From positions 45,058-109,057 of IMG/VR virus record IMGVR_UViG_3300028025_003409: a stretch of DNA of 64,000 nucleotides, one strand, 5' to 3'. The position numbers and the translations under genes are program-made. Shown piece by piece: positions 1 through 64,000 of this stretch. The first letter of the stretch is position 1. Each line of letters starts with the position of its first letter. The notes under the pieces were generated by a model. It was not told the DNA's origin and searched no databases. It saw only the letters and a program-made list of their open reading frames with translations. This DNA comes from a virus.

Positions 1-200
1 GCATATACTGGTGTTCCTGCAGGTAAATTTTCTCCGCTATTATTTAAAATTCCAAGTTGAAATTGAGATAATCCAAGTGGTGGCAAGATAACCATTAATC
101 TATCTACAAGTGATTCAATATCCTCGTGTACATTTACTGGGTCATTTGCAAGCGGGTATGGTAATTTAAATAACGCATCATTAGTATTTCCAGTAGCCAT
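1..200 (-). CDS. Virion (tail fibre/minor tail) protein, N-terminal part only
   Basis: A leftward reading frame starts with ATG at 200 and runs off the left edge of the window, so only about 66 residues are visible. The start includes ALFKLPYPLANDPVNVHEDI and DRLMVILPPLG. This kind of N-terminus is common in minor tail or fibre proteins of actinophages. It is the last member seen of the leftward tail-fibre cluster that begins near 5759, but it is separated from it by the rightward lysozyme-like gene. Function beyond virion association is inference. Confidence 0.6.
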   Translation of the reverse strand, partial: MATGNTNDALFKLPYPLANDPVNVHEDIESLVDRLMVILPPLGLSQFQLGILNNSGENLPAGTPVY

Positions 201-228
201 AGTATATTTATTATACCACCTTCTAAAG

Positions 229-258
229 TTGACTTTTGGTAAAATTTTGTGTTATACT
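229..258 (+). promoter_or_regulatory. Sigma-70-like promoter for the lysozyme-like gene
   Basis: TTGACT (229-234) and TATACT (253-258) are separated by 18 bases. They lie about 48 bases before the ATG at 306, which has a strong TAAGGAGG ribosome site. Confidence 0.75.
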
Positions 259-305
259 AGGTGTAGACACCTACCAGGGTGTTATTGTTTTCTAAGGAGG
301 AAACT

Positions 306-869
306 ATGATTAAATTTATCGAAAGAAACAAAGAGATCATTAGCACACTCAGTATTGTATTGTTAGTAGCGATATCTTCTAATGCTGCTAATGCTGCTCC
401 AGAACTAAATACGAAAAATAATCTTAGCCTTGAACAGGCTCAGACATCGGAAACCGCCTCGAAAGAGGTTTTTTTGGTTTCTAAGACAAAAAAACTAGAG
501 AGTTTTGAGAATAAGGTTTCTCTAACTGATTTAGAACTAAAAGAACTACTTTCGCTAGTAGGCTTCAAGGGCAAAGACCTTGTTGTTGCTTGGGCAGTGG
601 CTAAGAAAGAGTCCAATGGGCGACCATTGGCTTTTAATGGCAATCACAAGACTGGTGACTCATCTTATGGTATGTTCCAAATCAATATGATTGATACCCT
701 TGGTCCTGATCGTAGAACCAAGTTTGATCTTGACTCTAACGCTGAACTATTCAATCCCGTCAAAAACGCAGAGATTGCATACTACATGACTAACGGTGGA
801 GAAGATTGGTCCTCATGGAAAGGCATTACTCCAAGAACCAAATCCTGGATGGCTAAATTTCCTAAGTAG
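306..869 (+). CDS. Secreted lysozyme/transglycosylase-like protein
   Basis: Probably a peptidoglycan-cleaving enzyme. The ATG at 306 is preferred over the upstream ATG at 279 because TAAGGAGG lies just before it. Residues 1-30 form a signal peptide (charged start, hydrophobic core TLSIVLLVAI, Ala-rich cleavage site SNAANA). A lytic transglycosylase-type motif follows: AVAKKESNGRPLAFN, with a candidate catalytic Glu in KKES, then SYGMFQIN. A strong promoter precedes it and a terminator follows, so it is a single-gene unit between leftward genes. A signal peptide on a phage lysin suggests export by the host Sec system, perhaps as an entry or lysis factor. Family placement is by motif only. Confidence 0.7.
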   Translation: MIKFIERNKEIISTLSIVLLVAISSNAANAAPELNTKNNLSLEQAQTSETASKEVFLVSKTKKLESFENKVSLTDLELKELLSLVGFKGKDLVVAWAVAKKESNGRPLAFNGNHKTGDSSYGMFQINMIDTLGPDRRTKFDLDSNAELFNPVKNAEIAYYMTNGGEDWSSWKGITPRTKSWMAKFPK

Positions 870-884
870 TTTATTAAAAGATAG

Positions 885-912
885 GGGGCCTTTATTGGCC
901 CCTTATTTTTTT
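885..912 (+). terminator. Intrinsic terminator after the lysozyme-like gene
   Basis: The inverted repeat GGGGCC/GGCCCC with a six-base loop is followed by a T-rich run ending at 912. It sits 15 bases after the stop codon and also separates two convergent genes. Confidence 0.8.
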
Positions 913-1153
913 ACCATTTTTTAATTGGACATTCTGCATACTTTAAGTGTGTCTTTAGTTTCATGAAGCAGCCACACTGTTTACATGTTGCTGTTAATTT
1001 TATTAATTCTGGACAAGATTTGCAAATATCTAGTCTTTCAAAAGCAATGTCTTCAGATACTCTGTTTCCAGGCTTTATGATGTCCCAAGGCTTAACTTCT
1101 CCCATATTTTTTCTAAATCTGTCCCATATTTTTTCATCTGAGTTTTCTTCCAT
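911..1153 (-). CDS. Small Cys-rich zinc-ribbon-like protein
   Basis: An 80-residue protein. The C-terminal half holds CKSCPELIKL, CKQCGCFMKLK and a final CPIKKW, giving six Cys that could bind zinc. Short proteins with the same C-K-x-C-G-C-F-M pattern are frequent in marine and freshwater phages, with no assigned function. It is the last gene before the convergent terminator. Confidence 0.6.
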   Translation of the reverse strand: MEENSDEKIWDRFRKNMGEVKPWDIIKPGNRVSEDIAFERLDICKSCPELIKLTATCKQCGCFMKLKTHLKYAECPIKKW

Positions 1154-1171
1154 ACTACAATTTTATCACAA

Positions 1172-2440
1172 CTAGACCTTAGAGTTGTGTACTACCATAT
1201 TTCCAGCAATAATAGTGTCTACTGGGAAAGCGTTAAACTTAAAGACATTTCTTATTTCTTCAATATAGTCAAGTGAAGATACTGGAGTTGCTACCATTCC
1301 AGAATCTGTTGGCTCAAAAATAAAGTCATTTTCTGTCACTGTTTTTGCCTCAACAAATATATGTGAATCTAGGCGTTTAATAAGAACTTTTTCTTCTGGG
1401 GTAAATCTCTTTGTTTTATCACCATTAAAGTATAAGGTTGTATCTTTTGTTGATGGGCTAATCTGTACAATTTCAGATTGAACCCTTTTAACATTTTTAA
1501 GATTTTCTGGGTAAATTGTTGATGCTCCAGGGTCTTGCAGATCATCAAGTAGTCCATCCCAAGTGATAGACCAAATTTTATCTCCAAGGACAATATCTTT
1601 TGCTGCCTTAAACTCAACAGAGTTTTCATATCCAACAATCTGAATAAGTGTATCTTCATCAATACATACTGTGAGTGGTACGAAGGAGTATGTTGGTGTA
1701 AAGGAGTAAGGAGTAAAAGTATAAGGAGTAAATGTATACGCAGGTGTTGGTGTGAATGTGTAAGTAGGTGCTGTTGGTGTAAAGGTATAGGCAGTTGGAG
1801 TAAATGTGTAAGCAGGTGTTGGAGTAAATGAATACGGAGTAAATGAATAAACTGGACTACAAGTTGCTGCAGCAATTGGGGATGGGCCTTCTTCTGGACC
1901 TGGTGCACAATTAAAGTTGTTTCCAGGACCAAGTTCTCCCATTTGTGTAAGCAATTGCTGAACTTGTGAACAAGTCTTATTTGGCCAGAAGTAAGGACCA
2001 ACCACTGATCCATCTGCACCAGATGCTGGGTTGGAACAGTGTGTGTACCATACACCAGTTGCGGCAACTGGAGTAAATGAGTATGGAGTAAATGAGTATG
2101 GAGTAAATGTATATGCGGTTGGAGTAAATGTATATGCGGTTGGAGTAAATGTGTATGCAGTTGGAGTAAAAGAATAAGGAGTAAAAGAATAAGGAGTAAA
2201 AGAAAAATTATAGTATGTATAAGAAACATTTGTTTCGTAGTCTACAAGAGAATCAAATGATGGATTTTGAGATGCAATTTTTTGATTTAAAGAATCATCT
2301 GCCGTATCTGTTGAACCAGTCTCCAGTGGAACAAGTCCATTACTAACAATTGATGATGAGGCAGTTGTTCTAGTCAAACCAGAAAGATTAGGTACTTTTA
2401 CCATACCCTTTAAAGATGACCAAAAACCAAAATTTAGCAT
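1172..2440 (-). CDS. FTP-repeat virion-type protein with a C-terminal Hint (intein-like) domain
   Basis: A 422-residue protein in the tail-fibre cluster. Residues about 75-125 and 195-250 are near-perfect repeats of Y-[ST]-F-T-P-[TY]-[AS], broken by a Cys-containing insert. From about residue 257 (VCIDEDTLIQI) to the end there is a Hint-like domain: an N-terminal Cys, VLGDKIWS, RFTPEEKVLIKR, and the closing IIAGNMVVHNSKV. The His-Asn-Ser ending matches an intein or autoprocessing junction, yet only Ser-Lys-Val follows it. The usual block-B T-x-x-H is not obvious. Phage structural proteins with terminal Hint domains are known. Self-cleavage here is inference. Confidence 0.65.
   Translation of the reverse strand: MLNFGFWSSLKGMVKVPNLSGLTRTTASSSIVSNGLVPLETGSTDTADDSLNQKIASQNPSFDSLVDYETNVSYTYYNFSFTPYSFTPYSFTPTAYTFTPTAYTFTPTAYTFTPYSFTPYSFTPVAATGVWYTHCSNPASGADGSVVGPYFWPNKTCSQVQQLLTQMGELGPGNNFNCAPGPEEGPSPIAAATCSPVYSFTPYSFTPTPAYTFTPTAYTFTPTAPTYTFTPTPAYTFTPYTFTPYSFTPTYSFVPLTVCIDEDTLIQIVGYENSVEFKAAKDIVLGDKIWSITWDGLLDDLQDPGASTIYPENLKNVKRVQSEIVQISPSTKDTTLYFNGDKTKRFTPEEKVLIKRLDSHIFVEAKTVTENDFIFEPTDSGMVATPVSSLDYIEEIRNVFKFNAFPVDTIIAGNMVVHNSKV
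1676..2212 (-). repeat. Tandem repeats encoding YxFTP units, in two blocks
   Basis: Two blocks (about 1676-1855 and 2067-2212) carry the repeated unit GGAGTAAA[TA]G[TA] on the + strand, at 15-21 base spacing. On the coding strand this gives YSFTP/YTFTPTA units. The DNA repeats are close enough to identical to allow slippage and copy-number change. Confidence 0.8.
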
Positions 2441-2447
2441 CTTTAAC

Positions 2448-3080
2448 CTAAGCCGTCAGGTCACCAAGAAGTAGCCAGGTGTTAGTGTCAACTTTTGTAA
2501 GAACTGCACCAGAGTACCTAGAGGATATCTTTTTGTTTGAGTTTTTGCTGTTAATAATTACACCTGGTGTTGCACCTGCAAAAGAAACTGCCCCAGTTCC
2601 ATACCGAATAAACTCAATTTTTTGCCCTATAGAAAAGGCTGCAACACTGTTTAATGGAATGGTTATAACAATATCTGAAGAAGACTCTACAGAAATAGTT
2701 TTTCCTGAATCAGATTTTGCAACGGTATAGTCAGAAGTCTTTGTAACAAATGTTGCAGAATCGTTTACATATCTCCAAGCAGATCCAGAATAATACTGGA
2801 CTTGGTCTATTGGTGTTCCATCATCTTCTTGTCTAACAAAACAAACTAAGCCTGCTGTTGGAGATGTTAAAACAGCGTCTCTTGCTGTTGGGTTTTGAAA
2901 ATTATTAATTCCGCCCTTGGCTTTAATAACATTATTAAATGTAGTTGCTGCGGAGAATGTTTGCTCGGCTGACCAAGTATATTCTTGATTTGTATTTACT
3001 GATCCACCAATAGCGTACCAAGTATCGTCAGATTCGTTGTATATATAAGCATTCTTTCCATCAGTATTAATTGTTGCCAT
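2448..3080 (-). CDS. Tail-fibre-associated virion protein
   Basis: A 210-residue protein. The start (TINTDGKNAYIYNESDDTWY) and the phrase FVRQEDDGTPIDQVQYYSGSAW are typical of actinophage and cyanophage fibre or neck-appendage proteins. It starts inside the stop region of the 41-residue gene upstream (14-base overlap) and is followed by the FTP/Hint gene. No enzymatic motif is seen. Confidence 0.6.
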   Translation of the reverse strand: MATINTDGKNAYIYNESDDTWYAIGGSVNTNQEYTWSAEQTFSAATTFNNVIKAKGGINNFQNPTARDAVLTSPTAGLVCFVRQEDDGTPIDQVQYYSGSAWRYVNDSATFVTKTSDYTVAKSDSGKTISVESSSDIVITIPLNSVAAFSIGQKIEFIRYGTGAVSFAGATPGVIINSKNSNKKISSRYSGAVLTKVDTNTWLLLGDLTA

Positions 3081-3192
3081 CTGAAGTTATCCCCAATGCT
3101 CTTAGTTCTGCTTCTGTAAAACCTAGTGCAACAAATTTTGCAATAGCATTTTCCTTAAATTCTTGATCTATTGTCTTTTCTTTTTTAGCCAT
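3067..3192 (-). CDS. Small protein (41 aa) between two fibre genes
   Basis: The ATG at 3192 overlaps the upstream gene's TAA (TAATG), and the stop overlaps the next gene's start, so translational coupling is likely. The protein is MAKKEKTIDQEFKENAIAKF followed by an Ala/Glu/Leu-rich helix and a short tail. Small helical proteins at this place in fibre operons can be fibre chaperones, but that is only positional inference. Confidence 0.6.
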   Translation of the reverse strand: MAKKEKTIDQEFKENAIAKFVALGFTEAELRALGITSDGNN

Positions 3193-3620
3193 TATGCACC
3201 AATCTCTTTCCACTCGGTTCCACTGTAAACATATATTTTAAGTGGAGAAGAATCTGAGTCAACCCATAATGTACCAGTTGATGGAGATGCAGGAGATGTT
3301 GTAGAATATTGTGCTTGAGCATATTGAACTGATGCAGAGATGCCAGAATCTGAGTCTAGCCAAACATACCCATTTCCAATACCAGTTGGCTGGGTTGTTG
3401 AAACGGTGGATCCAAGTCCACGATTGTTAATAACAGTAATATCTGCTTCAATTCTTTTTAAGTTACCAGCCAAAGAAGTTGATAATATCTCTGACTGATT
3501 AGAAGGTGGTGTTGTGGTTCCATATAAAAATAATTTTAAAGCCTCTTGAATATCTGCAGACTCATTGTAGGATGGCACTTTAGTGTCATAAGGTCCGTTA
3601 AGATTGATATTATCTGCCAT
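3192..3620 (-). CDS. Tail-fibre-associated virion protein
   Basis: A 142-residue protein. GNGYVWLDSDS and GTLWVDSDSSPLKIYVYSGT resemble phage fibre modules in which Trp-Val-Asp-Ser-Asp segments precede a displayed sugar- or surface-binding part. It is in the leftward fibre operon and overlaps the next gene by one codon (TAATG). Confidence 0.55.
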   Translation of the reverse strand: MADNINLNGPYDTKVPSYNESADIQEALKLFLYGTTTPPSNQSEILSTSLAGNLKRIEADITVINNRGLGSTVSTTQPTGIGNGYVWLDSDSGISASVQYAQAQYSTTSPASPSTGTLWVDSDSSPLKIYVYSGTEWKEIGA

Positions 3621-3638
3621 TATTCATCTCCCCCAAAA

Positions 3639-4202
3639 TTATACCACAGAAATAAGTAGTTCTACTACTTTCTGTCCGACCACTTCTACCCAGTTGGAGT
3701 TGTTTAGTTCGATTGCATTGACAATAATCTTAAGCGCTCTGACCTGATTGTCTGTAATGATCTCTAAAGATTTCACGGTAGTTATGATTGGCAAATCATT
3801 GACAATAGACTTTTGAACATTGATCTTATCAATAGTGACGGTTGCAACAAGGTCTTCTGGGACAATGCTAATAAGTGGAATAATAATCTGAGCATTACCG
3901 CCTATAAAGTCAGAAACAACGCTCTTACTAGTAAAGTTTGGGATAATCTTTAAGATCTGTCTCCAACTGTTTACTCCATCAGCATTCTGATACTGGTACA
4001 AAAACAGGTAAGACTCATCTTGTGGATCTACATTTATATACATGTCTAAAAGGTTTGGACTTAGTTCTGCTGTATTTGGAAAACCATTTCCAACAAACCA
4101 ATAACTTCCTCTTTTCCCTGTTGGACCAATATCAAGATCTACTGAAATTTTAGAAGGACCACCTAAAACAGTTATATCGTCTGTAGAATAAATCTCAGGC
4201 AT
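3639..4202 (-). CDS. Putative minor tail/fibre protein
   Basis: A 187-residue protein rich in beta-forming residues. It begins EIYSTDDITVLGGPSKISVD and contains GPTGKRGSYWFVGNG, a single collagen-type GPTG step also seen in fibre proteins. It sits two bases downstream of the next fibre gene. Exact function is not recognised. Confidence 0.5.
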   Translation of the reverse strand: MPEIYSTDDITVLGGPSKISVDLDIGPTGKRGSYWFVGNGFPNTAELSPNLLDMYINVDPQDESYLFLYQYQNADGVNSWRQILKIIPNFTSKSVVSDFIGGNAQIIIPLISIVPEDLVATVTIDKINVQKSIVNDLPIITTVKSLEIITDNQVRALKIIVNAIELNNSNWVEVVGQKVVELLISVV

Positions 4203-4204
4203 AT

Positions 4205-4564
4205 TTAGACTCCTTGAGTTACGTCTGCTGTAACAGTAACTGTTCCAGTTAGGATTGTATATACAAGTGGGTATGGCGTTGCGCTTTTGCTAATCTGAAT
4301 ATCATAAACATACTGTGTACCAGCAGTTAATTGTGCTCCATCTGCTGGTCTAATCGCACAGATTGCTTTTGTAGGGTCATCTGCACTGACTACAGCGTAG
4401 CACTCTACTGGAGTTGTTCCAGATCCTCTTTGTGTAGATATCGAAAACTTGATTGTGTAGCCAGACATGATAAAAGCGGATCCATCGCTTTGTTTTGGGT
4501 AGATAGAAAAATCTTGAGTATCACCCTTGTAGTATGTTAAGTTTAGTTCTCCTGGAAATGCCAT
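4205..4564 (-). CDS. Putative minor tail protein, Ig-like beta-sandwich type
   Basis: A 119-residue protein. The pattern GELNLTYYKGDTQDFSIY followed by GYTIKFSISTQRG and TQYVYDIQI resembles the small beta-sandwich proteins (BppU/N-terminal baseplate type) found beside phage receptor-binding proteins. It shares its layout with the 5379-5759 protein. Assignment is by pattern only. Confidence 0.5.
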   Translation of the reverse strand: MAFPGELNLTYYKGDTQDFSIYPKQSDGSAFIMSGYTIKFSISTQRGSGTTPVECYAVVSADDPTKAICAIRPADGAQLTAGTQYVYDIQISKSATPYPLVYTILTGTVTVTADVTQGV

Positions 4565-4570
4565 ACTTTA

Positions 4571-5272
4571 TTATACCACGCCGACATAAATAGAATTGAG
4601 GATAATTGATGATTCGTGATCAGTTCTAAACTGAGGAATAGCCCCTTCGCTCCAAGACCACTTATCTTCTATAAATATTTGCTGGGTTACTGACATTGGG
4701 TAGGTAGTTTGATATTTAAAGGATCCCAAAAATTGACAAATATTCTGTTTTGATTTTGAAGAATATGTCCTTGCCCACAATTCTGTTCCTGTTTGAAAGG
4801 TAGTTACCTCAAAATTATATGTAACAAAAACTTGTGCTCCTACGTTAAGCCCAAGAAAATTAATTCTTCTTGAATCTTGATTCCAAAGACTAGTGCATCC
4901 TTTTGGCAAAAATTTTTCATCTGCTTCCTTTTGATTTGACAAAAATACATCTACCCAACCGTCTACACCTTTGTCTGCCCCCAAGCGTATTTCTTTTCCT
5001 TGTCCTGAGTAGTAACTTGCCCAACCAGACTGCTGTCCAGAAGAAGACACTGATGATGCTCCGTCTTTTCCTTTGGGCCCTTGTTCTCCCCTAGGTCCTT
5101 GAGGTCCTTCTGGCCCCTGCTTTCCTGGCTCACCCCTTGGACCTTCTGGTCCTGGAAGTGGAAGAAATACTTGATTGCTTTCTGAATTTTCAGTTGCCTG
5201 CATCTGTTGAACTTGTGCAGCATATGAGGATTTTCTTGCGTTTGGAAAGTCCATAGATTTAGAAGAGGCCAT
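4571..5272 (-). CDS. Collagen-like fibre protein
   Basis: A 233-residue protein. Residues about 38-72 are Gly-X-Y triplets (GPEGPRGEPGKQGPEGPQG then more), enough for a short triple helix. The remaining C-terminal domain is beta-rich with Trp and aromatic residues and probably forms a trimeric tip. Phage collagen-like segments act as rigid rods in fibres. Pro at the Y position occurs in the triplets, so this protein is a possible substrate for the prolyl-hydroxylase-like enzymes encoded elsewhere in the window (inference). Confidence 0.75.
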   Translation of the reverse strand: MASSKSMDFPNARKSSYAAQVQQMQATENSESNQVFLPLPGPEGPRGEPGKQGPEGPQGPRGEQGPKGKDGASSVSSSGQQSGWASYYSGQGKEIRLGADKGVDGWVDVFLSNQKEADEKFLPKGCTSLWNQDSRRINFLGLNVGAQVFVTYNFEVTTFQTGTELWARTYSSKSKQNICQFLGSFKYQTTYPMSVTQQIFIEDKWSWSEGAIPQFRTDHESSIILNSIYVGVV

Positions 5273-5292
5273 AACAGCATTATCTCACTATT

Positions 5293-5379
5293 TTATTTAT
5301 TTACTTTAAAAACTTTATCTTTGATTTTAATTACTGGTGGCAACTCAGGTCTAGGAGTTGTAACTTTTACTACAGCCAT
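5293..5379 (-). CDS. Very small protein (28 aa), Pro/Lys-rich
   Basis: Encodes MAVVKVTTPRPELPPVIKIK plus eight residues, mostly basic. The start overlaps the upstream gene's stop as TAATG. It lies between two fibre genes. The coupling and clean fit suggest it is real, but it has no recognisable function. Confidence 0.45.
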   Translation of the reverse strand: MAVVKVTTPRPELPPVIKIKDKVFKVNK

Positions 5380-5759
5380 TATAGACTTCCTGTAATATCA
5401 CCAATGACCGAAATAGTTCCAATCAAAGGTGTCCAGATTGTTTCTCCATCAATGGTTACTTGAAGATCAAAAGTTAATTCTGTTACAACTGATTTAAATC
5501 CAATACCCCAAAACTGAGTAATTGATGCTGGGGCCATAATGTCGACATATCCAACTCCTGGTGTAATTTCCAGGGAATCAAGAAAATCAGACTGAGGATC
5601 ATAAGAGGTAGCCTCATAGGTCCAATCGGAGGTATCAAAATATGTTGCTTCGTCATCCTGCAAGAATTCAACACGAAGCGGAGAGGTATCTCCTCTAACG
5701 ATATTCCATTTGATACGAGCAGGGTCTGCTCCAAAAATCTCAGGTGCACAAAGAGTCAT
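5379..5759 (-). CDS. Putative minor tail protein, first gene of the fibre operon
   Basis: A 126-residue protein. It has IKWNIVRGDTSPLRVEFLQD followed by a beta-rich domain, like small baseplate/minor tail proteins of actinophages. It is the most upstream member of the leftward fibre block. The 228 gene-free bases upstream may hold its promoter, but no clear -35/-10 pair was found. Confidence 0.5.
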   Translation of the reverse strand: MTLCAPEIFGADPARIKWNIVRGDTSPLRVEFLQDDEATYFDTSDWTYEATSYDPQSDFLDSLEITPGVGYVDIMAPASITQFWGIGFKSVVTELTFDLQVTIDGETIWTPLIGTISVIGDITGSL

Positions 5760-5987
5760 AGTAATAAGATTATACCATAAAAAAACAAATATTTAGAGTC
5801 AGCGTAAAAGTCATAGAATTAAGAGATTATATTTAAAGTTATCAAATCGTTATAATAGACAATGTCCGTTTTGTCATAAAAAGTCTTAAAGGTCAGGATC
5901 TTCGTAGTGTATACTAAATATATATAAGAAAAAAGAACTATCTTGAAGGTTTGTATATAGAAGATATCTTATATATAGTATATAGAG
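5760..5987. other. Gene-free AT-rich spacer with a long palindrome
   Basis: No plausible gene. Near the right end, about 5954-5977 is a nearly perfect palindrome centred on AAGATATCTT with TATATA on both sides. It lies just downstream of the holin-like gene and could be its terminator or a protein-binding site. Several TATAAT-like boxes exist but none has a convincing partner. Confidence 0.5.
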
Positions 5988-6260
5988 TTACTTTGGTTTG
6001 GCAATATACTCAATCAGAATATCATACATATGGTCAAGTTTATTCTTCATAACCTTATGATCTTCTTTCATCTGAGTTCTAGTAGCATCGGCTTCGTTAA
6101 TTCTCATTTCTAGTCTCGAAATTTGATCCTTCATCGATGATCCAGAATTGGGTTTAAGTTCTGCCAAATAATGTTTGACTAGCCACTTGATTGCAAAAGC
6201 AATAGATGATACAATTGTAAGTATGGCTACAATTAGGGAAGCCCAGTCTTGGATTGTCAT
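5988..6260 (-). CDS. Holin-like protein: one membrane segment plus coiled coil
   Basis: The ATG at 6260 (MTIQDWASL) is preferred over an upstream start at 6320, which would overlap the divergent gene. Residues 7-30 (SLIVAILTIVSSIAFAIKWL) are one membrane helix. The rest is a charged amphipathic segment (ISRLEMRINEADATRTQMKE) that looks like a coiled coil. Small actinophage holins and lysis regulators have this shape. No lysin is adjacent, so the role is uncertain. Confidence 0.5.
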   Translation of the reverse strand: MTIQDWASLIVAILTIVSSIAFAIKWLVKHYLAELKPNSGSSMKDQISRLEMRINEADATRTQMKEDHKVMKNKLDHMYDILIEYIAKPK

Positions 6261-6286
6261 AACTAGATTATTATAAGGGGTGTTTT

Positions 6287-7120
6287 GTGAAAAATAGAAC
6301 TGAGTTCTCTTCAGCAGCATTTCTTTTTAGAGAAAAACCATTTATCAATAGCATATCAAGTAGCAATTTAGAATATATTAAAGGCGAGTCTTATTCTTAC
6401 TATATTAATGACCAGCCAAGTAAAAAAACAAAAGACGATATTGAGTATAAACTAAATAATTATCTTTTTAGATCTGATGATTTTTGCAAAGAAGATTCTG
6501 GAGATAACTTTTTATTTGCTGGATGCTCACAAACTGTCACATTAGGGCTACCACTAGAGTTAAGTTGGGCTAACAAAGTTAATTCTAATTTTGATAAAAA
6601 TAAGTATATTAACATATCTGGAGTTGGTCTTGCCATTGATGCAATAGTTAGCAATATAGTTCACTACATTGACTTGTTTGGAAAACCTAAGGCAATTATT
6701 GCTTTATTCCCAGATCACTACAGGGTTACAGAAATAAAGCATGACACAATAACAACAGACTGGCTAGATCCAAGAGAATATGATAAAAATGTTGATAGAA
6801 TAGAAGATGCAATATTTAAAGACTATCTTTCTTTTAAAAATTTAGAAATGATATGCAAAGCAAATGGGATACCCTTGGTCTATTCTAGTTGGCAGCCACA
6901 TACTGCTAAGGTAATAAAGAAGTTAACAGAAAAGTCTTTCTTGGAAAATGGATTTGATATATATGAAAACATTGATATAGATCTAAAACTTTTTTCAAAG
7001 AAAAATAGCAAGTATCCTCATTACTGGGAATATGCAAGAGATGGTGTCCATTACGGAGAAAGAGACAATCTTATGTTTGCTCAATCATTTACCAATAAAC
7101 TAAAAGAGTTAGGTTTCTAA
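6287..7120 (+). CDS. SGNH-hydrolase-like protein, paralogue 1
   Basis: A 277-residue protein with a GTG start at 6287 and AAGGGG seven bases before it. It shares a family core with three leftward genes at 43619, 44668 and 47019: RSDDF, then FLFAGCSQT (the Ser block, GCS in place of GDS), a block near NISGVGLAIDAI, then IIALFPDHYRV, and the late ARDGVHYG carrying a possible Asp-x-x-His. SGNH enzymes remove or transfer acyl groups on glycans. Activity here is inference. It overlaps the next gene by TAATG. Confidence 0.6.
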   Translation: MKNRTEFSSAAFLFREKPFINSISSSNLEYIKGESYSYYINDQPSKKTKDDIEYKLNNYLFRSDDFCKEDSGDNFLFAGCSQTVTLGLPLELSWANKVNSNFDKNKYINISGVGLAIDAIVSNIVHYIDLFGKPKAIIALFPDHYRVTEIKHDTITTDWLDPREYDKNVDRIEDAIFKDYLSFKNLEMICKANGIPLVYSSWQPHTAKVIKKLTEKSFLENGFDIYENIDIDLKLFSKKNSKYPHYWEYARDGVHYGERDNLMFAQSFTNKLKELGF

Positions 7121-7890
7121 TGATTCAAGATATATTAGACACTATCGAGTATTCAAAACAACTTATCATATCCCCCGATATGGATGGGTTTATGACGGCA
7201 AAATTATTAGAGCGTTTTAACGGTTCGAAAATAGTAGGTTCTTATGATAAGAATCTTTTATGTCTCGCCGACGGGATCAACCCAGAGGAATGCTTGTTCG
7301 TCGATTGCGATATGAATAGGCAAGAGTATGTTTCTCTCGGAAATCATATGCGCTTGCTTGAGGACAATATGTCGGTTGAATCATTTAATCCAAATGTGCA
7401 CTTCGGCGTTTCGATATATAGCGACAAGTTTCCCTTCGCCACTGCGTTTTTAATTTCGTTCGCAACAGAGGCCCAAACCTCCGAAGAAGACCTTATCCGC
7501 ATGGCTTTCGCTGATTCTACATTACGCAATATGGAAAAATATAGCGACAACATGCGAAATTGGTCTACACGGATGGATCATCCTGCAGTTAAGTACATAG
7601 TGGACAATTCGGACATTGCAAAAAGAAATGATGCACAAGCAAGGTTTGATTATGTAGACCAATCATTTACATCTAAAAGATACGGCAAGGCAAGATATCT
7701 GGATACCCTTAATAAGGCCCTAGAAGGCCAGGGGATGAAGTTTGAACCACTTACCAGGGGTAGCAAGTACATCTGCGACAAAGTTGGCAAAGAAACCGTT
7801 ATGCGGTATAATAGAGATATCATATCTTACGCAGAGATCTTTACAGGAGAATACTCTGTTACCTATGACCAAGAGACGGAATGGAAGTAA
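7120..7890 (+). CDS. DHH-phosphoesterase-like protein (tentative)
   Basis: A 256-residue protein. The N-terminal LIISPDMDGFMTAKLL resembles the DxDG metal motif of DHH phosphoesterases (RecJ/NrnA-like), and LFVDCDMNR resembles the second Asp motif. No DHH triplet is visible, so the match is partial. The start overlaps the preceding stop. The first two thirds use many TCG and CGG-type codons, unlike the neighbours, which suggests a separate origin. Confidence 0.4.
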   Translation: MIQDILDTIEYSKQLIISPDMDGFMTAKLLERFNGSKIVGSYDKNLLCLADGINPEECLFVDCDMNRQEYVSLGNHMRLLEDNMSVESFNPNVHFGVSIYSDKFPFATAFLISFATEAQTSEEDLIRMAFADSTLRNMEKYSDNMRNWSTRMDHPAVKYIVDNSDIAKRNDAQARFDYVDQSFTSKRYGKARYLDTLNKALEGQGMKFEPLTRGSKYICDKVGKETVMRYNRDIISYAEIFTGEYSVTYDQETEWK

Positions 7891-7891
7891 T

Positions 7892-8497
7892 ATGTTTACA
7901 TGGGGAAAACACCTTATCAGAGTTGTTCATAATTTTGCTACGCCAGATGAGTTGTCTATCCTAGATGACTACTTAAAGTCACTTCCAGATTTTCATACAA
8001 AATCAGTCTCATGGCTAGATTTTATTGAAGCCGAGCATTTGCCAGAGTATAAAATTGATGATCCAAACGTAGAAAAGGTTATGCGTGAATTAAATACACG
8101 AACTAACAAATACATAACAGAAGTCTATTTCCCCGAATCAGAGTTAAGTGTCATCAGAGATAATGGAAATAGAGAGTTGGAACTTGTTAGATGGAGTGCT
8201 ATGTCACACCTTGCTCCTCATTCAGACTGGAGACTTGCAGATGGATCTCCTTATCCATTAACACTGCCACAATTTACAATTGGATCTCTTATATATATCA
8301 ATAAAGACTATGCAGGCGGAGAGATTAACTTTCCAGATTATGATTTTAAGTTAGATCCCCAACCTGGAGATTTAATTTTGTTTCCCTGCCAATATATGCA
8401 TGAAGTTCTACAAGTACTTCCACTTAAAGGAAAAGAAAAAGCAAACAGATATACCATGCCAGTATTTTACTGGTTTGACTTAGAGGAAAAGGAATAA
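7892..8497 (+). CDS. Prolyl-4-hydroxylase-like 2OG-Fe(II) oxygenase
   Basis: A 201-residue protein from ATG 7892, one base after the previous stop. It has the complete iron/2-oxoglutarate set: HSD in LAPHSDW, the distal His in YMHEV, and Arg in NRYTMPVF. The strand YINKDYAGGEINFP is the usual P4H core. P4H-type enzymes hydroxylate proline (some modify other residues) using O2 and 2-oxoglutarate. It is one of about eight such oxygenases in the window and is away from the main island. The substrate is unknown. Confidence 0.8.
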   Translation: MFTWGKHLIRVVHNFATPDELSILDDYLKSLPDFHTKSVSWLDFIEAEHLPEYKIDDPNVEKVMRELNTRTNKYITEVYFPESELSVIRDNGNRELELVRWSAMSHLAPHSDWRLADGSPYPLTLPQFTIGSLIYINKDYAGGEINFPDYDFKLDPQPGDLILFPCQYMHEVLQVLPLKGKEKANRYTMPVFYWFDLEEKE

Positions 8498-8501
8498 TAC
8501 A

Positions 8502-8696
8502 ATGCCACAAAAACAAGATGTAGTTAACTTAATGACAAATGTCATCAATGATCTAAATTTTCAGAAAGCCATGCAAGATGGTGTTGACGAAATGCAGATT
8601 CGTAATTCGATTGCCCAGCATCAGGATGAACTTAATTTCATCAATGGTATTTTAGTTGATGCGCTAAAGGCAAACAACCTTATTAATGTAGACTAA
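8502..8696 (+). CDS. Small helical hypothetical protein
   Basis: A 64-residue protein (MPQKQDVVNLMTNVINDLNF at the start). It is mostly predicted helix with no Cys. It sits four bases after the P4H-like gene and is likely co-transcribed with it. Not recognised. Confidence 0.5.
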   Translation: MPQKQDVVNLMTNVINDLNFQKAMQDGVDEMQIRNSIAQHQDELNFINGILVDALKANNLINVD

Positions 8697-8699
8697 AAC

Positions 8700-9464
8700 T
8701 TAGTCGACAATAGTTTCTCTAGAACCAGGTTTATTGGCTTCAAAACCAAATATAAGGTTTGCTCTAGGCCCTATAGCAGACACTTCATGCCATAGTTCTT
8801 TAGGTATAAAGATTACATCTCCTGGCTCTAGGATAAACTCTGTAGGTTCTGAATCATACGCTTCTGATGTACGCCATCTTGTTTTGCCCAAACACTGAAG
8901 GTTAAGCACATCAGCGTTATCTCTATGCCTTGTTGAAGACTTGTCCCAATCGGTTACAGAAAATACAGAATTAATGTCTGTTAGTTCGCCATCATAGATT
9001 TCTGTCAATTCTCTAATATAGAAGTCTTTGTTTCTATAGTGATCGGATGTCTTAGGCGATACTAAATTGAATTCCCCCCAAAATTGTAAAATACCTATAA
9101 CCTTCTTGCCAGCCTTCTCAAATGCTTCATTTCTAAACATTGGATCATCATCATGTGCACAGGAGTTTACGTTATTTAAGAATTCTTCCCAATATGGAAG
9201 CATGTCTTTTGGGATAGCCCCTCTTAGAACTGTTCCAGTGTTTGTTAGTACTGCGTTTAGGATCTGATTATGATATAAGTCTTTTTTGTTGCAATCCTTA
9301 CATACCGTTTCTGAAAAAATTTTTACAGACAGGTTTTCTGGATCAGGCCTACCTAGGTCTTCCCAAAATTGTTCTCTACCCATGGAGTCAGTGTTAGGCA
9401 TTGCTTTTGATTCGAACTGGAATTCACTGTCCCAGGCATTTTCTAGATTGTCCAAAATTCCCAT
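8700..9464 (-). CDS. JmjC/cupin-8-like Fe(II) oxygenase
   Basis: A 254-residue protein. The cupin core is in the C-terminal half: STRHRDNADVLNLQCLGKTR (H-x-D), then EPGDVIFIPKELWHEVSA with the distal His. The pattern fits JmjC/cupin-8 2OG oxygenases that hydroxylate protein side chains. CKDCNKKD near residue 58 is a possible extra metal site. It is convergent with the 8502 gene, with three bases between the stop codons. The closest relative in the window is the 48774 gene. Confidence 0.7.
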   Translation of the reverse strand: MGILDNLENAWDSEFQFESKAMPNTDSMGREQFWEDLGRPDPENLSVKIFSETVCKDCNKKDLYHNQILNAVLTNTGTVLRGAIPKDMLPYWEEFLNNVNSCAHDDDPMFRNEAFEKAGKKVIGILQFWGEFNLVSPKTSDHYRNKDFYIRELTEIYDGELTDINSVFSVTDWDKSSTRHRDNADVLNLQCLGKTRWRTSEAYDSEPTEFILEPGDVIFIPKELWHEVSAIGPRANLIFGFEANKPGSRETIVD

Positions 9465-9557
9465 ATCTCATTCTACCATAAATCTGAATATTTTTACTAG
9501 ATGTATGATACAAGAAATAAAAAAATAAAACATAAAAATATAGTGAGCACTTTTACA

Positions 9558-9593
9558 GGTGATGATGTGTATTTATTTAATCACACCACCACC
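9558..9593. terminator. 12-bp hairpin downstream of the 9612 operon
   Basis: GGTGATGATGTG (9558-9569) pairs with CACACCACCACC (9582-9593), allowing two G-T pairs. It lies 19 bases after the leftward small-gene operon. There is no strong T run, so it may be a processing or stability hairpin instead. Confidence 0.45.
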
Positions 9594-9611
9594 CGCAAAG
9601 TGATCTGGGTA

Positions 9612-9902
9612 CTACCCCGACTTACTTAGTATGGGTACCACCTTGCGATCCAAAAAGTTTTTCATCTTTTCGGTATCTTTCTTTTGCTTGATGTCTATGT
9701 TAGTAATACCTAAATCTCTAACTACCTTGCTAGTTTCTACTACAATAGTTTTAGCGAATGCAACACCTAAAAGTTTTAGACCTAAAGGAATTGCAACCAC
9801 CGCACCGATTGTTAGCACTAGCATCATGATAGCCATAAAAATAAGTGAGTACTGTACTACATTAGCAAACCACTCGAATGGTGCAGAAATAAAATCAAAC
9901 AT
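9612..9902 (-). CDS. Small membrane protein
   Basis: A 96-residue protein. Residues about 18-50 are one or two membrane helices (SLIFMAIMMLVLTIGAVVAI), followed by a basic cytoplasmic tail. It is the last gene of the leftward tiny-gene operon. Function unknown. Confidence 0.55.
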   Translation of the reverse strand: MFDFISAPFEWFANVVQYSLIFMAIMMLVLTIGAVVAIPLGLKLLGVAFAKTIVVETSKVVRDLGITNIDIKQKKDTEKMKNFLDRKVVPILSKSG

Positions 9903-9911
9903 TTATTCTCC

Positions 9912-10121
9912 TTAGTCTGATGTAGTGAGTGTTGATGTGGGGGTGAGTGAGTCTAGGTAATCTTGGCGTACCTTAGACATAACTCTATCTATCTGTGCAT
10001 AAGCATTAGCACACTTATAGCAATAGGTTTCTGTGTTGATGCCTAGCATAAAGGCATCTGTTCCACTATAGACTAACTCTGTTGAGTCGCAGTTAATTAC
10101 CTTGCATGTATTTGTGTTCAT
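9912..10121 (-). CDS. Small zinc-finger-like protein
   Basis: A 69-residue protein with TCKVINC near the start and CYKCANAYAQIDRV in the middle, giving four Cys that could bind zinc. The AGAGATAAATAA ribosome region lies in the end of the 34-residue gene upstream. Function unknown. Confidence 0.55.
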   Translation of the reverse strand: MNTNTCKVINCDSTELVYSGTDAFMLGINTETYCYKCANAYAQIDRVMSKVRQDYLDSLTPTSTLTTSD

Positions 10122-10125
10122 TTAT

Positions 10126-10230
10126 TTATCTCTTTTCTGTAGTGCATGAGCAGGGGTTGATTGTTATTTGTTTTCCTTTTTGTGTAACTACCGCTAGGGT
10201 GTTACATGATGAGCATAGGTATAGGTGCAT
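10126..10230 (-). CDS. Cys-rich micro-protein (34 aa)
   Basis: Starts MHLYLCSSCNTLAVV and ends with PCSCTTEKR, a C-x2-C plus C-x-C pattern typical of tiny zinc ribbons. The ATG overlaps the upstream stop (TAATG), so it is translationally coupled. Confidence 0.55.
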   Translation of the reverse strand: MHLYLCSSCNTLAVVTQKGKQITINPCSCTTEKR

Positions 10231-10322
10231 TAGAATTCACTTTCCTTATCTAGCATGGTGGGGACTAGTACAATTATAGTGCATAGCACTGACAAAACTA
10301 GGATGATAATAGGTAGGCTCAT
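10230..10322 (-). CDS. Single-span membrane micro-protein (30 aa)
   Basis: MSLPIIILVLSVLCTIIVLV is one membrane helix, followed by a ten-residue polar tail. It is coupled on both sides by TAATG overlaps. Confidence 0.5.
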   Translation of the reverse strand: MSLPIIILVLSVLCTIIVLVPTMLDKESEF

Positions 10323-10498
10323 TAGATACACTCCTCACATGGGCATTGTGGGAATTCTGCATCTTGCTTAATGCGATTAGCAAGGGCAATAACCTTTTTA
10401 TAGGTATCGGCAGACGCACCCCTAAAGGATACTACCTTACCCTCGGCTACTAATTGAGCAGCCTTATTTATTTTTTGTTCTAGTGTTAATGTAGTCAT
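10322..10498 (-). CDS. Small hypothetical protein (58 aa), first gene of the leftward small-gene operon
   Basis: The ATG at 10498 follows AAGAAAGGTGG, a strong ribosome site. The protein is helical, with VVSFRGASADTYKKVIALAN, and ends in CPCEECI, a possible metal-binding tail. It starts a chain of five leftward genes. Function unknown. Confidence 0.6.
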   Translation of the reverse strand: MTTLTLEQKINKAAQLVAEGKVVSFRGASADTYKKVIALANRIKQDAEFPQCPCEECI

Positions 10499-10568
10499 TT
10501 GATGACCACCTTTCTTTTTAATGCGATATCTATTTGATACCTTTTTCCTTGACCTAGGTTATTTGCTC

Positions 10569-10792
10569 TTATTTGCTACGCTCACCCGATAATCGGTTTA
10601 TTTGGTAGGCTCAGAGGCTCACTAGGATTTTTCTTTATTTAATTTTTCTTACTATGTAAGTCTAGCAAAAAATCTAATAAATATCAACTTACTAGCCAGT
10701 ATTCTCATATAATGAGACGCTTGGGCTATGTGATTTAGGTCACTTATTTGCTAGGCTCATATAACTTTTTGTTATCTTATTTGCTAGGCTCA
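10569..10792 (-). repeat. Four copies of a 16-bp element in the leader of the leftward operon
   Basis: Read on the - strand, the element is TGAGCCTAGCAAATAA. Copies (given on the + strand) lie at 10569-10584, 10598-10613 (each with one or two changes), 10744-10759 and 10777-10792 (identical). Related 17-base copies lie in + orientation at 12057-12073 and 12092-12108. They are probably operator or transcript-processing sites. Confidence 0.65.
10659..10687 (-). promoter_or_regulatory. Leftward promoter, twin of the rightward promoter at 14038
   Basis: On the - strand, TTGATA (687-682) and TAGACT (664-659) have a 17-base spacer. The surrounding ACTGGCTAGTAAGTTGATA and TAGACTTACATAGTAAG blocks are shared with the 14038 promoter. 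Confidence 0.7.
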
Positions 10793-10829
10793 TAACCTTT
10801 TATCTCTATTTAATTTTTCTTATACTAGT

Positions 10830-10858
10830 ATAATAACACATCTACCCCTAAAAGTCAA
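10830..10858 (-). promoter_or_regulatory. Second leftward promoter
   Basis: On the - strand, TTGACT (858-853) and TATTAT (835-830) are 17 bases apart. A perfect TGTGA-N6-TCACA palindrome lies about 22 bases upstream, at 10880-10895. Confidence 0.65.
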
Positions 10859-10879
10859 GTCCTAGCACGGCGTGTCGTG

Positions 10880-10895
10880 TGTGATATGCGTCACA
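10880..10895. promoter_or_regulatory. CRP/GlxR-like operator
   Basis: TGTGATATGCGTCACA is a perfect TGTGA-N6-TCACA palindrome. It sits between the divergent small-gene operons, next to ACGGCGTGTCG and GGGGACGTG elements. A second, one-mismatch copy is at 10991-11006. Confidence 0.6.
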
Positions 10896-11032
10896 TGGGG
10901 ACGTGCATGATCTACCCCCTATACAGGTACCCCCTATCTAGGACGTGCCCTGTGGATAACCTGTGTATAACTATAGTGGTATACATCACATGTGTGCTAC
11001 ATCACAATGTCCAATTTATACCTTTTATACCC

Positions 11033-11061
11033 TCGTAAATGTCAGACCCCCCTGTTATACT
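11033..11061 (+). promoter_or_regulatory. Promoter with a conserved ATGTCAGACCCC spacer
   Basis: TATACT (11056-11061) is preceded by the 17-base spacer ATGTCAGACCCCCCTGT. No good -35 hexamer is present (TCGTAA). The same spacer recurs at 12949, 12118 and 14128, so it may be an activator site or an alternative -35. Confidence 0.65.
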
Positions 11062-11076
11062 TACTAGTATAAAGAA

Positions 11077-11098
11077 AGTCAGAAAAGGTTTCTGAACT
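11077..11098 (+). ncRNA. Conserved 5'-UTR hairpin, copy 1
   Basis: AG-TCAGAAA / AGG loop / TTTCTGA-(A bulge)-CT, nine base pairs. It starts about 16 bases after the -10 box and ends 15 bases before the ATG at 11114. The copies at 11816 and 12987 have different stem sequences but the same pairing, loop and bulge. Confidence 0.65.
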
Positions 11099-11113
11099 AG
11101 AAAGGACAATAAA

Positions 11114-11287
11114 ATGTCAAACAGTATTTTCGGTCAAGGTTTCGCTAAGGTTAGCGATTACCCTAAAGGTCTAATGAACCTCTGCCCTTGTGGGCAGGTA
11201 GTCTTAGCACCTGCTAAGTATCACGCAGGTCAGCCTTGGTGGGATAACCCCAACAAGTGTAAAGAATTATTCGAAGGAGTAAAATAA
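11114..11287 (+). CDS. Small Cys-containing protein (57 aa)
   Basis: MSNSIFGQGFAKVSDYPKG, then CPCGQVV and a C-terminal KCKELFEGVK. The C-P-C-G step followed by a later Cys is typical of short zinc ribbons in actinophages. It has an AGAAAGGACA ribosome site and the next ATG follows directly. It is the first gene of the rightward early block. Confidence 0.6.
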   Translation: MSNSIFGQGFAKVSDYPKGLMNLCPCGQVVLAPAKYHAGQPWWDNPNKCKELFEGVK

Positions 11288-11416
11288 ATGAACTTAGATG
11301 AATACAAGCAAATGATAGAGGCTCAACGCCTCACCTCTTTAGCAATAGCGTTAGACGCTCTACGCAAATCCAATGCCATAATGGAAAACACTTTCAATTT
11401 AGAGGAGAATGAATAA
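11288..11416 (+). CDS. Small helical protein (42 aa)
   Basis: MNLDEYKQMIEAQRLTSLAI followed by an amphipathic helix and an acidic end. The ATG follows the previous TAA with no gap, and the GAGGAG at the end of the gene serves as the next ribosome site. Function unknown. Confidence 0.55.
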   Translation: MNLDEYKQMIEAQRLTSLAIALDALRKSNAIMENTFNLEENE

Positions 11417-11683
11417 ATGAAAACACTTCAAGAAAAATTAGACCTTGCTGCAAAAGCAGTTGAGCCAGTTTTAGCAGAATTGCTAAATGAGGTTGATGAA
11501 AAAACCGACTATGAATTAGAACAAGAATTGCAAGAGCAATTTGATGAATACATAAATGATTCGCATGACCCAGTAATGATTGCAGGAATTTTATTTTATC
11601 CTGCTGACATTCTAAAAGAATGCGACCCAATCGCTTATCGTGTTTTTCTAAATGATTTTGAATCGTATTTAGAAAACGAATAA
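11417..11683 (+). CDS. Acidic hypothetical protein (88 aa)
   Basis: Strongly acidic and helical (ELLNEVDEKTDYELEQELQE), with a hydrophobic middle GILFYPADILK. Acidic small early proteins in phages often act as inhibitors or DNA mimics, but there is no direct sign of that here. It is the last gene of its operon and is followed by a clear terminator. Confidence 0.55.
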   Translation: MKTLQEKLDLAAKAVEPVLAELLNEVDEKTDYELEQELQEQFDEYINDSHDPVMIAGILFYPADILKECDPIAYRVFLNDFESYLENE

Positions 11684-11695
11684 ATAAAAACCAAG

Positions 11696-11724
11696 ATCGC
11701 AGAAATAAAACTCTGCGATTTTTT
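11696..11724 (+). terminator. Intrinsic terminator
   Basis: ATCGCAGA (696-703) pairs with TCTGCGAT (712-719) and is followed by TTTTTT. The module element GGGACGTCCCG starts directly after. Confidence 0.85.
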
Positions 11725-11735
11725 GGGACGTCCCG

Positions 11736-11751
11736 TGTGATGCGAATCACA
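11736..11751. promoter_or_regulatory. CRP/GlxR-like operator
   Basis: TGTGATGCGAATCACA is a perfect TGTGA-N6-TCACA match. It lies 22 bases upstream of the -35 of the 11773 promoter. Confidence 0.65.
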
Positions 11752-11772
11752 TTCAAAATACGGCGTGTCGTC

Positions 11773-11801
11773 TTGACTTTTTGAGATTTCTCTGCTATAC
11801 T
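11773..11801 (+). promoter_or_regulatory. Strong sigma-70-like promoter
   Basis: TTGACT (773-778), a 17-base spacer and TATACT (796-801). It is preceded by ACGGCGTGTCG, as at 11988. Confidence 0.85.
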
Positions 11802-11815
11802 TCTAGTATAAAGAA

Positions 11816-11837
11816 AATTGAGAAAGGTTCTCAAATT
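11816..11837 (+). ncRNA. Conserved 5'-UTR hairpin, copy 2
   Basis: AA-TTGAGAA / AGG loop / TTCTCAA-(A bulge)-TT. The pairs differ from copies 1 and 3 at most stem positions, yet all remain paired. The gene starts 14 bases later. Confidence 0.65.
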
Positions 11838-11850
11838 GAAAGGAGTCCAA

Positions 11851-11955
11851 ATGGACTATAACGAATACTATGATGAAATTTATCTAGAAATCTATGAGGA
11901 GTTTGGCGCTGAAAGCGTATCAGACCCAGCCTACGCTGAATCTCTAAAAAAGTGA
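11851..11955 (+). CDS. Acidic micro-protein (34 aa)
   Basis: MDYNEYYDEIYLEIYEEFGA and 14 more residues, rich in Glu and Tyr. It has a strong AAAGGAG site, and its own strong promoter and UTR hairpin. The heavy regulatory investment for 34 codons suggests it is real and made in quantity. Confidence 0.55.
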   Translation: MDYNEYYDEIYLEIYEEFGAESVSDPAYAESLKK

Positions 11956-11987
11956 TGTAAATCACACAACGCCTACGGCGTGTCGCC

Positions 11988-12016
11988 TTGACTTTTCAGG
12001 GTATGTGTGATAGTCT
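11988..12016 (+). promoter_or_regulatory. Sigma-70-like promoter
   Basis: TTGACT (11988-11993), 17 bases, TAGTCT (12011-12016). It is preceded by ACGGCGTGTCG and by a one-mismatch CRP-like site at 11951-11966. The following 157 bases contain two TGAGCC...AAATAA elements and a second promoter, but no convincing gene. Confidence 0.7.
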
Positions 12017-12074
12017 TACTACATAAGAAAAACTAAATAAAGGACAAATTGGCTAATGAGCCTAAGCAAATAAA

Positions 12075-12090
12075 TGTGATACAAATCACA
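12075..12090. promoter_or_regulatory. CRP/GlxR-like operator
   Basis: TGTGATACAAATCACA is a perfect palindromic match, placed between two TGAGCC-type repeats (12057 and 12092) and 22 bases before the -35 position of the 12112 promoter. Confidence 0.65.
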
Positions 12091-12111
12091 GTGAGCCTTA
12101 GCGAATAAGTA

Positions 12112-12140
12112 GCCGAAATGTCAGCCCCCAATGGTAAGAT
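12112..12140 (+). promoter_or_regulatory. Promoter with a conserved ATGTCAGCCCCC spacer
   Basis: TAAGAT (12135-12140) follows the 17-base spacer ATGTCAGCCCCCAATGG. The -35 position reads GCCGAA, again not a consensus hexamer. Confidence 0.55.
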
Positions 12141-12173
12141 AGTCTTATCAAACAAACGAAAGGAAGTCTAAAA

Positions 12174-12371
12174 ATGACTTACACTATAACACTAGAAACC
12201 TTTTCAGGTTCTACAAAAAAAATCAACCTTGCCTCTAAGGGTGCGGTTGCTCAATTCATCTCAACTTATCCAACTCAACTACCTGTTGGCGTTGCTGTAA
12301 AAATCGCTTGCGATACCCTCGGAATTAGTGGCACACTTCGTGGCACTTCTACACTTACAAAATCAAACTAA
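12174..12371 (+). CDS. Small hypothetical protein (65 aa)
   Basis: Starts MTYTITLETFSGSTKKINLA, a beta-strand-rich N-terminus, followed by a helical part. It has a GAAAGGAAG ribosome site. It is the first gene of a three-gene operon. Not recognised. Confidence 0.55.
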   Translation: MTYTITLETFSGSTKKINLASKGAVAQFISTYPTQLPVGVAVKIACDTLGISGTLRGTSTLTKSN

Positions 12372-12390
12372 AGAATAGGAAATAAAATAA

Positions 12391-12597
12391 ATGACTAAAG
12401 TAGAACACTCTCTAAAGTTCGTAACCGAGTTCGATGAAACTCACCCAGTAGCACTACAAGCACTATCTATCCCTCACTCAGATTTGGTTGCTATGCTTGA
12501 AGGAATGCTAAAAGATTTGCTAGTGCCTGCCCTCGGTCCTGTACTTGATGAAATAAATGCTCGTGGCACTTATGCAATTCTAAAGGTGGCCGAGTAA
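12391..12597 (+). CDS. Small hypothetical protein (68 aa)
   Basis: Helical, with SIPHSDLVAMLEGMLKDLLV. Its stop overlaps the next start (TAATG). No known motif. Confidence 0.55.
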   Translation: MTKVEHSLKFVTEFDETHPVALQALSIPHSDLVAMLEGMLKDLLVPALGPVLDEINARGTYAILKVAE

Positions 12598-12776
12598 TGA
12601 TGACACGCAAGGACTATGTTGCAACTGCTGAAATTCTTTCATCATTCAAAGATTTGATAGGTGATGAATTTACTTTTCACGACTTAGTTGATGAATTTGG
12701 TTCAATGTTTGAAGCAGATAATCCAAGATTTGATTCAACTAAATTTTTTGAAGCGTGTAACAAAGACACTTACTAA
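12597..12776 (+). CDS. Small hypothetical protein (59 aa)
   Basis: MMTRKDYVATAEILSSFKDL and an acidic rest. Two tandem ATGs (12597 and 12600) are possible starts, the first overlapping the previous stop. It ends the operon and is followed by a GAGCA/TGCTC hairpin at 12790-12810. Not recognised. Confidence 0.55.
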   Translation: MMTRKDYVATAEILSSFKDLIGDEFTFHDLVDEFGSMFEADNPRFDSTKFFEACNKDTY

Positions 12777-12789
12777 ATAAAAAAATCCT

Positions 12790-12810
12790 GAGCAAGATTT
12801 AAAACTGCTC
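12790..12810 (+). terminator. GAGCA/TGCTC hairpin, a recurrent operon end
   Basis: CCTGAGCA...TGCTC flanks an AT-rich loop. The same element ends other operons at 18773 and 20022, and a form is inside the 30414-30664 region. It is followed at 12825 by the GGGACGTCGCG hairpin element. Confidence 0.6.
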
Positions 12811-12824
12811 CACACTCAAAATTT

Positions 12825-12852
12825 TGGGACGTCGCGTTCGGGCGTGTCGTCC
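12825..12852 (+). repeat. GGGACGTC...GGGCGTGTCGTCC hairpin element
   Basis: GGACG-T-CGCG / TTCGGG loop / CGTG-T-CGTCC forms a nine-pair stem with one T-T mismatch. A near-identical copy is at 13951. Shorter forms with GGGACGTC start at 11725, 15611, 16939, 18822, 20161 and 23675. Confidence 0.65.
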
Positions 12853-12942
12853 ACATGACGCAGATCACATTCAGAATTGAGCGTGAGTTATCCACATGAC
12901 CTACATCACATTTCAAAATGTCCGATTTGTGGCATTACTGGT

Positions 12943-12971
12943 CAGTAGATGTCAGACCCCCCTGCTATACT
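12943..12971 (+). promoter_or_regulatory. Promoter with a conserved ATGTCAGACCCC spacer
   Basis: TATACT (12966-12971) after ATGTCAGACCCCCCTGC. From the spacer to the end of the AAAGAAAGTCA leader it is almost identical to the 11033 promoter, which suggests duplication. Two imperfect CRP-like half-palindromes are upstream at 12854-12869 and 12895-12910. Confidence 0.65.
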
Positions 12972-12986
12972 TACTAGTATAAAGAA

Positions 12987-13008
12987 AGTCAATCAAGGTG
13001 ATTGAACT
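12987..13008 (+). ncRNA. Conserved 5'-UTR hairpin, copy 3
   Basis: AG-TCAATCA / AGG loop / TGATTGA-(A bulge)-CT. It has the same shape as copies 1 and 2, with compensatory changes in the stem. Confidence 0.65.
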
Positions 13009-13022
13009 AGAAAGGAATTCAA

Positions 13023-13199
13023 ATGAATTCAACAATTATCAAGTGTGTAGAACACACACCCTTCAAGTCTGCTATCTCAGAGGTTGCAGATACACAATTT
13101 ACTTTTTGTGAAATTTGTGAAAATAACATTGAGCGTTGGTATAACGATACCGACCCTGAGCGTCTACCAATGTGGACAGATTGGAAGGTATCTAAATGA
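13023..13199 (+). CDS. Small Cys-containing protein (58 aa)
   Basis: Contains IIKCVEHTPFKS and TFCEICENNIERWYN, a possible zinc site (C-x2-C plus Cys/His). It overlaps the next gene by ATGA. Function unknown. Confidence 0.55.
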   Translation: MNSTIIKCVEHTPFKSAISEVADTQFTFCEICENNIERWYNDTDPERLPMWTDWKVSK

Positions 13200-13306
13200 T
13201 AGACTTCGTAAAACAATTAGAATTAGAAAACTATCTTGCAGACGAGCAAGTAGACCCACTAGCAAAAATGCTAGATGAACTAATAAAGAAAGGAGAATAC
13301 AAATGA
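13196..13306 (+). CDS. Micro-protein (36 aa), helical
   Basis: MIDFVKQLELENYLADEQVD and 16 further residues, one amphipathic helix. It has ATGA overlaps with both neighbours, and its end encodes AAAGGAG for the next start. Confidence 0.5.
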   Translation: MIDFVKQLELENYLADEQVDPLAKMLDELIKKGEYK

Positions 13307-13539
13307 GTCTATCCCTTGCTAATAAAATCGCAAAAGATAAATTCTTTCTGCCCCCTTCAAAATACATAAACCACAAAGTCGTGGAGATTGTATCTTTAAA
13401 TGAGGATAGCGGTATCGCTACTGTAATCCTAGAAAAATACACAATAGGCAGAAATGCTAATGTGTATAAAAATAATAATGTGTTCACAATTGAATTGCCT
13501 TATTCCGAATTTCAAAATCTAAATGGTTGGAGTGAATAA
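13303..13539 (+). CDS. Small beta-rich hypothetical protein (78 aa)
   Basis: Has DKFFLPPSKYINHKVVEI and ATVILEKYTIGRNANVY, suggesting a small beta-barrel. It starts within an ATGA overlap. Not recognised. Confidence 0.55.
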   Translation: MSLSLANKIAKDKFFLPPSKYINHKVVEIVSLNEDSGIATVILEKYTIGRNANVYKNNNVFTIELPYSEFQNLNGWSE

Positions 13540-13704
13540 ATGAGTACCTATGTACCAATTAAATCTGTATGTGGTGCAGTAACTACCACAATTGACATCT
13601 ATGACATTGAGTTAAATCCTCACGGAGTAATCTGTTGCGATAACTGCAAGTCAATCATTCTATGCCGTAAGGCTTGGGATTTTCTATACAAGGAGAATAA
13701 GTAA
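13540..13704 (+). CDS. Small Cys-rich protein (54 aa)
   Basis: ICCDNCKSIILCRKAW gives four Cys in a short span, likely a zinc knuckle. The ATG follows the previous TAA directly, and the stop overlaps the next start. Confidence 0.55.
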   Translation: MSTYVPIKSVCGAVTTTIDIYDIELNPHGVICCDNCKSIILCRKAWDFLYKENK

Positions 13705-13844
13705 TGCCACTATTTGAATTTACAACATTTATAAATGTTGAAGCAGAAGACTATGACTCTGCTATTGCTATGTTTGACTCTAATTTAGAGTATGGTGGAA
13801 TTCGCAGAAGCGATGTTTATGTCGCAGAAATTGAGGAAAAGTAA
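13704..13844 (+). CDS. Small hypothetical protein (46 aa)
   Basis: MPLFEFTTFINVEAEDYDSA, an acidic middle and VYVAEIEEK. The beta-alpha-beta look and NVEAEDYDSAIAMF resemble small ferredoxin-fold domains found in early phage proteins. TAATG overlap upstream. Confidence 0.5.
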   Translation: MPLFEFTTFINVEAEDYDSAIAMFDSNLEYGGIRRSDVYVAEIEEK

Positions 13845-13845
13845 A

Positions 13846-13944
13846 ATGAGTTTTTATCAAACCTTTTTTGAAAGTGGCAACGCATTGTTTTGGTTTTCAA
13901 TGATCTGCTTAGCAAGTGGATTTTATTTATTTGTAAAAGAGTAG
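13846..13944 (+). CDS. Single-span membrane micro-protein (32 aa)
   Basis: ALFWFSMICLASGFYLFV is one membrane helix. It is the last gene before the GGGACGTCGCG element at 13951. Confidence 0.45.
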   Translation: MSFYQTFFESGNALFWFSMICLASGFYLFVKE

Positions 13945-13980
13945 AAAAACGGGACGTCGCGTTCGGGCGTGTCGCCACGC

Positions 13981-13996
13981 TGTGAGATTTATCACA
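13981..13996. promoter_or_regulatory. CRP/GlxR-like operator
   Basis: TGTGAGATTTATCACA is a perfect palindrome. It lies 42 bases upstream of the -35 box of the 14038 promoter. Confidence 0.65.
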
Positions 13997-14037
13997 TGGC
14001 TTGAGCGTCTCAGTATTTGGACTTACTGGCTAGTAAC

Positions 14038-14066
14038 TTGATAATTTGTGAGTAATAGGCTAGACT
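14038..14066 (+). promoter_or_regulatory. Rightward promoter, twin of the leftward promoter at 10659
   Basis: TTGATA (14038-14043), 17 bases, TAGACT (14061-14066), preceded by ACTGGCTAGTAAC. The same blocks appear in inverted orientation at 10659-10687. Confidence 0.7.
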
Positions 14067-14121
14067 TACATAGTAAGTAAAAATAAATAAAAGAAAGTCT
14101 ATCCCACTACGGCGTGTCTAA

Positions 14122-14150
14122 CCGAAAATGTCAGACCCCTATGGTAGGAT
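14122..14150 (+). promoter_or_regulatory. Promoter with a conserved ATGTCAGACCCC spacer
   Basis: TAGGAT (14145-14150) after ATGTCAGACCCCTATGG. It is preceded by CGGCGTGTC. It is the second promoter of the tandem pair driving the 14183 operon. Confidence 0.55.
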
Positions 14151-14182
14151 AGAATTATCAACAAAAAGAAAGAGGTTGGCAA

Positions 14183-14389
14183 ATGTCAGCAAATGTCTAT
14201 ACAATAGAACACCTACTTGTAGGAACACAATACCGCTCACGAACACTATCGGGAGAAATTATCTCAGCAGAGAAACACCCTAACGCAGTTTGGTATCAGG
14301 GTTGCGAAAGTTATCTAGTGGAAGTGCGCCCTAGTAATTTTGGAAAAGTCGTATGTCGCACAGTAGCAGTAAAGGTAGAAAATAACTAA
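14183..14389 (+). CDS. Small hypothetical protein (68 aa), first of a seven-gene operon
   Basis: Beta-rich, with YTIEHLLVGTQYRSRTLSGE and two Cys. It has an AAAGAGG ribosome site and overlaps the next gene by TAATG. Not recognised. Confidence 0.55.
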   Translation: MSANVYTIEHLLVGTQYRSRTLSGEIISAEKHPNAVWYQGCESYLVEVRPSNFGKVVCRTVAVKVENN

Positions 14390-14511
14390 TGGGATACATA
14401 GAGATTTTTAGAATTGACAATGAGGGTGCAGGTTGGATAGACTTGGACAATGCAACACCTAGCGAATTGCTAGACCTAGAAATTGGCTTATTTCAGGAAG
14501 GGGCTATCTAA
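14389..14511 (+). CDS. Micro-protein (40 aa)
   Basis: MGYIEIFRIDNEGAGWIDLD, acidic throughout. It is coupled by TAATG overlaps on both sides. Confidence 0.5.
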   Translation: MGYIEIFRIDNEGAGWIDLDNATPSELLDLEIGLFQEGAI

Positions 14512-14663
14512 TGGGAGTAATGAAAGAATTGCACTTAGAGATAACTACTTGCGACCTATGCTATGGCACAGGTTGGCTATACTTTGGCAATAGCGAGGAC
14601 TTTGATACAGAGTCTTGCGATTGTAACCCACACCAACTATTTATAACTAAGGAGAATAACTAA
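14511..14663 (+). CDS. Small zinc-binding protein (50 aa), DnaJ-type Cys motif
   Basis: TTCDLCYGTGWLYFGN matches C-x2-C-x-G-x-G of DnaJ-like zinc fingers, with a second pair ESCDCNPHQ. It is probably a small zinc-binding adaptor. Coupled on both sides. Confidence 0.55.
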   Translation: MGVMKELHLEITTCDLCYGTGWLYFGNSEDFDTESCDCNPHQLFITKENN

Positions 14664-14881
14664 TGAACGAATACCTATACTCAGTAACAACAACTAATGA
14701 CGGAGAGGCTAAGCCGAATTGGATTGGTCGCTACTCAGACGCACTAAGTGCCGTTGAAGTTTATCAGAGATTTATTGACCACGGATTTGCTAACGAATTC
14801 CGTACAGTAAATTTATCAGAGCCTAGTGGCAAAATGCATACAAAAATTTTGTATCGCAGTGGAATTGTGGGAGGTAAGTAA
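14663..14881 (+). CDS. Small hypothetical protein (72 aa)
   Basis: YLYSVTTTNDGEAKPNWIGR followed by SAVEVYQRFIDHGFA, a mixed alpha/beta protein. Conserved-looking, but not recognised. Confidence 0.55.
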   Translation: MNEYLYSVTTTNDGEAKPNWIGRYSDALSAVEVYQRFIDHGFANEFRTVNLSEPSGKMHTKILYRSGIVGGK

Positions 14882-15043
14882 ATGGACATAACTACTTTTG
14901 CAAAAGGAATGAGCAAGATTGCTCCGAATTATGGCATAGGGTATGATAACTATGGTCAGGTTATTATTTATACTAACCTAAAAGAAACTGAAAATAATCA
15001 GTATGCAGAAATGTCAGATAACGATTTTGAGGAGAATAAATAA
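14882..15043 (+). CDS. Small hypothetical protein (53 aa)
   Basis: MDITTFAKGMSKIAPNYGIG then GQVIIYTNLKE. Its end encodes GAGGAGAA, the ribosome site for the next gene, which overlaps it by TAATG. Confidence 0.5.
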   Translation: MDITTFAKGMSKIAPNYGIGYDNYGQVIIYTNLKETENNQYAEMSDNDFEENK

Positions 15044-15330
15044 TGGGATCAGTTACAGCAATTGGATTAGCGGATAGCGTATTGGATTTAGAAACTCAAT
15101 TGGCGTATCACTTACAGGGTAATCACTATCCACCCGTACCACTTTCTATGGTTCAGCCTTGCATAGAAGCAATTGACGCATACTATGATGAGGACTATGA
15201 CCGATTTATTGCTATGCCTGAAGGCGTATTCTATAAGGGAATGAGCCACGCACCTGCCCACGCAATTGTAGACCAACACCACTTGTCTTGGTTTATTGAC
15301 CCAGTAGACGAATTTGAAGATGAGGAATAA
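15043..15330 (+). CDS. Acidic hypothetical protein (95 aa)
   Basis: His- and Asp-rich: AYHLQGNHYPPVP, IDAYYDEDYDRF, AHAIVDQHHLSWF. The clustered His/Asp could bind metal, but no family is recognised. Confidence 0.55.
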   Translation: MGSVTAIGLADSVLDLETQLAYHLQGNHYPPVPLSMVQPCIEAIDAYYDEDYDRFIAMPEGVFYKGMSHAPAHAIVDQHHLSWFIDPVDEFEDEE

Positions 15331-15331
15331 A

Positions 15332-15574
15332 ATGAATGCTACAATGAGCGACATGGAACTAATCGAGGCAGATACACTTGCACCAGACCAACTAATGATT
15401 GGTGATTTAATAAAAGTAAACAATGACATTCTTGAAGTTATTTTTATTGAAAGTGATTCTACTGGAGATAACTACGATGTACAAGTAAAAAATGAATTTG
15501 ATGAATTAGAAATAATTCAATTTGCTTATACTGATTCTATTCCATTGTATGTTTTTATTGACTACGATGAATAA
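15332..15574 (+). CDS. Acidic small beta protein (80 aa)
   Basis: The start at 15332 is chosen because GAGGAA lies seven bases before it and it clears the previous stop. LMIGDLIKVNNDILEVIFIE looks like an SH3-type small barrel with an acidic tail. It ends the seven-gene operon. Confidence 0.5.
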   Translation: MNATMSDMELIEADTLAPDQLMIGDLIKVNNDILEVIFIESDSTGDNYDVQVKNEFDELEIIQFAYTDSIPLYVFIDYDE

Positions 15575-15582
15575 GTAAAACT

Positions 15583-15610
15583 ATTTTTATGCACTTCCCC
15601 GCATAAAAAT
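15583..15610. terminator. 10-bp hairpin at the end of the operon
   Basis: ATTTTTATGC (583-592) pairs with GCATAAAAAT (601-610). There is no T run after it. The module element GGGACGTCCCG follows at once. Confidence 0.6.
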
Positions 15611-15737
15611 GGGACGTCCCGCAGTCGGGCGTGTCTGTGTATATCCTGTGGATAACTATGTGCTACTCATGAGTAACCCTTTAAATATTTCTTTAAGATA
15701 GTTTATTTTATTTTCCCCGATTCTGGGCAAAATTTTT

Positions 15738-15753
15738 TGTGATTTTTATCACA
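15738..15753. promoter_or_regulatory. CRP/GlxR-like operator
   Basis: TGTGATTTTTATCACA is a perfect palindrome. Its centre is about 54 bases upstream of the predicted start of transcription at 15800. Confidence 0.65.
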
Positions 15754-15763
15754 CGATCAGGAT

Positions 15764-15793
15764 TTGACATTTTTATGATATGTGTGTTAGTAT
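15764..15793 (+). promoter_or_regulatory. Promoter giving a leaderless transcript
   Basis: TTGACA (764-769), 18 bases, TAGTAT (788-793). The ATG at 15800 is seven bases after the -10 box, so the message probably has no leader. Confidence 0.75.
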
Positions 15794-15799
15794 TGTTAT

Positions 15800-15946
15800 A
15801 TGAAAAAAACAAATGAGGAACTCCGCAGGCTTATGGAACTACGCCGTAGCAACGCTGCCTCTGCCGTGCCTTCTAAAAGGGCTTACAATCGAAAGAAATG
15901 TCAGTCCGAACTGTTACAATATAAATATCAACAAAAAGGAGAATAG
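15800..15946 (+). CDS. Small basic protein (48 aa)
   Basis: MKKTNEELRRLMELRRSNAA and SKRAYNRKKC, strongly basic and helical, so nucleic-acid binding is possible. It is translated from a leaderless ATG, and its end encodes AAAGGAG for the next gene. Confidence 0.55.
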   Translation: MKKTNEELRRLMELRRSNAASAVPSKRAYNRKKCQSELLQYKYQQKGE

Positions 15947-15949
15947 CCC

Positions 15950-16126
15950 ATGACCTACGAAAACGATGAAATGCTAGATGAATACTATGCAACTGTATGC
16001 CCCTCATGCAAAGAAAATGCGGTAGACGCATATGAAGATAAATGCACTCATTGCTTACTAGAAGAAATGTCTGTCCACTATAACGAAGACATTGCTCTAG
16101 AAATGAGTCTTGGCCTTGACTACTGA
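15950..16126 (+). CDS. Small zinc-ribbon protein (58 aa)
   Basis: TVCPSCKENAVDAYEDKCTH with a second C-x2-C gives a classic four-Cys zinc ribbon. The rest is acidic. It overlaps the start of the GP88-like gene by 17 bases. Confidence 0.55.
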   Translation: MTYENDEMLDEYYATVCPSCKENAVDAYEDKCTHCLLEEMSVHYNEDIALEMSLGLDY

Positions 16127-16850
16127 TACACTTAAACTTAAACGCTCTAATGATAGAAAGGTGGCTAATCTTGTCACAAAAAATGGAAAGCAAGCCGCAA
16201 TCGCAAATACCTTTGGACTACCTGCTGGAAAGGCTTTCTCGTGCCCTGGTGCCACTAGCGTATGTGAAAGCGTGTGCTATGCAGGAAAACTCGAAAAACT
16301 CTTCAAAGGCGTAAAGGCTAACCTCTTACACAATTGGACCTTACTTAAGGACGCCGATCAATTAACTATGGAGACACTGTTAACTGAAATGATTAACGAT
16401 TTCCGTGCAGACTGTGTAAAGAAAGACGCCCCTATGCTATTCCGTATCCATTGGGACGGAGATTTCTTTAATGATATATACACTCATGCATGGAAGAATG
16501 TAATCAATAACAATCCTGATATTCAATTCTGGGTATATACCCGTGTTAAGTCTGCTGCACTTATACTTAAGGATGTATCTAATCTATCATTGTACTTCTC
16601 TGCAGATAGTGAGAATGTAAAAACCGCCGTTGACTTAAAAATTAATAGTGGCGTACGTATGGCATACCTTGCTAAGAACTTTGCTATTGGTCAAGCCGAT
16701 GTAAAAGAAATGATAGGCAGACCTGCTGCTAAGTGTCCTGAGAATAATAAACAAATTCCACTTATCTCAACTAACGGTAGCGCTTGCGTTTCATGCTCAC
16801 TTTGTGTATACTCTAAGAGTGATATCATATTCTCTGCGAGTAAAAAATAA
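16110..16850 (+). CDS. Gene product 88 (GP88)-family protein
   Basis: A 246-residue protein. It has the family marks known from mycobacteriophage gp88-type proteins: FGLPAGKAFSCPGATSVCES, then VCYAG, then FRIHWDGDFFNDIYTHAW, and a C-terminal Cys cluster CVSCSLC. The Cys pattern suggests an iron-sulfur or zinc centre. The family is widespread in phages and its function is unknown. The start is unclear: TTG at 16110 or 16116, both inside the previous gene, and no ATG fits. Confidence 0.75.
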   Translation: MALTTDTLKLKRSNDRKVANLVTKNGKQAAIANTFGLPAGKAFSCPGATSVCESVCYAGKLEKLFKGVKANLLHNWTLLKDADQLTMETLLTEMINDFRADCVKKDAPMLFRIHWDGDFFNDIYTHAWKNVINNNPDIQFWVYTRVKSAALILKDVSNLSLYFSADSENVKTAVDLKINSGVRMAYLAKNFAIGQADVKEMIGRPAAKCPENNKQIPLISTNGSACVSCSLCVYSKSDIIFSASKK

Positions 16851-16922
16851 ATGAGCACTGCATTCTATTTTTGGATAATGCTAATACTACTAATAAGTTT
16901 ATTAGGTGGTGGTGGTTGGTGA
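16851..16922 (+). CDS. Micro membrane peptide (23 aa)
   Basis: MSTAFYFWIMLILLISLLGG then Gly-Gly-Trp. It is one membrane span right after the GP88-like stop (TAAATG). It could be real or fortuitous. Confidence 0.35.
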   Translation: MSTAFYFWIMLILLISLLGGGGW

Positions 16923-16988
16923 TGATCCCCTGAAAAATGGGGACGTCGCAAAATCTTTGATTTGTCAAATTACGACACGCATAAAAAA

Positions 16989-17004
16989 TGTGGGGTTTAT
17001 CACA
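16989..17004. promoter_or_regulatory. CRP/GlxR-like operator, one mismatch
   Basis: TGTGGGGTTTATCACA. The A of the left half-site is G. It is 50 bases upstream of the -10 box of the 17097 gene. Confidence 0.5.
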
Positions 17005-17031
17005 CTAGAAAATGTCATTTGGATTAGGATT

Positions 17032-17059
17032 TATGACATTTTTATGCTAAAATTATACT
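17032..17059 (+). promoter_or_regulatory. Promoter of the 17097 gene
   Basis: TATGAC (17032-17037) and TATACT (17054-17059), 16 bases apart. An inverted repeat AAATGTCAT/ATGACATTT spans the -35 side (17009-17041). Confidence 0.55.
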
Positions 17060-17096
17060 ATAAGCAAAACCCCCACAACAGAAAGGCAAGACCCAA

Positions 17097-17267
17097 ATGA
17101 CACTAGGCGGATACACTTACCAAATTGGTGATTTATTCACAACCAGCAAAACAGGCATTACGGGACGCATTAGCGATTTCACCCCTGTCAATGCTAAACT
17201 AACTAGAGTTTCATTACGCTTGGCAAACGGCGCACACCGATTTGCTATGGTAAAGACCTCTAAGTAA
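17097..17267 (+). CDS. Small beta-barrel-like protein (56 aa), paralogue A
   Basis: GGYTYQIGDLFTTSKTGITG. It aligns by eye with the next gene (Y-x-[VI]-G-D-x-F-T-T-x-K, then I-x-x-[IF]-T-P and a final K). It looks like a tiny SH3/KOW-like fold. The two genes have separate promoters. Confidence 0.6.
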   Translation: MTLGGYTYQIGDLFTTSKTGITGRISDFTPVNAKLTRVSLRLANGAHRFAMVKTSK

Positions 17268-17298
17268 TCTCAAAATGTGAGAAAATGTCGAAATGGAT

Positions 17299-17328
17299 TT
17301 GACATTTCTACAAGCAAAATGTTATACT
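17299..17328 (+). promoter_or_regulatory. Strong sigma-70-like promoter
   Basis: TTGACA (17299-17304), 18 bases, TATACT (17323-17328), driving the 17375 gene. Confidence 0.8.
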
Positions 17329-17374
17329 TAGGTATAACCAAATAACAACCCCTAACAGAAAAGAGAAAAAACAA

Positions 17375-17539
17375 ATGGCAGTAAATACAGCAACATACAA
17401 GGTCGGCGATACTTTCACGACACAGAAGTCAAAGGTTAGCGGAGTAATCACAGAGATTACACCACAGGCTAACGGAAATGTCCGAGTAAAGTTAGATGTA
17501 GATGGCAAGCCACGCTACACAACTTGGACGGCTAAGTAA
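17375..17539 (+). CDS. Small beta-barrel-like protein (54 aa), paralogue B
   Basis: ATYKVGDTFTTQKSKVSGVI with ITPQANGNVRVKLDVDGK. It is a paralogue of 17097-17267. It has an AAAAGAGAA ribosome site. The 113 bases that follow hold GTGTCGGGCGT and a GAGCA...GCTC hairpin, and probably a promoter for the next gene. Confidence 0.6.
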   Translation: MAVNTATYKVGDTFTTQKSKVSGVITEITPQANGNVRVKLDVDGKPRYTTWTAK

Positions 17540-17652
17540 TCTAATTACTAAGTGTCGGGCGTACAGGCACTATAAATAAGGGGCGAGAACGAACCTGAGC
17601 AAGTTCCAAAAAGGCTCAACACCCCCACTAACAGAAAAGGAAACAAAAACAA

Positions 17653-18075
17653 ATGGCAAGAGGCAAAGCAATCTCAGTAAAAATCCCTACTCAACGAGTA
17701 ATCACCGCACTAGAGTCTGCACTAGCAAAACTAGAGTCAGACTACGCATCACAAGAACAAAAGGAAGCACAGTACCAACTTCTATACAAGGCTTGGCAGA
17801 AAGAGTTAGCAGATTTCGCTATTGCTAATTTCTCAAAGGCTGAGAACATTAGAACAAACTTCCGTTCTTGGAACAAGACCCTCAACATTGACTTCGACAT
17901 TATTGGTAGCGAAAGCAATTTCCCTGCTGAACCTGAGAAGCAACACGAAACTATCCATCAGCACACTTATCGTGAGCAAAAAGAGGAAATGCAAAATGCA
18001 ATTCGTATCCTCAAAATGACAGATGAGGAAGTTGTAAATACTTCCACATACAATGCGGTTGCTCGCTATCTCTAA
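17653..18075 (+). CDS. Hypothetical helical protein (140 aa)
   Basis: Starts ARGKAISVKIPTQRVITALE, followed by a charged coiled-coil-like stretch (LESALAKLESDYASQEQKEA) and a C-terminal helix. It has an AAAAGGAAA site. It may be an early DNA- or RNA-associated protein because of the basic N-terminus, but no family is recognised. Confidence 0.6.
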   Translation: MARGKAISVKIPTQRVITALESALAKLESDYASQEQKEAQYQLLYKAWQKELADFAIANFSKAENIRTNFRSWNKTLNIDFDIIGSESNFPAEPEKQHETIHQHTYREQKEEMQNAIRILKMTDEEVVNTSTYNAVARYL

Positions 18076-18085
18076 GTGAGATTGG

Positions 18086-18105
18086 GTGGGGTGTAAAAGC
18101 CCCAC
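18086..18105 (+). terminator. GTGGGG/CCCCAC hairpin
   Basis: Six-base arms with an eight-base loop, ten bases after the stop codon. No T run follows. The next 160 bases show no convincing gene. Confidence 0.5.
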
Positions 18106-18267
18106 TCATTATCCCCTGAGTTCCACGCTATTTATAGCAAGTGTCCCCTGGGGATCCTTCGCCAGGCTGATTAGGGCGATAACAGAAATACTATAGAGCC
18201 AGTTCACACCAACTGCAAGAAGTGTAACTACCTGAGTAAGTATCAAAACTGCTCCCCGCAAGGGTCC

Positions 18268-18297
18268 TTGACAAATGTCAGTGGTCTCGTGTACAAT
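18268..18297 (+). promoter_or_regulatory. Sigma-70-like promoter
   Basis: TTGACA (18268-18273), 18 bases, TACAAT (18292-18297). AATGTCAG again occupies the start of the spacer. Confidence 0.75.
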
Positions 18298-18329
18298 TAA
18301 ATTAAACAAACTAACAGAAAGAGGCCCCC

Positions 18330-18749
18330 ATGGACCAAACAACAAACACAGTAGTGAATGCCACAGAAGACTTTCTTCGTGACTCACTAGCCAAAGCAAC
18401 ATTGCGTGTTACAGAATTAGAGGAGCACATCTCTAAGGTTACGCAGCGCTCATATGCAGAGTCTGCAGATAAGAATCGTATCGTTGAAGCAATGCAAGAG
18501 TGGACCCTTGGGGCCCTTGAGCACGGCACCATTGATGAATCAGATGCAGAAGAAATTGCAGACATCTGTGGATTTGAACTAACGAAAGAATTCGAAGTTG
18601 AAGTCACAGTCATGTATTCGGTTACCGTAAATGCTCGCACTGAAGAGGATGCACAGAATGCAATTCATGATATTGATTTTGATACTGTAGACTACAATTC
18701 AGATTCAATTTCATATCTATCATCCTCAATTGATAGAGTTGACATTTAG
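18330..18749 (+). CDS. Hypothetical early protein (139 aa)
   Basis: The N-terminal half is helical (LAKATLRVTELEEHISKVTQ). The C-terminal half is a beta domain (LTKEFEVEVTVMYSVTVNAR) with an acidic end. Proteins with the ICGFELTKE...YSVTV pattern are common in actinophages without a function. It has an AGAAAGAGG ribosome site and forms a single-gene unit. Confidence 0.6.
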   Translation: MDQTTNTVVNATEDFLRDSLAKATLRVTELEEHISKVTQRSYAESADKNRIVEAMQEWTLGALEHGTIDESDAEEIADICGFELTKEFEVEVTVMYSVTVNARTEEDAQNAIHDIDFDTVDYNSDSISYLSSSIDRVDI

Positions 18750-18772
18750 TAGGGGGCTACTAACAAAAGACC

Positions 18773-18805
18773 TGAGCATGTCTGTACGTAAACTGCTCAT
18801 TTTTA
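18773..18805 (+). terminator. GAGCA/TGCTC terminator with T run
   Basis: CTGAGCA, a 17-base AT-rich loop, TGCTCA and then TTTTT. It is the same family as the 12790 and 20022 elements. Confidence 0.7.
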
Positions 18806-18927
18806 AAATCCCTCAAAATTTGGGACGTCCCGCCGACCAGTCATTGTCAAATCGACACGCCGTTTACGAAGGGTGATCTTTGCCACAATGTTCGATTTAT
18901 CCACATCTAACTATCCCGATTTGCATA

Positions 18928-18958
18928 TGTCAGTCAGTCCTGCTATACTTAGAATTCA
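18928..18958 (+). promoter_or_regulatory. Promoter of the DUF932 gene
   Basis: TTGCAT, 17 bases (ATGTCAGTCAGTCCTGC), TATACT. The spacer has ATGTCAG as in the other early promoters. A DnaA-box-like TTATCCACA (18897-18905) and a weak CRP-like site (18872-18887) are upstream. Confidence 0.65.
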
Positions 18959-18985
18959 ACAACAAAAAGAAAGAAGGAAAAACCT

Positions 18986-20008
18986 ATGGCACATGACCTA
19001 GAAACTCAAAACGGAAAAACATCTTTTGCGTCTTTCCGTGAACCTGCTTGGCATGGATTGGGTACCGTATTCACAGAAGAGAAAACAACCGCAGAAATGC
19101 TAGAGGCTGCAAACCTCAATGGTTGGAATGTTCGTCTTGAGGATTTGGAAACCCCTACACATCTAACAAGCGACAAGGCGTACCAATATGTCTTGCGTAC
19201 AAATCCTACCGACAACACACAAACCGATATTCTTGGTGTAGTTGGTGAGCGATACCATGTTTTGCAGAATGAAGATTTATTCTCATTCGGTGATAACATT
19301 CTTGACGGCGGAGGTCGTTGGGAGACTGCTGGCTCAATCAAGGGTGGTCGTGTCGTGTTCGGTGCATTAGCACTAGAGCGTGAAACAATTCTTGACCCTA
19401 ATGGTGTTGCAGACAAGGTAAAAACTTATTTGCTCATCAACACATCACATGATGGCTCAATCGCTATTCAAGCAAGCATTACACCCGTTCGTGTCGTGTG
19501 CGCTAACACTCTCAATCTTGCGCTTGGTGGCGTAGGTCGTAAGAAGAATAAGGGTATCAAGCAATCTTTCAAGATTCGCCATACACAAACTGCAAATGGT
19601 AAAGTGCAAGTTGCTCGTGAGACTCTTGGTCTTGCTAATGCATACATGAACGAATTCGATATCATGGCTAAGGCAATGATTGAGAAAGAAGTTTCTGCTA
19701 AGCAATTCAACGACATCATTCTTGCTGCTTACGCTAAGCCTGAAAAGGATTCTAAGGGTTCACTAAAGAAGTGGGAAAATAAAGTTGATGTTATCAACGA
19801 TATTTACACTGGTGAATTCAATGGAATGATTGCGGGTAATGCGTGGGGTGCTTTCAATGCACTAACCGAACGCCTTGACTGGTATCGTTCTGCTCGTGGT
19901 GGTTCTAACGAATCTATCCTTGCAAGCGCAAGCGGATTTGACCCTGCTATCAACGCAGAAAAAAATCGCTTACTAAAAGTTGTGCAGAATGTAATGTCTC
20001 TCGCATAA
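18986..20008 (+). CDS. DUF932 (phage/plasmid-like TIGR03299) protein
   Basis: A 340-residue protein. It has the DUF932 marks: REPAWHGLGTVF at the start, VLGVVGERY-type sequence (DILGVVGERYHVLQNEDLFS), GGRVVFGALAL, and VVCANTLNLAL. The family is widespread on phages and plasmids, often expressed early, and its biochemical role is unknown. It has an AAAGAAGGA ribosome site, its own promoter, and a GAGCA/TGCTC terminator after it. It is by far the largest gene in the small-gene region. Confidence 0.85.
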   Translation: MAHDLETQNGKTSFASFREPAWHGLGTVFTEEKTTAEMLEAANLNGWNVRLEDLETPTHLTSDKAYQYVLRTNPTDNTQTDILGVVGERYHVLQNEDLFSFGDNILDGGGRWETAGSIKGGRVVFGALALERETILDPNGVADKVKTYLLINTSHDGSIAIQASITPVRVVCANTLNLALGGVGRKKNKGIKQSFKIRHTQTANGKVQVARETLGLANAYMNEFDIMAKAMIEKEVSAKQFNDIILAAYAKPEKDSKGSLKKWENKVDVINDIYTGEFNGMIAGNAWGAFNALTERLDWYRSARGGSNESILASASGFDPAINAEKNRLLKVVQNVMSLA

Positions 20009-20021
20009 TAAAAAAATTCCT

Positions 20022-20044
20022 GAGCAAGAATAAAAACTGCTCAC
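20022..20044 (+). terminator. GAGCA/TGCTC hairpin
   Basis: CCTGAGCA, an AT-rich loop, TGCTCA, between the DUF932 gene and tRNA-Asp. Confidence 0.6.
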
Positions 20045-20049
20045 CATTT

Positions 20050-20123
20050 GGTCCGTTAGAATAGTTGGTTAGTTCGCCACCCTGTCACGGTGGAGGTCAT
20101 GGGTTCAAGTCCCATACGGATCG
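20050..20123 (+). tRNA. tRNA-Asp (GTC)
   Basis: The acceptor stem GGTCCGT/ACGGATC, anticodon arm CCACC-CTGTCAC-GGTGG (anticodon GTC) and T arm ATGGG-TTCAAGT-CCCAT all pair. CCA is not encoded. It stands alone, 8 kb from the main tRNA cluster. Confidence 0.9.
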
Positions 20124-20171
20124 CAAGTAAATAAATATGCAACGCAATGTATAAAAATTTGGGACGTCCCC

Positions 20172-20187
20172 TGTGACTTACATCACA
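20172..20187. promoter_or_regulatory. CRP/GlxR-like operator
   Basis: TGTGACTTACATCACA is a perfect palindrome directly after GGGACGTCCC. It lies 67 bases upstream of the -35 of the next promoter. Confidence 0.6.
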
Positions 20188-20253
20188 TGAGATTTTTAAC
20201 TAAATAACTTTACGATAGGGTGATATTTTCCCCAAAAATTCTTTACGATAGAT

Positions 20254-20282
20254 TTGACTTTTTCCCCAAACCATGCGATAAT
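20254..20282 (+). promoter_or_regulatory. Sigma-70-like promoter
   Basis: TTGACT (20254-20259), 17 bases, GATAAT (20277-20282). A direct repeat (CTTTACGATAG, then TTTTCCCCAAA) occurs twice in 20208-20270 and may be an operator. Confidence 0.7.
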
Positions 20283-20314
20283 TAATATATAACCCACTAA
20301 AAAAGGAAAACCCC

Positions 20315-20740
20315 ATGAGAGACAGATCAAAAGGATATATCGGTCAAATCGTTGACGGTAAAAAGTTAGCCACAATTGCAAATAATATCTATCGCCTACA
20401 GTATAGTAATGACTTTAGTGAGTGTACTGTAGATAATCTACTGTTCATTACCCTCGAAGAAACCAATGTCTTTGGAGACAACAAGTACGCCTTGGTTTGT
20501 TCAGAAGGAGTGGGCTGGGAGCAAGATACTTATGGATGTCTAGAAGTACCAACTAACATTGGCCAAATGGGTCTATGGAATGGAAGAGTATTTATATCAG
20601 TAGATACCGTTAAGGAATGTCTAACAGATCAAACAGAAGACATTGCAGACTATGTCCGTGTCTTTGGAGACAGACTAGATAGGAACTGTTCCCTGTGGCA
20701 GTCCAAGATGTCAGTGCCTAGTGCTATGATAAATGCATGA
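20315..20740 (+). CDS. Hypothetical protein (141 aa), first of an eleven-gene operon
   Basis: Starts RDRSKGYIGQIVDGKKLATI. It is beta-rich with four scattered Cys. It overlaps the next gene by ATGA. Genes from here to 22992 are tightly coupled and likely one transcript. Not recognised. Confidence 0.55.
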   Translation: MRDRSKGYIGQIVDGKKLATIANNIYRLQYSNDFSECTVDNLLFITLEETNVFGDNKYALVCSEGVGWEQDTYGCLEVPTNIGQMGLWNGRVFISVDTVKECLTDQTEDIADYVRVFGDRLDRNCSLWQSKMSVPSAMINA

Positions 20741-20889
20741 ACACAATAAATGACCTTATAAACGAAATCTATGACGACAACTTCTCTCACCTTGAGTTTG
20801 AGGAGAATATGGGCGGTATCGATTGTGACTGCCATATCCACACTACACTAAACACTATTGCTAAGTATGCAGGGATTGAGGTAGGATAA
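20737..20889 (+). CDS. Small hypothetical protein (50 aa)
   Basis: MNTINDLINEIYDDNFSHLE, then GIDCDCHIHTT, a possible metal site (Cys-x-Cys-His-x-His). Coupled on both sides. Confidence 0.5.
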   Translation: MNTINDLINEIYDDNFSHLEFEENMGGIDCDCHIHTTLNTIAKYAGIEVG

Positions 20890-21041
20890 TGTTAGGCTAT
20901 ACTGAAACTGATATTGCAGTAATGACAGATGCTATGGAAGACGCTATCAAATCAGGTAGGCTCTCTGATGAGATAACAGATGGTTTGGAGAAGGCTATGT
21001 CTTTCTTTGATGGCCTATGGGCAGAAGGGTATTTTGACTAA
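20889..21041 (+). CDS. Small acidic helical protein (50 aa)
   Basis: MLGYTETDIAVMTDAMEDAI and an acidic C-terminus with FFDGLW. TAATG overlaps on both sides. Not recognised. Confidence 0.5.
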   Translation: MLGYTETDIAVMTDAMEDAIKSGRLSDEITDGLEKAMSFFDGLWAEGYFD

Positions 21042-21247
21042 TGAAAGTTAGAATCAGTCTTGAACAAACCATTGATATAGATGATGCTATGTCTAATGAT
21101 ATAGGGTTTGAACTCTATGGTCCCCCTGACATGAGCACTGAAGATAAAGTAGATTATCTAATGGCTCGCTTTGCTGAGGACATAGACACTATGGTAAAGT
21201 ATGATGAAGTATTGGGTAACATCTCAGTAGAATACATAGAGGACTAA
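21041..21247 (+). CDS. Acidic hypothetical protein (68 aa)
   Basis: A beta-strand start (MKVRISLEQTIDIDDAM), then an acidic helix EDKVDYLMARFAEDID. Not recognised. Confidence 0.5.
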   Translation: MKVRISLEQTIDIDDAMSNDIGFELYGPPDMSTEDKVDYLMARFAEDIDTMVKYDEVLGNISVEYIED

Positions 21248-21248
21248 T

Positions 21249-21479
21249 ATGTGGAGTAGGTATACCTTTGTTTGTGATCCTGATGAGTGTGATGCCCTGG
21301 TTGAGTTTACTGCTAGGGATGACTTTGGATTTCCCCTGGGAGTTGTCGAAATGAGATGCCCTTGTGGTAGGATGTTAAACTATATTAGTTATGAAGAAGC
21401 CTATCAACCGATCATTACAGATGTGAGCAAGGTCACACCCCGTACAGTTGTCAAAATCGACTCGAACCCGTATAATTAA
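21249..21479 (+). CDS. Small zinc-ribbon protein (76 aa)
   Basis: YTFVCDPDECDALVEF and MRCPCGRMLNYIS give a two-part Cys site (C-x4-C and C-x-C) of the type often seen in actinophage zinc ribbons. Function unknown. Confidence 0.55.
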   Translation: MWSRYTFVCDPDECDALVEFTARDDFGFPLGVVEMRCPCGRMLNYISYEEAYQPIITDVSKVTPRTVVKIDSNPYN

Positions 21480-21482
21480 TAT

Positions 21483-21683
21483 ATGAATACAATTATAGAA
21501 TATATGAAGTTACACCTGCTCAGTCTTGAACAAGACTCTGCTCACCTTGAAAAGCAAATGGATGCTTATTCTAACTATGAGGATGATGACTACCGTATGC
21601 TAGAGATTGAAGATATCTCTACTAATGGTCAGATTATCGCTACCGCCCACCTTTTGTCAGTGGCTCAGGGTATGATAGAGTAA
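21483..21683 (+). CDS. Small helical protein (66 aa)
   Basis: MKLHLLSLEQDSAHLEKQMD is an amphipathic or coiled-coil start. It overlaps the next gene by TAATG. Confidence 0.5.
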   Translation: MNTIIEYMKLHLLSLEQDSAHLEKQMDAYSNYEDDDYRMLEIEDISTNGQIIATAHLLSVAQGMIE

Positions 21684-21961
21684 TGGAAACAACACAACTA
21701 GAGCCAAGACTGCAAAGACTCATTGACCTAGGAGAGTCAGGCACTGACATACTCCATGGTGAACTCAAGAACTTAATGCTTGAGGCCGAAAAGGAATTCC
21801 TTGAGGCACAACAGATTGAAGAAGACAACGACTACTCAGACGCTATGGAGTCTATGGAGCGTAAGTACTGGGAAGGCCAGTGCGACGCATTAGCCCATGT
21901 CTATGCATTAACTTATCAACTAGCATTTGCTCTCAGTGACAGGATAAAGAACAATGGATAA
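21683..21961 (+). CDS. Helical hypothetical protein (92 aa)
   Basis: Charged helices: EAEKEFLEAQQIEEDNDYSD and a Tyr-rich C-terminal helix. It overlaps the following gene by eight bases. Not recognised. Confidence 0.5.
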   Translation: METTQLEPRLQRLIDLGESGTDILHGELKNLMLEAEKEFLEAQQIEEDNDYSDAMESMERKYWEGQCDALAHVYALTYQLAFALSDRIKNNG

Positions 21962-22487
21962 GTTTATCGAAATGGACTTTGACGAGTGGTGTGAGACCTA
22001 CAAGCCAATCGTTAATCATATAGATACAAATGCCTCATTTGACAATGGCGAGGGTGGCATTATGTTTGAGACCTACGGCGACGAGGTTGAGTTTGTAAAG
22101 CAGCAAGACGCTAATAAGATATGGATGTATGGGGACGGAGACGACGGTGGAAGTTATATCTGGTCTGGTTGGGGCTTTGTTAATAGGCTTGGTTATTTTA
22201 TCACTGATAAACCTTGCCCAGATAATGTGACCATTCAGGTACGAGTTAGTTACAATTGGTTCTACTGTGAAAACTGTGGGGCTGAGTTTGAAGACCCTGA
22301 TAATACTATCAGAGATAAGTTTGATGAGGCCGATTTGGAAAAATGCCCAAATTGTGCTACACTTGAAGAAATGACCCAAATAGAAAAAGGAGACCCAATG
22401 AAAGAAAATGAGCAAGTAGACGAAGTACTAGTAGACCCTGAACTGCTAAAAGATGTTTGGTTTGATTTAGGCAAGGACGGTAAGTAA
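21954..22487 (+). CDS. Zinc-finger hypothetical protein (177 aa)
   Basis: FYCENCGAEFEDPDN and LEKCPNCATLEEM form a four-Cys zinc ribbon in the second half. The N-terminal part is acidic and Trp/Gly-rich (DDGGSYIWSGWGFVNRLGYF). It is a conserved-looking actinophage type of unknown function. Confidence 0.55.
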   Translation: MDKFIEMDFDEWCETYKPIVNHIDTNASFDNGEGGIMFETYGDEVEFVKQQDANKIWMYGDGDDGGSYIWSGWGFVNRLGYFITDKPCPDNVTIQVRVSYNWFYCENCGAEFEDPDNTIRDKFDEADLEKCPNCATLEEMTQIEKGDPMKENEQVDEVLVDPELLKDVWFDLGKDGK

Positions 22488-22633
22488 TGTCAACATACAA
22501 AGTAGAAGTAATCTTTGAGCCAACAGGCGACTACATGAATTTTAGATACGAGGCGGAATCAGACAATGAAGAGGACCTCTGCAGAGAAGTATTAAACCAA
22601 CTATCAATTGTATCTTGGAAGGATGAAGAGTAA
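22487..22633 (+). CDS. Small acidic protein (48 aa)
   Basis: MSTYKVEVIFEPTGDYMNFR, then an acidic helix. It is a ferredoxin-like beta-alpha pattern, close in style to the 13704 protein. Coupled on both sides. Confidence 0.5.
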   Translation: MSTYKVEVIFEPTGDYMNFRYEAESDNEEDLCREVLNQLSIVSWKDEE

Positions 22634-22992
22634 TGGGAGCACGGATTAACTACGTATTCAAAGACAGTGAGCAGGGCCCTATGGTTGCTCTATACAGCCA
22701 TTGGGGTGAGACTGAGTGGCAGCGGGACCTAGCAATGGCGCTGCAGCATGCAAAACCCCGCTGGCAAGATTCTGCATATGGTACACGGATGATCATTAGT
22801 TATCTTATGCAAGACAGCATTCTAGAGGAGACAGGCTTTGGTATTTACGCTATTAGCAATGACGGGTCCCTTGACCTAGGTGACCTTACAGTACTAGTCG
22901 ACTTCACTACCAATACTGTTACTGATAGAGTTTCGGTACCGTTTGATAAATTCATGGATGCATATCTACCAGTTTTAGTTGAGCAGGCATAG
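22633..22992 (+). CDS. Conserved hypothetical actinophage protein (119 aa)
   Basis: Starts GARINYVFKDSEQGPMVALY and has HWGETEW, RMIISYLMQDSI and GFGIYAIS. This whole pattern is seen in many actinophages, always unassigned. It is the last gene of the operon. Confidence 0.6.
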   Translation: MGARINYVFKDSEQGPMVALYSHWGETEWQRDLAMALQHAKPRWQDSAYGTRMIISYLMQDSILEETGFGIYAISNDGSLDLGDLTVLVDFTTNTVTDRVSVPFDKFMDAYLPVLVEQA

Positions 22993-23019
22993 ATCTAGGG
23001 TCAGACTGTGCCTAAGGGT

Positions 23020-23055
23020 GGGGGTAAGCGTGGGGCTTGCCTCCCCCTAACTTTT
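23020..23055 (+). terminator. G-rich hairpin with T run, fused to the next promoter
   Basis: GGGGG (20-24)/CCCCC (43-47) and AAGC (26-29)/GCTT (35-38) form an imperfect stem followed by AACTTTT. The -35 box of the following promoter lies inside it. Confidence 0.55.
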
Positions 23056-23065
23056 GCGGTATAAT
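23037..23065 (+). promoter_or_regulatory. Sigma-70-like promoter
   Basis: TTGCCT (23037-23042), 17 bases, TATAAT (23060-23065), 18 bases before the ATG at 23083, which has AGAGGAGG. Confidence 0.7.
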
Positions 23066-23082
23066 GGAAGAGAGGAGGGACT

Positions 23083-23307
23083 ATGGCGTATTCAGTAAGA
23101 CGGAAAGCAGAGCATAACAAAGAGTCAAGAAAAGCAGAGCAGTTGGCAAAACTTCTTACAGAAGATTTCTCCATAGACCTAGAACGGGTTGGATACTATC
23201 TAGTAAGAAACATGCCCACAATCGTGTTTCATAGATTTGATGTTTTAGCCTTGACAGCACAAGAAGAGTATGATAAACTAATGGCAGAGATGAAGGGTAG
23301 ACTATAA
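23083..23307 (+). CDS. Small basic protein (74 aa)
   Basis: MAYSVRRKAEHNKESRKAEQ is a basic helix, followed by ERVGYYLVRNMPTIVFHRF. The basic N-terminus may bind nucleic acid. Not recognised. Confidence 0.5.
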   Translation: MAYSVRRKAEHNKESRKAEQLAKLLTEDFSIDLERVGYYLVRNMPTIVFHRFDVLALTAQEEYDKLMAEMKGRL

Positions 23308-23619
23308 ATGGATTTTGCAGATAAGGCTGGAGCGATTGGTCAGTTATGGATTGAGTTCCGTAATGATGAAGATTTCTCGGCATTCATGGATTACAACGAC
23401 CTAGGTTGTCCAATGGCATACATGGTGGCAGAAGGTTTGATTAAAGAACTTACACCTATTGGTGAAGAGATGATTACTGAAACATTTAAGATGTTTCTAG
23501 AGTTAGTTAATGTTACAGAGGAAGAGATTGACTCTGTACTTCCAGATAAGAACCTTGGTTCTATCTTGGTCTTTGCTCACAATAAGAAGAAAAACTCAAC
23601 ACCAGACGAAGAAGAGTAA
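23308..23619 (+). CDS. Hypothetical protein (103 aa)
   Basis: IGQLWIEFRNDEDFSAFMDY and YMVAEGLIKELTPIGEEM. Mostly helical with an acidic tail. The ATG follows the previous stop directly. Not recognised. Confidence 0.5.
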   Translation: MDFADKAGAIGQLWIEFRNDEDFSAFMDYNDLGCPMAYMVAEGLIKELTPIGEEMITETFKMFLELVNVTEEEIDSVLPDKNLGSILVFAHNKKKNSTPDEEE

Positions 23620-23878
23620 CAAGATTATCCTTGATCCCTGGGCTTGACAAAAGCCTGGGGTTATGGGACGTCTCAGGACGTCAAATCGGACATATCGGAC
23701 AAACCTCTCAAACCTTATATTTCTAAAAATAAGATTACGAAGGGGTTTTTTCTTTTCCCCAATCATGGACAAACCATCTTTCTCAAAAAAAGATTACGTA
23801 GCACAAAAACCTTTCCCCATTCATGGCTTATACCATATCAAACCTTGTTTGTCAAACCTTTATATTTGGTGTTATAAT
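23620..23878 (+). promoter_or_regulatory. Hairpin, GGGACGTC element and leaderless promoter
   Basis: CCCTGGGCTT/AAGCCTGGGG (23636-23660) is an imperfect hairpin with G-T pairs. GGGACGTCTCAGGACGTC follows at 23675. TTGTCA, 18 bases and TATAAT lead to the ATG at 23885, six bases after the -10. CAAACCT-type and GATTACG-type short motifs are frequent. Confidence 0.55.
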
Positions 23879-23884
23879 AAAGAT

Positions 23885-24157
23885 ATGAGTCCAAGACACT
23901 TTGCAAACTATGCAAAACAATATCCTAAACAATATCAGGCATTCTCCGATAACATGTGGAATAGTTTTGTAGGTATTACTCATACTATAGGTTTGGGTAG
24001 ATTCTTTTCATTCACCCCCGAATTTTTAGCGCCCCCGCTCACCAAGGCATCTGGCGTTTTTGCTGAAGCAGATCTTGAAGCATTAGATCCCACCAAAATC
24101 GGGCGGGAATTAGGCAAGGTATACAATCAAACACTACCTGATAACAAACCTCTATAG
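23885..24157 (+). CDS. Hypothetical protein (90 aa)
   Basis: SPRHFANYAKQYPKQYQAFS, then FFSFTPEFLAPPLTKASG. It is translated from a probably leaderless ATG. The upstream part of the open frame is not used because the promoter lies inside it. Function unknown. It adjoins the candidate origin. Confidence 0.5.
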   Translation: MSPRHFANYAKQYPKQYQAFSDNMWNSFVGITHTIGLGRFFSFTPEFLAPPLTKASGVFAEADLEALDPTKIGRELGKVYNQTLPDNKPL

Positions 24158-24656
24158 TATAAAACCCTCTATAGAATAGATTACGAACCCTTGATTATTT
24201 TTCCCAGAGTTTTAGAATATTATCCAAACCTTTATATAATTTTATAAAGGTTTTCTTTATTTTCTGAGCAAATTCGAACAAATTTCATATGAATTTTATG
24301 GGCATATTCATGCATAGAAGGACTTGACAAACCATGGTTTTGCATGTATAATGCCCAAACCTTACTATGGGAAAGAAGGTTTGACAATATCGGGAATATG
24401 TGGTAAGAAGGTTTGAAGGTTTGGGATATGGAGGTTTGGCCGTAAGAAGATTACGACGCCTTCTATAAAAGCGCTCTATCCTCCACTACTCTCCACTTTA
24501 CTCCACTTCTAGACTATCTAATTAAATAATCAGTAACATTTATCTGTGGATAAACCTGTGGATAACTATGATCAAAACCTTACAAACCAGACATTACGAA
24601 CCTAACAATATATCTCCCAAACCTCACAACCTGTGGATAACTGCTATACTATAACT
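24158..24656. other. Gene-free region, candidate replication origin
   Basis: No gene is seen. It holds three same-direction DnaA-box consensus sequences TGTGGATAA (24545-24553, 24557-24565, 24632-24640), three 10-base direct repeats CTCCACT at 24481, 24491 and 24501, AT-rich stretches, and many CAAACCTT/AAGGTTTG motifs. The end of the region carries TATACT (24645-24650), the -10 of the next gene. The origin role is inference. Confidence 0.5.
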
Positions 24657-24767
24657 ATGCTAAATGTCCTATGCTTTGACTGTGGTGGTATGTTCCAGGT
24701 ATCATATGAAACTCCAAACCCTACTAAACAATGTCCAAAATGCCAGGGGATCAAGTCTCCTTTATAG
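24657..24767 (+). CDS. Zinc-ribbon micro-protein (36 aa)
   Basis: LCFDCGGMFQVSYE and KQCPKCQGIK give the standard C-x2-C...C-x2-C ribbon. The ATG is seven bases after TATACT, so the message is likely leaderless. It overlaps the convergent 24751 gene by 17 bases. Confidence 0.6.
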   Translation: MLNVLCFDCGGMFQVSYETPNPTKQCPKCQGIKSPL

Positions 24768-25062
24768 CCTTGTTGACCATACGGATCAAACCTCGTCTAG
24801 TGATCTTACTAGCATCAAATGTCTCCGTATAGCCCCCTTGTGGCATATCCGCCTTATCTAGAAAATAACCATGCTTTGCCCTTAGTGTTCTTAGTACTAG
24901 GGTTTCTACTGTTCTCGCTTTATCCCGTTCGAAAAAATACCAATACTTGACGAGTATCCATCCTTTGGTCCTATGGCTTGCAAACCTCTTGCCTGAGACA
25001 TCAGATATCCCTATCTTGACAGCCTTGTATACTGGGCTGTATAGGATGTATAGTAGGGTCAT
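24751..25062 (-). CDS. GIY-YIG-like (T5orf172-type) protein
   Basis: A 103-residue protein from the ATG at 25062. VYKAVKIGISDVSGKRFASH resembles the VKIGxS...R...H core of T5orf172/Mug113 GIY-YIG domains, and GWILVKYWYFFERDKARTVE continues it with a Glu at the expected place. Proteins of this type are nucleases or nuclease-like. It is the only leftward gene in this stretch. TATAAT lies six bases before the ATG. Confidence 0.5.
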   Translation of the reverse strand: MTLLYILYSPVYKAVKIGISDVSGKRFASHRTKGWILVKYWYFFERDKARTVETLVLRTLRAKHGYFLDKADMPQGGYTETFDASKITRRGLIRMVNKAIKET

Positions 25063-25075
25063 TACTCTATTATAC

Positions 25076-25104
25076 TTGACATACCGTGCAAAATTGGATA
25101 TACT
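25076..25104 (+). promoter_or_regulatory. Near-consensus promoter, leaderless
   Basis: TTGACA (25076-25081), 17 bases, TATACT (25099-25104). The ATG at 25111 is seven bases after it. It overlaps the divergent promoter of the 24751 gene. Confidence 0.85.
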
Positions 25105-25110
25105 TGAAGT

Positions 25111-25257
25111 ATGACTAATCAAGAGATATCTGACCTATTAAATAAAGAATCTTACAAGGTTTGGGACACTGCTAAAGTAATTAAGAACCAAGACTACCAT
25201 GATGGACTGGTTAAGGGTTTGAAGATGGCTGCTCAGTTTGTTTCTAAACTTGACTAA
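25111..25257 (+). CDS. Small helical protein (48 aa)
   Basis: MTNQEISDLLNKESYKVWDT, then HDGLVKGLKMAAQFVSKL. It has a leaderless start. The next gene's -35 (TTGACT) overlaps its stop codon. Not recognised. Confidence 0.5.
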   Translation: MTNQEISDLLNKESYKVWDTAKVIKNQDYHDGLVKGLKMAAQFVSKLD

Positions 25258-25278
25258 ACCCTCAACTTAAGGTATACT
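25250..25278 (+). promoter_or_regulatory. Promoter of the 25285 gene, leaderless
   Basis: TTGACT (25250-25255), 17 bases, TATACT (25273-25278). The ATG is at 25285. Confidence 0.8.
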
Positions 25279-25284
25279 GGATAT

Positions 25285-25515
25285 ATGCAACTATTTATGA
25301 GCGAGTATGCCTCGTGGGTGCTCGCTGTCATTGGAGTCACAGGCATCTTCTTTGTTGGTCGTAAGACCATTTGGGGATGGTTCGTACTCCTATTCAACGA
25401 AGTTCTTTGGATAGCCTATGCCCTATATACAAACCAGTATGGCTTTATATTTAGCGCACTTGCCTATGCAGCAGTTTATCTTAAGTCATACCTACACTGG
25501 AGGCGTGAAGAGTGA
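25285..25515 (+). CDS. PnuC-like small membrane protein (76 aa)
   Basis: Three hydrophobic segments: SWVLAVIGVTGIFFVG, GWFVLLFNEVLWIAYAL and GFIFSALAYAAVYL. The GRKTIWGWFV...NEVLWIAYAL pattern resembles a half-size nicotinamide-riboside transporter repeat (PnuC family) seen in actinophages. The size is too small for a full transporter. It starts a chain of overlapping genes to 26603. Confidence 0.5.
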   Translation: MQLFMSEYASWVLAVIGVTGIFFVGRKTIWGWFVLLFNEVLWIAYALYTNQYGFIFSALAYAAVYLKSYLHWRREE

Positions 25516-25622
25516 AGCCTAAAGAGTGTGTAAAGTGTAAGATGGAAGTCAAAGATCCTTTATTCTGGGATACACATCAGACTATGACAGATGACTGGAT
25601 TTGGTGTGCTAAGAAATCTTGA
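25512..25622 (+). CDS. Small Cys protein (36 aa)
   Basis: GTG start overlapping the previous stop (GTGA). MKPKECVKCKMEVKDPLFW, with a last Cys in WCAKKS, is a small zinc-ribbon type. Confidence 0.5.
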   Translation: MKPKECVKCKMEVKDPLFWDTHQTMTDDWIWCAKKS

Positions 25623-25815
25623 GATACCTGATCCATTCCAAACCTTTGTAGCCAAAAAATATGCTAACGCTAAGGGTGCTGTCTATGACTTCTTTAGCGG
25701 TGAATGGTCTTATACCTGTGGTGCTTGCAAAGAGCCTTTATCTGGTCCGTCCCGCAAAATATTGACAAAGATTCGCCTATACCACAGTAGAAATGAGTGC
25801 TTAAATGGATACTGA
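25591..25815 (+). CDS. Small protein with CGAC motif (74 aa)
   Basis: SYTCGACKEPLSGPSRKILT and a later Cys (NEC). The start is uncertain: ATG 25591 or GTG 25606, both within the previous gene. Not recognised. Confidence 0.45.
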   Translation: MTGFGVLRNLEIPDPFQTFVAKKYANAKGAVYDFFSGEWSYTCGACKEPLSGPSRKILTKIRLYHSRNECLNGY

Positions 25816-25927
25816 ACAAACCTTCGATCAAGAGTTTAGTGTTGAAGAGATTACGAAAGCCATTGTAGATCAGGCTAAGGCTGATGTTAAGTCTCGCTAT
25901 GGAAATAAGAAAAGACATAGACAATGA
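25805..25927 (+). CDS. Micro-protein (40 aa), basic C-terminus
   Basis: MDTEQTFDQEFSVEEITKAI is acidic, while the end KSRYGNKKRHRQ is basic. It overlaps both neighbours. Confidence 0.5.
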   Translation: MDTEQTFDQEFSVEEITKAIVDQAKADVKSRYGNKKRHRQ

Positions 25928-26184
25928 GATCTTGTAGTGCCATTACGAAAAAGAAAAAGCCATGCCCAATTTATGTTGATGACTGGCGTACCGTTGATCT
26001 TTGCCATGTACATGATCCAAATGGAAAGTTTAGAACACAGGTAAGAAATGGCACTACCAGAAGGCTAAGGAAAGAGAACTCTCCTAAGGCTAAGAAAGAG
26101 TGTCAGCATACTTGGTATATGCGTGAGGATGGTATACAATGTACTAAGTGTCTAGTTATATGGGAGAGCGATGAAAGAGCCTAA
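25924..26184 (+). CDS. Basic zinc-finger-like protein (86 aa)
   Basis: Cys/His pairs: CSAITKKKKPC, DLCHVH, and later KKECQHTW with IQCTKCLVIW. Lys/Arg-rich between them. It could bind DNA or RNA. ATGA overlap upstream. Confidence 0.5.
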   Translation: MRSCSAITKKKKPCPIYVDDWRTVDLCHVHDPNGKFRTQVRNGTTRRLRKENSPKAKKECQHTWYMREDGIQCTKCLVIWESDERA

Positions 26185-26296
26185 GATTGCACAGATGGAT
26201 TGGCGTAGCCTAGGTTACTGGCCTATCTGGAAAGATGGAAAGAAAGTGTGGGTGCCTAAGGATGATAAATCATTCGACAAAGACACAAAGAACTAA
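26171..26296 (+). CDS. Small Trp-rich protein (41 aa)
   Basis: MDWRSLGYWPIWKDGKKVWV. It starts 14 bases before the previous stop and its end overlaps the next frame. The Trp-rich core makes it look real. Not recognised. Confidence 0.45.
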   Translation: MKEPKIAQMDWRSLGYWPIWKDGKKVWVPKDDKSFDKDTKN

Positions 26297-26603
26297 GATA
26301 TGGCCTTTACGATGGATAGGAAATTTTCTTGGTGGCTATGCTGGTAATCATTTAGTTAAGTGTGTTAATATGGATGAGGATGAAGAGCATGGCCTTGCCT
26401 ATAAGTACCACGCAAAAATGTGGAAGTATCTTAATAAGCCCTATGAGTGGTGGGGAACATACTACACCATAGATATGGATGCTTGGAGAGAAGAGTTAGA
26501 TCAGATGAAGTTAGACATGTCTGGCTCTGGTTGGGATGATTATGATGAGTTTGGTAAGGCATATTGGGATAAAGAAACAGATAGCGAGTCGCAAGACTCG
26601 TAG
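26262..26603 (+). CDS. Hypothetical protein (about 113 aa)
   Basis: Has WPLRWIGNFLGGYAGNHLVK and a very acidic, aromatic rest (WKYLNKPYEWWGTYYTIDMD). The start at 26262 (with AAGG before it) is a choice: 26235 is also open, and a start at 26373 would drop the first hydrophobic part. It overlaps the previous gene in another frame. Confidence 0.45.
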   Translation: MINHSTKTQRTKIWPLRWIGNFLGGYAGNHLVKCVNMDEDEEHGLAYKYHAKMWKYLNKPYEWWGTYYTIDMDAWREELDQMKLDMSGSGWDDYDEFGKAYWDKETDSESQDS

Positions 26604-26644
26604 GGTTGTTTAAGTATCTCTATTTTGCGCCGAACTTTAAAAAC

Positions 26645-26673
26645 TTGACATCCATCCGCCGAACCTGTATAAT
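26645..26673 (+). promoter_or_regulatory. Near-consensus promoter, leaderless
   Basis: TTGACA (26645-26650), 17 bases, TATAAT (26668-26673). The ATG at 26680 follows by seven bases. Confidence 0.85.
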
Positions 26674-26679
26674 TGGTAT

Positions 26680-26853
26680 ATGAGTATAGACGAAATGATT
26701 TTGCGAGAAGAAATTGCAAGGGCTATTGAGGCTTTGCCCATTGAACCATCAAAAACAAATGCTTTGGGCATGCGTATTGCTGCTGCTCAAATAGCAAGGG
26801 GAGACGATAACTATATGACTAAAATGTTTGAATCTCAGGTCGACTTTGAATAA
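26680..26853 (+). CDS. Small helical protein (57 aa)
   Basis: MSIDEMILREEIARAIEALP and GMRIAAAQIARGDD. Leaderless start. The methyltransferase gene begins inside its end in another frame, so the two are coupled. Confidence 0.5.
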   Translation: MSIDEMILREEIARAIEALPIEPSKTNALGMRIAAAQIARGDDNYMTKMFESQVDFE

Positions 26854-27637
26854 AGATCTAAACCTAACTAAAGAAGAGTGGCTTGGCTTTGCGGTAAACA
26901 AAAGTATCCTAAAACCATCTAACTCAAATGAATGTGTTATTGGTGGATACATTGAAGACTTTTCTTATGATGATGTAGACATATACGACACCAAGTTCTC
27001 AAGCGTAGATGATGTAGACTATTGGTTTACTATTGGTACGATGCATGGTTGGCTTGGTAAGACTGGTTGTGTTAAACATGAGTTAGATAAGTTTAACTTT
27101 GTTTTTACCCTGCAAGATATAAAGATCCTCTACCCAGATAAACTACCAGAGATTAGAAAAAGAACTCATATACCAGAGAACAAAGACTGGTTTGCATATC
27201 AAGCAAGTGAGCCAGAGATGACAAAAGAACTTCTTGGCAAAGCCTTAGAGTTTTCTTACTGTAACACACTAATAGACATTGGCTGTGGCCTTGGAGAAGT
27301 ACTAAAGATTGGCATAGATGCTGGGTACAAGAATGTAATGGGCCTTGAGATACAAAAAGAATTGGTTGACCTAGCAAGAAATGATGAAAGATTAGAAATA
27401 ATTCATGGATCTGGATCAGATTACATCTTGCCAGACAAACAACTTCATGTGTTTATGTTTAATCCATTTAGTAACAATGTCATGATAGACTTTTTAGATA
27501 ACAATATAGAAAACATTAAGAAAAATAAGTCTTTAGTTATATACAATTATGCATTTTCTGGACACCATTTGATGGTCATGTATGGTCTAAAGATGATATA
27601 TACCAATAACTTTGCAATTATTTATGCTGCAGATTAG
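26846..27637 (+). CDS. SAM-dependent methyltransferase
   Basis: About 263 residues. The Rossmann motif I is TLIDIGCGLGEVLKIGIDAG, followed by the acidic end of strand 2 (VMGLEI) and FMFNPF at the motif IV position. The N-terminal third (about 110 residues) is unassigned and may bind the substrate. The start is a choice between TTG 26846 (overlapping the previous gene's stop region, with AGG six bases before) and TTG 26828. The substrate is unknown. No cytosine- or adenine-specific signature such as DPPY is seen, although NPF occurs. Confidence 0.7.
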   Translation: MNKDLNLTKEEWLGFAVNKSILKPSNSNECVIGGYIEDFSYDDVDIYDTKFSSVDDVDYWFTIGTMHGWLGKTGCVKHELDKFNFVFTLQDIKILYPDKLPEIRKRTHIPENKDWFAYQASEPEMTKELLGKALEFSYCNTLIDIGCGLGEVLKIGIDAGYKNVMGLEIQKELVDLARNDERLEIIHGSGSDYILPDKQLHVFMFNPFSNNVMIDFLDNNIENIKKNKSLVIYNYAFSGHHLMVMYGLKMIYTNNFAIIYAAD

Positions 27638-27654
27638 ATATGATATAATAAAGT

Positions 27655-27780
27655 ATGGCACAAAAATGTTTCTATTGCGAAAAGACTGCTGAGTATAATG
27701 ACTTGGTTAAAGAAGGTGACAACTATGTCGTTACTGGTGTATGCAAAAAACATTGTAACAATTACCATGAGGCATCTTGA
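27655..27780 (+). CDS. Zinc-finger micro-protein (41 aa)
   Basis: KCFYCEKTAEYND with VCKKHCNNYHEA gives a C-x2-C and C-x3-C/His site. TATAAT is six bases before the ATG, so it is probably leaderless. Confidence 0.55.
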   Translation: MAQKCFYCEKTAEYNDLVKEGDNYVVTGVCKKHCNNYHEAS

Positions 27781-28001
27781 GTCAAAAAAGACATAAAAAG
27801 AATCTTAAGAGAAAATCAAAAAAGCCAAATACATCTAAGTTTGAAAGAAAGATTAAAAGAATCAGGGATAAGATTATTAATGATGCTCTTGTAACTATTC
27901 GAACAAATCTTCCAAGCAATCTGGACAAAAAAATGTTGGAAGACCGTCAGAGTGACGCATTCCTCCGTAATAAGAGTGCCCATCCCAACTCTCTTTTATA
28001 A
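27777..28001 (+). CDS. Highly basic hypothetical protein (74 aa)
   Basis: The TTG start overlaps the previous TGA (TTGA). SQKRHKKNLKRKSKKPNTSK, then FERKIKRIRDKII. It is so basic that nucleic-acid binding is likely. The last 107 bases overlap an opposite-strand gene, so its C-terminus is less certain. Confidence 0.4.
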   Translation: MSQKRHKKNLKRKSKKPNTSKFERKIKRIRDKIINDALVTIRTNLPSNLDKKMLEDRQSDAFLRNKSAHPNSLL

Positions 28002-28062
28002 AATCACTAGTCATATATCCATAAACATATGGCTTTTTGTTATCATGATCACAGTATTCCAT
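27895..28062 (-). CDS. Small zinc-ribbon protein (55 aa)
   Basis: The start at 28062 (MEYCDHDNKKPYVYGYMT) is used instead of a longer frame to 28155. It ends with TFFCPDCLEDLFE, with Cys/His pairs at both ends. The composition looks natural for actinophages. It converges with and overlaps the basic 27777 gene. Confidence 0.5.
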   Translation of the reverse strand: MEYCDHDNKKPYVYGYMTSDFIKESWDGHSYYGGMRHSDGLPTFFCPDCLEDLFE

Positions 28063-28113
28063 TTTTCTCCTAAAATATCTTAGTATACAGTTATATTGTA
28101 TCATATAATGGAC

Positions 28114-28142
28114 TTTACAAAGACTGGGCCTTAGTGTATACT
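28114..28142 (+). promoter_or_regulatory. Promoter, leaderless
   Basis: TTTACA (28114-28119), 17 bases, TATACT (28137-28142). The ATG at 28149 is seven bases on. Confidence 0.75.
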
Positions 28143-28148
28143 TATAAT

Positions 28149-28250
28149 ATGACAAACTTACTACTACTTATACCTGCTTTTATTGCTGGATACCTTGTAT
28201 GCTATTTTATAATGACGCAAGGTGTTGATCAAGAGGATACCAATACATGA
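28149..28250 (+). CDS. Single-span membrane micro-protein (33 aa)
   Basis: MTNLLLLIPAFIAGYLVCYF is a membrane helix, followed by an acidic tail. It overlaps the next gene by ATGA. Confidence 0.5.
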   Translation: MTNLLLLIPAFIAGYLVCYFIMTQGVDQEDTNT

Positions 28251-28396
28251 GTTTAATGACACAAGAAATAGTTGATAACTTGCCTAGAGAAGTAAAAAAA
28301 GCAGTTATAAAAGAATATCTTCAGACAACATATTATTGGTCTGTTGGTCTTTTTTCTTTTCTTATTGGAGTATTTTCAACATTACTAATTAAATAA
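28247..28396 (+). CDS. Tail-anchored small membrane protein (49 aa)
   Basis: MSLMTQEIVDNLPREVKKAV, then WSVGLFSFLIGVFSTLLI, one C-terminal membrane helix. It is followed by the tRNA cluster seven bases later and may share its transcript. Confidence 0.5.
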   Translation: MSLMTQEIVDNLPREVKKAVIKEYLQTTYYWSVGLFSFLIGVFSTLLIK

Positions 28397-28402
28397 ATTT
28401 AA

Positions 28403-28476
28403 GCACCAGTAGCCAAGTTGGTTAAGGCCCCGAACTCATAATTCGGTTATCATAGGTTCAAGTCCTATCTGGTGTA
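28403..28476 (+). tRNA. tRNA with CAT anticodon (Met, or Ile2 if modified)
   Basis: Acceptor GCACCAG/CTGGTGT (closing G1-T72), anticodon arm CCGAA-CTCATAA-TTCGG, T arm ATAGG-TTCAAGT-CCTAT. The elongator-type cloverleaf is complete. CCA is not encoded. Confidence 0.85.
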
Positions 28477-28480
28477 CTAA

Positions 28481-28553
28481 TGGGGATTAACTCAGTTGGT
28501 AGAGTGGCGAACTGTTAATTCGCAAGTCGCAGGATCGAGGCCTGCATCCCCAG
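28481..28553 (+). tRNA. tRNA-Asn (GTT)
   Basis: Acceptor TGGGGAT/ATCCCCA, anticodon arm GCGAA-CTGTTAA-TTCGC, T arm GCAGG-ATCGAGG-CCTGC. Four bases after the preceding tRNA. Confidence 0.9.
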
Positions 28554-28557
28554 CAAT

Positions 28558-28630
28558 GTCTCCATGGTCTAGTGGCCTAGGACTCCACCCTTTCACGGTG
28601 GCAACACGGGTTCGAATCCCGTTGGAGATA
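28558..28630 (+). tRNA. tRNA-Glu (TTC)
   Basis: Acceptor GTCTCCA/TGGAGAT (closing G1-T72), anticodon arm CCACC-CTTTCAC-GGTGG, T arm ACGGG-TTCGAAT-CCCGT. Confidence 0.9.
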
Positions 28631-28634
28631 CTAA

Positions 28635-28707
28635 ACCTCTGTAGTTCAGTGGACAGAACGATGGACTTCTAAGCCATGCGTCGCAAGTTCGATTCTTGCC
28701 AGGGGTA
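28635..28707 (+). tRNA. tRNA-Arg (TCT)
   Basis: Acceptor ACCTCTG/CAGGGGT, anticodon loop CTTCTAA (TCT), T arm GCAAG-TTCGATT-CTTGC. The last anticodon-stem pair is A-G, a mismatch. The TCT anticodon reads AGA, a codon common in this AT-rich phage. Confidence 0.85.
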
Positions 28708-28709
28708 CT

Positions 28710-28838
28710 TTACTTTTTAGGATGTTTTGGTTCGTATGGTTCAATCTTAGATTTAATACGACCATCTTTATATAGTCTTACAATCCAACCATCTTTAATT
28801 TGCATTGGATTAAATGCATGTGCTTTTTTCTTTGGCAT
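28710..28838 (-). CDS. Small basic protein (42 aa)
   Basis: PKKKAHAFNPMQIKDGWIVR, then LYKDGRIKS. The ATG at 28838 overlaps the stop of the 28838 gene upstream (coupled). The stop lies three bases beyond the tRNA-Arg end. Not recognised. Confidence 0.55.
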   Translation of the reverse strand: MPKKKAHAFNPMQIKDGWIVRLYKDGRIKSKIEPYEPKHPKK

Positions 28839-29524
28839 TATAATGTGTGTCTTTCTGTTTGATTTCTTGTATAATCTTTTCCAAAGTCAGCAAACAAGGC
28901 TTTATCTTTTTCACGATTAACAATCCCTCTTGACCAAGAAAACCCTGCATCTCCACCCCACGCTAACCACATAATGTAGCCATTAGATGGGTTTGCTGAG
29001 TTGCCCCAGTCCTTACCCTTCTTATCTACTTCATGGCGTGAGAAATATGAGTACATTCTCTTGACAGTACTAAGAGAGATTGTTTCTCCTCTTGCTAACT
29101 GCCCTGCACGAGTCCAACCTACAGATGTTCCAGCACCATTAGCCTTACCATCTTCCTTAAACTTAATTGCTCTGCGAGCAGCAGATCGTGCTCCAGCAGG
29201 TGGTGAGTATCCATCAGCCTTTGAAACCGTGTCTGTATCATACTCAACAGTATCATCATCTTCAAATAGATCATCTGCTTTTGCAGCAGGAACACAATTA
29301 GGAACTGGTTTTCCATTATCTCCTGGCTTCATGCCACGCTGTACATAACCTTCCCAGCATGGATCAGCCTTTCCAATTGATGAGTCATACATGGCCATAG
29401 AAACCTCTGAATCGGTGTTTGGAGAGCATACAGGACAGTCTGGGCAGTCTACATTAAGTTCTTTGCAAGTCTCACATTCGCAACCCTGATATGTGCTTGT
29501 AGGCATCATTGAATCATCTATCAT
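28838..29524 (-). CDS. Conserved phage protein with Cys cluster and RHEVDKKGK domain
   Basis: A 228-residue protein. Residues 15-35 are a Cys cluster (CECETCKELNVDCPDCPVC). Next is PCWEGYVQRGMKPGDNGKPV, a linker seen in virion-maturation proteins. The C-terminal domain has RAGQLARGETISLSTVKRMY and RHEVDKKGKDWGN...IMWLAWGGDAG. This last domain is frequent in marine and freshwater phages with no known function, sometimes fused to capsid or protease genes. Confidence 0.6.
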   Translation of the reverse strand: MIDDSMMPTSTYQGCECETCKELNVDCPDCPVCSPNTDSEVSMAMYDSSIGKADPCWEGYVQRGMKPGDNGKPVPNCVPAAKADDLFEDDDTVEYDTDTVSKADGYSPPAGARSAARRAIKFKEDGKANGAGTSVGWTRAGQLARGETISLSTVKRMYSYFSRHEVDKKGKDWGNSANPSNGYIMWLAWGGDAGFSWSRGIVNREKDKALFADFGKDYTRNQTERHTL

Positions 29525-29544
29525 TAGATTAGTATACCATATAC

Positions 29545-30129
29545 TTAAAAATCAACTGGCTCCAGCATAGACTCATCAACATCACAGACTAAATTAATAA
29601 CAATAGAAAACCTAAAATCTGCTTCATTTGGAAACTCCCAGTTATGGAAAATATCACCATCAAAAAATAAGGCATACCCAGCCTTTGGGGTAAATGACTT
29701 ATATAATTCTAGGCTATCCCCATCTACATGTTCTCCAGTATACTTCTTGCTATAAAAATTTGTGCTTCCATCGGCATCGTTAGCATAATAAACAAGGTTA
29801 TAGTTTTTAACAACTCTTCTTAGATCTACATGGGGTTCCATTGGCCTTGGATCATTTGTCTTGCAGGTTAAGTTTGCCCTGCCTCTCAAAATCTTGTGAA
29901 CAGTCACATTGTTTTTAGCAGCAAACCTTTCTATAATATAGTCCACAATATCTTTATCCAAAGGCTCATTAACTAAGATTCCCTTGTCAGAATACTTACT
30001 TCCAGTCAAGCCAACAATTCCATCTTTTGCAGCGTTAGGACGCACAAAAAGATATGGTAAACCCTGTATCTTATTTTTTAAGTAAACAACTTCTTCTGGT
30101 GTTAAAAAATTATTGGTATATTTATACAT
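29545..30129 (-). CDS. 2OG-Fe(II) oxygenase, P4H-like
   Basis: A 194-residue protein. HVD in MEPHVDLRR, distal His in GDIFHNWEF, and Arg in FRFSIVINL complete the iron/2-oxoglutarate site. YYANDADGSTNFY is the core strand. It stands away from the main oxygenase island. The substrate is unknown, but virion or host protein hydroxylation is likely from the family. Confidence 0.75.
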   Translation of the reverse strand: MYKYTNNFLTPEEVVYLKNKIQGLPYLFVRPNAAKDGIVGLTGSKYSDKGILVNEPLDKDIVDYIIERFAAKNNVTVHKILRGRANLTCKTNDPRPMEPHVDLRRVVKNYNLVYYANDADGSTNFYSKKYTGEHVDGDSLELYKSFTPKAGYALFFDGDIFHNWEFPNEADFRFSIVINLVCDVDESMLEPVDF

Positions 30130-30140
30130 ACTTTATTATA

Positions 30141-30413
30141 TCATGACTGACCATTAAGCCTATTGTGAGTTCTAATCCTATGACAGTTAGCACACACTAC
30201 TTCACATTTTTCGATCTCTTTCTTTATAGACTTCCAAGAAAAACCATCATGAATCATTCTTGACACATTATATTTCTTATCTCTTATATGGTCAAAATCT
30301 AAGATAATATGATTATTGATTCCACAATCTACACAGCCAGAATCTTCTTTTATCTTAGCAAGTTTTCTTTTATACTCTTGCTTATTATAGATATCTAACT
30401 CTTTGTCAGTCAT
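30141..30413 (-). CDS. HNH endonuclease
   Basis: 90 residues from the ATG at 30413. TATAAT lies seven bases before this start, so it is probably leaderless. The longer frame to 30488 is not used. CVDCGINNHIILDFDHIRDK, then VVCANCHRIRTHNR is a complete HNH domain with two Cys pairs for zinc. Free-standing small HNH genes in phages are homing or packaging-linked nucleases. A possible structured RNA lies directly upstream. Confidence 0.8.
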   Translation of the reverse strand: MTDKELDIYNKQEYKRKLAKIKEDSGCVDCGINNHIILDFDHIRDKKYNVSRMIHDGFSWKSIKKEIEKCEVVCANCHRIRTHNRLNGQS

Positions 30414-30664
30414 TGCTTCTATTATACCCTGCAATATTAGGGCCCCACACAGGCAATTCACCTGACTTGCGCCACGGTCTCTATCCAATGGGTAACTAAT
30501 CCATCACTAAGGTCCTGTGTGGGACAATTATATTGTAGCATAGGAAATGAGCAGTTTATAGACTTGCTCAGGTCCCCCAAGTTGCGATCTTGGGCTTATC
30601 CGTACTCAGCAATAGGGTTGCTAAAAGCAACTGCATGTATCATGACGGAATAGTATCTATTATA
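30414..30664. ncRNA. Possible structured RNA between the HNH and hsp20 genes
   Basis: No gene fits in these 251 bases. Five paired segments are visible: CCCACACAGG (444-453)/CCTGTGTGGG (514-523), TGAGCA (548-553)/TGCTCA (565-570), CCCAAG (576-581)/CTTGGG (589-594), CCGT (600-603)/ACGG (645-648), enclosing GTTGC (617-621)/GCAAC (627-631). The strand is not settled. TATAAT-like boxes exist at both edges. No known riboswitch or tmRNA consensus was matched. Confidence 0.4.
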
Positions 30665-31081
30665 CTACTTAATTTTAATAGATTTAGGCTTCTTTTCTTC
30701 AGGAACAATACGAACTACATGAACATGTAACATGCCGTCCTTCAGTTCTGCAGATGTTACTTCCATATATTCTCCAAGGGCAAAAGATCTTACGAACTTT
30801 CTTCCTGCAATACCCTTGTGGACTACCTCTGCATCTGTTACTTCTACAATTTCACCCTTGATAATAAGCGTTCCATTGTCTACTGATACATCAATGTCTT
30901 CCTTAGAAAATCCAGCAATAGCCAGAGAAATCTGATATGTATCTTCATCTAGTTTAAGAAGATCGTACGGAGGATATGACTGTGAGTTTGTTTTATATGC
31001 TGTGTTTAATCGGCCTAACTCTCTGTTAAAGCCAATAAAAAAGGGATCATTGAATAGATCCATAGTTAGTTTGTTTACCAT
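30665..31081 (-). CDS. Small heat-shock protein, Hsp20/alpha-crystallin family
   Basis: A 138-residue protein. The alpha-crystallin domain is clear: DTYQISLAIAGFSKEDIDVS, LIIKGE, GIAGRKFVRSFALGEYMEV, and an IxI-like C-terminal SIKIK. It is an ATP-independent holdase. T4-like cyanophages carry similar genes, probably to protect virion assembly. It has an AAAGGGG site before the ATG at 31081. Confidence 0.9.
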   Translation of the reverse strand: MVNKLTMDLFNDPFFIGFNRELGRLNTAYKTNSQSYPPYDLLKLDEDTYQISLAIAGFSKEDIDVSVDNGTLIIKGEIVEVTDAEVVHKGIAGRKFVRSFALGEYMEVTSAELKDGMLHVHVVRIVPEEKKPKSIKIK

Positions 31082-31170
31082 TTTATTCCCCTTTCAAGCG
31101 AATAAGTTAATTTACCCCCCATTTGGGCAGGTATATATATTATATCATAGGTTGTGATACAATGTAAAGT

Positions 31171-31854
31171 ATGCACTCAAAAGACATACTATTAAATGGA
31201 ATGTTTAGATCTGCCAATACATATCTGGCGTTTGCCTTTCTTGAAGCAGTCGAAAATAACATTTCTGATGAATTTGACTTTAATACAAAATGGAATCTTC
31301 AGAACCACACTCATAGTTCTGCACTACTTAAACTAAAAGATCCAGACAATGAAACAGTACATTTTGTAATATTTAGGAACCCAGAACAACTTATTCCTAG
31401 TTTTTTTATGTTTCACTATTCTAGTGAAGAAATTAAAAATCTTAGTGACCACGAGTTAGAATCAAAAATAAGAAATGCGTGTGCCGAATATCACAAGTAT
31501 TTAAAAAATCAAATAAAGTATGGCTATGCAGAGGTTATTTTATTTGATGATATCATTAATAATATAGACAGTGTGCTTGAAAGAATACTAAAGGCTATAG
31601 ACTTAGAGTATGTAAATAAAATAGACACAAAAAAAGTAAAAGCAAATCTTTTAAAAATAGATGAACAAAGATATAGAGATCCAGAAAATTTTTATAGAAA
31701 CTATCATTTACCAAGAGAAGAAAAGTATCCAGAATTAAAAAATAGAGTACTAACGAAATTTAAAAAAATGCCAGAGTTTTACCTTCTTATGAATGAATAT
31801 AAAGAAATAGAAAAGGGAGCCAAAAAATTGACCCCCTTAACTATATCTAACTGA
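31171..31854 (+). CDS. Sulfotransferase-like P-loop protein (tentative)
   Basis: A 227-residue protein. LLNGMFRSANTYLAFAF resembles the 5' PAPS-binding loop of sulfotransferases (R-S-x-N/T), and VIFRNPEQLIPSFF the 3'-phosphate R-[DN]-P segment. The C-terminal half is helical and basic. A TACAAT box lies seven bases before the ATG, so it may be leaderless. With the APS-kinase-like gene at 35671 it hints at sulfation chemistry, but the identification rests on two motifs. Confidence 0.45.
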   Translation: MHSKDILLNGMFRSANTYLAFAFLEAVENNISDEFDFNTKWNLQNHTHSSALLKLKDPDNETVHFVIFRNPEQLIPSFFMFHYSSEEIKNLSDHELESKIRNACAEYHKYLKNQIKYGYAEVILFDDIINNIDSVLERILKAIDLEYVNKIDTKKVKANLLKIDEQRYRDPENFYRNYHLPREEKYPELKNRVLTKFKKMPEFYLLMNEYKEIEKGAKKLTPLTISN

Positions 31855-32160
31855 TTACTCTGGTCTTGCTGCGCCTCTTGGGACTTTTCTTGCTGCTGCT
31901 TTCTTAGCAGGAGCCTTCTTTGCAGCCTTGTTAACCACCTTAGCGGTCTTAAGTGCTACATCAACCTCATCTACTGAAGGCATCTTTCCAAACGCCTTGT
32001 CATTAGGGTTGGCTGCTCTCAATGCTACGGGGATTAATGCTCCAAGTAGTGAGTACGCTAGTGTCTTTGGATCAGTTACACCAGATGCATACATTGCTGT
32101 TGCTGCTCCAAGTACTGATCGTCCATATGACGCTAGTGCTGCTTTAATTTGTTCATTCAT
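31855..32160 (-). CDS. Holin-like actinophage protein
   Basis: 101 residues from the ATG at 32160 (AGGAGGAATAAAA before it). ASYGRSVLGAATAMYASGV is a membrane helix, followed by AYSLLGALIPVALRAANPND and a Lys/Ala-rich tail (KKAPAKKAAARKV). This layout occurs in many actinophage holins. It lies near the thermonuclease and endolysin genes in the same leftward run. Confidence 0.6.
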   Translation of the reverse strand: MNEQIKAALASYGRSVLGAATAMYASGVTDPKTLAYSLLGALIPVALRAANPNDKAFGKMPSVDEVDVALKTAKVVNKAAKKAPAKKAAARKVPRGAARPE

Positions 32161-32171
32161 TTTTATTCCTC

Positions 32172-32330
32172 CTAGGATATAAATCGTGTTAGTATTGTGA
32201 AACCAATCCATAGACCAATAATTCCTGCGACTCCCGCAAAAACTGGTGGTGCTGGTACTGGTAATTTGAATGCAGCAAACACGATGCCACACCCAAAACC
32301 TGTTAGTGTTGATAAAAGAACATCTTTCAT
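32172..32330 (-). CDS. XapX-domain membrane protein (52 aa)
   Basis: LTGFGCGIVFAAFKLPVPAP and VFAGVAGIIGLWIGF match the short two-helix XapX (DUF1427) family, known from bacteria near xanthosine transport and elsewhere. The ATG overlaps the upstream stop (ATGA). It is rarely noted in phages. Confidence 0.7.
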   Translation of the reverse strand: MKDVLLSTLTGFGCGIVFAAFKLPVPAPPVFAGVAGIIGLWIGFTILTRFIS

Positions 32331-32728
32331 TTTTCTTCCTCTGGTAACATTAGTATAAGTTTATCATATGCATTAGTTATTCTTTGAATTAGTCCATCTG
32401 TTGGTAGATCCATTACGCTGCCAAACTCCCTGAAGTACTCTATTTCAGGCCCTGCAGCCTCTTTAAACTCCTGAATAGCCACTTGAACATCATCTATATA
32501 GTCAAATGCCCATTCTCTAGACTCAGAAATAAATTTCATAAATCCTTCTGTATTCTCTATTGGCTTTATCTCATTGCTTAAAGCCTTTTTGACACCCTGC
32601 TCTAGTAGGGCAGCCCTAAGAGAAAACTCTGCAAGATCATTCCTCAATGTTATTAGTCTTGCTCCTAGAACGGCAGATAGCAAAACAAAAAAAATAATAA
32701 TTGATATTAATATTAAATTTAATATCAT
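32327..32728 (-). CDS. Membrane-anchored hypothetical protein (133 aa)
   Basis: An N-terminal helix (ILISIIIFFVLLSAVLGARL) followed by a long helical, acidic soluble domain. It has ATGA overlaps with both neighbours. It may be a lysis-timing or spanin-like protein, but nothing specific is seen. Confidence 0.5.
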   Translation of the reverse strand: MILNLILISIIIFFVLLSAVLGARLITLRNDLAEFSLRAALLEQGVKKALSNEIKPIENTEGFMKFISESREWAFDYIDDVQVAIQEFKEAAGPEIEYFREFGSVMDLPTDGLIQRITNAYDKLILMLPEEEK

Positions 32729-32964
32729 TCCTTACCACCTTCCCTAACTAATAAAACAATTGCCCCAGTATCTTCTAAGGCTTTCTTGGCTCTGACCATA
32801 TACTCAACTGCACGAACCTTGTCTTCTCCAGTAAGCAACATAAAATCTTTTTCACTCGCTCTTAATGTTAAAAAGTGATCGTTGTCAATGACATCTAGTT
32901 TAAAGTTAGCAGGAGAAAAATGAGATACGGACTTAAAGGCTCTTCTATTTTGATCTGTATACAT
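32725..32964 (-). CDS. Hypothetical protein (79 aa)
   Basis: YTDQNRRAFKSVSHFSPANF and helical EDKVRAVEYMVRAKKALEDT. The start follows the WhiB stop with no gap. Not recognised. Confidence 0.5.
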   Translation of the reverse strand: MYTDQNRRAFKSVSHFSPANFKLDVIDNDHFLTLRASEKDFMLLTGEDKVRAVEYMVRAKKALEDTGAIVLLVREGGKE

Positions 32965-33246
32965 CTAGTTCTCCATAGTCAAATACTTCCATGTATTTGC
33001 CCAATCATTTCTATTCTTATGCTTACTGAATTCTTTGGAGAGTTCTCCATTTTCTAAATAGATTCCTCCCCAAATTCCCCACTCTTTTTGAGATACCCCA
33101 ACTGCAAAACAAGTTTTGGAGACTGGACATTGAGAACAGAGTTTGTCAATCGCTGGCCTTAGTAACTCATCTTCCTCATACTTGTCAAAGAATAGGTTAG
33201 TATCATATTCTAAGCAAGCAGCATCATCTTTCCAGTCATTCTTCAT
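32965..33246 (-). CDS. whiB: WhiB-family transcriptional regulator
   Basis: A 93-residue protein with the four conserved Cys: DAACLEYDTNLFF, then LCSQCPVSKTC, followed by GIWGGIYLENGE. WhiB proteins bind a 4Fe-4S cluster and act with sigma factor region 4 at promoters. They are restricted to Actinobacteria and their phages, which is the firmest host clue in the window. Phage WhiB proteins can alter host transcription or block superinfection. It could act on the many phage promoters here (inference). Confidence 0.92.
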   Translation of the reverse strand: MKNDWKDDAACLEYDTNLFFDKYEEDELLRPAIDKLCSQCPVSKTCFAVGVSQKEWGIWGGIYLENGELSKEFSKHKNRNDWANTWKYLTMEN

Positions 33247-33249
33247 GTT

Positions 33250-33459
33250 TTATTTTGTAAACCTATCTGGTATATTCCAACCATCTCTTGTTGGAGCAAA
33301 CTGCTTTTGCAAATACCACTTGCCATTTACATATACTCCATGCTTTGATGTTTGTGCTAAGTCAGATCTAGTCAAATGTGTAACTGTCCAACCAGACCAA
33401 ACCAAATCTTTGTTTGATGATACAATCTTTTCCATTTTTTCTAATGTTTTTACAATCAT
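33250..33459 (-). CDS. Conserved hypothetical protein (69 aa)
   Basis: LVWSGWTVTHLTRSDLAQTS and KHGVYVNGKWYLQKQF. It looks like a small beta protein found in several actinophages. It ends three bases before WhiB. Not recognised further. Confidence 0.5.
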   Translation of the reverse strand: MIVKTLEKMEKIVSSNKDLVWSGWTVTHLTRSDLAQTSKHGVYVNGKWYLQKQFAPTRDGWNIPDRFTK

Positions 33460-33468
33460 TTTATCTCC

Positions 33469-33819
33469 TTAGTATTTAAAAATTCCGACTTCGATGTTAT
33501 TTGTTTTTGCAATTTCAACCAGTTTTGATGGTTGCTCACTTGCAGATGTAAAGTATGCAATGTAATTAAAATCATTGATATTATCGCTAATCCATGATGG
33601 TGCTACCTTGTAAACTTTTATTTTTTTACCACGAGATTTTAGTCCACGCTCTGACAGGTTTACAAATTCAGAAACCATATCATTTACATTTCCTGGTCCT
33701 GCAGAGTAAATATCAAAGTTTAAGTCTGCTGGATTAATCATAGACATTGCTACAGCCATGCCACGCAACAGAACATTGTAGTCTTTAAAACTATTAGTCC
33801 CCTGAATCCCCACTATCAT
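33469..33819 (-). CDS. SLOG-like Rossmann protein (tentative)
   Basis: A 116-residue protein. MIVGIQGTNSFKDYNVLLRG, then NFDIYSAGPGNVNDMVSEFV, and KIKVYKVAPSW resemble the YpsA/SLOG pattern (glycine-rich loop after a strand, then a nucleotide-binding turn). SLOG proteins bind nucleotides or nucleotide signals. The N-terminus overlaps the upstream gene by 26 bases. Confidence 0.4.
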   Translation of the reverse strand: MIVGIQGTNSFKDYNVLLRGMAVAMSMINPADLNFDIYSAGPGNVNDMVSEFVNLSERGLKSRGKKIKVYKVAPSWISDNINDFNYIAYFTSASEQPSKLVEIAKTNNIEVGIFKY

Positions 33820-34216
33820 TTGATAGCCCCTCTCTTAGTTTGTCCATTATAAACAGCATCTTATCTAATTGTACCTTATCCATGCCTATTGTGTCAACTA
33901 CTCTTGATCCTTCTTTGTTAATCCCCTGATCATTTATTTCTGCCTCATAGAATTTGTTATCTTTGATCCAGTATGCCATTCCGTCTAGAACAATAACACG
34001 AACATTTGTCTTTTTTTCATACTCATAGGACTGTGTTTTTTTATTCTCTACCCTGAATATTTCTTCTGGAAGCAAAGGCTTTATCATTTCGTGTAGTGCG
34101 CTTTGTGTAAAGTTATATCTTTTTGGTTCTTCTGAAATATTAAAAAGTCTTTCAAAATATTTCATGGCAAAATAAAGTATTACTGTGGCTGTGACAGCAC
34201 CAATAAGAAAATCCAT
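33794..34216 (-). CDS. Membrane-anchored hypothetical protein (140 aa)
   Basis: The N-terminal helix FLIGAVTATVILYFAM anchors a soluble domain with RVIVLDGMAYWIKDNKFYEA. Acidic C-terminus. Not recognised. Confidence 0.5.
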   Translation of the reverse strand: MDFLIGAVTATVILYFAMKYFERLFNISEEPKRYNFTQSALHEMIKPLLPEEIFRVENKKTQSYEYEKKTNVRVIVLDGMAYWIKDNKFYEAEINDQGINKEGSRVVDTIGMDKVQLDKMLFIMDKLREGLSNDSGDSGD

Positions 34217-34218
34217 AT

Positions 34219-34551
34219 CTATCTCCTATGGTTTAGCATAACTCTAATTATTTCTTTTAGAGTATACTGTTTTTGTTTATCTAGTTTCATTACTTCTTTT
34301 TCATCTAATGCCTTCTTTGTTAAAGAAACCATAGGATTTTTTTCTGTAACATCCATTTCAATAAAACCATTTTCCCAAAGACCAGATATTTCTGTTGAGA
34401 AATATGTAGAAAATTCATTGTGAAGTTTAGGATTAATATCTTTTAGTTTGTCTGTAAAGTTATACAGCATTTCTCCAGTGTCAATGTCTACACCAGCAAC
34501 TTCTAGTGCACCACTTAAAATTAAATCCTCAAAGATTCTATCTTCATCCAT
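34219..34551 (-). CDS. Hypothetical protein (110 aa), paralogue of the 34544 gene
   Basis: Contains DIDTGEMLYNFTDKLKDINP, which matches DEDGQMLYKITDKLREVNPD in the next gene. Helical, probably a small winged-helix type domain. The start overlaps the neighbour by eight bases. Function unknown. Confidence 0.5.
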   Translation of the reverse strand: MDEDRIFEDLILSGALEVAGVDIDTGEMLYNFTDKLKDINPKLHNEFSTYFSTEISGLWENGFIEMDVTEKNPMVSLTKKALDEKEVMKLDKQKQYTLKEIIRVMLNHRR

Positions 34552-34765
34552 TTAGTTTCCAAACCATAGTCATTGGACCTTTATCTATTAGCCTAAACAT
34601 GTGATCATTGTATTGATTGACTAACTTTTTATATATATCTGGATTAACTTCTCTGAGTTTATCAGTTATCTTATAAAGCATTTGCCCATCCTCATCAATA
34701 CTATGAATCTTAATTGCGCCTTGGTCTACTAAGTGATCAACCATTGCACTTGTTCTTGGATTCAT
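34544..34765 (-). CDS. Hypothetical protein (73 aa), paralogue of the 34219 gene
   Basis: The start at 34765 (MNPRTSAMVDHLVDQGAIKI) is chosen because GGGAGAG precedes it and it follows the thioredoxin stop. It shares the MLY-[KN]-[IF]-T-D-K-L core with 34219-34551, a tandem duplication. Confidence 0.55.
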   Translation of the reverse strand: MNPRTSAMVDHLVDQGAIKIHSIDEDGQMLYKITDKLREVNPDIYKKLVNQYNDHMFRLIDKGPMTMVWKLNG

Positions 34766-34766
34766 T

Positions 34767-35018
34767 TTACTCTCCCAAAAATTCCAAGAACTGATCTCTT
34801 GTTTTTGTTCCATTCATACGGGATACTTCTCTTCCATCTTCAATAAGTATATATGTTGGAACTGATTTAATTCCAAACTTTTCTAAAAGATCTAACTCTG
34901 TATCTGCATCAATAAATAAAAAATCTATTAATCCTTCTCGCTTTAGTTCTTCAGCAACAGGCCTAGTTCTCTGACATGGGTTGCACCAATCAGCAGTAAA
35001 GTAAAGGACATGTCTCAT
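34767..35018 (-). CDS. Thioredoxin-like protein
   Basis: An 83-residue protein. VLYFTADWCNPCQRTRPVAE has the C-x2-C active site (CNPC), and IKSVPTYILIEDG has the cis-Pro. It is short for thioredoxin (about 105) but holds the core. It probably reduces disulfides or supports a ribonucleotide reductase located outside the window. It overlaps the thermonuclease gene by ATGA. Confidence 0.85.
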   Translation of the reverse strand: MRHVLYFTADWCNPCQRTRPVAEELKREGLIDFLFIDADTELDLLEKFGIKSVPTYILIEDGREVSRMNGTKTRDQFLEFLGE

Positions 35019-35422
35019 TTTCCAGACTTCTTTCTAGCCTTTGCAAGCGCTCCAAAATCCTTAACCTTAGTATCTCCAAGATATCCCCATGCATAACCAT
35101 CATTAATCATCATATCGTTAAGAGATATGGTGTTACCATCTACATATACCCAGCCTAAAATGCGACCATACTTTTCAGATGAATCCATTTTCTCAGTCTT
35201 GATCACAACAGACTTAGCATCCTTAAGAGACTTCTTTAAATACTCCTTAGCCTCTAGACCTAGAGCCTTCTCAGCAAGGTCCTTTGTGCGTGACTCAGGA
35301 GTGTCAATACCAGCCAGTCTAACACGGGATGCAAACAGGATATCAAACCCTAAATCAATAAGAACATCGATGGTATCTCCATCTACAACATTCTCTACTT
35401 TTCTTACATAGTATTCATACAT
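35015..35422 (-). CDS. Thermonuclease (staphylococcal nuclease family)
   Basis: 135 residues from the ATG at 35422 (GGGGGAGAA before it, overlapping the previous TAA). VDGDTIDVLIDLGF and SRVRLAGIDTPES hold the catalytic Arg/Asp set, and KYGRILGWVYVDG the second Arg. No signal peptide, so it works inside the cell, probably degrading host DNA or RNA. Confidence 0.88.
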   Translation of the reverse strand: MYEYYVRKVENVVDGDTIDVLIDLGFDILFASRVRLAGIDTPESRTKDLAEKALGLEAKEYLKKSLKDAKSVVIKTEKMDSSEKYGRILGWVYVDGNTISLNDMMINDGYAWGYLGDTKVKDFGALAKARKKSGK

Positions 35423-35625
35423 TACTTTCTCCCCCATTTTATTTTATTCCAACCACGCTCATGGAAGTAATAAAGAATTGTTTTTGTAAATACCTCAAAA
35501 CTTGCAATAGCACCTGCTGTTACTGGCTCTTTGGTTATGGCCCAAGATATAACAAAGGTATCTGCTGTTCCAATGACACGCCATGTAATTGCTTTTAGTG
35601 CTGATCTTTGTTTGGTTACATTCAT
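35422..35625 (-). CDS. DUF2061 membrane protein, paralogue 1
   Basis: 67 residues. RSALKAITWRVIGTADTFVI and SFEVFTKTILYYFHERGW match DUF2061 (two membrane helices and the K-[AT]-x-x-W...HER-x-W marks). A GTG start at 35634 is an alternative. Function of the family is unknown. A second copy is at 36979. Confidence 0.75.
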   Translation of the reverse strand: MNVTKQRSALKAITWRVIGTADTFVISWAITKEPVTAGAIASFEVFTKTILYYFHERGWNKIKWGRK

Positions 35626-35670
35626 GACGGCCACTCAATATTGTTTGGCTTAGTTATAAAGTTCCACACC

Positions 35671-36432
35671 TTAGATACCCATCTCTTTACGTTTTTGCGT
35701 AGCCGAAATAGCATGAATGTCTGCCCCCAAATCCACTTGTTCAATCTTATATCCTACATCACGACCATATACAATGTTGGTAATGTTAGGAAGTCTTAGT
35801 ACTAATGCGCCATCCATAAATTCATCCTTAGCAATATACTCTTTTACCTGATCAAACTTAAGTGGATCCTTTTCGCTTGTATTATATGTATTACGGACTC
35901 CAAGTAGTACTTGGTCTGTTCTCTTCCCCGCTTCTTTGTAAAGAGCGTGGTGGCCTTCGTGCCATGGCTGATACCTACCCAGCATAAGAGTTGTAGGTGC
36001 AGACCAATCGTGTAGCCCAAACTTATCAATGATATGGGATGCCTTTGCTTCTGCATCTAGATTGTGACCAACAAATGATACATCAAACTCTGTTGGTCTT
36101 TCAAACATCTTGTTTGTGTCCTCAAAGCGACCCTCCGCAATTGTGTCCATAAAGACCAGAATATCTGGCTTTCCAAATGCTGCACGAGTTAGGTCTGTTG
36201 GACAAACAAAATCCACAATTACTGGCGCTACACCCTGCTTAGAGATAAGTCTTGCCATCTCACCCATACGACGAGCCTGCTCAAGTCTATCTTCTGGGGC
36301 AAACCCTAAGTCTGAATTGACTGTTGCACGGACTTCATCTGCATTAAGATGAATGGCATTAATACGCTCTTTTAGGGCCTTTGCTAGTTCTGTTTTACCA
36401 GAACCAGGTAGGCCAATAATCTGAATAATCAT
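35671..36432 (-). CDS. Fused APS-kinase-like P-loop kinase and cytidylyltransferase-like domain
   Basis: A 253-residue protein. The N-terminal half has Walker A GLPGSGKTELAKAL and APS-kinase marks (LNADEVRATVNSDLGFAPED, later VIVDFVCPT). The C-terminal half has a nucleotidyltransferase HxGH motif in LGRYQPWHEGHHALYKEAG and a final ISATQKRKEMG, like NMN/phosphopantetheine adenylyltransferases. It may phosphorylate and then nucleotidylate a small molecule, such as a sulfate or nicotinamide compound. The substrate is unknown. Confidence 0.75.
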   Translation of the reverse strand: MIIQIIGLPGSGKTELAKALKERINAIHLNADEVRATVNSDLGFAPEDRLEQARRMGEMARLISKQGVAPVIVDFVCPTDLTRAAFGKPDILVFMDTIAEGRFEDTNKMFERPTEFDVSFVGHNLDAEAKASHIIDKFGLHDWSAPTTLMLGRYQPWHEGHHALYKEAGKRTDQVLLGVRNTYNTSEKDPLKFDQVKEYIAKDEFMDGALVLRLPNITNIVYGRDVGYKIEQVDLGADIHAISATQKRKEMGI

Positions 36433-36683
36433 TAGTAGTCTTTACCCTTTGCCTTGTTTTCAACAAGTTTTTCTCGCTCATCAATGATACTGATCATAAA
36501 AGACATCATGCTATTGTAGCCATCTGGGATTGCCATAATCTTGTTATAGTGATGTCCACAGAACAAGAGATCCCCACTGATACCCGTTACTTTAACTAAG
36601 GCTTCAGCGCTGCATCTATCACAACGGTCATGTGGAGATAGTTGCCAATCTTGCTTAACCTCATCTTTAATCATTGTAAACAT
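36432..36683 (-). CDS. DUF7455-type actinobacterial zinc ribbon
   Basis: 83 residues from the ATG at 36683. RCDRCSAEALVKVTGISGDL, then LLFCGHHYNK is the typical DUF7455 pattern of actinobacteria and actinophages (C-x2-C and CGHH). Zinc binding is likely, the role unknown. It overlaps the kinase gene by one base. Confidence 0.75.
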   Translation of the reverse strand: MFTMIKDEVKQDWQLSPHDRCDRCSAEALVKVTGISGDLLFCGHHYNKIMAIPDGYNSMMSFMISIIDEREKLVENKAKGKDY

Positions 36684-36687
36684 TATA

Positions 36688-36873
36688 CTACTTCTTTCTG
36701 TTGTCGGTGGAATAAAATCCAGAACCATTAAAAACGGCTCCTACATTAGAGTATACACGAACTAAAGGCTTATTGCAAGTCTCACACTCATACCCTGGAT
36801 CTTCTTCAGAAATACCACGAGTTTTTAAATATCTCGTAGCACAAACCATACAATCATATTCATATGCTGGCAT
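36688..36873 (-). CDS. FmdB-type zinc-ribbon protein (61 aa)
   Basis: MPAYEYDCMVCATRYLKTRG, YECETCNKPLVRVYS and FNGSGFYSTDNRK fit the FmdB putative regulator family (C-x2-C pairs and the GSGFYSTD end). It is common in actinobacteria. Confidence 0.75.
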   Translation of the reverse strand: MPAYEYDCMVCATRYLKTRGISEEDPGYECETCNKPLVRVYSNVGAVFNGSGFYSTDNRKK

Positions 36874-36877
36874 AATG

Positions 36878-36979
36878 TTACTTTTTCTTTTTAAGTTGCC
36901 AAATTGGAAGGTTAATCTTAGTATCTTCTAGTTTGTAGCCAAGAATAGAAACAAATAGTCTAATAATTTTAATTCTCAT
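36878..36979 (-). CDS. Basic micro-protein (33 aa)
   Basis: MRIKIIRLFVSILGYKLEDT and a Lys-rich end. The ATG overlaps the upstream stop (TAATG), and its end provides the AAAAAGAAAAAG leader for FmdB. Function unknown. Confidence 0.5.
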   Translation of the reverse strand: MRIKIIRLFVSILGYKLEDTKINLPIWQLKKKK

Positions 36980-37179
36980 TACTTTACCTTATTTCCAAAC
37001 TTTGCCCACACTCTTTCGTGAAGAAAATATCCAAGTGCTTCCCAACCGATATAAATAAGAGCACCAAGACTAGCATACTCCCACTCACCAGTAAATAAAT
37101 AAATCACACCAGCAACTCCAACAAGGTGAAATGTTTCCCAACTTGCTGTCTTTAGTAAAGTTCTTCTAGTTGATTCCAT
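36979..37179 (-). CDS. DUF2061 membrane protein, paralogue 2
   Basis: 66 residues from the ATG at 37179, overlapping the endolysin stop (TAATG). RRTLLKTASWETFHLVGVAG and YIGWEALGYFLHERVWAKFG have the DUF2061 marks, parallel to 35422-35625. Its place directly after the CHAP endolysin suggests a lysis-linked membrane role (inference). Confidence 0.7.
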   Translation of the reverse strand: MESTRRTLLKTASWETFHLVGVAGVIYLFTGEWEYASLGALIYIGWEALGYFLHERVWAKFGNKVK

Positions 37180-37817
37180 TATAGAGCCACAGAACCCTTT
37201 CCTCCGCCACCTGATGACTTCTTTACAGCAGGCTTTGCAGGTGTTGATGCTACCTTGTTTAGCAACGGAGCATTTTCTTCTCCAGTATAAACTGGACGAC
37301 CCCAACCAACTACAGCATTAACCAACTTCTTCTTATTGTTCTTTACATAGCCACGAGTCTTCTCAACGCACATTCCTCCGTTGCGCTGATCTCCCTTTGC
37401 AGTTCCTGATGTATTTCCTTCAACAACTTGGATAGTTCCATCGCCATTGTTCTTAATGCAAAGACCAACATGTGAAATACGATTTACACCGTCTTCTGGG
37501 AAATCAAAATAGATCCAGTCTCCTGGCATTGGATCATCGTTACGAGCATCTGACCAACGGCCTTCCTTCTTGAACTGATCTGACGCTGCTACTGTTGATG
37601 CAGACTTTGGAAACTTTGAAACTCCCGCAGTAAATGCACACCAAGAAACGAATGATTGGCACCATGGTTGGAAGTTAACCTTCATCCATGCACCATACTT
37701 TGTTTCGTTATCCTTAGGACCCTCAATGGTTCCTAGTTCTTTCTTTGCAACCGCAATGATTGCTTCTACAGATCCCTTTGCTGGCTTACTAGATCCTCCT
37801 GATATTGCTTCTTTCAT
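37179..37817 (-). CDS. Endolysin with CHAP/NlpC-type amidase domain
   Basis: A 212-residue protein. YGAWMKVNFQPWCQSFVSWC holds the catalytic Cys, RISHVGLCIKNNGDGTIQVV the His, and EGNTS the third residue. The C-terminal 40 residues are Lys/Pro/Gly-rich and may bind the cell wall. No signal peptide, so release through a holin is expected. The adjacent DUF2061 and the holin-like genes fit. Confidence 0.82.
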   Translation of the reverse strand: MKEAISGGSSKPAKGSVEAIIAVAKKELGTIEGPKDNETKYGAWMKVNFQPWCQSFVSWCAFTAGVSKFPKSASTVAASDQFKKEGRWSDARNDDPMPGDWIYFDFPEDGVNRISHVGLCIKNNGDGTIQVVEGNTSGTAKGDQRNGGMCVEKTRGYVKNNKKKLVNAVVGWGRPVYTGEENAPLLNKVASTPAKPAVKKSSGGGGKGSVAL

Positions 37818-37987
37818 TACATTATCTCCTTTTCATTTTTAAATGTCATATGACTCATATCATGAACTTCTTCAAAACTTACTTTTAATGCTTGCTTAGC
37901 AAGTTTTTTATAAGCAATACAAAGTTCTTCATATTTCTTATACATAAAGTTAAGTTCTGATAAAAGTTCTTCTTCTCTATTTCTCAT
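37817..37987 (-). CDS. Small coiled-coil protein (56 aa)
   Basis: MRNREEELLSELNFMYKKYE and LAKQALKVSFEEVHDM, charged helix. It is coupled by overlap to both the endolysin and the oxygenase upstream. Not recognised. Confidence 0.5.
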   Translation of the reverse strand: MRNREEELLSELNFMYKKYEELCIAYKKLAKQALKVSFEEVHDMSHMTFKNEKEIM

Positions 37988-38664
37988 TACTCTGTCCCAT
38001 CTGTATATATCTTGTTACTCATATTATGATACCAGTTAGGAAGGGCATATCTTGTTCCCTTTGTCACTGCAGCAACTTCATGAACATATACAAACATTGA
38101 TGGGAAAAAGATGGCACTGCCAGCACCTGGCTTGACTGTAACCCCATTCCCTACGTATGGAAATGTTATCTCTCCTCCATCAAAATCATCATTTAGATAT
38201 AGGACAACTGATAGCGTTCTACTGCTACTGCCATGGTCAGTATGCGCTGGCAAATACCCTGCTGTCTCATACTTTAATATACTCATGTTATCCTCTTTGC
38301 CCTTTAAGTTTCTAGATGCATATGGGTAAATTTCTGTTGAATAGTGCTTAAAACTAGAATCAAGTGCGCTGAATAGTCTATCGGATATTGATGAGTATTC
38401 TGCATAGTACATATCTTTTTCATTCATATCTTCTGTTCTTGGAAGCCAACGCTGTTTGCAAAAATGAAGAGTCATTGTTCCATTGTCATGATCCCAGTTG
38501 TGCCAAGGCTTTACAAAACTTTCTGCAGCGCCTGGTACTCCATTTTTAATATCGTTTTCTATCCTATTATTTAGTTCTTCTATATCTGAAATAATTTGAT
38601 ATGGATCTTCAATAAGATTTTTATAAAAAACTAAACCATCTCCTAATTTTTCATATGTAAACAT
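37987..38664 (-). CDS. Prolyl-4-hydroxylase-like 2OG-Fe(II) oxygenase
   Basis: A 225-residue protein. HTD in LPAHTDHGSS, core strand VVLYLNDDFDGGEITFP, distal His in YVHEVAAV, and Arg in GTRYALPNWY. The site is complete. It opens the modification island. Closest relatives in the window are the 39488 and 42955 genes, so the set has probably arisen by duplication or repeated capture. Confidence 0.85.
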   Translation of the reverse strand: MFTYEKLGDGLVFYKNLIEDPYQIISDIEELNNRIENDIKNGVPGAAESFVKPWHNWDHDNGTMTLHFCKQRWLPRTEDMNEKDMYYAEYSSISDRLFSALDSSFKHYSTEIYPYASRNLKGKEDNMSILKYETAGYLPAHTDHGSSSRTLSVVLYLNDDFDGGEITFPYVGNGVTVKPGAGSAIFFPSMFVYVHEVAAVTKGTRYALPNWYHNMSNKIYTDGTE

Positions 38665-39485
38665 TATTTTCCAACTTTCTTCTCTACATTGAACATTCTC
38701 TTGTCGTCTTCAGTTAATTGTGAGTCATCTCCAAAAACTGGCTCTGGCAATCCATCAACACTCTTTACATGATCTACATATAGTTCTTGCCAAATGTGAA
38801 GTCTTTGCTTTTGAAAATCAAGGAAGTCTTTATCTTGTATGTACTCGTTGCCATAAAGATTTTTCCAATGATCCTTTCTAATTAAATGAAAGAATAAAAC
38901 CTTATAGTTCTCTTCTGGATTATCCGAATTCCATGCTGGCCTGTAATGAAAGTCTAGTTCTGGTTGAACAATAATTGCATCATTTGGCTTTGTTATAAAT
39001 TCTTTATCGTGTGCAATAAAACCCCAGTCACGATTTCCACCAATATGAAGATCAACCATATAGCATCCTGGAGACCAGTCTAGGTGAACTTGCAAAAATG
39101 GCTTACGGCCTTCTGCTGTTATTTGGTGATGTGCGTATAGATAATAGCCTAACTCCACATCTTTTGTTCCTAGCAAGTCTTGTGTTCTTTTGATAGCCTT
39201 ATCAAAGAAATGTTGCGGAATAGTGATTGCATCTTCCCATTTATTCATTTGCTTTGTATATGCAATATCCTTGACATCTTTAGACTCTAGTATACCCTTT
39301 AATTCTTCAAAATCATTTTTATCAAAGAAGTTTTCTACTAGAAATGGATCAAAGAATAAAACATTCTTTCTAAACATTTCTTCAAATTTGAGGTAATGAT
39401 CTCTACTACAAAATTTCCAGTCGATCATGCTCTCATCTGGATGATTTTCCAGCATTGCAAATGTTGTATCTCTAAAATTTACCAT
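38664..39485 (-). CDS. Probable 2OG-Fe(II) oxygenase, divergent
   Basis: A 273-residue protein. LQVHLDWSPGCYMVDLHI has a His-x-Asp, and PELDFHYRPAW a possible distal His and Arg. DWGFIAHDKEF and IVQPELDF follow the usual strand order. It is larger and less canonical than the P4H-like genes. It overlaps the 37987 gene start by one base (TAATG type). Confidence 0.55.
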   Translation of the reverse strand: MVNFRDTTFAMLENHPDESMIDWKFCSRDHYLKFEEMFRKNVLFFDPFLVENFFDKNDFEELKGILESKDVKDIAYTKQMNKWEDAITIPQHFFDKAIKRTQDLLGTKDVELGYYLYAHHQITAEGRKPFLQVHLDWSPGCYMVDLHIGGNRDWGFIAHDKEFITKPNDAIIVQPELDFHYRPAWNSDNPEENYKVLFFHLIRKDHWKNLYGNEYIQDKDFLDFQKQRLHIWQELYVDHVKSVDGLPEPVFGDDSQLTEDDKRMFNVEKKVGK

Positions 39486-39487
39486 AA

Positions 39488-40033
39488 TTAGTCCAAGTCT
39501 GGATCTACATGTTCGAGTTGAGTTGTGTGCATATAAAGCAGAGTAGATCGTTCTCCACTTTCAACTGGTGTAATTCCGTGCTTCCAATCGCTGCCATCGC
39601 TAATAAAGAATACTCCAGAATATTTTTTTGGAACATACTCAAAGTTTTTTGCAGGGAAAAATATTGTTCCACCCTCAAAATTATCATTCAAATATATAAC
39701 TGTGCTGTACTCAATAAATGGTTCTGGGTCTTGGTCATCAACATGAACCAAGCCATATCCCCCTGGGCTCCATGTAGATCCAAAACACTTGAATGTTTTT
39801 ATTTCATTTGGCTCTTCTGGATTTAGTTTTTGCAATAACTCATTTGACTTTAGAGCATATTTTTTTTGTATTGCTAAAACCCGACTGTTGTATGGATATC
39901 CCGTTCCACCAAACCTAGTTTTATAATATTCTGGATAAGGATTTACCTCAGATGGTGTAGACATTTCTTCTAATAGTATCGCTGCATCTTCTGCAGATAT
40001 AAAATCTTCAACAACTACTGGAACTGTAAGCAT
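39488..40033 (-). CDS. Prolyl-4-hydroxylase-like 2OG-Fe(II) oxygenase
   Basis: A 181-residue protein. HVD in GLVHVDDQD, core VIYLNDNFEGGTIFFP, distal His in DWKHGITPV, and Arg in GERSTLLYM. A complete site. GYPYNSRVLAIQKKY may belong to the lid. It has a GGAGG ribosome site. Confidence 0.82.
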   Translation of the reverse strand: MLTVPVVVEDFISAEDAAILLEEMSTPSEVNPYPEYYKTRFGGTGYPYNSRVLAIQKKYALKSNELLQKLNPEEPNEIKTFKCFGSTWSPGGYGLVHVDDQDPEPFIEYSTVIYLNDNFEGGTIFFPAKNFEYVPKKYSGVFFISDGSDWKHGITPVESGERSTLLYMHTTQLEHVDPDLD

Positions 40034-40059
40034 TTTTTTCCTCCTAACATATTATACCA

Positions 40060-40902
40060 CTACTCTATACTTCGTACATTGCTGATAAATCTTGTTTCAT
40101 TCATCTCGTCGAGATCCATAGCGGTGTTATACGATGTGTCATCATGAGAAAATGGAAGCCATGACAGTTTGCTAAAATCAAAGCCTGTCAAACTATATAG
40201 TTTATCTACACATGAAAGACCATCAAAAAAGGCATTGGACTCTTTAACAAATAGACTTGTCACTAGGTCATAGTTATGCTTTAAAGAAAAAGGAACATAG
40301 TCTACTCCACTAATGCCACTATCAAGTCTACGGCACCATGCGCTGGCAATTGCAAAAATAGGAACATCTTTACTGCAAGCATACATTGAATAAACTTCTT
40401 CTAATCCATAATGCTTTAGTCTAGACAAGTTTGGAAAATCTTTAAACATTTCAGTTGTCATAAAAATAAAATCTTGAGATATCCAATTAGTCATGGTTGT
40501 TGTGTTAAGTGCTGCTTTAAAATAGTTAGGATAAAACTTATATTGTGGAACAAAATTTATTAAAGCATTTCCACTAAGTACGCAAGGTCTTCCTCCATGC
40601 CCCATAACCAATTCTAAATCCCAATTTTTTTCAAACATGATTGCACCATCAATATACATAAAATAGTCTTTGTCACATTCTAATAAAGAATTGTTTAGAT
40701 ATGTAAAGGGAGACTCTAGAGAGTCCCAGTAAACATGGCTATATGATACATCTGGAAACTTTTCTTCTCTATCTATGTTAACCTGGTCATACACTGAAAC
40801 TACTATATTGTGATGACCACTCTGATTATTAATTAATGAAGATACTGCTTCTGGAAGTTCTTTACTTTTGTATCCATACACATGTACAAATATGCTCTTC
40901 AT
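40060..40902 (-). CDS. Glycosyltransferase, GT60 (Skp1 GlcNAc-transferase)-like
   Basis: 280 residues from the ATG at 40902. KSIFVHVYGYKSKELPEAVS, then HNIVVSVYDQVN and YFMYIDGAIMFEKNWD resemble the GT-A core of the GT60 family, where YIDxD-like residues bind metal and sugar nucleotide. In Dictyostelium, GT60 Gnt1 adds GlcNAc to hydroxyproline made by a P4H. Here the gene sits directly among P4H-like genes, which supports that pairing (inference from context). The family match is by eye. Confidence 0.55.
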   Translation of the reverse strand: MKSIFVHVYGYKSKELPEAVSSLINNQSGHHNIVVSVYDQVNIDREEKFPDVSYSHVYWDSLESPFTYLNNSLLECDKDYFMYIDGAIMFEKNWDLELVMGHGGRPCVLSGNALINFVPQYKFYPNYFKAALNTTTMTNWISQDFIFMTTEMFKDFPNLSRLKHYGLEEVYSMYACSKDVPIFAIASAWCRRLDSGISGVDYVPFSLKHNYDLVTSLFVKESNAFFDGLSCVDKLYSLTGFDFSKLSWLPFSHDDTSYNTAMDLDEMNETRFISNVRSIE

Positions 40903-40903
40903 T

Positions 40904-41560
40904 TTATAGTAACGGAATCCAGTGTTGCTCAATAGTACCTGGATTATCAATCAAAGACTGAAGAGGCTCAATGTCGTATGCAAGTGTGATTCTTGCTCCA
41001 TTCCAGTTCCAGTCTCCCATGGCATGAGGATGACCCATTTCAGAAATAACTAGCCTATTATTTTTATTAACATTATCTACAACCCTACTAGTTCCATCAT
41101 TAATTTGGTAATGAGTTATAGATGGCTCTGCTGCGATGCAATAGTATCCATGAAAATGTGGAGCAAATGGTCCGCCATGATCATGCCAGTTTAACTTACC
41201 AACCTCTGAGTGATTTATGTTAAACCATCCCTGGACCATATACTTTTGTTCTTCAAAATTAATTCCATAATATTCACAGGCTTCACGAGTTGCTTCTGAA
41301 ATTCCTTTAAAAACATTATAGATTTCATTATTTGAAAACTGAAAAACATTGTACTCTCTCCACTTAACAGTAGAAAGACTTCCAGATTCTACCCACGCTT
41401 CTTCCTGTCCTAATTCATCTACACCACGCAGTTTTGCTGATTGGATTAATTCATATTTTTCTGTTAAGAATTTTGAAAGTTTATCCAGGTCATTGTCTAG
41501 GTAGCGCTCAAAAAATTTATGAGGCTTAGTTGAAACCTGAACTGTCTTGCTTGCTATCAT
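40904..41560 (-). CDS. 2OG-Fe(II) oxygenase (TIGR02466-like)
   Basis: A 218-residue protein. LNWHDHGGPFAPHFHGYYCI holds the metal His/Asp group, ISEMGHPHAMGDWN the distal His, and ARITLAYDI the 2-oxoglutarate Arg. It ends right before the glycosyltransferase start. The closest style is the putative 2OG oxygenases often next to tail genes in marine phages. Confidence 0.7.
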   Translation of the reverse strand: MIASKTVQVSTKPHKFFERYLDNDLDKLSKFLTEKYELIQSAKLRGVDELGQEEAWVESGSLSTVKWREYNVFQFSNNEIYNVFKGISEATREACEYYGINFEEQKYMVQGWFNINHSEVGKLNWHDHGGPFAPHFHGYYCIAAEPSITHYQINDGTSRVVDNVNKNNRLVISEMGHPHAMGDWNWNGARITLAYDIEPLQSLIDNPGTIEQHWIPLL

Positions 41561-41589
41561 TTTTTCCCCTTTGTTATATAACTATTATA

Positions 41590-42330
41590 CTACAGATCTC
41601 TTTTGGTGTATTGCTTTTTGCGCCAGGCAAATTTTCTATAATGTGCAGTAATGTGAGACCTTCTGTTTTCAGATAGTAGTTCATGCTTGTCTAACATTTC
41701 CTGTGATTGATCAATGACCAGGTTCCAATTATCTCTCTTGATTGGAATCATCTGAGCAATTGGAGTTCCCTTTGGTATTACCCCTTCAAAATTTCTTTTA
41801 ATAAACAGCGGAAGGAAAGCAGGCAACCCCCATATATCAGAGTCAACAATACCAGATGGAGTCCAGAAAGGCAGGTCTGGTCTGTTTAGTGGCATTGTCA
41901 TTAGTAAAGAGTAGTCTGGTGGAGTTTCATAAAACCAATTCATTTTAACACCAAAATGTATTGGATGAACATCATCGGGTATAGCCATATCTACATATGG
42001 CCTTTTGTCAATAAGCATTAGGTCAGAGTCCCAAGATAGTCTTGGCTTACCACTCTTAGAAAGTTCTACTGTAAGATTTCCCTCTAGACAATACATGTAC
42101 CCAAGAGACATTGCGTCCTGAAATGGCAGACACAGTTTTGTAGAAACATTAGATCCGTCTCCACCCCTATCATTAATTGGATCGAGATTTTCTAAATCAT
42201 TTGAAACATAGTGCTTTGCAAGATCACGATACCATTGAGGTATTTTTTTATATGCAGGCTCTGGTGGTAAATAGTCTGGGTGATTTCCAGCAACAAAAAT
42301 AATATCAATTTCTTTATCTGTATTGCTCAT
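41590..42330 (-). CDS. DUF6065-like protein
   Basis: A 246-residue protein. KKIPQWYRDLAKHYVSND, KLCLPFQDAMSLGYMYCLEG, NRPDLPFWTPSGIVDSDIWG, and FEGVIPKGTPIAQMIPI are the conserved-looking blocks of this phage and cyanobacterial family. Function unknown. It is repeatedly found next to 2OG oxygenases and glycan genes. Overlaps the next gene by 17 bases. Confidence 0.55.
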   Translation of the reverse strand: MSNTDKEIDIIFVAGNHPDYLPPEPAYKKIPQWYRDLAKHYVSNDLENLDPINDRGGDGSNVSTKLCLPFQDAMSLGYMYCLEGNLTVELSKSGKPRLSWDSDLMLIDKRPYVDMAIPDDVHPIHFGVKMNWFYETPPDYSLLMTMPLNRPDLPFWTPSGIVDSDIWGLPAFLPLFIKRNFEGVIPKGTPIAQMIPIKRDNWNLVIDQSQEMLDKHELLSENRRSHITAHYRKFAWRKKQYTKRDL

Positions 42331-42955
42331 TTATTTTTTCCAAGTCTTTGTCGTTTAGATTTAGCGTTATGTCATACATTGGTGTTCCTATTTCAATTAT
42401 ACCATAATTAGAATTTTTCATATGAGCACCGAACCTTTTTATCTTAAAGTCAATAAAAGGCACATCTATAAAATCTAAAATAATATCATTTTCTTTTGTA
42501 TTAATTATTGATTTCTCAGAATAAAAGCAGTCTCCTGCTGGACTAATCTCTATCATAGAATTCAGATCTATTATCCATGGCATATAAAATTTATATGTTG
42601 GCTCGAAAGAATCTGGGTCGTCAATTTTATTTTCAGATGGATAGAACTGTCTTTGGTGACACTTATCTAAGGCATAAAGATCGTCACTTTTTATATCTAC
42701 CCAAATTTCAGCATGGGTTTTTTGTCTAAGTTTTACAGTATTATTGTTTATTGACAATATTTCTGGTCTTGGGTATAGATTTGACACATATCTATTGACT
42801 GGTTTTACTATACTATTTCTATATTTTTCTTCAATTAGAGAGTATTTTGACCATTTTGCTGGGACCCTTGATCCCGTAAGTATTTGACTAAAAGAAAGTT
42901 CAGAACTATTTAGCCAAAATTCACTTCCACGCATTCCATTTTTAACCTCAATCAT
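42314..42955 (-). CDS. Hypothetical protein, beta-rich (213 aa)
   Basis: TVKLRQKTHAEIWVDIKSDD, FYPSENKIDDP, and RFGAHMKNSNYGIIEIGTPM. The layout is similar to the preceding DUF6065-like protein (an N-terminal unit, a substrate-like beta domain), so the two may be distant paralogues or a complex. It is coupled by one-base overlap to the P4H-like gene upstream. Confidence 0.45.
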   Translation of the reverse strand: MIEVKNGMRGSEFWLNSSELSFSQILTGSRVPAKWSKYSLIEEKYRNSIVKPVNRYVSNLYPRPEILSINNNTVKLRQKTHAEIWVDIKSDDLYALDKCHQRQFYPSENKIDDPDSFEPTYKFYMPWIIDLNSMIEISPAGDCFYSEKSIINTKENDIILDFIDVPFIDFKIKRFGAHMKNSNYGIIEIGTPMYDITLNLNDKDLEKINEQYR

Positions 42956-43626
42956 TATTTACGCATAACGATCTCATTAAAACTATCTTCTTGGTACTCA
43001 TATCCACCATGGTTTGGTTCTTCTAAAAATTCCGCACCGTATTCTCTTACATCAAATCCGTGGAAGAATGGCAGTGTGTATCTTCCGACACTACCCTCAT
43101 TAGGGAAAATGCTAGTGACTTGGTGCATATAAAATGATGGGAACATGCAGAGACTTCCTGCAGAAGGTTTAAACCCATAGTCAAAGTCTTCAAAATATAG
43201 TTCTCCTCCATCAAAATCATCAGTTAGATAAACCAAAGAACTAATTGGTAGCCCTAGCCTTAACTTGTCATCTTCTGTTGGCATGCCTTCGTGACCATCT
43301 CTATGTCCTTGTAGGCCACCGCTAGTCCATCTAACTATTTCAATATCTCTTTTCCAGTTTAGCCTGGTCACCCTTAGTTCATGGGATGCAGCGTATTCTC
43401 CAATAATAAAGGTATATGCTTTTTTTTCTAACTCTATCATTAAGTCTTTAACTTCTTTATCTTTTATGCCAACAAAGGGAAACACTATTCTTCCATACTG
43501 ATCTATCACATCTGAATACTTATCTTTGGATGCTATCTTTTCTGCATAAGATATAATTAAATCTGCTTCATCTTTAGTTACAAAATTTTTCTTTTCATGA
43601 ATTTTACTTACATCCCAATTAAACAT
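42955..43626 (-). CDS. Prolyl-4-hydroxylase-like 2OG-Fe(II) oxygenase
   Basis: A 223-residue protein. HRD in LQGHRDGHEG, core LVYLTDDFDGGELYFED, distal His in FYMHQVTS, Arg in GRYTLPFFHG. The site is complete. It is close to the 7892 protein in core and length. Confidence 0.85.
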   Translation of the reverse strand: MFNWDVSKIHEKKNFVTKDEADLIISYAEKIASKDKYSDVIDQYGRIVFPFVGIKDKEVKDLMIELEKKAYTFIIGEYAASHELRVTRLNWKRDIEIVRWTSGGLQGHRDGHEGMPTEDDKLRLGLPISSLVYLTDDFDGGELYFEDFDYGFKPSAGSLCMFPSFYMHQVTSIFPNEGSVGRYTLPFFHGFDVREYGAEFLEEPNHGGYEYQEDSFNEIVMRK

Positions 43627-44539
43627 TTTTCACATCCTTTTCTTTATATATTGAGGAAAACGCATCAAAAAATCTATCAGCAATTAGTTTATGATATCCA
43701 ATTCCTGGATGATTTCTATCTCTTGCCATATACCAATATGGGTCATTTTCTGTATTTTCTTCAATAGTGTATGATTCACGACTTGGTACATCTATATAAT
43801 TATTAAAGCCAAGTTCTTCTGACATCTTTTTATAATCTTCAGACCATGTGGACCAAATAAGGTCTATACCTAAGGCCCTACAAACAAATTCTAAATTATG
43901 AATGTAGTCTGTTGCAAATAAAATACTTTCTTCAATCACATAACTTTCCATAAAATGTTTTACTCCATTATTTTTTTTGTAATTTTCATGGTGTGGTTGA
44001 GTTATGGTTACCTTAATAAAACTTCTGCTATTATTTTGATCTTGATACTTTATTGTTCTTTCAAACCCTGGGAATAATACAAAAAGATAATCTGGCTTTC
44101 CATATTTTTCTATATAGATTCTTAGGTTTTTGCAAATTTGAAAAACATTACTACCACCAAGGGCTATGTTTCTATGCTCTACATTTTTATTTGAAACTTT
44201 TGATATCATCTTTATAACTTTTGCTGGCCATGCATAGTCCGATGGTAGGCCTGCACCATGAGTAAATGAACAACCAGAAAATAAAATATTTAAATTTTCG
44301 CCACTAAGTTTTTCAAAATGCTTCGTCCTAAATCCATCGAGATTAATCTTATAATCAAAGTATGGTCCGTCAGAAATAACTTCATGGTCGTAGAGTCTAA
44401 ACTTTACCATATAGTCATCTTCATCAATTTTTATGGATTGCTCTAGATCAGAATTTACTTTACTGAAATTTTCTCCAGTTTGGTATTCAATCTCTCTCCT
44501 ATCCAAAGCACTATCAAGTAGGGAAAAATTATCAGACAA
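43619..44539 (-). CDS. SGNH-hydrolase-like protein, paralogue 2
   Basis: A 306-residue protein with family blocks: GFRTKHFEKL, NILFSGCSFTHGAGL (GCS with GxG), RNIALGGSNVFQICKN (Gly/Asn block), YLFVLFPGFERT, and ARDRNHPGIGYHKL (Asp-x-x-His). It keeps the full SGNH order. The start is TTG at 44539 with AAGGA before it, although the same frame is open to 44669. Likely acts on an acyl or glycan ester (inference). Confidence 0.65.
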   Translation of the reverse strand: MSDNFSLLDSALDRREIEYQTGENFSKVNSDLEQSIKIDEDDYMVKFRLYDHEVISDGPYFDYKINLDGFRTKHFEKLSGENLNILFSGCSFTHGAGLPSDYAWPAKVIKMISKVSNKNVEHRNIALGGSNVFQICKNLRIYIEKYGKPDYLFVLFPGFERTIKYQDQNNSRSFIKVTITQPHHENYKKNNGVKHFMESYVIEESILFATDYIHNLEFVCRALGIDLIWSTWSEDYKKMSEELGFNNYIDVPSRESYTIEENTENDPYWYMARDRNHPGIGYHKLIADRFFDAFSSIYKEKDVKNV

Positions 44540-44591
44540 AAGTTCATCCTTGATAAATCTAAAAGATGAATAATCGTAGAGTGAGTTTGGG

Positions 44592-44660
44592 TTAATAGAT
44601 GAAATCTTCTTTTCCTGCTTTCTTGTATATTTTCCTGTAGCGCACTCTAAAGTACACCAT
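44592..44660 (-). CDS. Possible basic micro-protein (22 aa)
   Basis: MVYFRVRYRKIYKKAGKEDF plus two residues, with AGG just before the ATG. It resembles the 25-residue peptide at 46945 in charge and ending (IY). The alternative is that this stretch is the N-terminus of the SGNH gene read in another frame. Confidence 0.25.
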   Translation of the reverse strand: MVYFRVRYRKIYKKAGKEDFIY

Positions 44661-44667
44661 CCTAAGC

Positions 44668-45516
44668 CTATTTATTATTTTTTGCATAATCTATTATAGC
44701 ATTAATTAGATTAGTTGACCATACCTTATGAGCGTTTAGCCCTTGGTGACCATCTCTTTTAATGACCTCGTTTTGCTTATATTCAAAAAATTCAGGGTGA
44801 TAATTAAATTCAATAAAGTTTTTAGAAAAGTTTAATTCTGACAATACAGAGTTTTCTAATCTACTCCATGTGCTCCAAAATAATTTTATTTGATTTATTC
44901 TACAATATTCTTCAAACATATTTATATATAAAATAAAATCTATCATTGAGTCCATATATAGTTTTCTGTTTTCTTTTATTTCTAAATGATTAAGATCTTT
45001 CCATTCAATTGTATAAGAGTTTTCGCTATCCAACCACTTAAAAACTCTTGCAACATCTGGGAAAAGTACTACGAAGGCATCTGGCTTTCCAAATTCTTTA
45101 ACATAAAGCAAACAGTTCATTATTATTTTTTGAAATCCAAAGTTGTCAATAGATAGATTATAGAATCCGTCCAGACTTAGTTCATCCTTAATAGCATTAT
45201 ACGTCATTCCAGTCCAACTATCTTCTATGTTGCCACCAATTCCCTCACCTTCAGAGCACCCAGCAAAAACAAACCTATTTTTTTTACTATCTGTTTTTTT
45301 TACAAAATCGTCTGACCTAAAACCCAGACTGTTGTAATGATAGGAAACAGAGCCATCATCTTCTGGAACTGGGATGTTGTTCATTTTAAACATAGGAAAT
45401 TCTTTTGGATGAATTGCAAATGTAGCGTTATGGTGCTCTGAACCTTCAAGGTCAGAGAAAAAGAGAGAGTTACTATTTGTATTGAGTATTGCTTTTACTA
45501 TAGAGTCTTTATCCAT
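44668..45516 (-). CDS. SGNH-hydrolase-like protein, paralogue 3
   Basis: A 282-residue protein. LGFRSDDFVKK, NRFVFAGCSEGEGIGG (GCS, GxG), LSIDNFGFQKIIMN, FVVLFPDVARVF, and KRDGHQGLNAHKVW (Asp-Gly-His). It overlaps the carbamoyltransferase by eight bases. Same family as 6287, 43619 and 47019. Confidence 0.65.
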   Translation of the reverse strand: MDKDSIVKAILNTNSNSLFFSDLEGSEHHNATFAIHPKEFPMFKMNNIPVPEDDGSVSYHYNSLGFRSDDFVKKTDSKKNRFVFAGCSEGEGIGGNIEDSWTGMTYNAIKDELSLDGFYNLSIDNFGFQKIIMNCLLYVKEFGKPDAFVVLFPDVARVFKWLDSENSYTIEWKDLNHLEIKENRKLYMDSMIDFILYINMFEEYCRINQIKLFWSTWSRLENSVLSELNFSKNFIEFNYHPEFFEYKQNEVIKRDGHQGLNAHKVWSTNLINAIIDYAKNNK

Positions 45517-46945
45517 TTTCTGATCCTATAATCTTTGTTCCATATGTTTTTTCCCATAGTTCAATATCTTTTTTATCATTCAGCAACGGCTGCCCTTTAA
45601 TATTTAAACTTGTGTTTAGTAGTATAGGTACACCTGTTTGTAGGTAAAACTTATTAATTGCCCGATATAGACCTGGGTGCTGTTCTCTTGTTACAGTTTG
45701 TACTCTTGAAGTTCCATCTTGATGAACCACAGAAGGTATTTTTTCTGGCTTTAAACATTTAACTGTGTACTGCATATAAGGGCTTTCAAAGTCCATATCA
45801 AACCACTTGTGTGCATGGTCAGCCAATACAACTGGTGCAAAAGGTCTAAACAGTTCTCTTTGCTTAATTCTATTAACCTTATCCTTGATATTAGGATCTC
45901 TTGGATCAGCGAGGATTGACCTATTCCCTAATGCTCTTGGACCATACTCTGCTCTTCCTGATGCTACTGCTACGATTCCGTCTTTTAGTATACCGTCCAC
46001 AATTTGCTGAACAGGATACTCTCCTCCAAGATCATAACCAAGATATGGGGTCTTCCACCCAAGGTGTTTTCCATACAGTGCTGCTGCTGCACCCAAAGAA
46101 CTGCCAGCATCTCCTGGATTAGGCATAATCCAAATCATGTCAAAGATATTCCAAAGTAGCGTATTTGCTGATGAGTTAAGTGCACAACCACCCATAAATA
46201 CCAAATTCTTTTTACCAGTAATGGAATAGGCCATATGCATAAAATCATTTAGCCTTTGTTGATAGACAACCTGAACTGCTGCAGCAATATCAAATCTGTC
46301 TTGCTCTGTAATCTCCATTCCCCAGTCATTGATTCCTTTATGAAAGTTGTACTTTTGGTTTGAATATGACGGGAAGTATTCATCGACCTCTTTATAATAT
46401 CTTTTCCAGTCCCCGTAAGCAGCCATTCCCATCATAATATACTCTTCTTGGTTGGGCATTAAGCCTATTAACTGTGTAAAGGCAGAATAGAATAGACCGA
46501 AACTTACTGGATAGTTTTGCTTATACTTTAATTTTATTTTATCTCCCTCTCCAACCCAAATGGTTGAAGTGTTATATTCTCCTATTGCATCTAGTACAAC
46601 AATAACGGCATTGTCGAAGGCGCTTGTATAGTATCCTGCTGCTGCATGAGAATAGTGATGACTAAAAGATTTTCTTGGTATTCCATCTATATTAAACCTT
46701 GGCTTCCATTCCCCAGATCCACCCCTTAAAGCCAGTCTGGAGGCCTTTAGGAGAGGCTTTTCATAATAGGCTATGTGATCTGGTCTACCATACTGTAAAG
46801 CATCTTTTATTAAACTATCATTCACATACCAATCATTTTTTTTCTTGCTGTATCTTTCTGCATGTCCAGCAAAAAGTATTTCTCCATCTTTGATTAAAGA
46901 TACGGACGCATCGTGAGAGGTTTCGTTTATTCCAAGAATAATCAT
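45509..46945 (-). CDS. NodU/CmcH-type carbamoyltransferase
   Basis: A 478-residue protein covering both domains: an N-terminal Kae1-like fold with SHHYSHAAAGYYTSAF (metal His) and GGCALNSSANTLL, and a C-terminal part with SGRAEYGPRALGNRSILADP and REL-FRPFAPVVL. Such enzymes make carbamoyl-adenylate from carbamoyl phosphate and ATP and move the carbamoyl onto a hydroxyl of a sugar or antibiotic. In a glycan-modification island, a sugar acceptor is likely (inference). Confidence 0.92.
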   Translation of the reverse strand: MIILGINETSHDASVSLIKDGEILFAGHAERYSKKKNDWYVNDSLIKDALQYGRPDHIAYYEKPLLKASRLALRGGSGEWKPRFNIDGIPRKSFSHHYSHAAAGYYTSAFDNAVIVVLDAIGEYNTSTIWVGEGDKIKLKYKQNYPVSFGLFYSAFTQLIGLMPNQEEYIMMGMAAYGDWKRYYKEVDEYFPSYSNQKYNFHKGINDWGMEITEQDRFDIAAAVQVVYQQRLNDFMHMAYSITGKKNLVFMGGCALNSSANTLLWNIFDMIWIMPNPGDAGSSLGAAAALYGKHLGWKTPYLGYDLGGEYPVQQIVDGILKDGIVAVASGRAEYGPRALGNRSILADPRDPNIKDKVNRIKQRELFRPFAPVVLADHAHKWFDMDFESPYMQYTVKCLKPEKIPSVVHQDGTSRVQTVTREQHPGLYRAINKFYLQTGVPILLNTSLNIKGQPLLNDKKDIELWEKTYGTKIIGSENG

Positions 46946-47022
46946 CAGTATATATACCTCTTTGGTTTTTTATTAAATCTTCTTAATCTATACTTTAAGA
47001 TTATTTTTTTTATTATGCTCAT
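46945..47022 (-). CDS. Basic micro-protein (25 aa)
   Basis: MSIIKKIILKYRLRRFNKKP plus five residues. The ATG overlaps the stop of the SGNH gene (ATGA) and the stop overlaps the start of the carbamoyltransferase gene (TGATG). The double coupling suggests it is translated, perhaps only to link the two genes. Confidence 0.45.
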   Translation of the reverse strand: MSIIKKIILKYRLRRFNKKPKRYIY

Positions 47023-47801
47023 TGTTCTACCCTATCTAAAAAATGTTTTGCAAAATACATACTGGTGATAACTCCTGGATGCACAGAGTCTGCAGCGCTA
47101 ACTAAAAAGTCTTTATCGTATCCGTCTAAATCATCTTTATTAAGGCTCATTAGAAAATCCTCTTCTCTTTCAAGGTCCATATTACCATAGTTTGAAAACC
47201 CTAAAGTAGAAAATATGTGACTTGTTTCATCATCCCAAGAGGATGTATATAGTTTTATTCCTAATTGACTGCAGAATATCTCAAAAGATCTATAGTACGC
47301 TTGGCAAGAATATATCATGGAGTGCTCAGACATAGTGCTAGAACTATCTAAATCATTTTGGTGGCGCATTTTAATAACAAACAAATCTCCATCTGTAGTT
47401 GGCCAATTTGTTCTAAATAAGTCTGGAAGCAATAAGAATATGTAATCTGGTTTTCCAAATAAATTAATGTATTTATAAATATTATCGATTATTTTTTGCA
47501 CACTTCCTCCTGGATAGGAAAGCGTGAATGGTTTAGATGTGTCAAACTTTTTTGACATGCCTTTGTGTACGTGGTACTGCCATGAATAACCTTCTGGTAG
47601 ATACTCACCAAATGCCATTGAGCAACCAGCGTACAAAATATTTGTTTTGCTTTTGTCTAATACATCAAAGTCTTCAGATCTATGGCCAAAATTATTCATC
47701 CTATATTTTATTTTTGGTATAGTTTTTTTGTTAATCTTATTAATTCTTTCTTTAAAAACATCAGTCACGCTGTACTCTTTATTAAAAGATATGTTTTGCA
47801 A
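47019..47801 (-). CDS. SGNH-hydrolase-like protein, paralogue 4
   Basis: At least 260 residues. FGHRSEDFDVL, NILYAGCSMAFGEYL (GCS), LSYPGGSVQKIIDN, YIFLLLPDLFRT, and SAADSVHPGVITSMYF (Asp-x-x-His). The nominal start is TTG 47801. The same frame continues without ATG/GTG/TTG to an ATA at 47888 that overlaps the protease stop codon, and the extra 29 residues would give the N-terminal length seen in the paralogues. Confidence 0.6.
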   Translation of the reverse strand: MQNISFNKEYSVTDVFKERINKINKKTIPKIKYRMNNFGHRSEDFDVLDKSKTNILYAGCSMAFGEYLPEGYSWQYHVHKGMSKKFDTSKPFTLSYPGGSVQKIIDNIYKYINLFGKPDYIFLLLPDLFRTNWPTTDGDLFVIKMRHQNDLDSSSTMSEHSMIYSCQAYYRSFEIFCSQLGIKLYTSSWDDETSHIFSTLGFSNYGNMDLEREEDFLMSLNKDDLDGYDKDFLVSAADSVHPGVITSMYFAKHFLDRVEQ

Positions 47802-47884
47802 AGAAGGCTCTATAGTGTTTGAAAACTCAACCTTTGTGAAAAGTTCTTTATTATTGTAGAAATATTCTGGATTTCTTATTAGGT

Positions 47885-48772
47885 TTATTTTTTTACTCCT
47901 AACTTTTTAACTATTTTTTTATTTTTGGCTGCTATTTTTTTGACAATAACTTTGGGCTTAGTAGAAACTGAATTTGCTGCAACAACAGCAGTAGTTGTTT
48001 CTTCTATTTTTGTAGACTTTATAGGTTCTAAAATTAAAGGATTTGCCAATAAAAATTCTTTTGCTTGATCTATCAGATATAAATGATGATGGATTAGAGC
48101 ATTTCTTGCTAAAGAAATTGGTTGACTATCTGATGAACAGAATGGCTTATTTGATGAAACTGTTGCTCCTAAATAGTATACATAATCATTATCAAAAACA
48201 TAGGAAGGTCCTCCAGAGTCTCCACTACATACTTCAGATAAATTATTTATTGAATAAAACTCAGTATATCCATCATGCCCGTTCATATACGCAGGAGGAT
48301 TTTTAACAAACCTAAATGCTGCACGAGATGGAGTAGAGCCATAAGAATATCTATCTATTAATCCATGCCCATAAAAATAAACAATGCTTTCTGACTCTGT
48401 AAACCTTTTGATATCCTCATAAGATGCTATCTTGATATTATTTTTTATTGGCATATCTTTATCAACAACAATTGCCATAATGTCATTTTCTCTGTTATTA
48501 ACATAGTCTTTGATTGGAACAAAACTTGATATTACCCTATACATAACTTTATTATTTTTGCCTTCTTCATAAAAACTAATCAAAGTTGAACCAGTTTTGA
48601 CTGAGCAATGTTGTGCTAAGATCAAGATTCTTGTAGAGATTGGTGCTGCAGAGCAGCCAGAGTCTGTTTTTGCAACAAGAGTGTTATCTGATACATCCTC
48701 TCCTTTATATATTGCATTTGCAGAAGGTGTAATAAAAGTAAAGAATAGCAATATCGATATAAATTTTTTCAT
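47885..48772 (-). CDS. Secreted trypsin-like serine protease
   Basis: 295 residues from the ATG at 48772 (AGGAG before it). Signal peptide MKKFISILLFFTFITPSANA. The triad is visible: His in ILILAQHCS, Asp in NNRENDIMAIVV, Ser in CSGDSGGPSYVF. Cys pairs typical of the S1 family are present. The C-terminus is Thr/Lys-rich (VIVKKIAAKNKKIVKKLGVK) and may bind the envelope. A phage-encoded, exported S1 protease is unusual. It could process surface proteins of the host or virion. Confidence 0.82.
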   Translation of the reverse strand: MKKFISILLFFTFITPSANAIYKGEDVSDNTLVAKTDSGCSAAPISTRILILAQHCSVKTGSTLISFYEEGKNNKVMYRVISSFVPIKDYVNNRENDIMAIVVDKDMPIKNNIKIASYEDIKRFTESESIVYFYGHGLIDRYSYGSTPSRAAFRFVKNPPAYMNGHDGYTEFYSINNLSEVCSGDSGGPSYVFDNDYVYYLGATVSSNKPFCSSDSQPISLARNALIHHHLYLIDQAKEFLLANPLILEPIKSTKIEETTTAVVAANSVSTKPKVIVKKIAAKNKKIVKKLGVKK

Positions 48773-48773
48773 A

Positions 48774-49319
48774 TTACTCCTGTGATAACGATCCAAAGCC
48801 CATAGATACGGCGCATCTAGGTGAGTTTGCAGACACTTCGTGCCAACGACTTGGTGGACAATAAATTATATCTCCTTGGTTAAGTGTCTCTACAATGTCT
48901 ATATCTGTTTCATTTTTGTAAATTGTCCATGTACTGCTACCTTGTAGTTGCCAAAAAATAACATGCTCAGGTTCATGGTGCTTTCCACCATAAGATCCTT
49001 CTTGTGTTGTAAGACTTATGTATATCTGATGAGCATAATCTTCTTCATCTAAATCTTCAAAGTGAGGAGATTTGGCAAAAACAGAATATAGTTTATCTAC
49101 AAGTAGTCTAACTTCTGGAATTCTGGTTGCTTCAATAAGTCTAAATCCATAGTCTTTATAAATTTTACTTCCAATTTGACCACCATTTAATACATCATAA
49201 TTTAATAATTCAAGAACTGTTTGCCAAGAAACATCTGGAAAATTAGAGCCACGAATAACAAAAGGGGTATTGTTTTTAAACTTACTTATGTTTTGATCAT
49301 TAATTAAAGTACTAAACAC
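48774..49319 (-). CDS. JmjC/cupin-like oxygenase
   Basis: A 181-residue protein. GGKHHEPEHVIFWQLQGSST (His-x-x-Glu-x-x-His region), then LNQGDIIYCPPSRWHEVSAN with the distal His, as in JmjC/cupin-8 enzymes (protein arginyl or histidyl hydroxylases). It is closest in style to the 8700 gene. It lies upstream of the secreted protease and two bases apart. Confidence 0.65.
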   Translation of the reverse strand: MFSTLINDQNISKFKNNTPFVIRGSNFPDVSWQTVLELLNYDVLNGGQIGSKIYKDYGFRLIEATRIPEVRLLVDKLYSVFAKSPHFEDLDEEDYAHQIYISLTTQEGSYGGKHHEPEHVIFWQLQGSSTWTIYKNETDIDIVETLNQGDIIYCPPSRWHEVSANSPRCAVSMGFGSLSQE

Positions 49320-49329
49320 CTTGTCTCCT

Positions 49330-49521
49330 TTAAATCATTAGTCTGACTACATGGCAACACGGATCTCCACCGTCTTCCCACTCTTGTACTTCGTCTTCAC
49401 CCATGAATTCATATCCACCATCATGTGTATTGCAGTATGGATCTGATATCCATCCTCTTTCAATACCGTTTCTTAGCCAGATACCAAATTCTGCGTCTTC
49501 TGTCTCGTCTTCTGTATGCAT
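49330..49521 (-). CDS. Acidic conserved hypothetical protein (63 aa)
   Basis: FGIWLRNGIERGWISDPYCN then EWEDGGDPCCHVVRL. The Cys/His at the end may bind metal. The pattern is common in actinophages and actinobacteria, with no function. Confidence 0.55.
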   Translation of the reverse strand: MHTEDETEDAEFGIWLRNGIERGWISDPYCNTHDGGYEFMGEDEVQEWEDGGDPCCHVVRLMI

Positions 49522-49536
49522 ATTTAAAGTATACTC

Positions 49537-50061
49537 CTAAAGACTGACAATGTCAACTGGGCCCATACAGGATGGGTTAAATTTAATTGCAGCGTTTACT
49601 GCTTGTGCTACTCTGTTCCTTGCATTTTTTTGTTTGTCTGTTGCGTACAGAACTCCATAAGCGTACTCTGCTCCTGAGCCCATTGCAAGATATGGAAGTG
49701 TGTACTTAGATAAAGACATGTCAGCAGAACTATGCTCATAGATTTCTCCACGAACCGCAATGATCAAACCAAGATCTCCATCTTTAGATGTGTCAACCCA
49801 GAACTCATTATAAAATTCTTTAAGTTCTTTAATAAACTTAGTTTGCATAAACTTGTCTGTGTCTTTAATATTAGGTGCTGTTGGCTTAAAGTTATAACGG
49901 ATTCTTTCTCCGTCCATTGCCCCCGCATACCCAATAAGATATGGACCTATCTTCCAAACCTTTGGTGCATCAAGTGCTAAAATAGTTCCATCATCTGAAG
50001 CCCCACGGTCTCCAGCCATGTAGATCTTATCTTCATGTTTTACTACGGCAATACAAGTCAT
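49537..50061 (-). CDS. Proteasome beta/HslV-like Ntn hydrolase
   Basis: 174 residues from the ATG at 50061. Removal of Met exposes Thr in TCIAVVKHEDKIYMAGDRGA, the standard N-terminal nucleophile with Asp and Lys (DKIY...APKVWKIG) in place. GYAGAMDGER and LAMGSGAEYAYGVLYA complete the fold. It may be a self-compartmentalising protease for host or virion proteins. Actinobacteria have proteasomes, so it might also interfere with the host one. Confidence 0.82.
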   Translation of the reverse strand: MTCIAVVKHEDKIYMAGDRGASDDGTILALDAPKVWKIGPYLIGYAGAMDGERIRYNFKPTAPNIKDTDKFMQTKFIKELKEFYNEFWVDTSKDGDLGLIIAVRGEIYEHSSADMSLSKYTLPYLAMGSGAEYAYGVLYATDKQKNARNRVAQAVNAAIKFNPSCMGPVDIVSL

Positions 50062-50139
50062 GGCAAAAGCCCTCTCCAGATAGGTGATACTTAAGTATAC
50101 CATTGCCTAGAGAGGGCTGTCAAGCAAGGTCAATAATGA

Positions 50140-50424
50140 CTAATTAGCCTTTTTGTCTACCGTTTTAAACGCATCATTGATCTCTGCCAATGTGAGTTTT
50201 CCATCGTCCAAAAAAGCCCTTGCCAGTCTTTCAATGACTGTTGCTACTCCTAATAGTCCTGCTAAGAATACTGCCTGAACTGTGTCAATTCCAACTACTG
50301 CTCCAGCACCAAGTACTGATAGACCAGATGCTGCAAAGACTGCGACAATACGCATAAGGATATTAGTGATTGCCTTTTGTGGGTGCTCCTTCTTAGGAGG
50401 CTCTACTACCTTTTTAGTTGCCAT
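50140..50424 (-). CDS. Holin-like membrane protein (94 aa)
   Basis: The ATG at 50424 has AAAGGAGGA before it. Two membrane segments: LMRIVAVFAASGLSVLGAGA and AVFLAGLLGVATVIERLARA, and an acidic/basic tail. It fits small actinophage holins. It is adjacent to another membrane protein (50427). Confidence 0.6.
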   Translation of the reverse strand: MATKKVVEPPKKEHPQKAITNILMRIVAVFAASGLSVLGAGAVVGIDTVQAVFLAGLLGVATVIERLARAFLDDGKLTLAEINDAFKTVDKKAN

Positions 50425-50426
50425 AT

Positions 50427-50633
50427 TTAGTCCTCCTTTCTTAGCGGGATTGTGATAAGCCAGATTACTGTTGTTATTAGTACTGCAATACCAACAATGT
50501 CTCTTGCTGATCCCGTCAAAGTTAGCCATGCGATGAAGAAGCCAAGGAGAGTAAAGGCTTGTGCAATCACTTCCACCCCTGCATCTTTAAGCCATGTGAA
50601 GAATCCCTTCACAACCTTTTTGATTATTTTCAT
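50427..50633 (-). CDS. Small membrane protein (68 aa)
   Basis: KGFFTWLKDAGVEVIAQAFT, two helices through GFFIAWLTLTGS and IAVLITTVIWLITIPL. It has GAGGTAAT before the ATG. With the 50140 gene it may form a two-part holin. Not recognised further. Confidence 0.55.
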   Translation of the reverse strand: MKIIKKVVKGFFTWLKDAGVEVIAQAFTLLGFFIAWLTLTGSARDIVGIAVLITTVIWLITIPLRKED

Positions 50634-50634
50634 A

Positions 50635-52734
50635 TTACCTCCTCATCCCAATCATTACATTTGCAATCTGTGAAACAATGATTACTGGGATAATGACTTC
50701 CTGGGCTTTTTCTCTCTGATCGTCTGTCATGTCCATACCCAACTCAGAGAAATTGGATAGGAGTTCTGTAACATCCACTGCAAATACTGCTCCAAGTGGG
50801 TCTGCTAAGAATGCTTCTGTTTGTACTTCTGTTACTGCATCTGCTAATGTAAATGGCATTGGTGTCTCCCCTGCAGTTTCTGCTCTGTCTGTGAACTCAA
50901 CGAATGCTTCTGCAAGTGCTGGGTTAGACTTCATCTGCTCAGCAATCTGTGCAACTTCTGAAGCCTTGATACCAAGATCTTCTGCAACCTCTGCCTTTGC
51001 TTCTTGGGTTAATGCTCTAAGTGTTTGACTAACTGCTGTGATTTGTTCAGGGGATAGTTTAACTAACTTATTATCCTTGCTTGTAAGGTTGGCAATAACT
51101 CCAGATAAATCTTCTGAGGTTCCCGTTCCTTTTTCAGGAATCAGGGCTGCTAATACTTCATCTTTAATTTCTACATCTGGCTCAGCCCAAGGATTATCTT
51201 CTGGCTCTGGATCTGGTCCAGGTTCTGGGGAAGGCTCTGGAGTAGGCTCTTCAGTTGGGTCCACAACTGGCTCCTCAGATGGTTCTGGATCTGGTGTAAC
51301 CTCTGGGGTAGGTTCAGGTGTAGGCTCATCTGTAGGGTCTACTGTAGGCTCTGGAGATGGCTCTGGTGTAGGTTCTTCAGTTGGTTCATCTGTTGGCTCT
51401 GGTGAAGGCTCTGGGCTTGGCTCATCTGTTGGCTCTTCAGTTGGTTCTGGAGAAGGTTCTGGTGTGGGTTCTGGGGTAGGCTGATTGGCTGCAGCATTGG
51501 CTGCTGCTTGAGCAATAGCAGCATTTAATTCTCTTTCTGATTGCTCATCATAGTAACGCCATGCGTTATCAATAGCACTGTCAACATTATTAATTGCTTG
51601 ATTGTATGCACTAATTGCATTATTTTTATTCTGTAGTGCTGTTGCAACATTTAAAACTGAATTATCATATTCATTTATTTTATTGGTTAGTGTTTGATTG
51701 TAGCCATTAAGTGTTGAGACTGCTTGGTTATAAATATTTAATTTATCATTATATACATCTTGTGCTGAGTTCCTTGCAGCAAGTGCAGAGTTGTACGCAT
51801 TTGTTTGCTCTTGTGTTGGACCTGATCCAGAAGAAAATGTATTTAAATTACAACTAAAGTTTTCTCCCCATACTCGTGGATCTCCAGCATAGTCACAACC
51901 TGCTCCAGTCATTCCACCAGGAATTGTCCACCCAAGATGATAAGAACCTGGGCCTCCTCCGTTATACCACCATATTTCTACATCCAAAGTTTTGTCTTCA
52001 GTTACATCGTATGTTGGAGACCATGCACTCCATCTAACTCCTTGCTCCACCCAGTTATTAACAGCAGGCTGTCCGTCAATATACATTCTAAATCCATCAT
52101 CTGTATATCCTGCAAATGCTACTGTTGTGAACCATGATGGAACTGTTATCTGTCCAGCAAATTTAACTACAATATTTTCATATCTATTTCCACATATTGG
52201 AAGTTGCATATAGTTTGAGTTCCATGTGCCTGAGCAGATTACAGATCCAGGGACTGCTGAATTTCCACTCCTTAATAGATTGTAGACCGTATAAGAAAGC
52301 CCTTCTCCACCAGCACTATTCAATGCTTGTTGGGCTGTCTGTAGATTAATATTGGCTACACCAAGTGCATCATAGGCATTGTTCTTATTAGTTAAAGCAG
52401 TGGCTACTGTTACTGTTTGTCCATCTACTGCTGATTGGGCTAAGTCTTTTTCTTCAAGTGCCGTGGCTTTTGCGTCAAGAGCATCGTCATATAGGTCAGA
52501 GGTTTGAGTCTGGGTCTCTTTTGCAGATACGGCAAGATCATATTTATCTTCTGCTTCTTCAATTAATGATATAAACTCATCCTTATAGCCAAGATCTTCT
52601 ATGCTGTTGTTAAGTTCTTGAATTTCTTGGGCTGCAACTGATAGTGGGTCGTCAGAGTGTGCACCTTCTGGGGATATAATAAGCCAGCCAAATGCTAGAA
52701 GTGTGGCTGCTAGTATGCGTATTAGTCTTTTAAT
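50635..52734 (-). CDS. Large secreted PA14-like/PEPT-repeat protein with ATT start
   Basis: 699 residues. No ATG, GTG or TTG lies in the first 137 codons, but an ATT at 52734, after AAGGGGGAAAGG, begins a perfect signal peptide (KRLIRILAATLLAFGWLI). A coiled coil follows (AYDALGVANINLQTAQQAL), then a PA14/lectin-like module (GYTDDGFRMYIDGQPAVNNW), a second coiled coil, about 110 residues of P-[ET]-P-[ES]-P-type repeats, and a helical C-terminus with a last hydrophobic span. It is probably a surface or virion-associated adhesin. Confidence 0.65.
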   Translation of the reverse strand: MKRLIRILAATLLAFGWLIISPEGAHSDDPLSVAAQEIQELNNSIEDLGYKDEFISLIEEAEDKYDLAVSAKETQTQTSDLYDDALDAKATALEEKDLAQSAVDGQTVTVATALTNKNNAYDALGVANINLQTAQQALNSAGGEGLSYTVYNLLRSGNSAVPGSVICSGTWNSNYMQLPICGNRYENIVVKFAGQITVPSWFTTVAFAGYTDDGFRMYIDGQPAVNNWVEQGVRWSAWSPTYDVTEDKTLDVEIWWYNGGGPGSYHLGWTIPGGMTGAGCDYAGDPRVWGENFSCNLNTFSSGSGPTQEQTNAYNSALAARNSAQDVYNDKLNIYNQAVSTLNGYNQTLTNKINEYDNSVLNVATALQNKNNAISAYNQAINNVDSAIDNAWRYYDEQSERELNAAIAQAAANAAANQPTPEPTPEPSPEPTEEPTDEPSPEPSPEPTDEPTEEPTPEPSPEPTVDPTDEPTPEPTPEVTPDPEPSEEPVVDPTEEPTPEPSPEPGPDPEPEDNPWAEPDVEIKDEVLAALIPEKGTGTSEDLSGVIANLTSKDNKLVKLSPEQITAVSQTLRALTQEAKAEVAEDLGIKASEVAQIAEQMKSNPALAEAFVEFTDRAETAGETPMPFTLADAVTEVQTEAFLADPLGAVFAVDVTELLSNFSELGMDMTDDQREKAQEVIIPVIIVSQIANVMIGMRR
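51180..51480 (-). repeat. Pro/Glu/Thr repeat tract
   Basis: About 100 codons of PTPEPSPEPTDEP-type units. The DNA shows repeats of GGCTCTGG and GGTTCTGG on the + strand. It is flexible and rich in Pro, and so a possible target for hydroxylation and O-glycosylation. Confidence 0.75.
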
Positions 52735-52749
52735 TTACCTTTCCCCCTT

Positions 52750-52777
52750 GCAGACATTATGTCTGATAGGATGATTA
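52750..52777 (-). promoter_or_regulatory. Possible promoter and 15-bp palindrome
   Basis: On the - strand, a TATAAT box (about 52777-52772) precedes the palindrome CAGACATAATGTCTG (52750-52764), which lies between it and the ATT-start gene. The palindrome half ATGTCTG is close to the ATGTCAG of the early promoters. Confidence 0.5.
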
Positions 52778-52794
52778 TACCATTTTATTGCACA

Positions 52795-52827
52795 AAAAAG
52801 GGGACTAGCACTCAGCCAATCCCCTTA
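52795..52827 (-). terminator. Intrinsic terminator after the surface-protein gene
   Basis: On the - strand, GGGGATT and AGTCCCC form a seven-pair stem, followed by TTTTTT. Confidence 0.8.
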
Positions 52828-52840
52828 GTTGTTGGATTAA

Positions 52841-53980
52841 TTACTTAAGTAAAGTAACCTTAGCCTTTGGATTCTTTGCATTCCACTTCTTGGCAAGTGC
52901 ATTGAATGATGTCTTAATTGCCTTAAGTGCAGCAGCATTATCTGCAGTCAACTTAGCAATTGTTGCATCCTTATCAAGGATAACCTTGTCAGAAGCAGCC
53001 TTTGCATCAGCAAGTGCCTTGTCTGAAGCAATCTTTGCATCAGCAAGTGCCTTAGCAGAAGCAGCCTTCTCAGCAGCAATTAGAGCAGCATGCTCTGCTG
53101 TTGCCTTAACAAGTGCAGCATCTGCAGCAGCCTTTGCAGCAAGTGCTGCATCCTTTGCTGCAACCTGTGCAGAAAGTTCTGATGCTAGATCACGAACTGT
53201 AATCTCTGCGAATGGTGCAAGTGTTGGAGCAGTCAAACCTGTTACAGCAGCAGCCACAGCATCTGAAGATGTTGTTGGAGCAAATGTAATAAGTGAGCGT
53301 GTGCCAGTTGTTGGAAGTGTTGCCTTAAATGTAGCAACTCCAAAATCTGAAAGTGTAGCACCAGTTGTTGCTGTTGCTGAATCTAGTGTTGCTGTAGCAG
53401 CAAACACTGTTGCAGTAATTGACTTACCAGATACCTTGTTTCCAAATGCATCTGTTGCAGTTACTGTGATGTCCTGCTTTGTTCCTGCAGCACCTGTTGC
53501 TGGTGCTGAAAGTGTAAGGTTATTAATCTTACCAGCAGTACCCTGTACATAGTATGTAAAAGTAGTTCCCTGATTGGTAACTGTTACTGTTCCAATTGCT
53601 GTGGTCTTTGTATATACCCAGAATGTTGCAGTTGTTCCTGTACCAGTTGCAATTGTCAAGGTTGAAGAACCTGAAGATGCTCCTACTGGTGCAGCAGATG
53701 TGTGTAGTGCAGACACGATTGTTGCGTTTGTTGCTACTACAGAAACTACTGTTCCTGTGTCAACAGTTGCGACGAACTTTAGTGCGTCAGCAGCGTCAAC
53801 TGAGTTGTCTGCAGGGACTGGTAATGATGCAGGTGTTGAGATTGATGAAGCGGTTGTATTGGCCGTTCCAGCAAGTTCTACAGCGACTGACATTACAGCA
53901 GCACTTGCAGGTGATGCTACGATTGTGCCCAAAGTCATGGCTGCAACCATGGCTAGTGCGATTTTCTTAAATGAGTTCAT
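52841..53980 (-). CDS. Secreted Ala/Thr-rich surface (S-layer-like) protein
   Basis: 379 residues. Signal peptide MNSFKKIALAMVAAMTLGTI with cleavage at ASPASA. A long Thr/Ala/Val-rich beta region holds an Ig/invasin-type module (ITVTATDAFGNKVSGKSITA). The C-terminal 120 residues are a coiled coil (AAKDAALAAKAAADAALVKA) and a basic end. Composition differs from the neighbours and looks like an actinobacterial surface protein. Why it lies between the terminase and the PEPT gene is unclear. It may be a virion decoration, or an exported coat. Confidence 0.6.
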   Translation of the reverse strand: MNSFKKIALAMVAAMTLGTIVASPASAAVMSVAVELAGTANTTASSISTPASLPVPADNSVDAADALKFVATVDTGTVVSVVATNATIVSALHTSAAPVGASSGSSTLTIATGTGTTATFWVYTKTTAIGTVTVTNQGTTFTYYVQGTAGKINNLTLSAPATGAAGTKQDITVTATDAFGNKVSGKSITATVFAATATLDSATATTGATLSDFGVATFKATLPTTGTRSLITFAPTTSSDAVAAAVTGLTAPTLAPFAEITVRDLASELSAQVAAKDAALAAKAAADAALVKATAEHAALIAAEKAASAKALADAKIASDKALADAKAASDKVILDKDATIAKLTADNAAALKAIKTSFNALAKKWNAKNPKAKVTLLK

Positions 53981-54000
53981 TTAATTTATTCCTTTTCTTT

Positions 54001-55785
54001 TTATAGTAGATTTAATCTATCCAGATAATCTTTTACATCATCTGGCATAGGTTTATATTGTATCACACCGTCGTTTTTCATGTCAAATTCACTCTTAGAT
54101 CTGTCTCTAAAAGTATGAATCTCTACTTCGGTGTTGTTATTTTTTGGAGTATGAGATATAGCCCCAAAAATAGCACCACACACAGCATCAGCCAAGTCCT
54201 TTGACTTTTTGCGTGGGTGGTCAACTCTGTCATTTTTCATAATCTTCAATTGTGTTAGTTCATCAAATAGGAGTTCGATTGCTGGCATCGCCAGTCTTTC
54301 TTCATATACAAGCATTGCCATATCTTCGTAGTGCTTCTTGGCAACAGAAACAGTATCAGTTCTCATTCCAACTTGCTGAAGTTCATTTTGAATATCAAAC
54401 GATTGCCAACGGTCAAACGAAACCATTCCAATATCAAACCCAAGTCTTCTAAGGTTTTGGATCCACTGTTTTACTTCTGAAAGATTTACTGGACCCTCGA
54501 TCTTTGGTTCCCACCATGCTACTGCATCTACTACTACAATAGGTGCTACCTGTTCGTAGTTGTTAATGACTTGTATGTTTACCCATTTTTCTACATGGGC
54601 AATAGCAACAGCACACTTATCGTGCTTTTGTGCAAGGTCAGCATGTACATAATACTTTTTATTTGGATCTGGTTTGAATGCTTCGTCAAACCTTCTAAAA
54701 TTGTCTATTGGATTACGAAGAGTCATGCATGCTCTTACCTTTTCTGCTTGCTTAAAGAATGCATCTGAAGCAAAAGTTGGTACGCATGTAAAGCGCATCA
54801 TGGCATCTCCAAGGTCTGTCATAAATGCAATCTTAAAATCATCAATACTTCTTGTTGGGTTTACTTCCCAGGTTGGTCTCTTTAGTGCAAACACTCCTGG
54901 ATATTTGTATGAAATGATCTGATCTTCGTCCCAGGAAATTTGAAACTTATTACTTGGGTCTGTATCTGGAAGTAACGGATTGATTATAAATTCATGAGTT
55001 CTTTCTATTAATTCTTTTTCAGCAATAACTGCATCATATCTTTCTGAAATAAAGTCACCTGGATATCTAGGGAATGAAAGCAAAACAACTTTTCCAAGGT
55101 CAGGGAAACGAGAGTCTACTGATCCACGGAAAGCCTTGTAGATATTATCAGCAGTCTTTCCCTGCTCATTACCTGTTCCAACTTCAGATGCAAAACCAGA
55201 AATCTCATCAAGCACTGCAAGTAACAAGTTCAAACCCTCATGTGACTCACGCTCTGAGTGACCAGAGTAAACAGTAATTGATTTATCAAACTCAACAGAG
55301 TCAGCCTTTGCGTTATACTTTCCAGCAAACCATGGTGACTTTTCGATCTTTGTTTTAAAACCTTTAAAGAAAACATTCTTTGCTTGCTGTGCGTTAATAG
55401 CCACATTGATAAGGTCGATAGCATCTCCAGATGGCTTACCAAAATACTTTGCTGGGTCTTTTAGGCATAGAAGTTTATATACGATGTATGAGCATGCTAC
55501 GGTTGATGTGAAGTCTTTTCCAGATCCCTTGCCAAGTTGTAGAATGATTTCGTTCTTTGTGTACTTTTCATAGTACCTTGAGCCTTTTTCTTCACCCATA
55601 ATATCTATAAGATCCTCTTTACGATATATCTGGCTCATTGCCTCAACAATGTCATACTGAATATCTGACAAAGGTGGCTGACCCAAATAGGACGCTGACT
55701 CAACAAATGTTTTTGCGTCTACAGGAGTTTCTTCAAAGTTATTGTTTTTAAGTACTTCTAAGAACTCATTAAACTTCGTGGACAA
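54001..55785 (-). CDS. terL: Terminase large subunit
   Basis: A 594-residue protein, the motor that packages DNA. Walker A-type ILQLGKGSGKDFTSTVA, Walker B LLLAVLDEISGFASE, coupling motif near VVLLSFPRYPGD, and the nuclease domain with YVHADLAQKHDKCAVA (Asp) and DHPRKKSKDLADAVCGA (Asp). Full length. It overlaps the small-subunit gene by 17 bases. Confidence 0.95.
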   Translation of the reverse strand: MSTKFNEFLEVLKNNNFEETPVDAKTFVESASYLGQPPLSDIQYDIVEAMSQIYRKEDLIDIMGEEKGSRYYEKYTKNEIILQLGKGSGKDFTSTVACSYIVYKLLCLKDPAKYFGKPSGDAIDLINVAINAQQAKNVFFKGFKTKIEKSPWFAGKYNAKADSVEFDKSITVYSGHSERESHEGLNLLLAVLDEISGFASEVGTGNEQGKTADNIYKAFRGSVDSRFPDLGKVVLLSFPRYPGDFISERYDAVIAEKELIERTHEFIINPLLPDTDPSNKFQISWDEDQIISYKYPGVFALKRPTWEVNPTRSIDDFKIAFMTDLGDAMMRFTCVPTFASDAFFKQAEKVRACMTLRNPIDNFRRFDEAFKPDPNKKYYVHADLAQKHDKCAVAIAHVEKWVNIQVINNYEQVAPIVVVDAVAWWEPKIEGPVNLSEVKQWIQNLRRLGFDIGMVSFDRWQSFDIQNELQQVGMRTDTVSVAKKHYEDMAMLVYEERLAMPAIELLFDELTQLKIMKNDRVDHPRKKSKDLADAVCGAIFGAISHTPKNNNTEVEIHTFRDRSKSEFDMKNDGVIQYKPMPDDVKDYLDRLNLL

Positions 55786-56302
55786 TTGTTATGACCTCAT
55801 CATCCCTGGAGATTTTAGAAAGCCTACGCATAATCTCGTCACGGATCTCTGGGTGCTCTGTTGCTATATCTTTAAGAATATTAATCAGCACTTCTTGTCT
55901 GTGCTCAATCTCTATCATTTCTTCTGCAAGTTCTTTGTTTTCAAGCAAGCCAGCCTTTTGAAGCATGTCGATTCTTTTAGATTCAATATCCATAACAAGT
56001 TTAATTGCAGCAGTCTTTGCACTAAGATTATTTGTCATTGAAGCCTCATCAATAACTTCGTATGTTCGTGATACCAACTTGCTATAGTGTGTGTCTGCTG
56101 CTGCTAGTGCTTCTTTGGCACGAGCACGAATTGCATCGTTAGCAGAGGCCATAACCTTCCACTCATTAATAAGAGTCACAACTCTTTGTCTTGGAATATC
56201 AAGTTGTTTTGAAATTACTGTTGGGTCATTGCCCTTTAGGTATTCTTCTACTACCTGATTAACCTGATCAAGGTGCTTAACTAAATCTTCTTCAGTTGAC
56301 AT
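55769..56302 (-). CDS. Probable terminase small subunit
   Basis: A 177-residue protein. An N-terminal helix-turn-helix (LKGNDPTVISKQLDIPRQRV) followed by a long coiled coil (MDIESKRIDMLQKAGLLENK) is the usual DNA-recognition/oligomerisation plan. It lies directly upstream of terL. Based on position and shape, not on a family match. Confidence 0.65.
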   Translation of the reverse strand: MSTEEDLVKHLDQVNQVVEEYLKGNDPTVISKQLDIPRQRVVTLINEWKVMASANDAIRARAKEALAAADTHYSKLVSRTYEVIDEASMTNNLSAKTAAIKLVMDIESKRIDMLQKAGLLENKELAEEMIEIEHRQEVLINILKDIATEHPEIRDEIMRRLSKISRDDEVITIVHEV

Positions 56303-56534
56303 ACTTGCCCTCTAGTCTATTAATTTCATCCTTGATATAAAAAATTGCCTTCTCTAAATCTTGAATTGTTTTTGCTTCATCCTTTAATCCTGCTCTCCAA
56401 AGATATTTGAACGCATTCCCAATATTAAAGTTGCGGTGTCTAGTAATTTCAATACACTCAATGCCAGATGGATCAGATGTGTAATGTCTTGGATTATTTA
56501 CTTGGTCAACAGTTATGTTTAGGTTATCACTCAT
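56292..56534 (-). CDS. DUF3310 protein
   Basis: 80 residues from the ATG at 56534 (GGGAGGAAG before it). VNNPRHYTSDPSGIECIEIT and FNIGNAFKYLWRAGLKDE match DUF3310 closely. The family is widespread in phages and thought to be nucleotide-metabolism related. It overlaps the small terminase gene by 11 bases. Confidence 0.85.
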   Translation of the reverse strand: MSDNLNITVDQVNNPRHYTSDPSGIECIEITRHRNFNIGNAFKYLWRAGLKDEAKTIQDLEKAIFYIKDEINRLEGKYVN

Positions 56535-56649
56535 CATCTTCCTCCCAATCAAAAGTTTCTGGCATTCCTTTTAGTGTGAAGGTTGCATACGCAAGTCCCA
56601 CTGCTGATACTAACGACAAGACAAACAGAACATACTTAATTTTTTTCAT
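56527..56649 (-). CDS. Single-span membrane micro-protein (40 aa)
   Basis: MKKIKYVLFVLSLVSAVGLA is a signal or anchor helix, followed by the acidic tail FDWEEDDE. ATGA overlap with the upstream HTH gene. The same short type occurs in other actinophages. Confidence 0.55.
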   Translation of the reverse strand: MKKIKYVLFVLSLVSAVGLAYATFTLKGMPETFDWEEDDE

Positions 56650-56801
56650 CGCTTTGATTTCCTTAATCCAAATTTAGCAAGGTATACGTAGATAGTTTCA
56701 ACACTGGCTCCGCACTCCTTTGCAATCTCTTCTGGGGTCTTCTTGTCCATAAGATACCTCTTACGCATAAAGACTTCTGATGTATATAGTTTAGCAGCCA
56801 T
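56646..56801 (-). CDS. Small helix-turn-helix DNA-binding protein (51 aa)
   Basis: KTPEEIAKECGASVETIYVY is a sigma-region-4/resolvase-type helix-turn-helix, with a basic end (RKSKR). It may regulate the packaging genes downstream or take part in DNA recognition. Confidence 0.6.
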   Translation of the reverse strand: MAAKLYTSEVFMRKRYLMDKKTPEEIAKECGASVETIYVYLAKFGLRKSKR

Positions 56802-56805
56802 GGAG

Positions 56806-57381
56806 TTATTTGTCAAGCCCAATGGCTTTATCCCAATTTTTTATAGACCAATGACCAATGCCACAAGCATCTGCCACATCATTATCTGTTATATTTCTGT
56901 CATACTGTATATTGATAAAGTTAATTGTTCTTTGCTTTCTTAGATCTCTTTCATAGGACTTAAGCCATGAGTCTGACTTCCCTGGATTTTGTGATTTAAT
57001 ATATAGTTTCTCATCTTTGGATATCTTTTTGTTTCCAATAAAATTTTGCCAAGTGATTGGGGCTACTCTACCTATAACCTTAGTTCCAGACTGTCCTGCT
57101 GCTCCAAGAATAGCCCCTTGAACCAGTGCAAGATCTGCAGCAGTCTTAGGACTATTCATAAATACTGTATGCTCAATAACGATAGCCTCAAAACCTTCGT
57201 ACATATCAAGAAACGCCTTTACTTTTTTACCAGCGTCCATAACCTTTTCATAGGTATTGCTTCCTTCAAAATTGATCTTTCCAACAGTGCCCAACGCTTT
57301 TTGTTGGGTATCAAACAAAGCAAAAGCAAGACTGTTTGTGCTTGCATCAATAGCACATATAGTCTTTGGCATCATCTCCAT
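56806..57381 (-). CDS. RuvC-like Holliday-junction resolvase
   Basis: About 191 residues. TICAIDASTNSLAFALFD (first Asp), EAIVIEHTVFMNSPKTAADL (Glu), and NDVADACGIGHWS (last Asp pair) fit the RuvC nuclease fold. Start choice: ATG 57381, though GTG 57399 or ATG 57372 are possible. Phage RuvC enzymes trim replication and recombination branches before packaging. Confidence 0.8.
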   Translation of the reverse strand: MEMMPKTICAIDASTNSLAFALFDTQQKALGTVGKINFEGSNTYEKVMDAGKKVKAFLDMYEGFEAIVIEHTVFMNSPKTAADLALVQGAILGAAGQSGTKVIGRVAPITWQNFIGNKKISKDEKLYIKSQNPGKSDSWLKSYERDLRKQRTINFINIQYDRNITDNDVADACGIGHWSIKNWDKAIGLDK

Positions 57382-57388
57382 ACCCCAT

Positions 57389-57673
57389 TTATTCTTCACT
57401 GTTGCCCATACCCTTAATCTTTTTTAATGTTTTTAAAACAATTACAGGATTAACAAAACACTCTACGCATAGCGGTTCATCATTATATATTGATAAACTT
57501 TTTTGACAACCCTTGCATTTTCTTTCTTTACCAATTCTTTTTTGACGACGAAGCACCAGATATCGCTCTGCAATTTTTTCTTTAGTTGCTTGCTCTCTGC
57601 ATTGAACAGAGCAATATATCTGGTAACTAACCTCTGTATTGAATTCTGAATCACACCATTTACAATGCTTCAT
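57389..57673 (-). CDS. Zinc-finger protein (94 aa)
   Basis: CKWCDSEFNTEVSYQIYCSV has C-x2-C...C pairs, then ATKEKIAERYLVLRRQKRIG, basic, and a second pair CKGCQKSLSIYNDEPLCVEC. Similar two-zinc proteins accompany replication genes in actinophages. It overlaps the Cas4-like gene by 14 bases. Confidence 0.6.
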   Translation of the reverse strand: MKHCKWCDSEFNTEVSYQIYCSVQCREQATKEKIAERYLVLRRQKRIGKERKCKGCQKSLSIYNDEPLCVECFVNPVIVLKTLKKIKGMGNSEE

Positions 57674-58454
57674 CTTTCAATGGCTCCATAGATTTTAATT
57701 TAAATTCCCCCTTGCCAGCATCTGCACAGGCCTTTTTGATTGGGCATGACTTGCAAATCTTTGAATTGGATCTGTAGTTCTTTTCAGGAAGTGTTCTATC
57801 AACCCAAGCCTTTCTAACTGATCTCATCCAATCAAATGTCTGGTCTACCCATTTACGATAATAATCATTTACCTCAACAGGAAGAATTAGCAGTTCGTGA
57901 TTGTTTTTATTTTCATAAATCAAAACTGCCTTAGGCTTCTTTAAAATTTTCATATATATGAGCAATTGAATTAGATGACCACTCTTTGGCTTCATATGTG
58001 CCTTTCGGTACTCAAAGCCTTCGTTCATCATTGTCTTAATTTCACCAAGGAGTTCTTCTCCTTGCCAGTTAACAATAACATCCCCATAACCAAAAATTGG
58101 TGGATCTGTATATGTAATCTTAAATTCTGAATCAACTAAGAAGTCTGGGACATTGCCCATAGCCTCTTGGATTCTTTCGTGAGACTTTGTTCCTGCAGTC
58201 ATATTTGCTGCACTGTATGGTGTTGCGTCATCTTCAAACATCTGTCCATCAAAAGCAAGGTACCAGTATCTTGGACACTCGCCATGCCCGTAGGCAATTG
58301 TAGATGGAGCAAAAGTTTTCTTTTGAGTTTGTTTATCAATACGATTAACTGTATAGCCAGACTGAATTTTTTCAGTCAAGCCAGCAGTATCAATTGGATG
58401 GGCTGGTGGAACTTCTTGCTTTACCATAATTTGTTGCAGTAAACTTTTTGTCAT
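57660..58454 (-). CDS. Cas4/RecB-like PD-(D/E)XK exonuclease
   Basis: A 264-residue protein. CPRYWYLAF, GTKSHERIQEAMGN, FGYGDVIVNWQGEELLGEIK (Asp and Glu-x-Lys) and KICKSCPIKKACADAGKGEF (Cys cluster, possibly 4Fe-4S). Consistent with a Cas4-type exonuclease used in phage recombination. No CRISPR array is present, so this is not a defence locus. Confidence 0.8.
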   Translation of the reverse strand: MTKSLLQQIMVKQEVPPAHPIDTAGLTEKIQSGYTVNRIDKQTQKKTFAPSTIAYGHGECPRYWYLAFDGQMFEDDATPYSAANMTAGTKSHERIQEAMGNVPDFLVDSEFKITYTDPPIFGYGDVIVNWQGEELLGEIKTMMNEGFEYRKAHMKPKSGHLIQLLIYMKILKKPKAVLIYENKNNHELLILPVEVNDYYRKWVDQTFDWMRSVRKAWVDRTLPEKNYRSNSKICKSCPIKKACADAGKGEFKLKSMEPLKDEAL

Positions 58455-58489
58455 GTTTTTCTCGTTTCTATTAGTATAAGTATAGCAGA

Positions 58490-58795
58490 TTAGCGAGTTA
58501 TATACTTGAGTGCAGAAACAAGATTGTTAATAGACTCTGCTGCAGTATAGTAAAGGTTTTTCTTTCCACGATCCGACTTGTCAACATTAGCCATCCATGT
58601 GGCTCTAAAGGCCATCTTTGCTGCTATTGCTTGTAGTCTTACAATCTCAATAGTTGCAACCTGTGTTGGAATATCTGGCTTAATAATAATCTTAGCAATA
58701 AAGGTTAGTGCCTGAGTGAGTTCTTCATCTTGCATGTAGTCTGCTATTTCTGCAAGACCATTAACCATATCGATAGTAGTATTTTCAGTTTGCAC
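58490..58795 (-). CDS. Helical hypothetical protein (about 101 aa)
   Basis: NGLAEIADYMQDEELTQALT and AAKMAFRATWMANVDKSDRG. Start chosen at GTG 58795 because GAGGAG lies eight bases before it (GTG 58813 is also open). Probably acts with the recombination genes. Not recognised. Confidence 0.5.
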   Translation of the reverse strand: MQTENTTIDMVNGLAEIADYMQDEELTQALTFIAKIIIKPDIPTQVATIEIVRLQAIAAKMAFRATWMANVDKSDRGKKNLYYTAAESINNLVSALKYITR

Positions 58796-59378
58796 TAGAA
58801 GACTCCTCTTCACGACTTATTAAAACTTTTTGTTCCCATTCCTTTTCAAGAATTTTCATTTTTTCTTTATGGTCTTCAGAGATAAACTTGTTTGGACCAT
58901 CCTTGCGCTCACAGTGACAGAATATAAGATCTACCACATCATCTTCTGATAACTCAGCGTCAGTTCTCCAATGTATCTGATCTGTTCCAGAAAATATTAG
59001 CCCATCATTATCTTTTAGCAAAAATTCTTTGCCCTCAACAACTAATGGCCAATCAATTGTGGACTTAACCTGAACATCTAAAGTTAGTTTATGAACATCA
59101 AAAGCATCATCAAAATGAGGATAAAGTTTTGGTTTATACCCAAACTTACTAGAGTATCGAGCAAACTGATAGTCAGTAAGAACCCATTCGTCTCCATAGT
59201 ATTTTTGAACAATTTCTTCAAAGTGTTTTCTTAAGTCTTCTCCCAGACCAACTAGGTATGCCCTATGGCCAAGTCTTGTCTGAACTCTAGTGTTTTCTTC
59301 TGGAGTAGAATCAATAACACTATATATGTGATCTATCTGTTCTTGTGTCAATATATTCTTGATAATCATGTTTTCCAT
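58785..59378 (-). CDS. 2OG-Fe(II) oxygenase in the replication block
   Basis: 197 residues from the ATG at 59378. HFD in KLYPHFDDAFDVHKL, and QIHWRTDAEL for the distal His and Arg. The core strands are KSTIDWPLVVEGKEF and LLKDNDGLIFSG. Unlike the P4H-like set, it is placed between nuclease genes, which may hint at a nucleic-acid or replication-protein substrate. Confidence 0.65.
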   Translation of the reverse strand: MENMIIKNILTQEQIDHIYSVIDSTPEENTRVQTRLGHRAYLVGLGEDLRKHFEEIVQKYYGDEWVLTDYQFARYSSKFGYKPKLYPHFDDAFDVHKLTLDVQVKSTIDWPLVVEGKEFLLKDNDGLIFSGTDQIHWRTDAELSEDDVVDLIFCHCERKDGPNKFISEDHKEKMKILEKEWEQKVLISREEESSSAN

Positions 59379-59385
59379 ATTACTA

Positions 59386-59673
59386 TTATACACCCTCCAC
59401 TAGTTGTTCAAGTATGCTCATTTCAATTATTGCAAGTCTTACTTTTGTGTTGCCCTCGCCAATTACGACCACTATTGCTGGATCTTTACTATTCTTCATA
59501 GCATCTGTAGTAGCCTTCGCCCAAACCTCTTTATTTAAAGTAAAAGATTTTCCAACTTCTTTGAAGTCTACAACAAAGTTATTCCAAGAAGCATCACCCT
59601 TTTGAGTATTACGACCAGAGTTTTTGTGCTGCTTGGCACCTATTCTTTTAGACTCACTCTTCTCCGTCATCAA
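59386..59673 (-). CDS. Hjc/PD-(D/E)XK-like small nuclease
   Basis: A 95-residue protein. GDASWNNFVVDFKEVGKSFT has Asp and Asp-Phe-Lys spaced as in small PD-(D/E)XK resolvases, followed by NKEVWAKATTDAMKN and IVVVIGEG. Similar small proteins sit with recA genes in many phages. Motif-based call. Confidence 0.55.
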   Translation of the reverse strand: MMTEKSESKRIGAKQHKNSGRNTQKGDASWNNFVVDFKEVGKSFTLNKEVWAKATTDAMKNSKDPAIVVVIGEGNTKVRLAIIEMSILEQLVEGV

Positions 59674-59833
59674 AATCCTTCTTTTTTCTTCTTCCTAAAT
59701 ACACTGTTGTCAAGTGCTTTTCTTTGCACATCCAAGTCAATGTCTTTGTTGCAGCATAACACCTTAGTGTTGGAACAATTGCCTTACAGGTATGACATGT
59801 CCATTGACCTTGATAGACTGTATACTTATCCAT
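59654..59833 (-). CDS. Small zinc-finger protein (59 aa)
   Basis: MDKYTVYQGQWTCHTCKAIV with a second Cys pair at TLRCY and WMCKEKH, and a basic tail (GRRKKKDF). It overlaps recA upstream and the Hjc-like gene downstream. It probably binds DNA. Confidence 0.55.
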   Translation of the reverse strand: MDKYTVYQGQWTCHTCKAIVPTLRCYAATKTLTWMCKEKHLTTVYLGRRKKKDFDDGEE

Positions 59834-60836
59834 TTAGTTTATTCTTGATAGATTCTTGCAAGTCAAGGTCCTCTCTTACACGGTTTACAAATGCTTCTTT
59901 ACCCTGGACTTTTGAACCATCAGGCAATATGTACCATGCACCTGTTCGTTCTACAATGCCATTCAACTCTGCGGTAGTAACCAGATCACCAATGGTATCA
60001 AGACCAATATCGTCACCTCTAAAATAAAAATCATACTCACCAGACTGGAACCCTGGAGAGGTTTTGGAGAACTGGAGTTCCCACTTAATAGTTCTACCAA
60101 TTTTTTCTTCAATTAATTTATCTCCTACCTTGATCTTGCCCTTAATCGCTTGATTGTCTGACTCTGAAGAAAAGAGTTTAACAATACATGAGGAATAAAA
60201 CTTAGTAGCCTGACCACCAGAAGGCTGCTGGCTAGTATACATAGCATTGATATTGTTACGAGACTGAGAAATAAGAACAAGCAGAGTTGGCTTAACTTTA
60301 TTGTTTGCATAGTTAAGCATTTTCCATGCGTTACTAAAGTCACGGGATTCGGCTCCAATCTGTTTAGTGTTTTCTAATGCTTTCATTTCATCTGTATCTT
60401 TTTCAAAATAGATTGCTGGAAGCATTGATGTAATAGAGTCTACCACAATCAGGTCAACGCCAGCGTTCATTAATCCAACGCCCACATCTACCATGTCACT
60501 AATAGTTCTTGCTTGTGAGTAGATTAGTTTTTCTGGATCTACCCCCAAAGTTCTAGCCCACTCTTCAGAGTATGACATTTCTGAATCAATCCATGCACAC
60601 AACTTTCCTTCGGCTTGTGCTAGAGCAATCATTTGAAGGCACATAGAGGACTTTGCAGACGACTTTGACCCCCAGATAAGAACTTGCCTACCATATGGAA
60701 GGCCTCCTCCTAGAGCACGGTTTAAACCAAAACTAGGGGTTGGTTGATATTCATAATTAATACCTACCCCACTTCCTAACCTTTTTCTTAACTTAGGATC
60801 AAGTTGTGCTAATGCTTCTTCTAAACTAACTGACAT
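59826..60836 (-). CDS. recA: RecA-like recombinase
   Basis: 336 residues from the ATG at 60836. The core is clear: GLPYGRQVLIWGSKSSAKSS (Walker A), CAWIDSEMSYSEEWA, LIVVDSITSMLP (Walker B), LLVLISQSRNNI, and PSGGQATKFYSSCIVKLFSS. The Walker A reads GSKSSAKSS, with Ala at the normally Gly position before the Lys. It catalyses strand exchange in phage recombination-dependent replication. It overlaps dnaE by 11 bases. Confidence 0.92.
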   Translation of the reverse strand: MSVSLEEALAQLDPKLRKRLGSGVGINYEYQPTPSFGLNRALGGGLPYGRQVLIWGSKSSAKSSMCLQMIALAQAEGKLCAWIDSEMSYSEEWARTLGVDPEKLIYSQARTISDMVDVGVGLMNAGVDLIVVDSITSMLPAIYFEKDTDEMKALENTKQIGAESRDFSNAWKMLNYANNKVKPTLLVLISQSRNNINAMYTSQQPSGGQATKFYSSCIVKLFSSESDNQAIKGKIKVGDKLIEEKIGRTIKWELQFSKTSPGFQSGEYDFYFRGDDIGLDTIGDLVTTAELNGIVERTGAWYILPDGSKVQGKEAFVNRVREDLDLQESIKNKLNG

Positions 60837-63800
60837 GTACATCCTCCAATGTTACTGTTCCGTCTTTTGTTTTTCCAAAATCAAACTTATAAGATTTTCC
60901 TTCTTCAATACTCATATAAGCCTTTGCAAAGGATGTAGGAAATACTGTTATAGAGTGCAAGTCTCTACTGGTGTCTGCCAGAGTAAGAGATGCCATCTTC
61001 TTTCCAGTCTTTGTAATCCTTGGCTTAAATGAAACAACAAACATTTCGTCATCCTTGTATGGAAGTTGTTTATAACTTAAGAACTTTACAAGAGCATGAG
61101 ATGACTCTTTTATCTCATCTGAAGGTATAAAAGAAACAATCCTGTTGTCATTACAAAGAACCAAATAAGAACGACCTGTTTCAATAGTGGTATTTTCATC
61201 ATCAAATATACCAACACTGCCAGTCTTGTCCAAAATTTCAACTCGTGACCATCCAGTTCCTCGCTTAATTGATTTTACCATACCCATAAAAATGTATGAT
61301 CCCTTTTCTTCAAAGTCAACGATCTCCTGAATAAATGCATAATAGTGAGAAGGTATTGTAATATTAAACTCTGGAAGGTTTAGATATTCATATAAATTCT
61401 CTTTAATCTCTTGATCATTTCTAGGATTATCATTGAAGGTTGCAGCACCTACTGCTCTTAGTGCCTGAAGTGCACGGCTATTTACTCCGTTTCCTTTTGT
61501 AAAGGTAAATTCTTCAAGTTCTTTGTATGAATTAAATGGTCGTGCTGATATGTATCTTTCACCAATTTTGTCAGATATGAACTTGATAGCACTGAGTCCA
61601 AACCGAATGCCTTTACCCTCAATTTTAAAATCGATATCCGAATCGTTAATGTGAGGTAACTTAACGCTAATGCCCATTCTTTTTGCTTCAATAAGATATT
61701 CAGTTCTCGCATCTTTGTCCTTTTCATTTTTTAGCACTGAGTACATAAACTCAAGTGGGTAATAATACTTTAACCATGCTGTCCAGTAGGATAGCGTTGA
61801 ATATGCCACTGCGTGTGACTTATTAAATGAGTACCCTGCGTGAGCCTCAAAGTCATGCCACAAATCACGAGCAGCATTTGGAGCAATAAACTTAGATGCT
61901 CCCTCTACGAACTTCTCTTTAAACTGATCAAATTCTTTAGCATCTTTTTTCTTTCCAATGATTTTTCTAACTTTATCTGCTTCCGACATGGACATACCGC
62001 CAAGGTGTACGCATGCTTGCATAACTTGTTCCTGGTAAAGAATACAGCCATAGGTGTCCTCCGTAAATTGTTTTAGTACTTGGTGAGTATAAGAAATATT
62101 CTGACGACCATGCTTACGATCAACATAGTCTTTTCCAATGGTGTTCATAGCACCTGGACGAACAAGAGCATTTGATGCTGCAAGTTCATTCAGGTTTTTA
62201 ACACCCATCTTAACAAGAAGGTTTGTGTATGGGGCTGCTTCACATTGAAACACACCCTTTGTATACCCATCTGACAACATCTGATAAACATTTGCATCAT
62301 CCATCTTGATCTTAAGAAGATCTATTTTCTTTCCATCTCGCTCTTTAATTATATCAATTGTGTTCTTAAGAACAGATAAAGTCTTAAGACCCAAAGCATC
62401 AATCTTAATCAGACCAATTCTTTCGGCCTCTTCCATGTCAACACCAACAACAGGGATTCTTTCATCTGATCCTGTTGAAGATCTTGTTTCAAGTGGTGCG
62501 TATCTGAAGATTGGTTCTTTTGCAGTTACAACACCAGCAGCATGGATTCCTGTACCACGAATGCGACCACGAAGTTGTTCTCCATAAATTTCTACCTCTG
62601 GATACTTTTCACGAAACTCTCTTGTAGATTTAGATGTGCAGAAGTCATCCCAAGTATCTACAGTTTTTAAAACCTTGTTAACATCTGACAAAGGAATGTT
62701 TAGCACTCGTGCAACATCTCTAACGATTCCCTTTCCAGTAAACTGAAGGAATGTGGCAATAGACGCAACATGTCGATATTGTCTAACTAGATAATCTTTA
62801 ACTTCTTCACGACGGGTGTCCTGAATATCGGTATCAATATCTGGGAAGTCATTACGCTCTGGATTAATAAAACGGAAGAACAAAAGATTATGCTCAATAG
62901 GATCAATGTCTGTAATCTTTAGTGCATAACAAACAAGAGAACCAGCAGAAGAACCACGACCTGGGCCCACCATAATCTCTTCTTTCTTTGCCCAGTTAAT
63001 CATATTACTTACAACAAGAAAGTATGGTGCAAACTTTTTATCTTTAATAATCTGCAACTCTTCTTCAAGTCTATCCAGGTATTCTTGATTTTCTGACAAA
63101 CCTCGTTCTACCAAACCCTCTAGTGCAGCCTTTGCAAGTTCCTTGTCAGGATTCTTGTACTGCACTGGTAGCAAGTCTAATCCTTCTTGAATGCCATAGT
63201 CTCCCACTGTCTCTGCTAATAGGATTGTGTTTGAGTATATGTCTGGTCGATCAATGCCCTGCGATTCCATCGCTGCTTTAATCTCTTCGTATGAGAGCAG
63301 GTGAATATCAAACTTGTTAAATGTTATCTGACGGTCTTCGCCATAAAGGTAGTCTAGGCGTTCCATCATATCAGTCTTCTTCTTTGACTTTTCGTATGTT
63401 GCTTCTTTTATTACCTTGCCGTGTGTGTTCATAAGCAACTTAAACTCTTGAACTTCTTTTTGAGATGAGTCAACATGGTGGCAGTCTGGTGTAACAATAA
63501 CCTTAATTCCAAACTCATCTGCAAGTTCAATTAAATACTTATTGATGTGTGCTTCATTATGAGGCATAACTTCAATATAATAATCATCTTGAAAGCGTTC
63601 TTTAAACCAAGATATGTATTTCTTGGCAAGAGCAAACTCTTCTTCTTCAAGTGCTTTAACTAAAACGCTACTTGGACAAGCAGAAGAAACAATAATTCCT
63701 TCTTTGTATTTTTCTAATATACTAAAATCAAATCGTGGCTTCTTGAAGAAACCATCTGTCCAAGAAAGTTCACTAATTTTGTTAAGGTTTTCCAAACCAA

Positions 63801-64000
63801 TTTGATTCTTGGCTAGAAGGATAATGTGATTGTAGACAAGATCTTGTTGACCTTCTCTTTCAGACTTATCTCTTGTATCAGATATGTCTGCACACATGTA
63901 TCCTTCTAGACCTAGAATTGGCTTAATGCCCTTTGCTTTTGCAATACGGTGCAGTTCCCTATGCCCAGATAAAGTACCGTGGTCAGTGATGGCAATTGCT
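60826..64000 (-). CDS. dnaE: DNA polymerase III alpha subunit (DnaE), 5' end beyond the window
   Basis: At least 1057 residues are visible and the frame runs off the right edge. The PHP domain begins AIAITDHGTLSGHREL. The polymerase core has PGRGSSAGSLVCYAL, NDFPDIDTDIQDTRREEV (catalytic Asp set), and GYSFNKSHAVAYSTLSYWT. A helix-hairpin-helix/OB-fold end (FMGMVKSIKRGTGWSRVEIL) follows. Phages that carry a bacterial-type replicative polymerase are a minority. The PHP His/Asp residues are in place, so proofreading may be kept. Confidence 0.95.
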   Translation of the reverse strand, partial: AIAITDHGTLSGHRELHRIAKAKGIKPILGLEGYMCADISDTRDKSEREGQQDLVYNHIILLAKNQIGLENLNKISELSWTDGFFKKPRFDFSILEKYKEGIIVSSACPSSVLVKALEEEEFALAKKYISWFKERFQDDYYIEVMPHNEAHINKYLIELADEFGIKVIVTPDCHHVDSSQKEVQEFKLLMNTHGKVIKEATYEKSKKKTDMMERLDYLYGEDRQITFNKFDIHLLSYEEIKAAMESQGIDRPDIYSNTILLAETVGDYGIQEGLDLLPVQYKNPDKELAKAALEGLVERGLSENQEYLDRLEEELQIIKDKKFAPYFLVVSNMINWAKKEEIMVGPGRGSSAGSLVCYALKITDIDPIEHNLLFFRFINPERNDFPDIDTDIQDTRREEVKDYLVRQYRHVASIATFLQFTGKGIVRDVARVLNIPLSDVNKVLKTVDTWDDFCTSKSTREFREKYPEVEIYGEQLRGRIRGTGIHAAGVVTAKEPIFRYAPLETRSSTGSDERIPVVGVDMEEAERIGLIKIDALGLKTLSVLKNTIDIIKERDGKKIDLLKIKMDDANVYQMLSDGYTKGVFQCEAAPYTNLLVKMGVKNLNELAASNALVRPGAMNTIGKDYVDRKHGRQNISYTHQVLKQFTEDTYGCILYQEQVMQACVHLGGMSMSEADKVRKIIGKKKDAKEFDQFKEKFVEGASKFIAPNAARDLWHDFEAHAGYSFNKSHAVAYSTLSYWTAWLKYYYPLEFMYSVLKNEKDKDARTEYLIEAKRMGISVKLPHINDSDIDFKIEGKGIRFGLSAIKFISDKIGERYISARPFNSYKELEEFTFTKGNGVNSRALQALRAVGAATFNDNPRNDQEIKENLYEYLNLPEFNITIPSHYYAFIQEIVDFEEKGSYIFMGMVKSIKRGTGWSRVEILDKTGSVGIFDDENTTIETGRSYLVLCNDNRIVSFIPSDEIKESSHALVKFLSYKQLPYKDDEMFVVSFKPRITKTGKKMASLTLADTSRDLHSITVFPTSFAKAYMSIEEGKSYKFDFGKTKDGTVTLEDVHVS

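What the first reader, a model, noticed from the sequence alone, without database searches (positions are those of the whole stretch)
37987..49319. A modification island: at least four oxygenases, a glycosyltransferase, a carbamoyltransferase and three SGNH-like enzymes in one leftward run
In 11 kb, adjoining or overlapping genes encode P4H-like 2OG oxygenases (37987, 39488, 42955), two other oxygenases (38664, 40904), a JmjC/cupin (48774), a GT60-like glycosyltransferase (40060), a NodU-type carbamoyltransferase (45509) and SGNH-like proteins (43619, 44668, 47019), with an exported protease (47885). The motifs are seen directly. The idea that they form one pathway that hydroxylates, glycosylates, carbamoylates or acyl-edits a protein or glycan surface is inference.
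Basis: partly seen in the sequence, partly recalled or inferred. Interest (0 to 1): 0.85.

Follow-up and report, generated by a model that had tools for sequence, protein, structure and literature searches.

The report
Phage cassette modifying proline-rich fibre proteins
A freshwater phage carries a conserved block of oxygenase, sugar-transferase and carbamoyl-transferase genes; in related phages such oxygenases sit directly behind a fibre-like protein made of proline/aromatic repeats and are missing when the repeats lack proline, so these poorly understood phage oxygenases probably hydroxylate the phage's own fibre-like proteins.

Summary
It is a conserved cassette: in 60 loci with gene A (42314), gene B (41590) follows 60/60 times, the GT60-like transferase 59/60, P4H-like oxygenases 55/60, and the carbamoyltransferase is nearby in 32/60. 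The key evidence lies outside the given coordinates. In related phages the same cassette sits directly behind a FnIII-(aromatic/proline repeat)-Hint protein beside tail-fibre genes. A separate scan seeded only with that protein's N-terminus found P4H-like oxygenases directly downstream in 39/42 loci with proline repeats and 0/9 without. In one syntenic slot among close relatives it is 14/15 versus 0/5, while gene B stays with proline-free FGA repeats. I infer that the oxygenases hydroxylate repeat prolines and the other enzymes decorate them. For the window's own phage the target is unsettled: its cassette is remote from its two repeat proteins, and four relatives keep the cassette although their repeats have little proline. 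DNA modification is not supported. Best reading: a modification cassette for fibre proteins, working like Skp1 hydroxylation-glycosylation; biochemistry untested.

The parts
37987..38664 (-). P4H-like 2OG-Fe(II) oxygenase (second oxygenase of the core cassette)
   Evidence: PF13640 E 4e-15; orthologous to the oxygenase behind the FTPFG-Hint gene in lineage 2 (clade 99/97)
38664..39485 (-). Oxygenase-like accessory protein, also in L086/L087
   Evidence: phrog_2954 E 1e-4; layouts
39488..40033 (-). P4H-like 2OG oxygenase (first oxygenase of the core cassette)
   Evidence: phrog_2297 E 4e-14; clade 100/99 with lineage-2 oxygenases behind the FTPFG-Hint gene
40060..40950 (-). GT60-like (GlcNAc-type) glycosyltransferase
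   Evidence: PF11397 19.7 bits in the window protein, 18/44 relatives match PF11397; within five cassette genes of A in 59/60 loci
40904..41560 (-). Gene C: putative 2OG/cupin oxygenase with WHDHG...FHGYY...PHAMGDW...R motif
   Evidence: phrog_2696; alignment A10
41590..42330 (-). Gene B: DUF6065/phrog_7084 protein with dUTPase-like fold, function unknown
   Evidence: phrog_7084 E 2e-31; AlphaFold pLDDT 88; Foldseek top hits nearly all dUTPase/dCTP deaminase but weak, best E 4e-3
42314..42955 (-). Gene A: uncharacterised conserved first gene of the cassette, remote homolog of B
   Evidence: AlphaFold pLDDT 95.7; hhalign A vs B P-value 5.7e-6, probability 85%
42955..43626 (-). Extra P4H-like 2OG oxygenase, pairs with window 7742-8497 in the tree
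   Evidence: PF13640 28 bits
43619..44539 (-). SGNH-like protein 1
   Evidence: paralog alignment; weak GDSL profile match
44668..45516 (-). SGNH-like protein 2
45509..46945 (-). NodU/TobZ-type carbamoyltransferase
   Evidence: PF16861, PF02543; phrog_1601 E 2e-105
47019..47801 (-). SGNH-like protein 3
   Evidence: SGNH + carbamoyltransferase pair also in L035, L086, L087 and others
47885..48796 (-). Exported trypsin-like protease, probably not part of the pathway
   Evidence: PF00089; relatives have a subtilisin-like exported ORF at this place
48774..49319 (-). JmjC/cupin protein, peripheral
   Evidence: PF08007 34 bits; also in L086/L087
1172..2440 (-). Candidate substrate: YSFTP/TAYTFTP repeat protein with C-terminal Hint domain
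   Evidence: sequence; homologs lie directly upstream of the cassette in lineage 2
6287..7120 (+). Fourth SGNH-like paralog, near the repeat protein
   Evidence: SGNH profile match
7742..8497 (+). P4H-like oxygenase about 5 kb from the repeat protein
   Evidence: profile match, tree

Best explanation
The island is a mobile, conserved protein-modification cassette of aquatic phages. P4H-like 2OG oxygenases hydroxylate prolines in the low-complexity aromatic/proline repeats of phage-encoded FnIII-repeat(-Hint) proteins that are probably virion fibres. The GT60-like enzyme then adds a sugar to the new hydroxyl group, and in the window's lineage the NodU-type carbamoyltransferase and SGNH-like proteins decorate further. 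Genes A and B are non-oxygenase partners (dUTPase-like fold); B accompanies the repeat proteins even when these lack proline, perhaps as a substrate-binding or folding factor. Shown: the genes, the conserved order, the location behind repeat proteins in relatives, and the association of oxygenases with proline repeats. Inferred: the reactions, the virion location, and that the window's remote copy acts on the window phage's own YSFTP repeat proteins.
For: Order A-B-(B/C)-GT-OX-OX-(SGNH)-carbamoyltransferase conserved in about 60 loci. In lineage 2 (TerL 56% to the window phage) the cassette is directly behind the FTPFG-Hint protein, next to tail-fibre and portal genes. Scan seeded only with the FnIII N-terminus: oxygenase within 6 kb in 39/42 proline-repeat loci vs 0/9 others (Fisher 7e-8, not corrected for relatedness); proline density vs oxygenase number rho 0.71, n = 53. 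Same syntenic slot among close relatives: 14/15 vs 0/5, p 4e-4; strict subset 10/11 vs 0/5, p 1.4e-3; the FGA-repeat loci keep B. Orthology: island oxygenases 39488 and 37987 group with the lineage-2 ones (100/99, 99/97); the window phage's B copy behind its second Hint protein groups with the lineage-2 B that precedes A (100/98). All eight contigs of at least 98 kb checked in the window's lineage have both gene A and a Hint-repeat protein. No thymidylate synthase-type gene found.
Against: In the window's lineage the cassette is far from the repeat proteins, and G002, G003, G006 and G025 keep the cassette although their Hint proteins are mostly FGA repeats with little proline. L225 has a few prolines and no oxygenase in its slot. 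The slot and repeat classes were defined after seeing the data and the loci are related. Virion location of the repeat protein is inferred from gene neighbourhood. The GT's DXD-like motif is poorly conserved. No biochemistry.
Confidence: 0.5

Rival explanations
1. In the window's lineage the cassette modifies another target, such as the PEPT-rich PA14 protein at 50635-52323, a host protein or a different virion protein, while only slot-located oxygenases of relatives act on fibre repeats.
For: The late island lies near the PA14/PEPT protein; the cassette is kept with FGA-type Hint proteins in G002, G003, G006, G025.
Against: The PEPT-rich linker is present with and without the cassette. Island oxygenases are orthologs of the lineage-2 slot enzymes.
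Confidence: 0.25
2. The cassette builds or edits a cell-surface glycan or small molecule (NodU, SGNH and GT acting on sugars), with the oxygenases acting on the same molecule.
For: NodU/TobZ carbamoyltransferases act on sugars and antibiotics (family knowledge); SGNH + carbamoyltransferase pairs recur. In unmodified contigs of PMC8670742 carbamoyltransferases lie beside glycosyltransferases.
Against: No sugar-nucleotide biosynthesis genes were seen among the island ORFs. Oxygenases track proline in a neighbouring protein.
Confidence: 0.13
3. DNA base hypermodification, with the carbamoyltransferase acting on hydroxymethylcytosine as described in PMC8670742.
For: A phage NodU-type enzyme makes 5-carbamoyloxymethylcytosine. 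B has a dUTPase-like fold.
Against: No PF00303 match in the 109 kb record, while co-occurrence with thymidylate synthase marks the DNA system. No TET/JBP match, though that search had no positive control. The cassette lies with structural or lysis genes.
Confidence: 0.05
4. Unlinked auxiliary metabolic genes; the oxygenases tune host 2-oxoglutarate or nitrogen metabolism or repair DNA.
For: This is the published proposal for cyanophage 2OG oxygenases (PMC3037559).
Against: Fixed gene order across about 60 loci and the link to proline repeats are unexpected for metabolic genes.
Confidence: 0.07

Closest known systems
Skp1 prolyl hydroxylation-glycosylation pathway of Dictyostelium and Toxoplasma (PhyA P4H, then glycosylation of the hydroxyproline)
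   Same: P4H-like 2OG oxygenase plus GT60-like transferase, both cytoplasmic-type (PMC3515798; GT60 assignment of Gnt1 from general knowledge)
   Different: Phage-encoded, several oxygenases, extra families A, B, C, SGNH and carbamoyltransferase; proposed substrate is a repeat fibre protein, not Skp1
5-hydroxymethylcytosine carbamoyltransferase system (PMC8670742)
   Same: Phage-borne NodU-type carbamoyltransferase
   Different: That system has a thymidylate synthase-type hydroxymethylase; none found here
2OG-Fe(II) oxygenases of cyanophages (PMC3037559)
   Same: Multiple phage oxygenases; carbamoyltransferase also present in some
   Different: Published proposals are nitrogen metabolism or DNA repair; here they track proline repeats in a neighbouring protein
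Hydroxyproline-rich proteins such as plant extensins and mussel adhesives (general knowledge)
   Same: Proline/aromatic low-complexity repeats with prolyl hydroxylases
   Different: Phage proteins with FnIII and Hint domains; hydroxylation not shown

Membership tests
Skp1-type P4H + GT60 pathway | P4H-type 2OG oxygenase with HxD...H...R site | tested here: met
   PF13640 matches and aligned H, D, H, R positions
Skp1-type P4H + GT60 pathway | GT60 transferase with DXD motif | tested here: inconclusive
   18/44 members match PF11397 but the window protein is below cut-off and DXD is variable
Skp1-type P4H + GT60 pathway | hydroxyproline-linked sugar on the substrate | not testable with these tools
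   needs mass spectrometry
NodU/TobZ O-carbamoyltransferase | both Pfam domains PF02543 and PF16861 | tested here: met
DNA carbamoylation system (PMC8670742) | thymidylate synthase-type hydroxymethylase in the genome | tested here: not met
   no PF00303 match in the 109 kb record, which may be incomplete
dUTPase superfamily (genes A and B) | fold similarity | tested here: inconclusive
   B: almost all of the top 50 are dUTPase/dCTP deaminase but best E 4e-3; A weaker
dUTPase superfamily (genes A and B) | significant sequence match to the family | tested here: not met
   1 of 61 members at E 0.075 to PF00692; no PDB sequence hit to a dUTPase
SGNH/GDSL hydrolase | catalytic Ser block and C-terminal D(x)xH | tested here: inconclusive
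   GxS and D..H conserved, profile match E 0.012 at the Ser block only
Virion glycosylation by phage glycosyltransferase | sugar found on virion proteins | not testable with these tools
   no virions

The most novel reading that the evidence does not exclude
A phage-encoded hydroxyproline system: phages build fibre proteins from proline/aromatic repeats and carry a matching, swappable set of prolyl hydroxylases, sugar and carbamoyl transferases and two new protein families (A, B) that mature them, explaining why many aquatic phages carry numerous 2OG oxygenases.
Probability: 0.45. Interest if true: 0.88.

Novelty: new variant of a known kind. Interest (0 to 1): 0.74.

Why it matters
Phage 2OG-Fe(II) oxygenases have been attributed to nitrogen metabolism or DNA repair (PMC3037559). 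A tie between oxygenase genes and the proline content of an adjacent fibre-like protein gives a concrete substrate prediction that one co-expression and mass-spectrometry experiment can test. If right, hydroxyproline-type fibre maturation exists in phages, with possible consequences for receptor binding and fibre durability, and the A and B families gain a context.

Tried and rejected
PEPT-rich linker of 50635 as the cassette's specific substrate: present with and without the cassette. DNA modification: no PF00303; the PF12851 search had no positive control and is not counted as evidence of absence. Named phages: no relatives of A, C, GT, one SGNH protein or the repeat protein N-terminus; B has relatives in haloarchaeal Hafunaviridae beside adhesin genes, but those adhesins show glycine-rich, not aromatic/proline, sequence. 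Bacterial genome scan with B gave mostly solo genes in chromosomes, uninformative; two short contigs in a Chitinophagaceae MAG (L185, L188) repeat the repeat-protein + B arrangement, with oxygenases in L185. A first profile for the repeat protein was too diverse to scan. The first association test mixes lineages, so I repeated it inside one syntenic slot. L216 was dropped from the final slot count because its contig ends inside the slot. Paper searches for DUF6065 or hydroxylated phage fibres found nothing on point.
Full report
What the window is. The window is bases 45058-109057 of a 109 kb virus record. Its terminase is about 55% identical to Streptomyces phages such as Francob and Karimac and up to 99% identical to many IMG/VR contigs, so it is a tailed phage related to actinophages.

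Check of the finding. All listed ORFs exist at the stated coordinates in one minus-strand run. Pfam and PHROG support the P4H-like oxygenases 37987 and 42955, the carbamoyltransferase, the JmjC-type and trypsin-like proteins. 39488 is supported by phage oxygenase profiles. The GT60 call is below cut-off alone but supported by 18 of 44 relatives. The SGNH call is weak but plausible.

A conserved cassette. Relatives fetched by terminase and by B show the order A, B, B or C, GT, OX, OX, SGNH (optional), carbamoyltransferase, between an HslV-like gene and a CHAP lysin gene. Of 60 loci with A, B is next in 60, GT follows within five cassette genes in 59, an oxygenase follows GT in 55, and the carbamoyltransferase is present in 32; loci cut by contig ends are included. 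The fuller set with JmjC, protease, SGNH and carbamoyltransferase ahead of A recurs in L086 and L087. Other relatives lack the cassette and have only a subtilisin-like exported ORF and the lysin there.

A second location names a partner. In a family-level related lineage (terminase 56%, portal 49-51% to the window phage) the cassette sits directly behind a tail-fibre-like gene and a FnIII-(FTPFG)n-Hint protein, just ahead of a LamG fibre, the portal, protease and capsid genes. The window phage encodes two proteins of this kind with YSFTP repeats: window 1172-2440 and record about 37.8-39.1 kb (L003:18280-19647). The second is followed directly by another B gene. In the B tree this copy groups with the lineage-2 B that precedes A (100/98), while the island B groups with the B that follows A (98/100). 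The island oxygenases 39488 and 37987 are orthologs of the lineage-2 oxygenases. The simplest reading is one ancestral cluster that was split in the window's lineage; that is inference.

Independent test. I scanned IMG/VR with the FnIII N-terminus alone. After removing near-duplicates, 39 of 42 loci whose protein has proline plus aromatic repeats have a P4H-like oxygenase within 6 kb downstream, against 0 of 9 without such repeats (Fisher p 7e-8, relatedness not corrected). Repeat types and neighbours co-vary: PFFPPFF with OX-B-OX-B-OX-OX, PPYF with OX-B, FTPFG with C-B-A-B-C-GT-OX-OX, VFGFSP with C-C-OX, and FGAFGA (no proline) with B only. Because lineages were mixed, I restricted the test to one slot between the repeat protein and the LamG/portal genes in phages close to the window phage: 14/15 proline-type loci have an oxygenase in the slot (the exception is the window phage itself, whose oxygenases lie elsewhere), against 0/5 FGA-type loci; p 4e-4. 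A stricter subset gives 10/11 against 0/5, p 1.4e-3. The FGA repeats keep phenylalanine and glycine but lose proline, which points to proline as the oxidised residue. Classes were set after seeing the data.

Limits. Whole-record searches show that the cassette persists elsewhere in G002, G003, G006 and G025 although their Hint proteins are mostly FGA repeats; G025 also has six PF13640 matches outside the slot. So in the window's lineage the island enzymes may have another or an additional target. Five shorter contigs with the cassette show no Hint gene, but they are fragments.

Folds of A and B. AlphaFold models are confident (96 and 88 pLDDT). B resembles dUTPase/dCTP deaminase weakly but consistently, A less so, and the two families are remote homologs. 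Sequence searches do not place them in the dUTPase family. Since B stays beside FGA repeats, it is unlikely to be needed only for proline chemistry.

Alternatives. DNA carbamoylation (PMC8670742) lacks its marker gene here. Metabolic tuning of 2-oxoglutarate (PMC3037559) does not predict the gene order or the link to repeats. Glycan editing remains possible for the carbamoyltransferase and SGNH part.

Verdict. A real, conserved and, as far as the searches here show, undescribed phage modification cassette. Prolyl hydroxylation of fibre-like repeat proteins is the best-supported function for the oxygenases as a class; sugar and carbamoyl additions, and the exact target in this phage, are inference.

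Noticed in passing
window 1172-2440; L003:18280-19647: Repeat proteins end in a Hint (hedgehog/intein-like) domain with CIDEDT...VVHN motif, suggesting self-cleavage or ligation of a phage fibre protein; some relatives lack the leading Cys or the whole domain.
   Followed up: partly
window 47885-48796 versus L013:16459-17430, L023:17242-18219, L021:16747-17619: The exported protease position holds an S1 trypsin-like gene here but a subtilisin-like ORF in relatives: unrelated protease types at one locus.
   Followed up: partly
window 50635-52323: PA14-domain protein with a long PEPT/SPEP low-complexity linker that varies between relatives.
   Followed up: partly
L165 (HF2), L166 (HJTV-1): Haloarchaeal Hafunaviridae carry a B (DUF6065-like) gene next to adhesin and tail-fibre genes, in opposite orientation.
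   Followed up: partly
L003:15359-17392 and relatives: A 677-aa gene that looks like a ribonucleotide reductase sits between the Hint/B genes and the LamG fibre gene in the window's lineage, inside a structural region.
   Followed up: no
G025:C1:87672-88334; G011:C1:59066-59707: Gene A copies whose match spans an in-frame stop, possibly decaying or frameshifted.
   Followed up: no
window 8700-9464: A second JmjC/cupin-like gene near the fibre region, opposite strand to the adjacent oxygenase 7742-8497.
   Followed up: no
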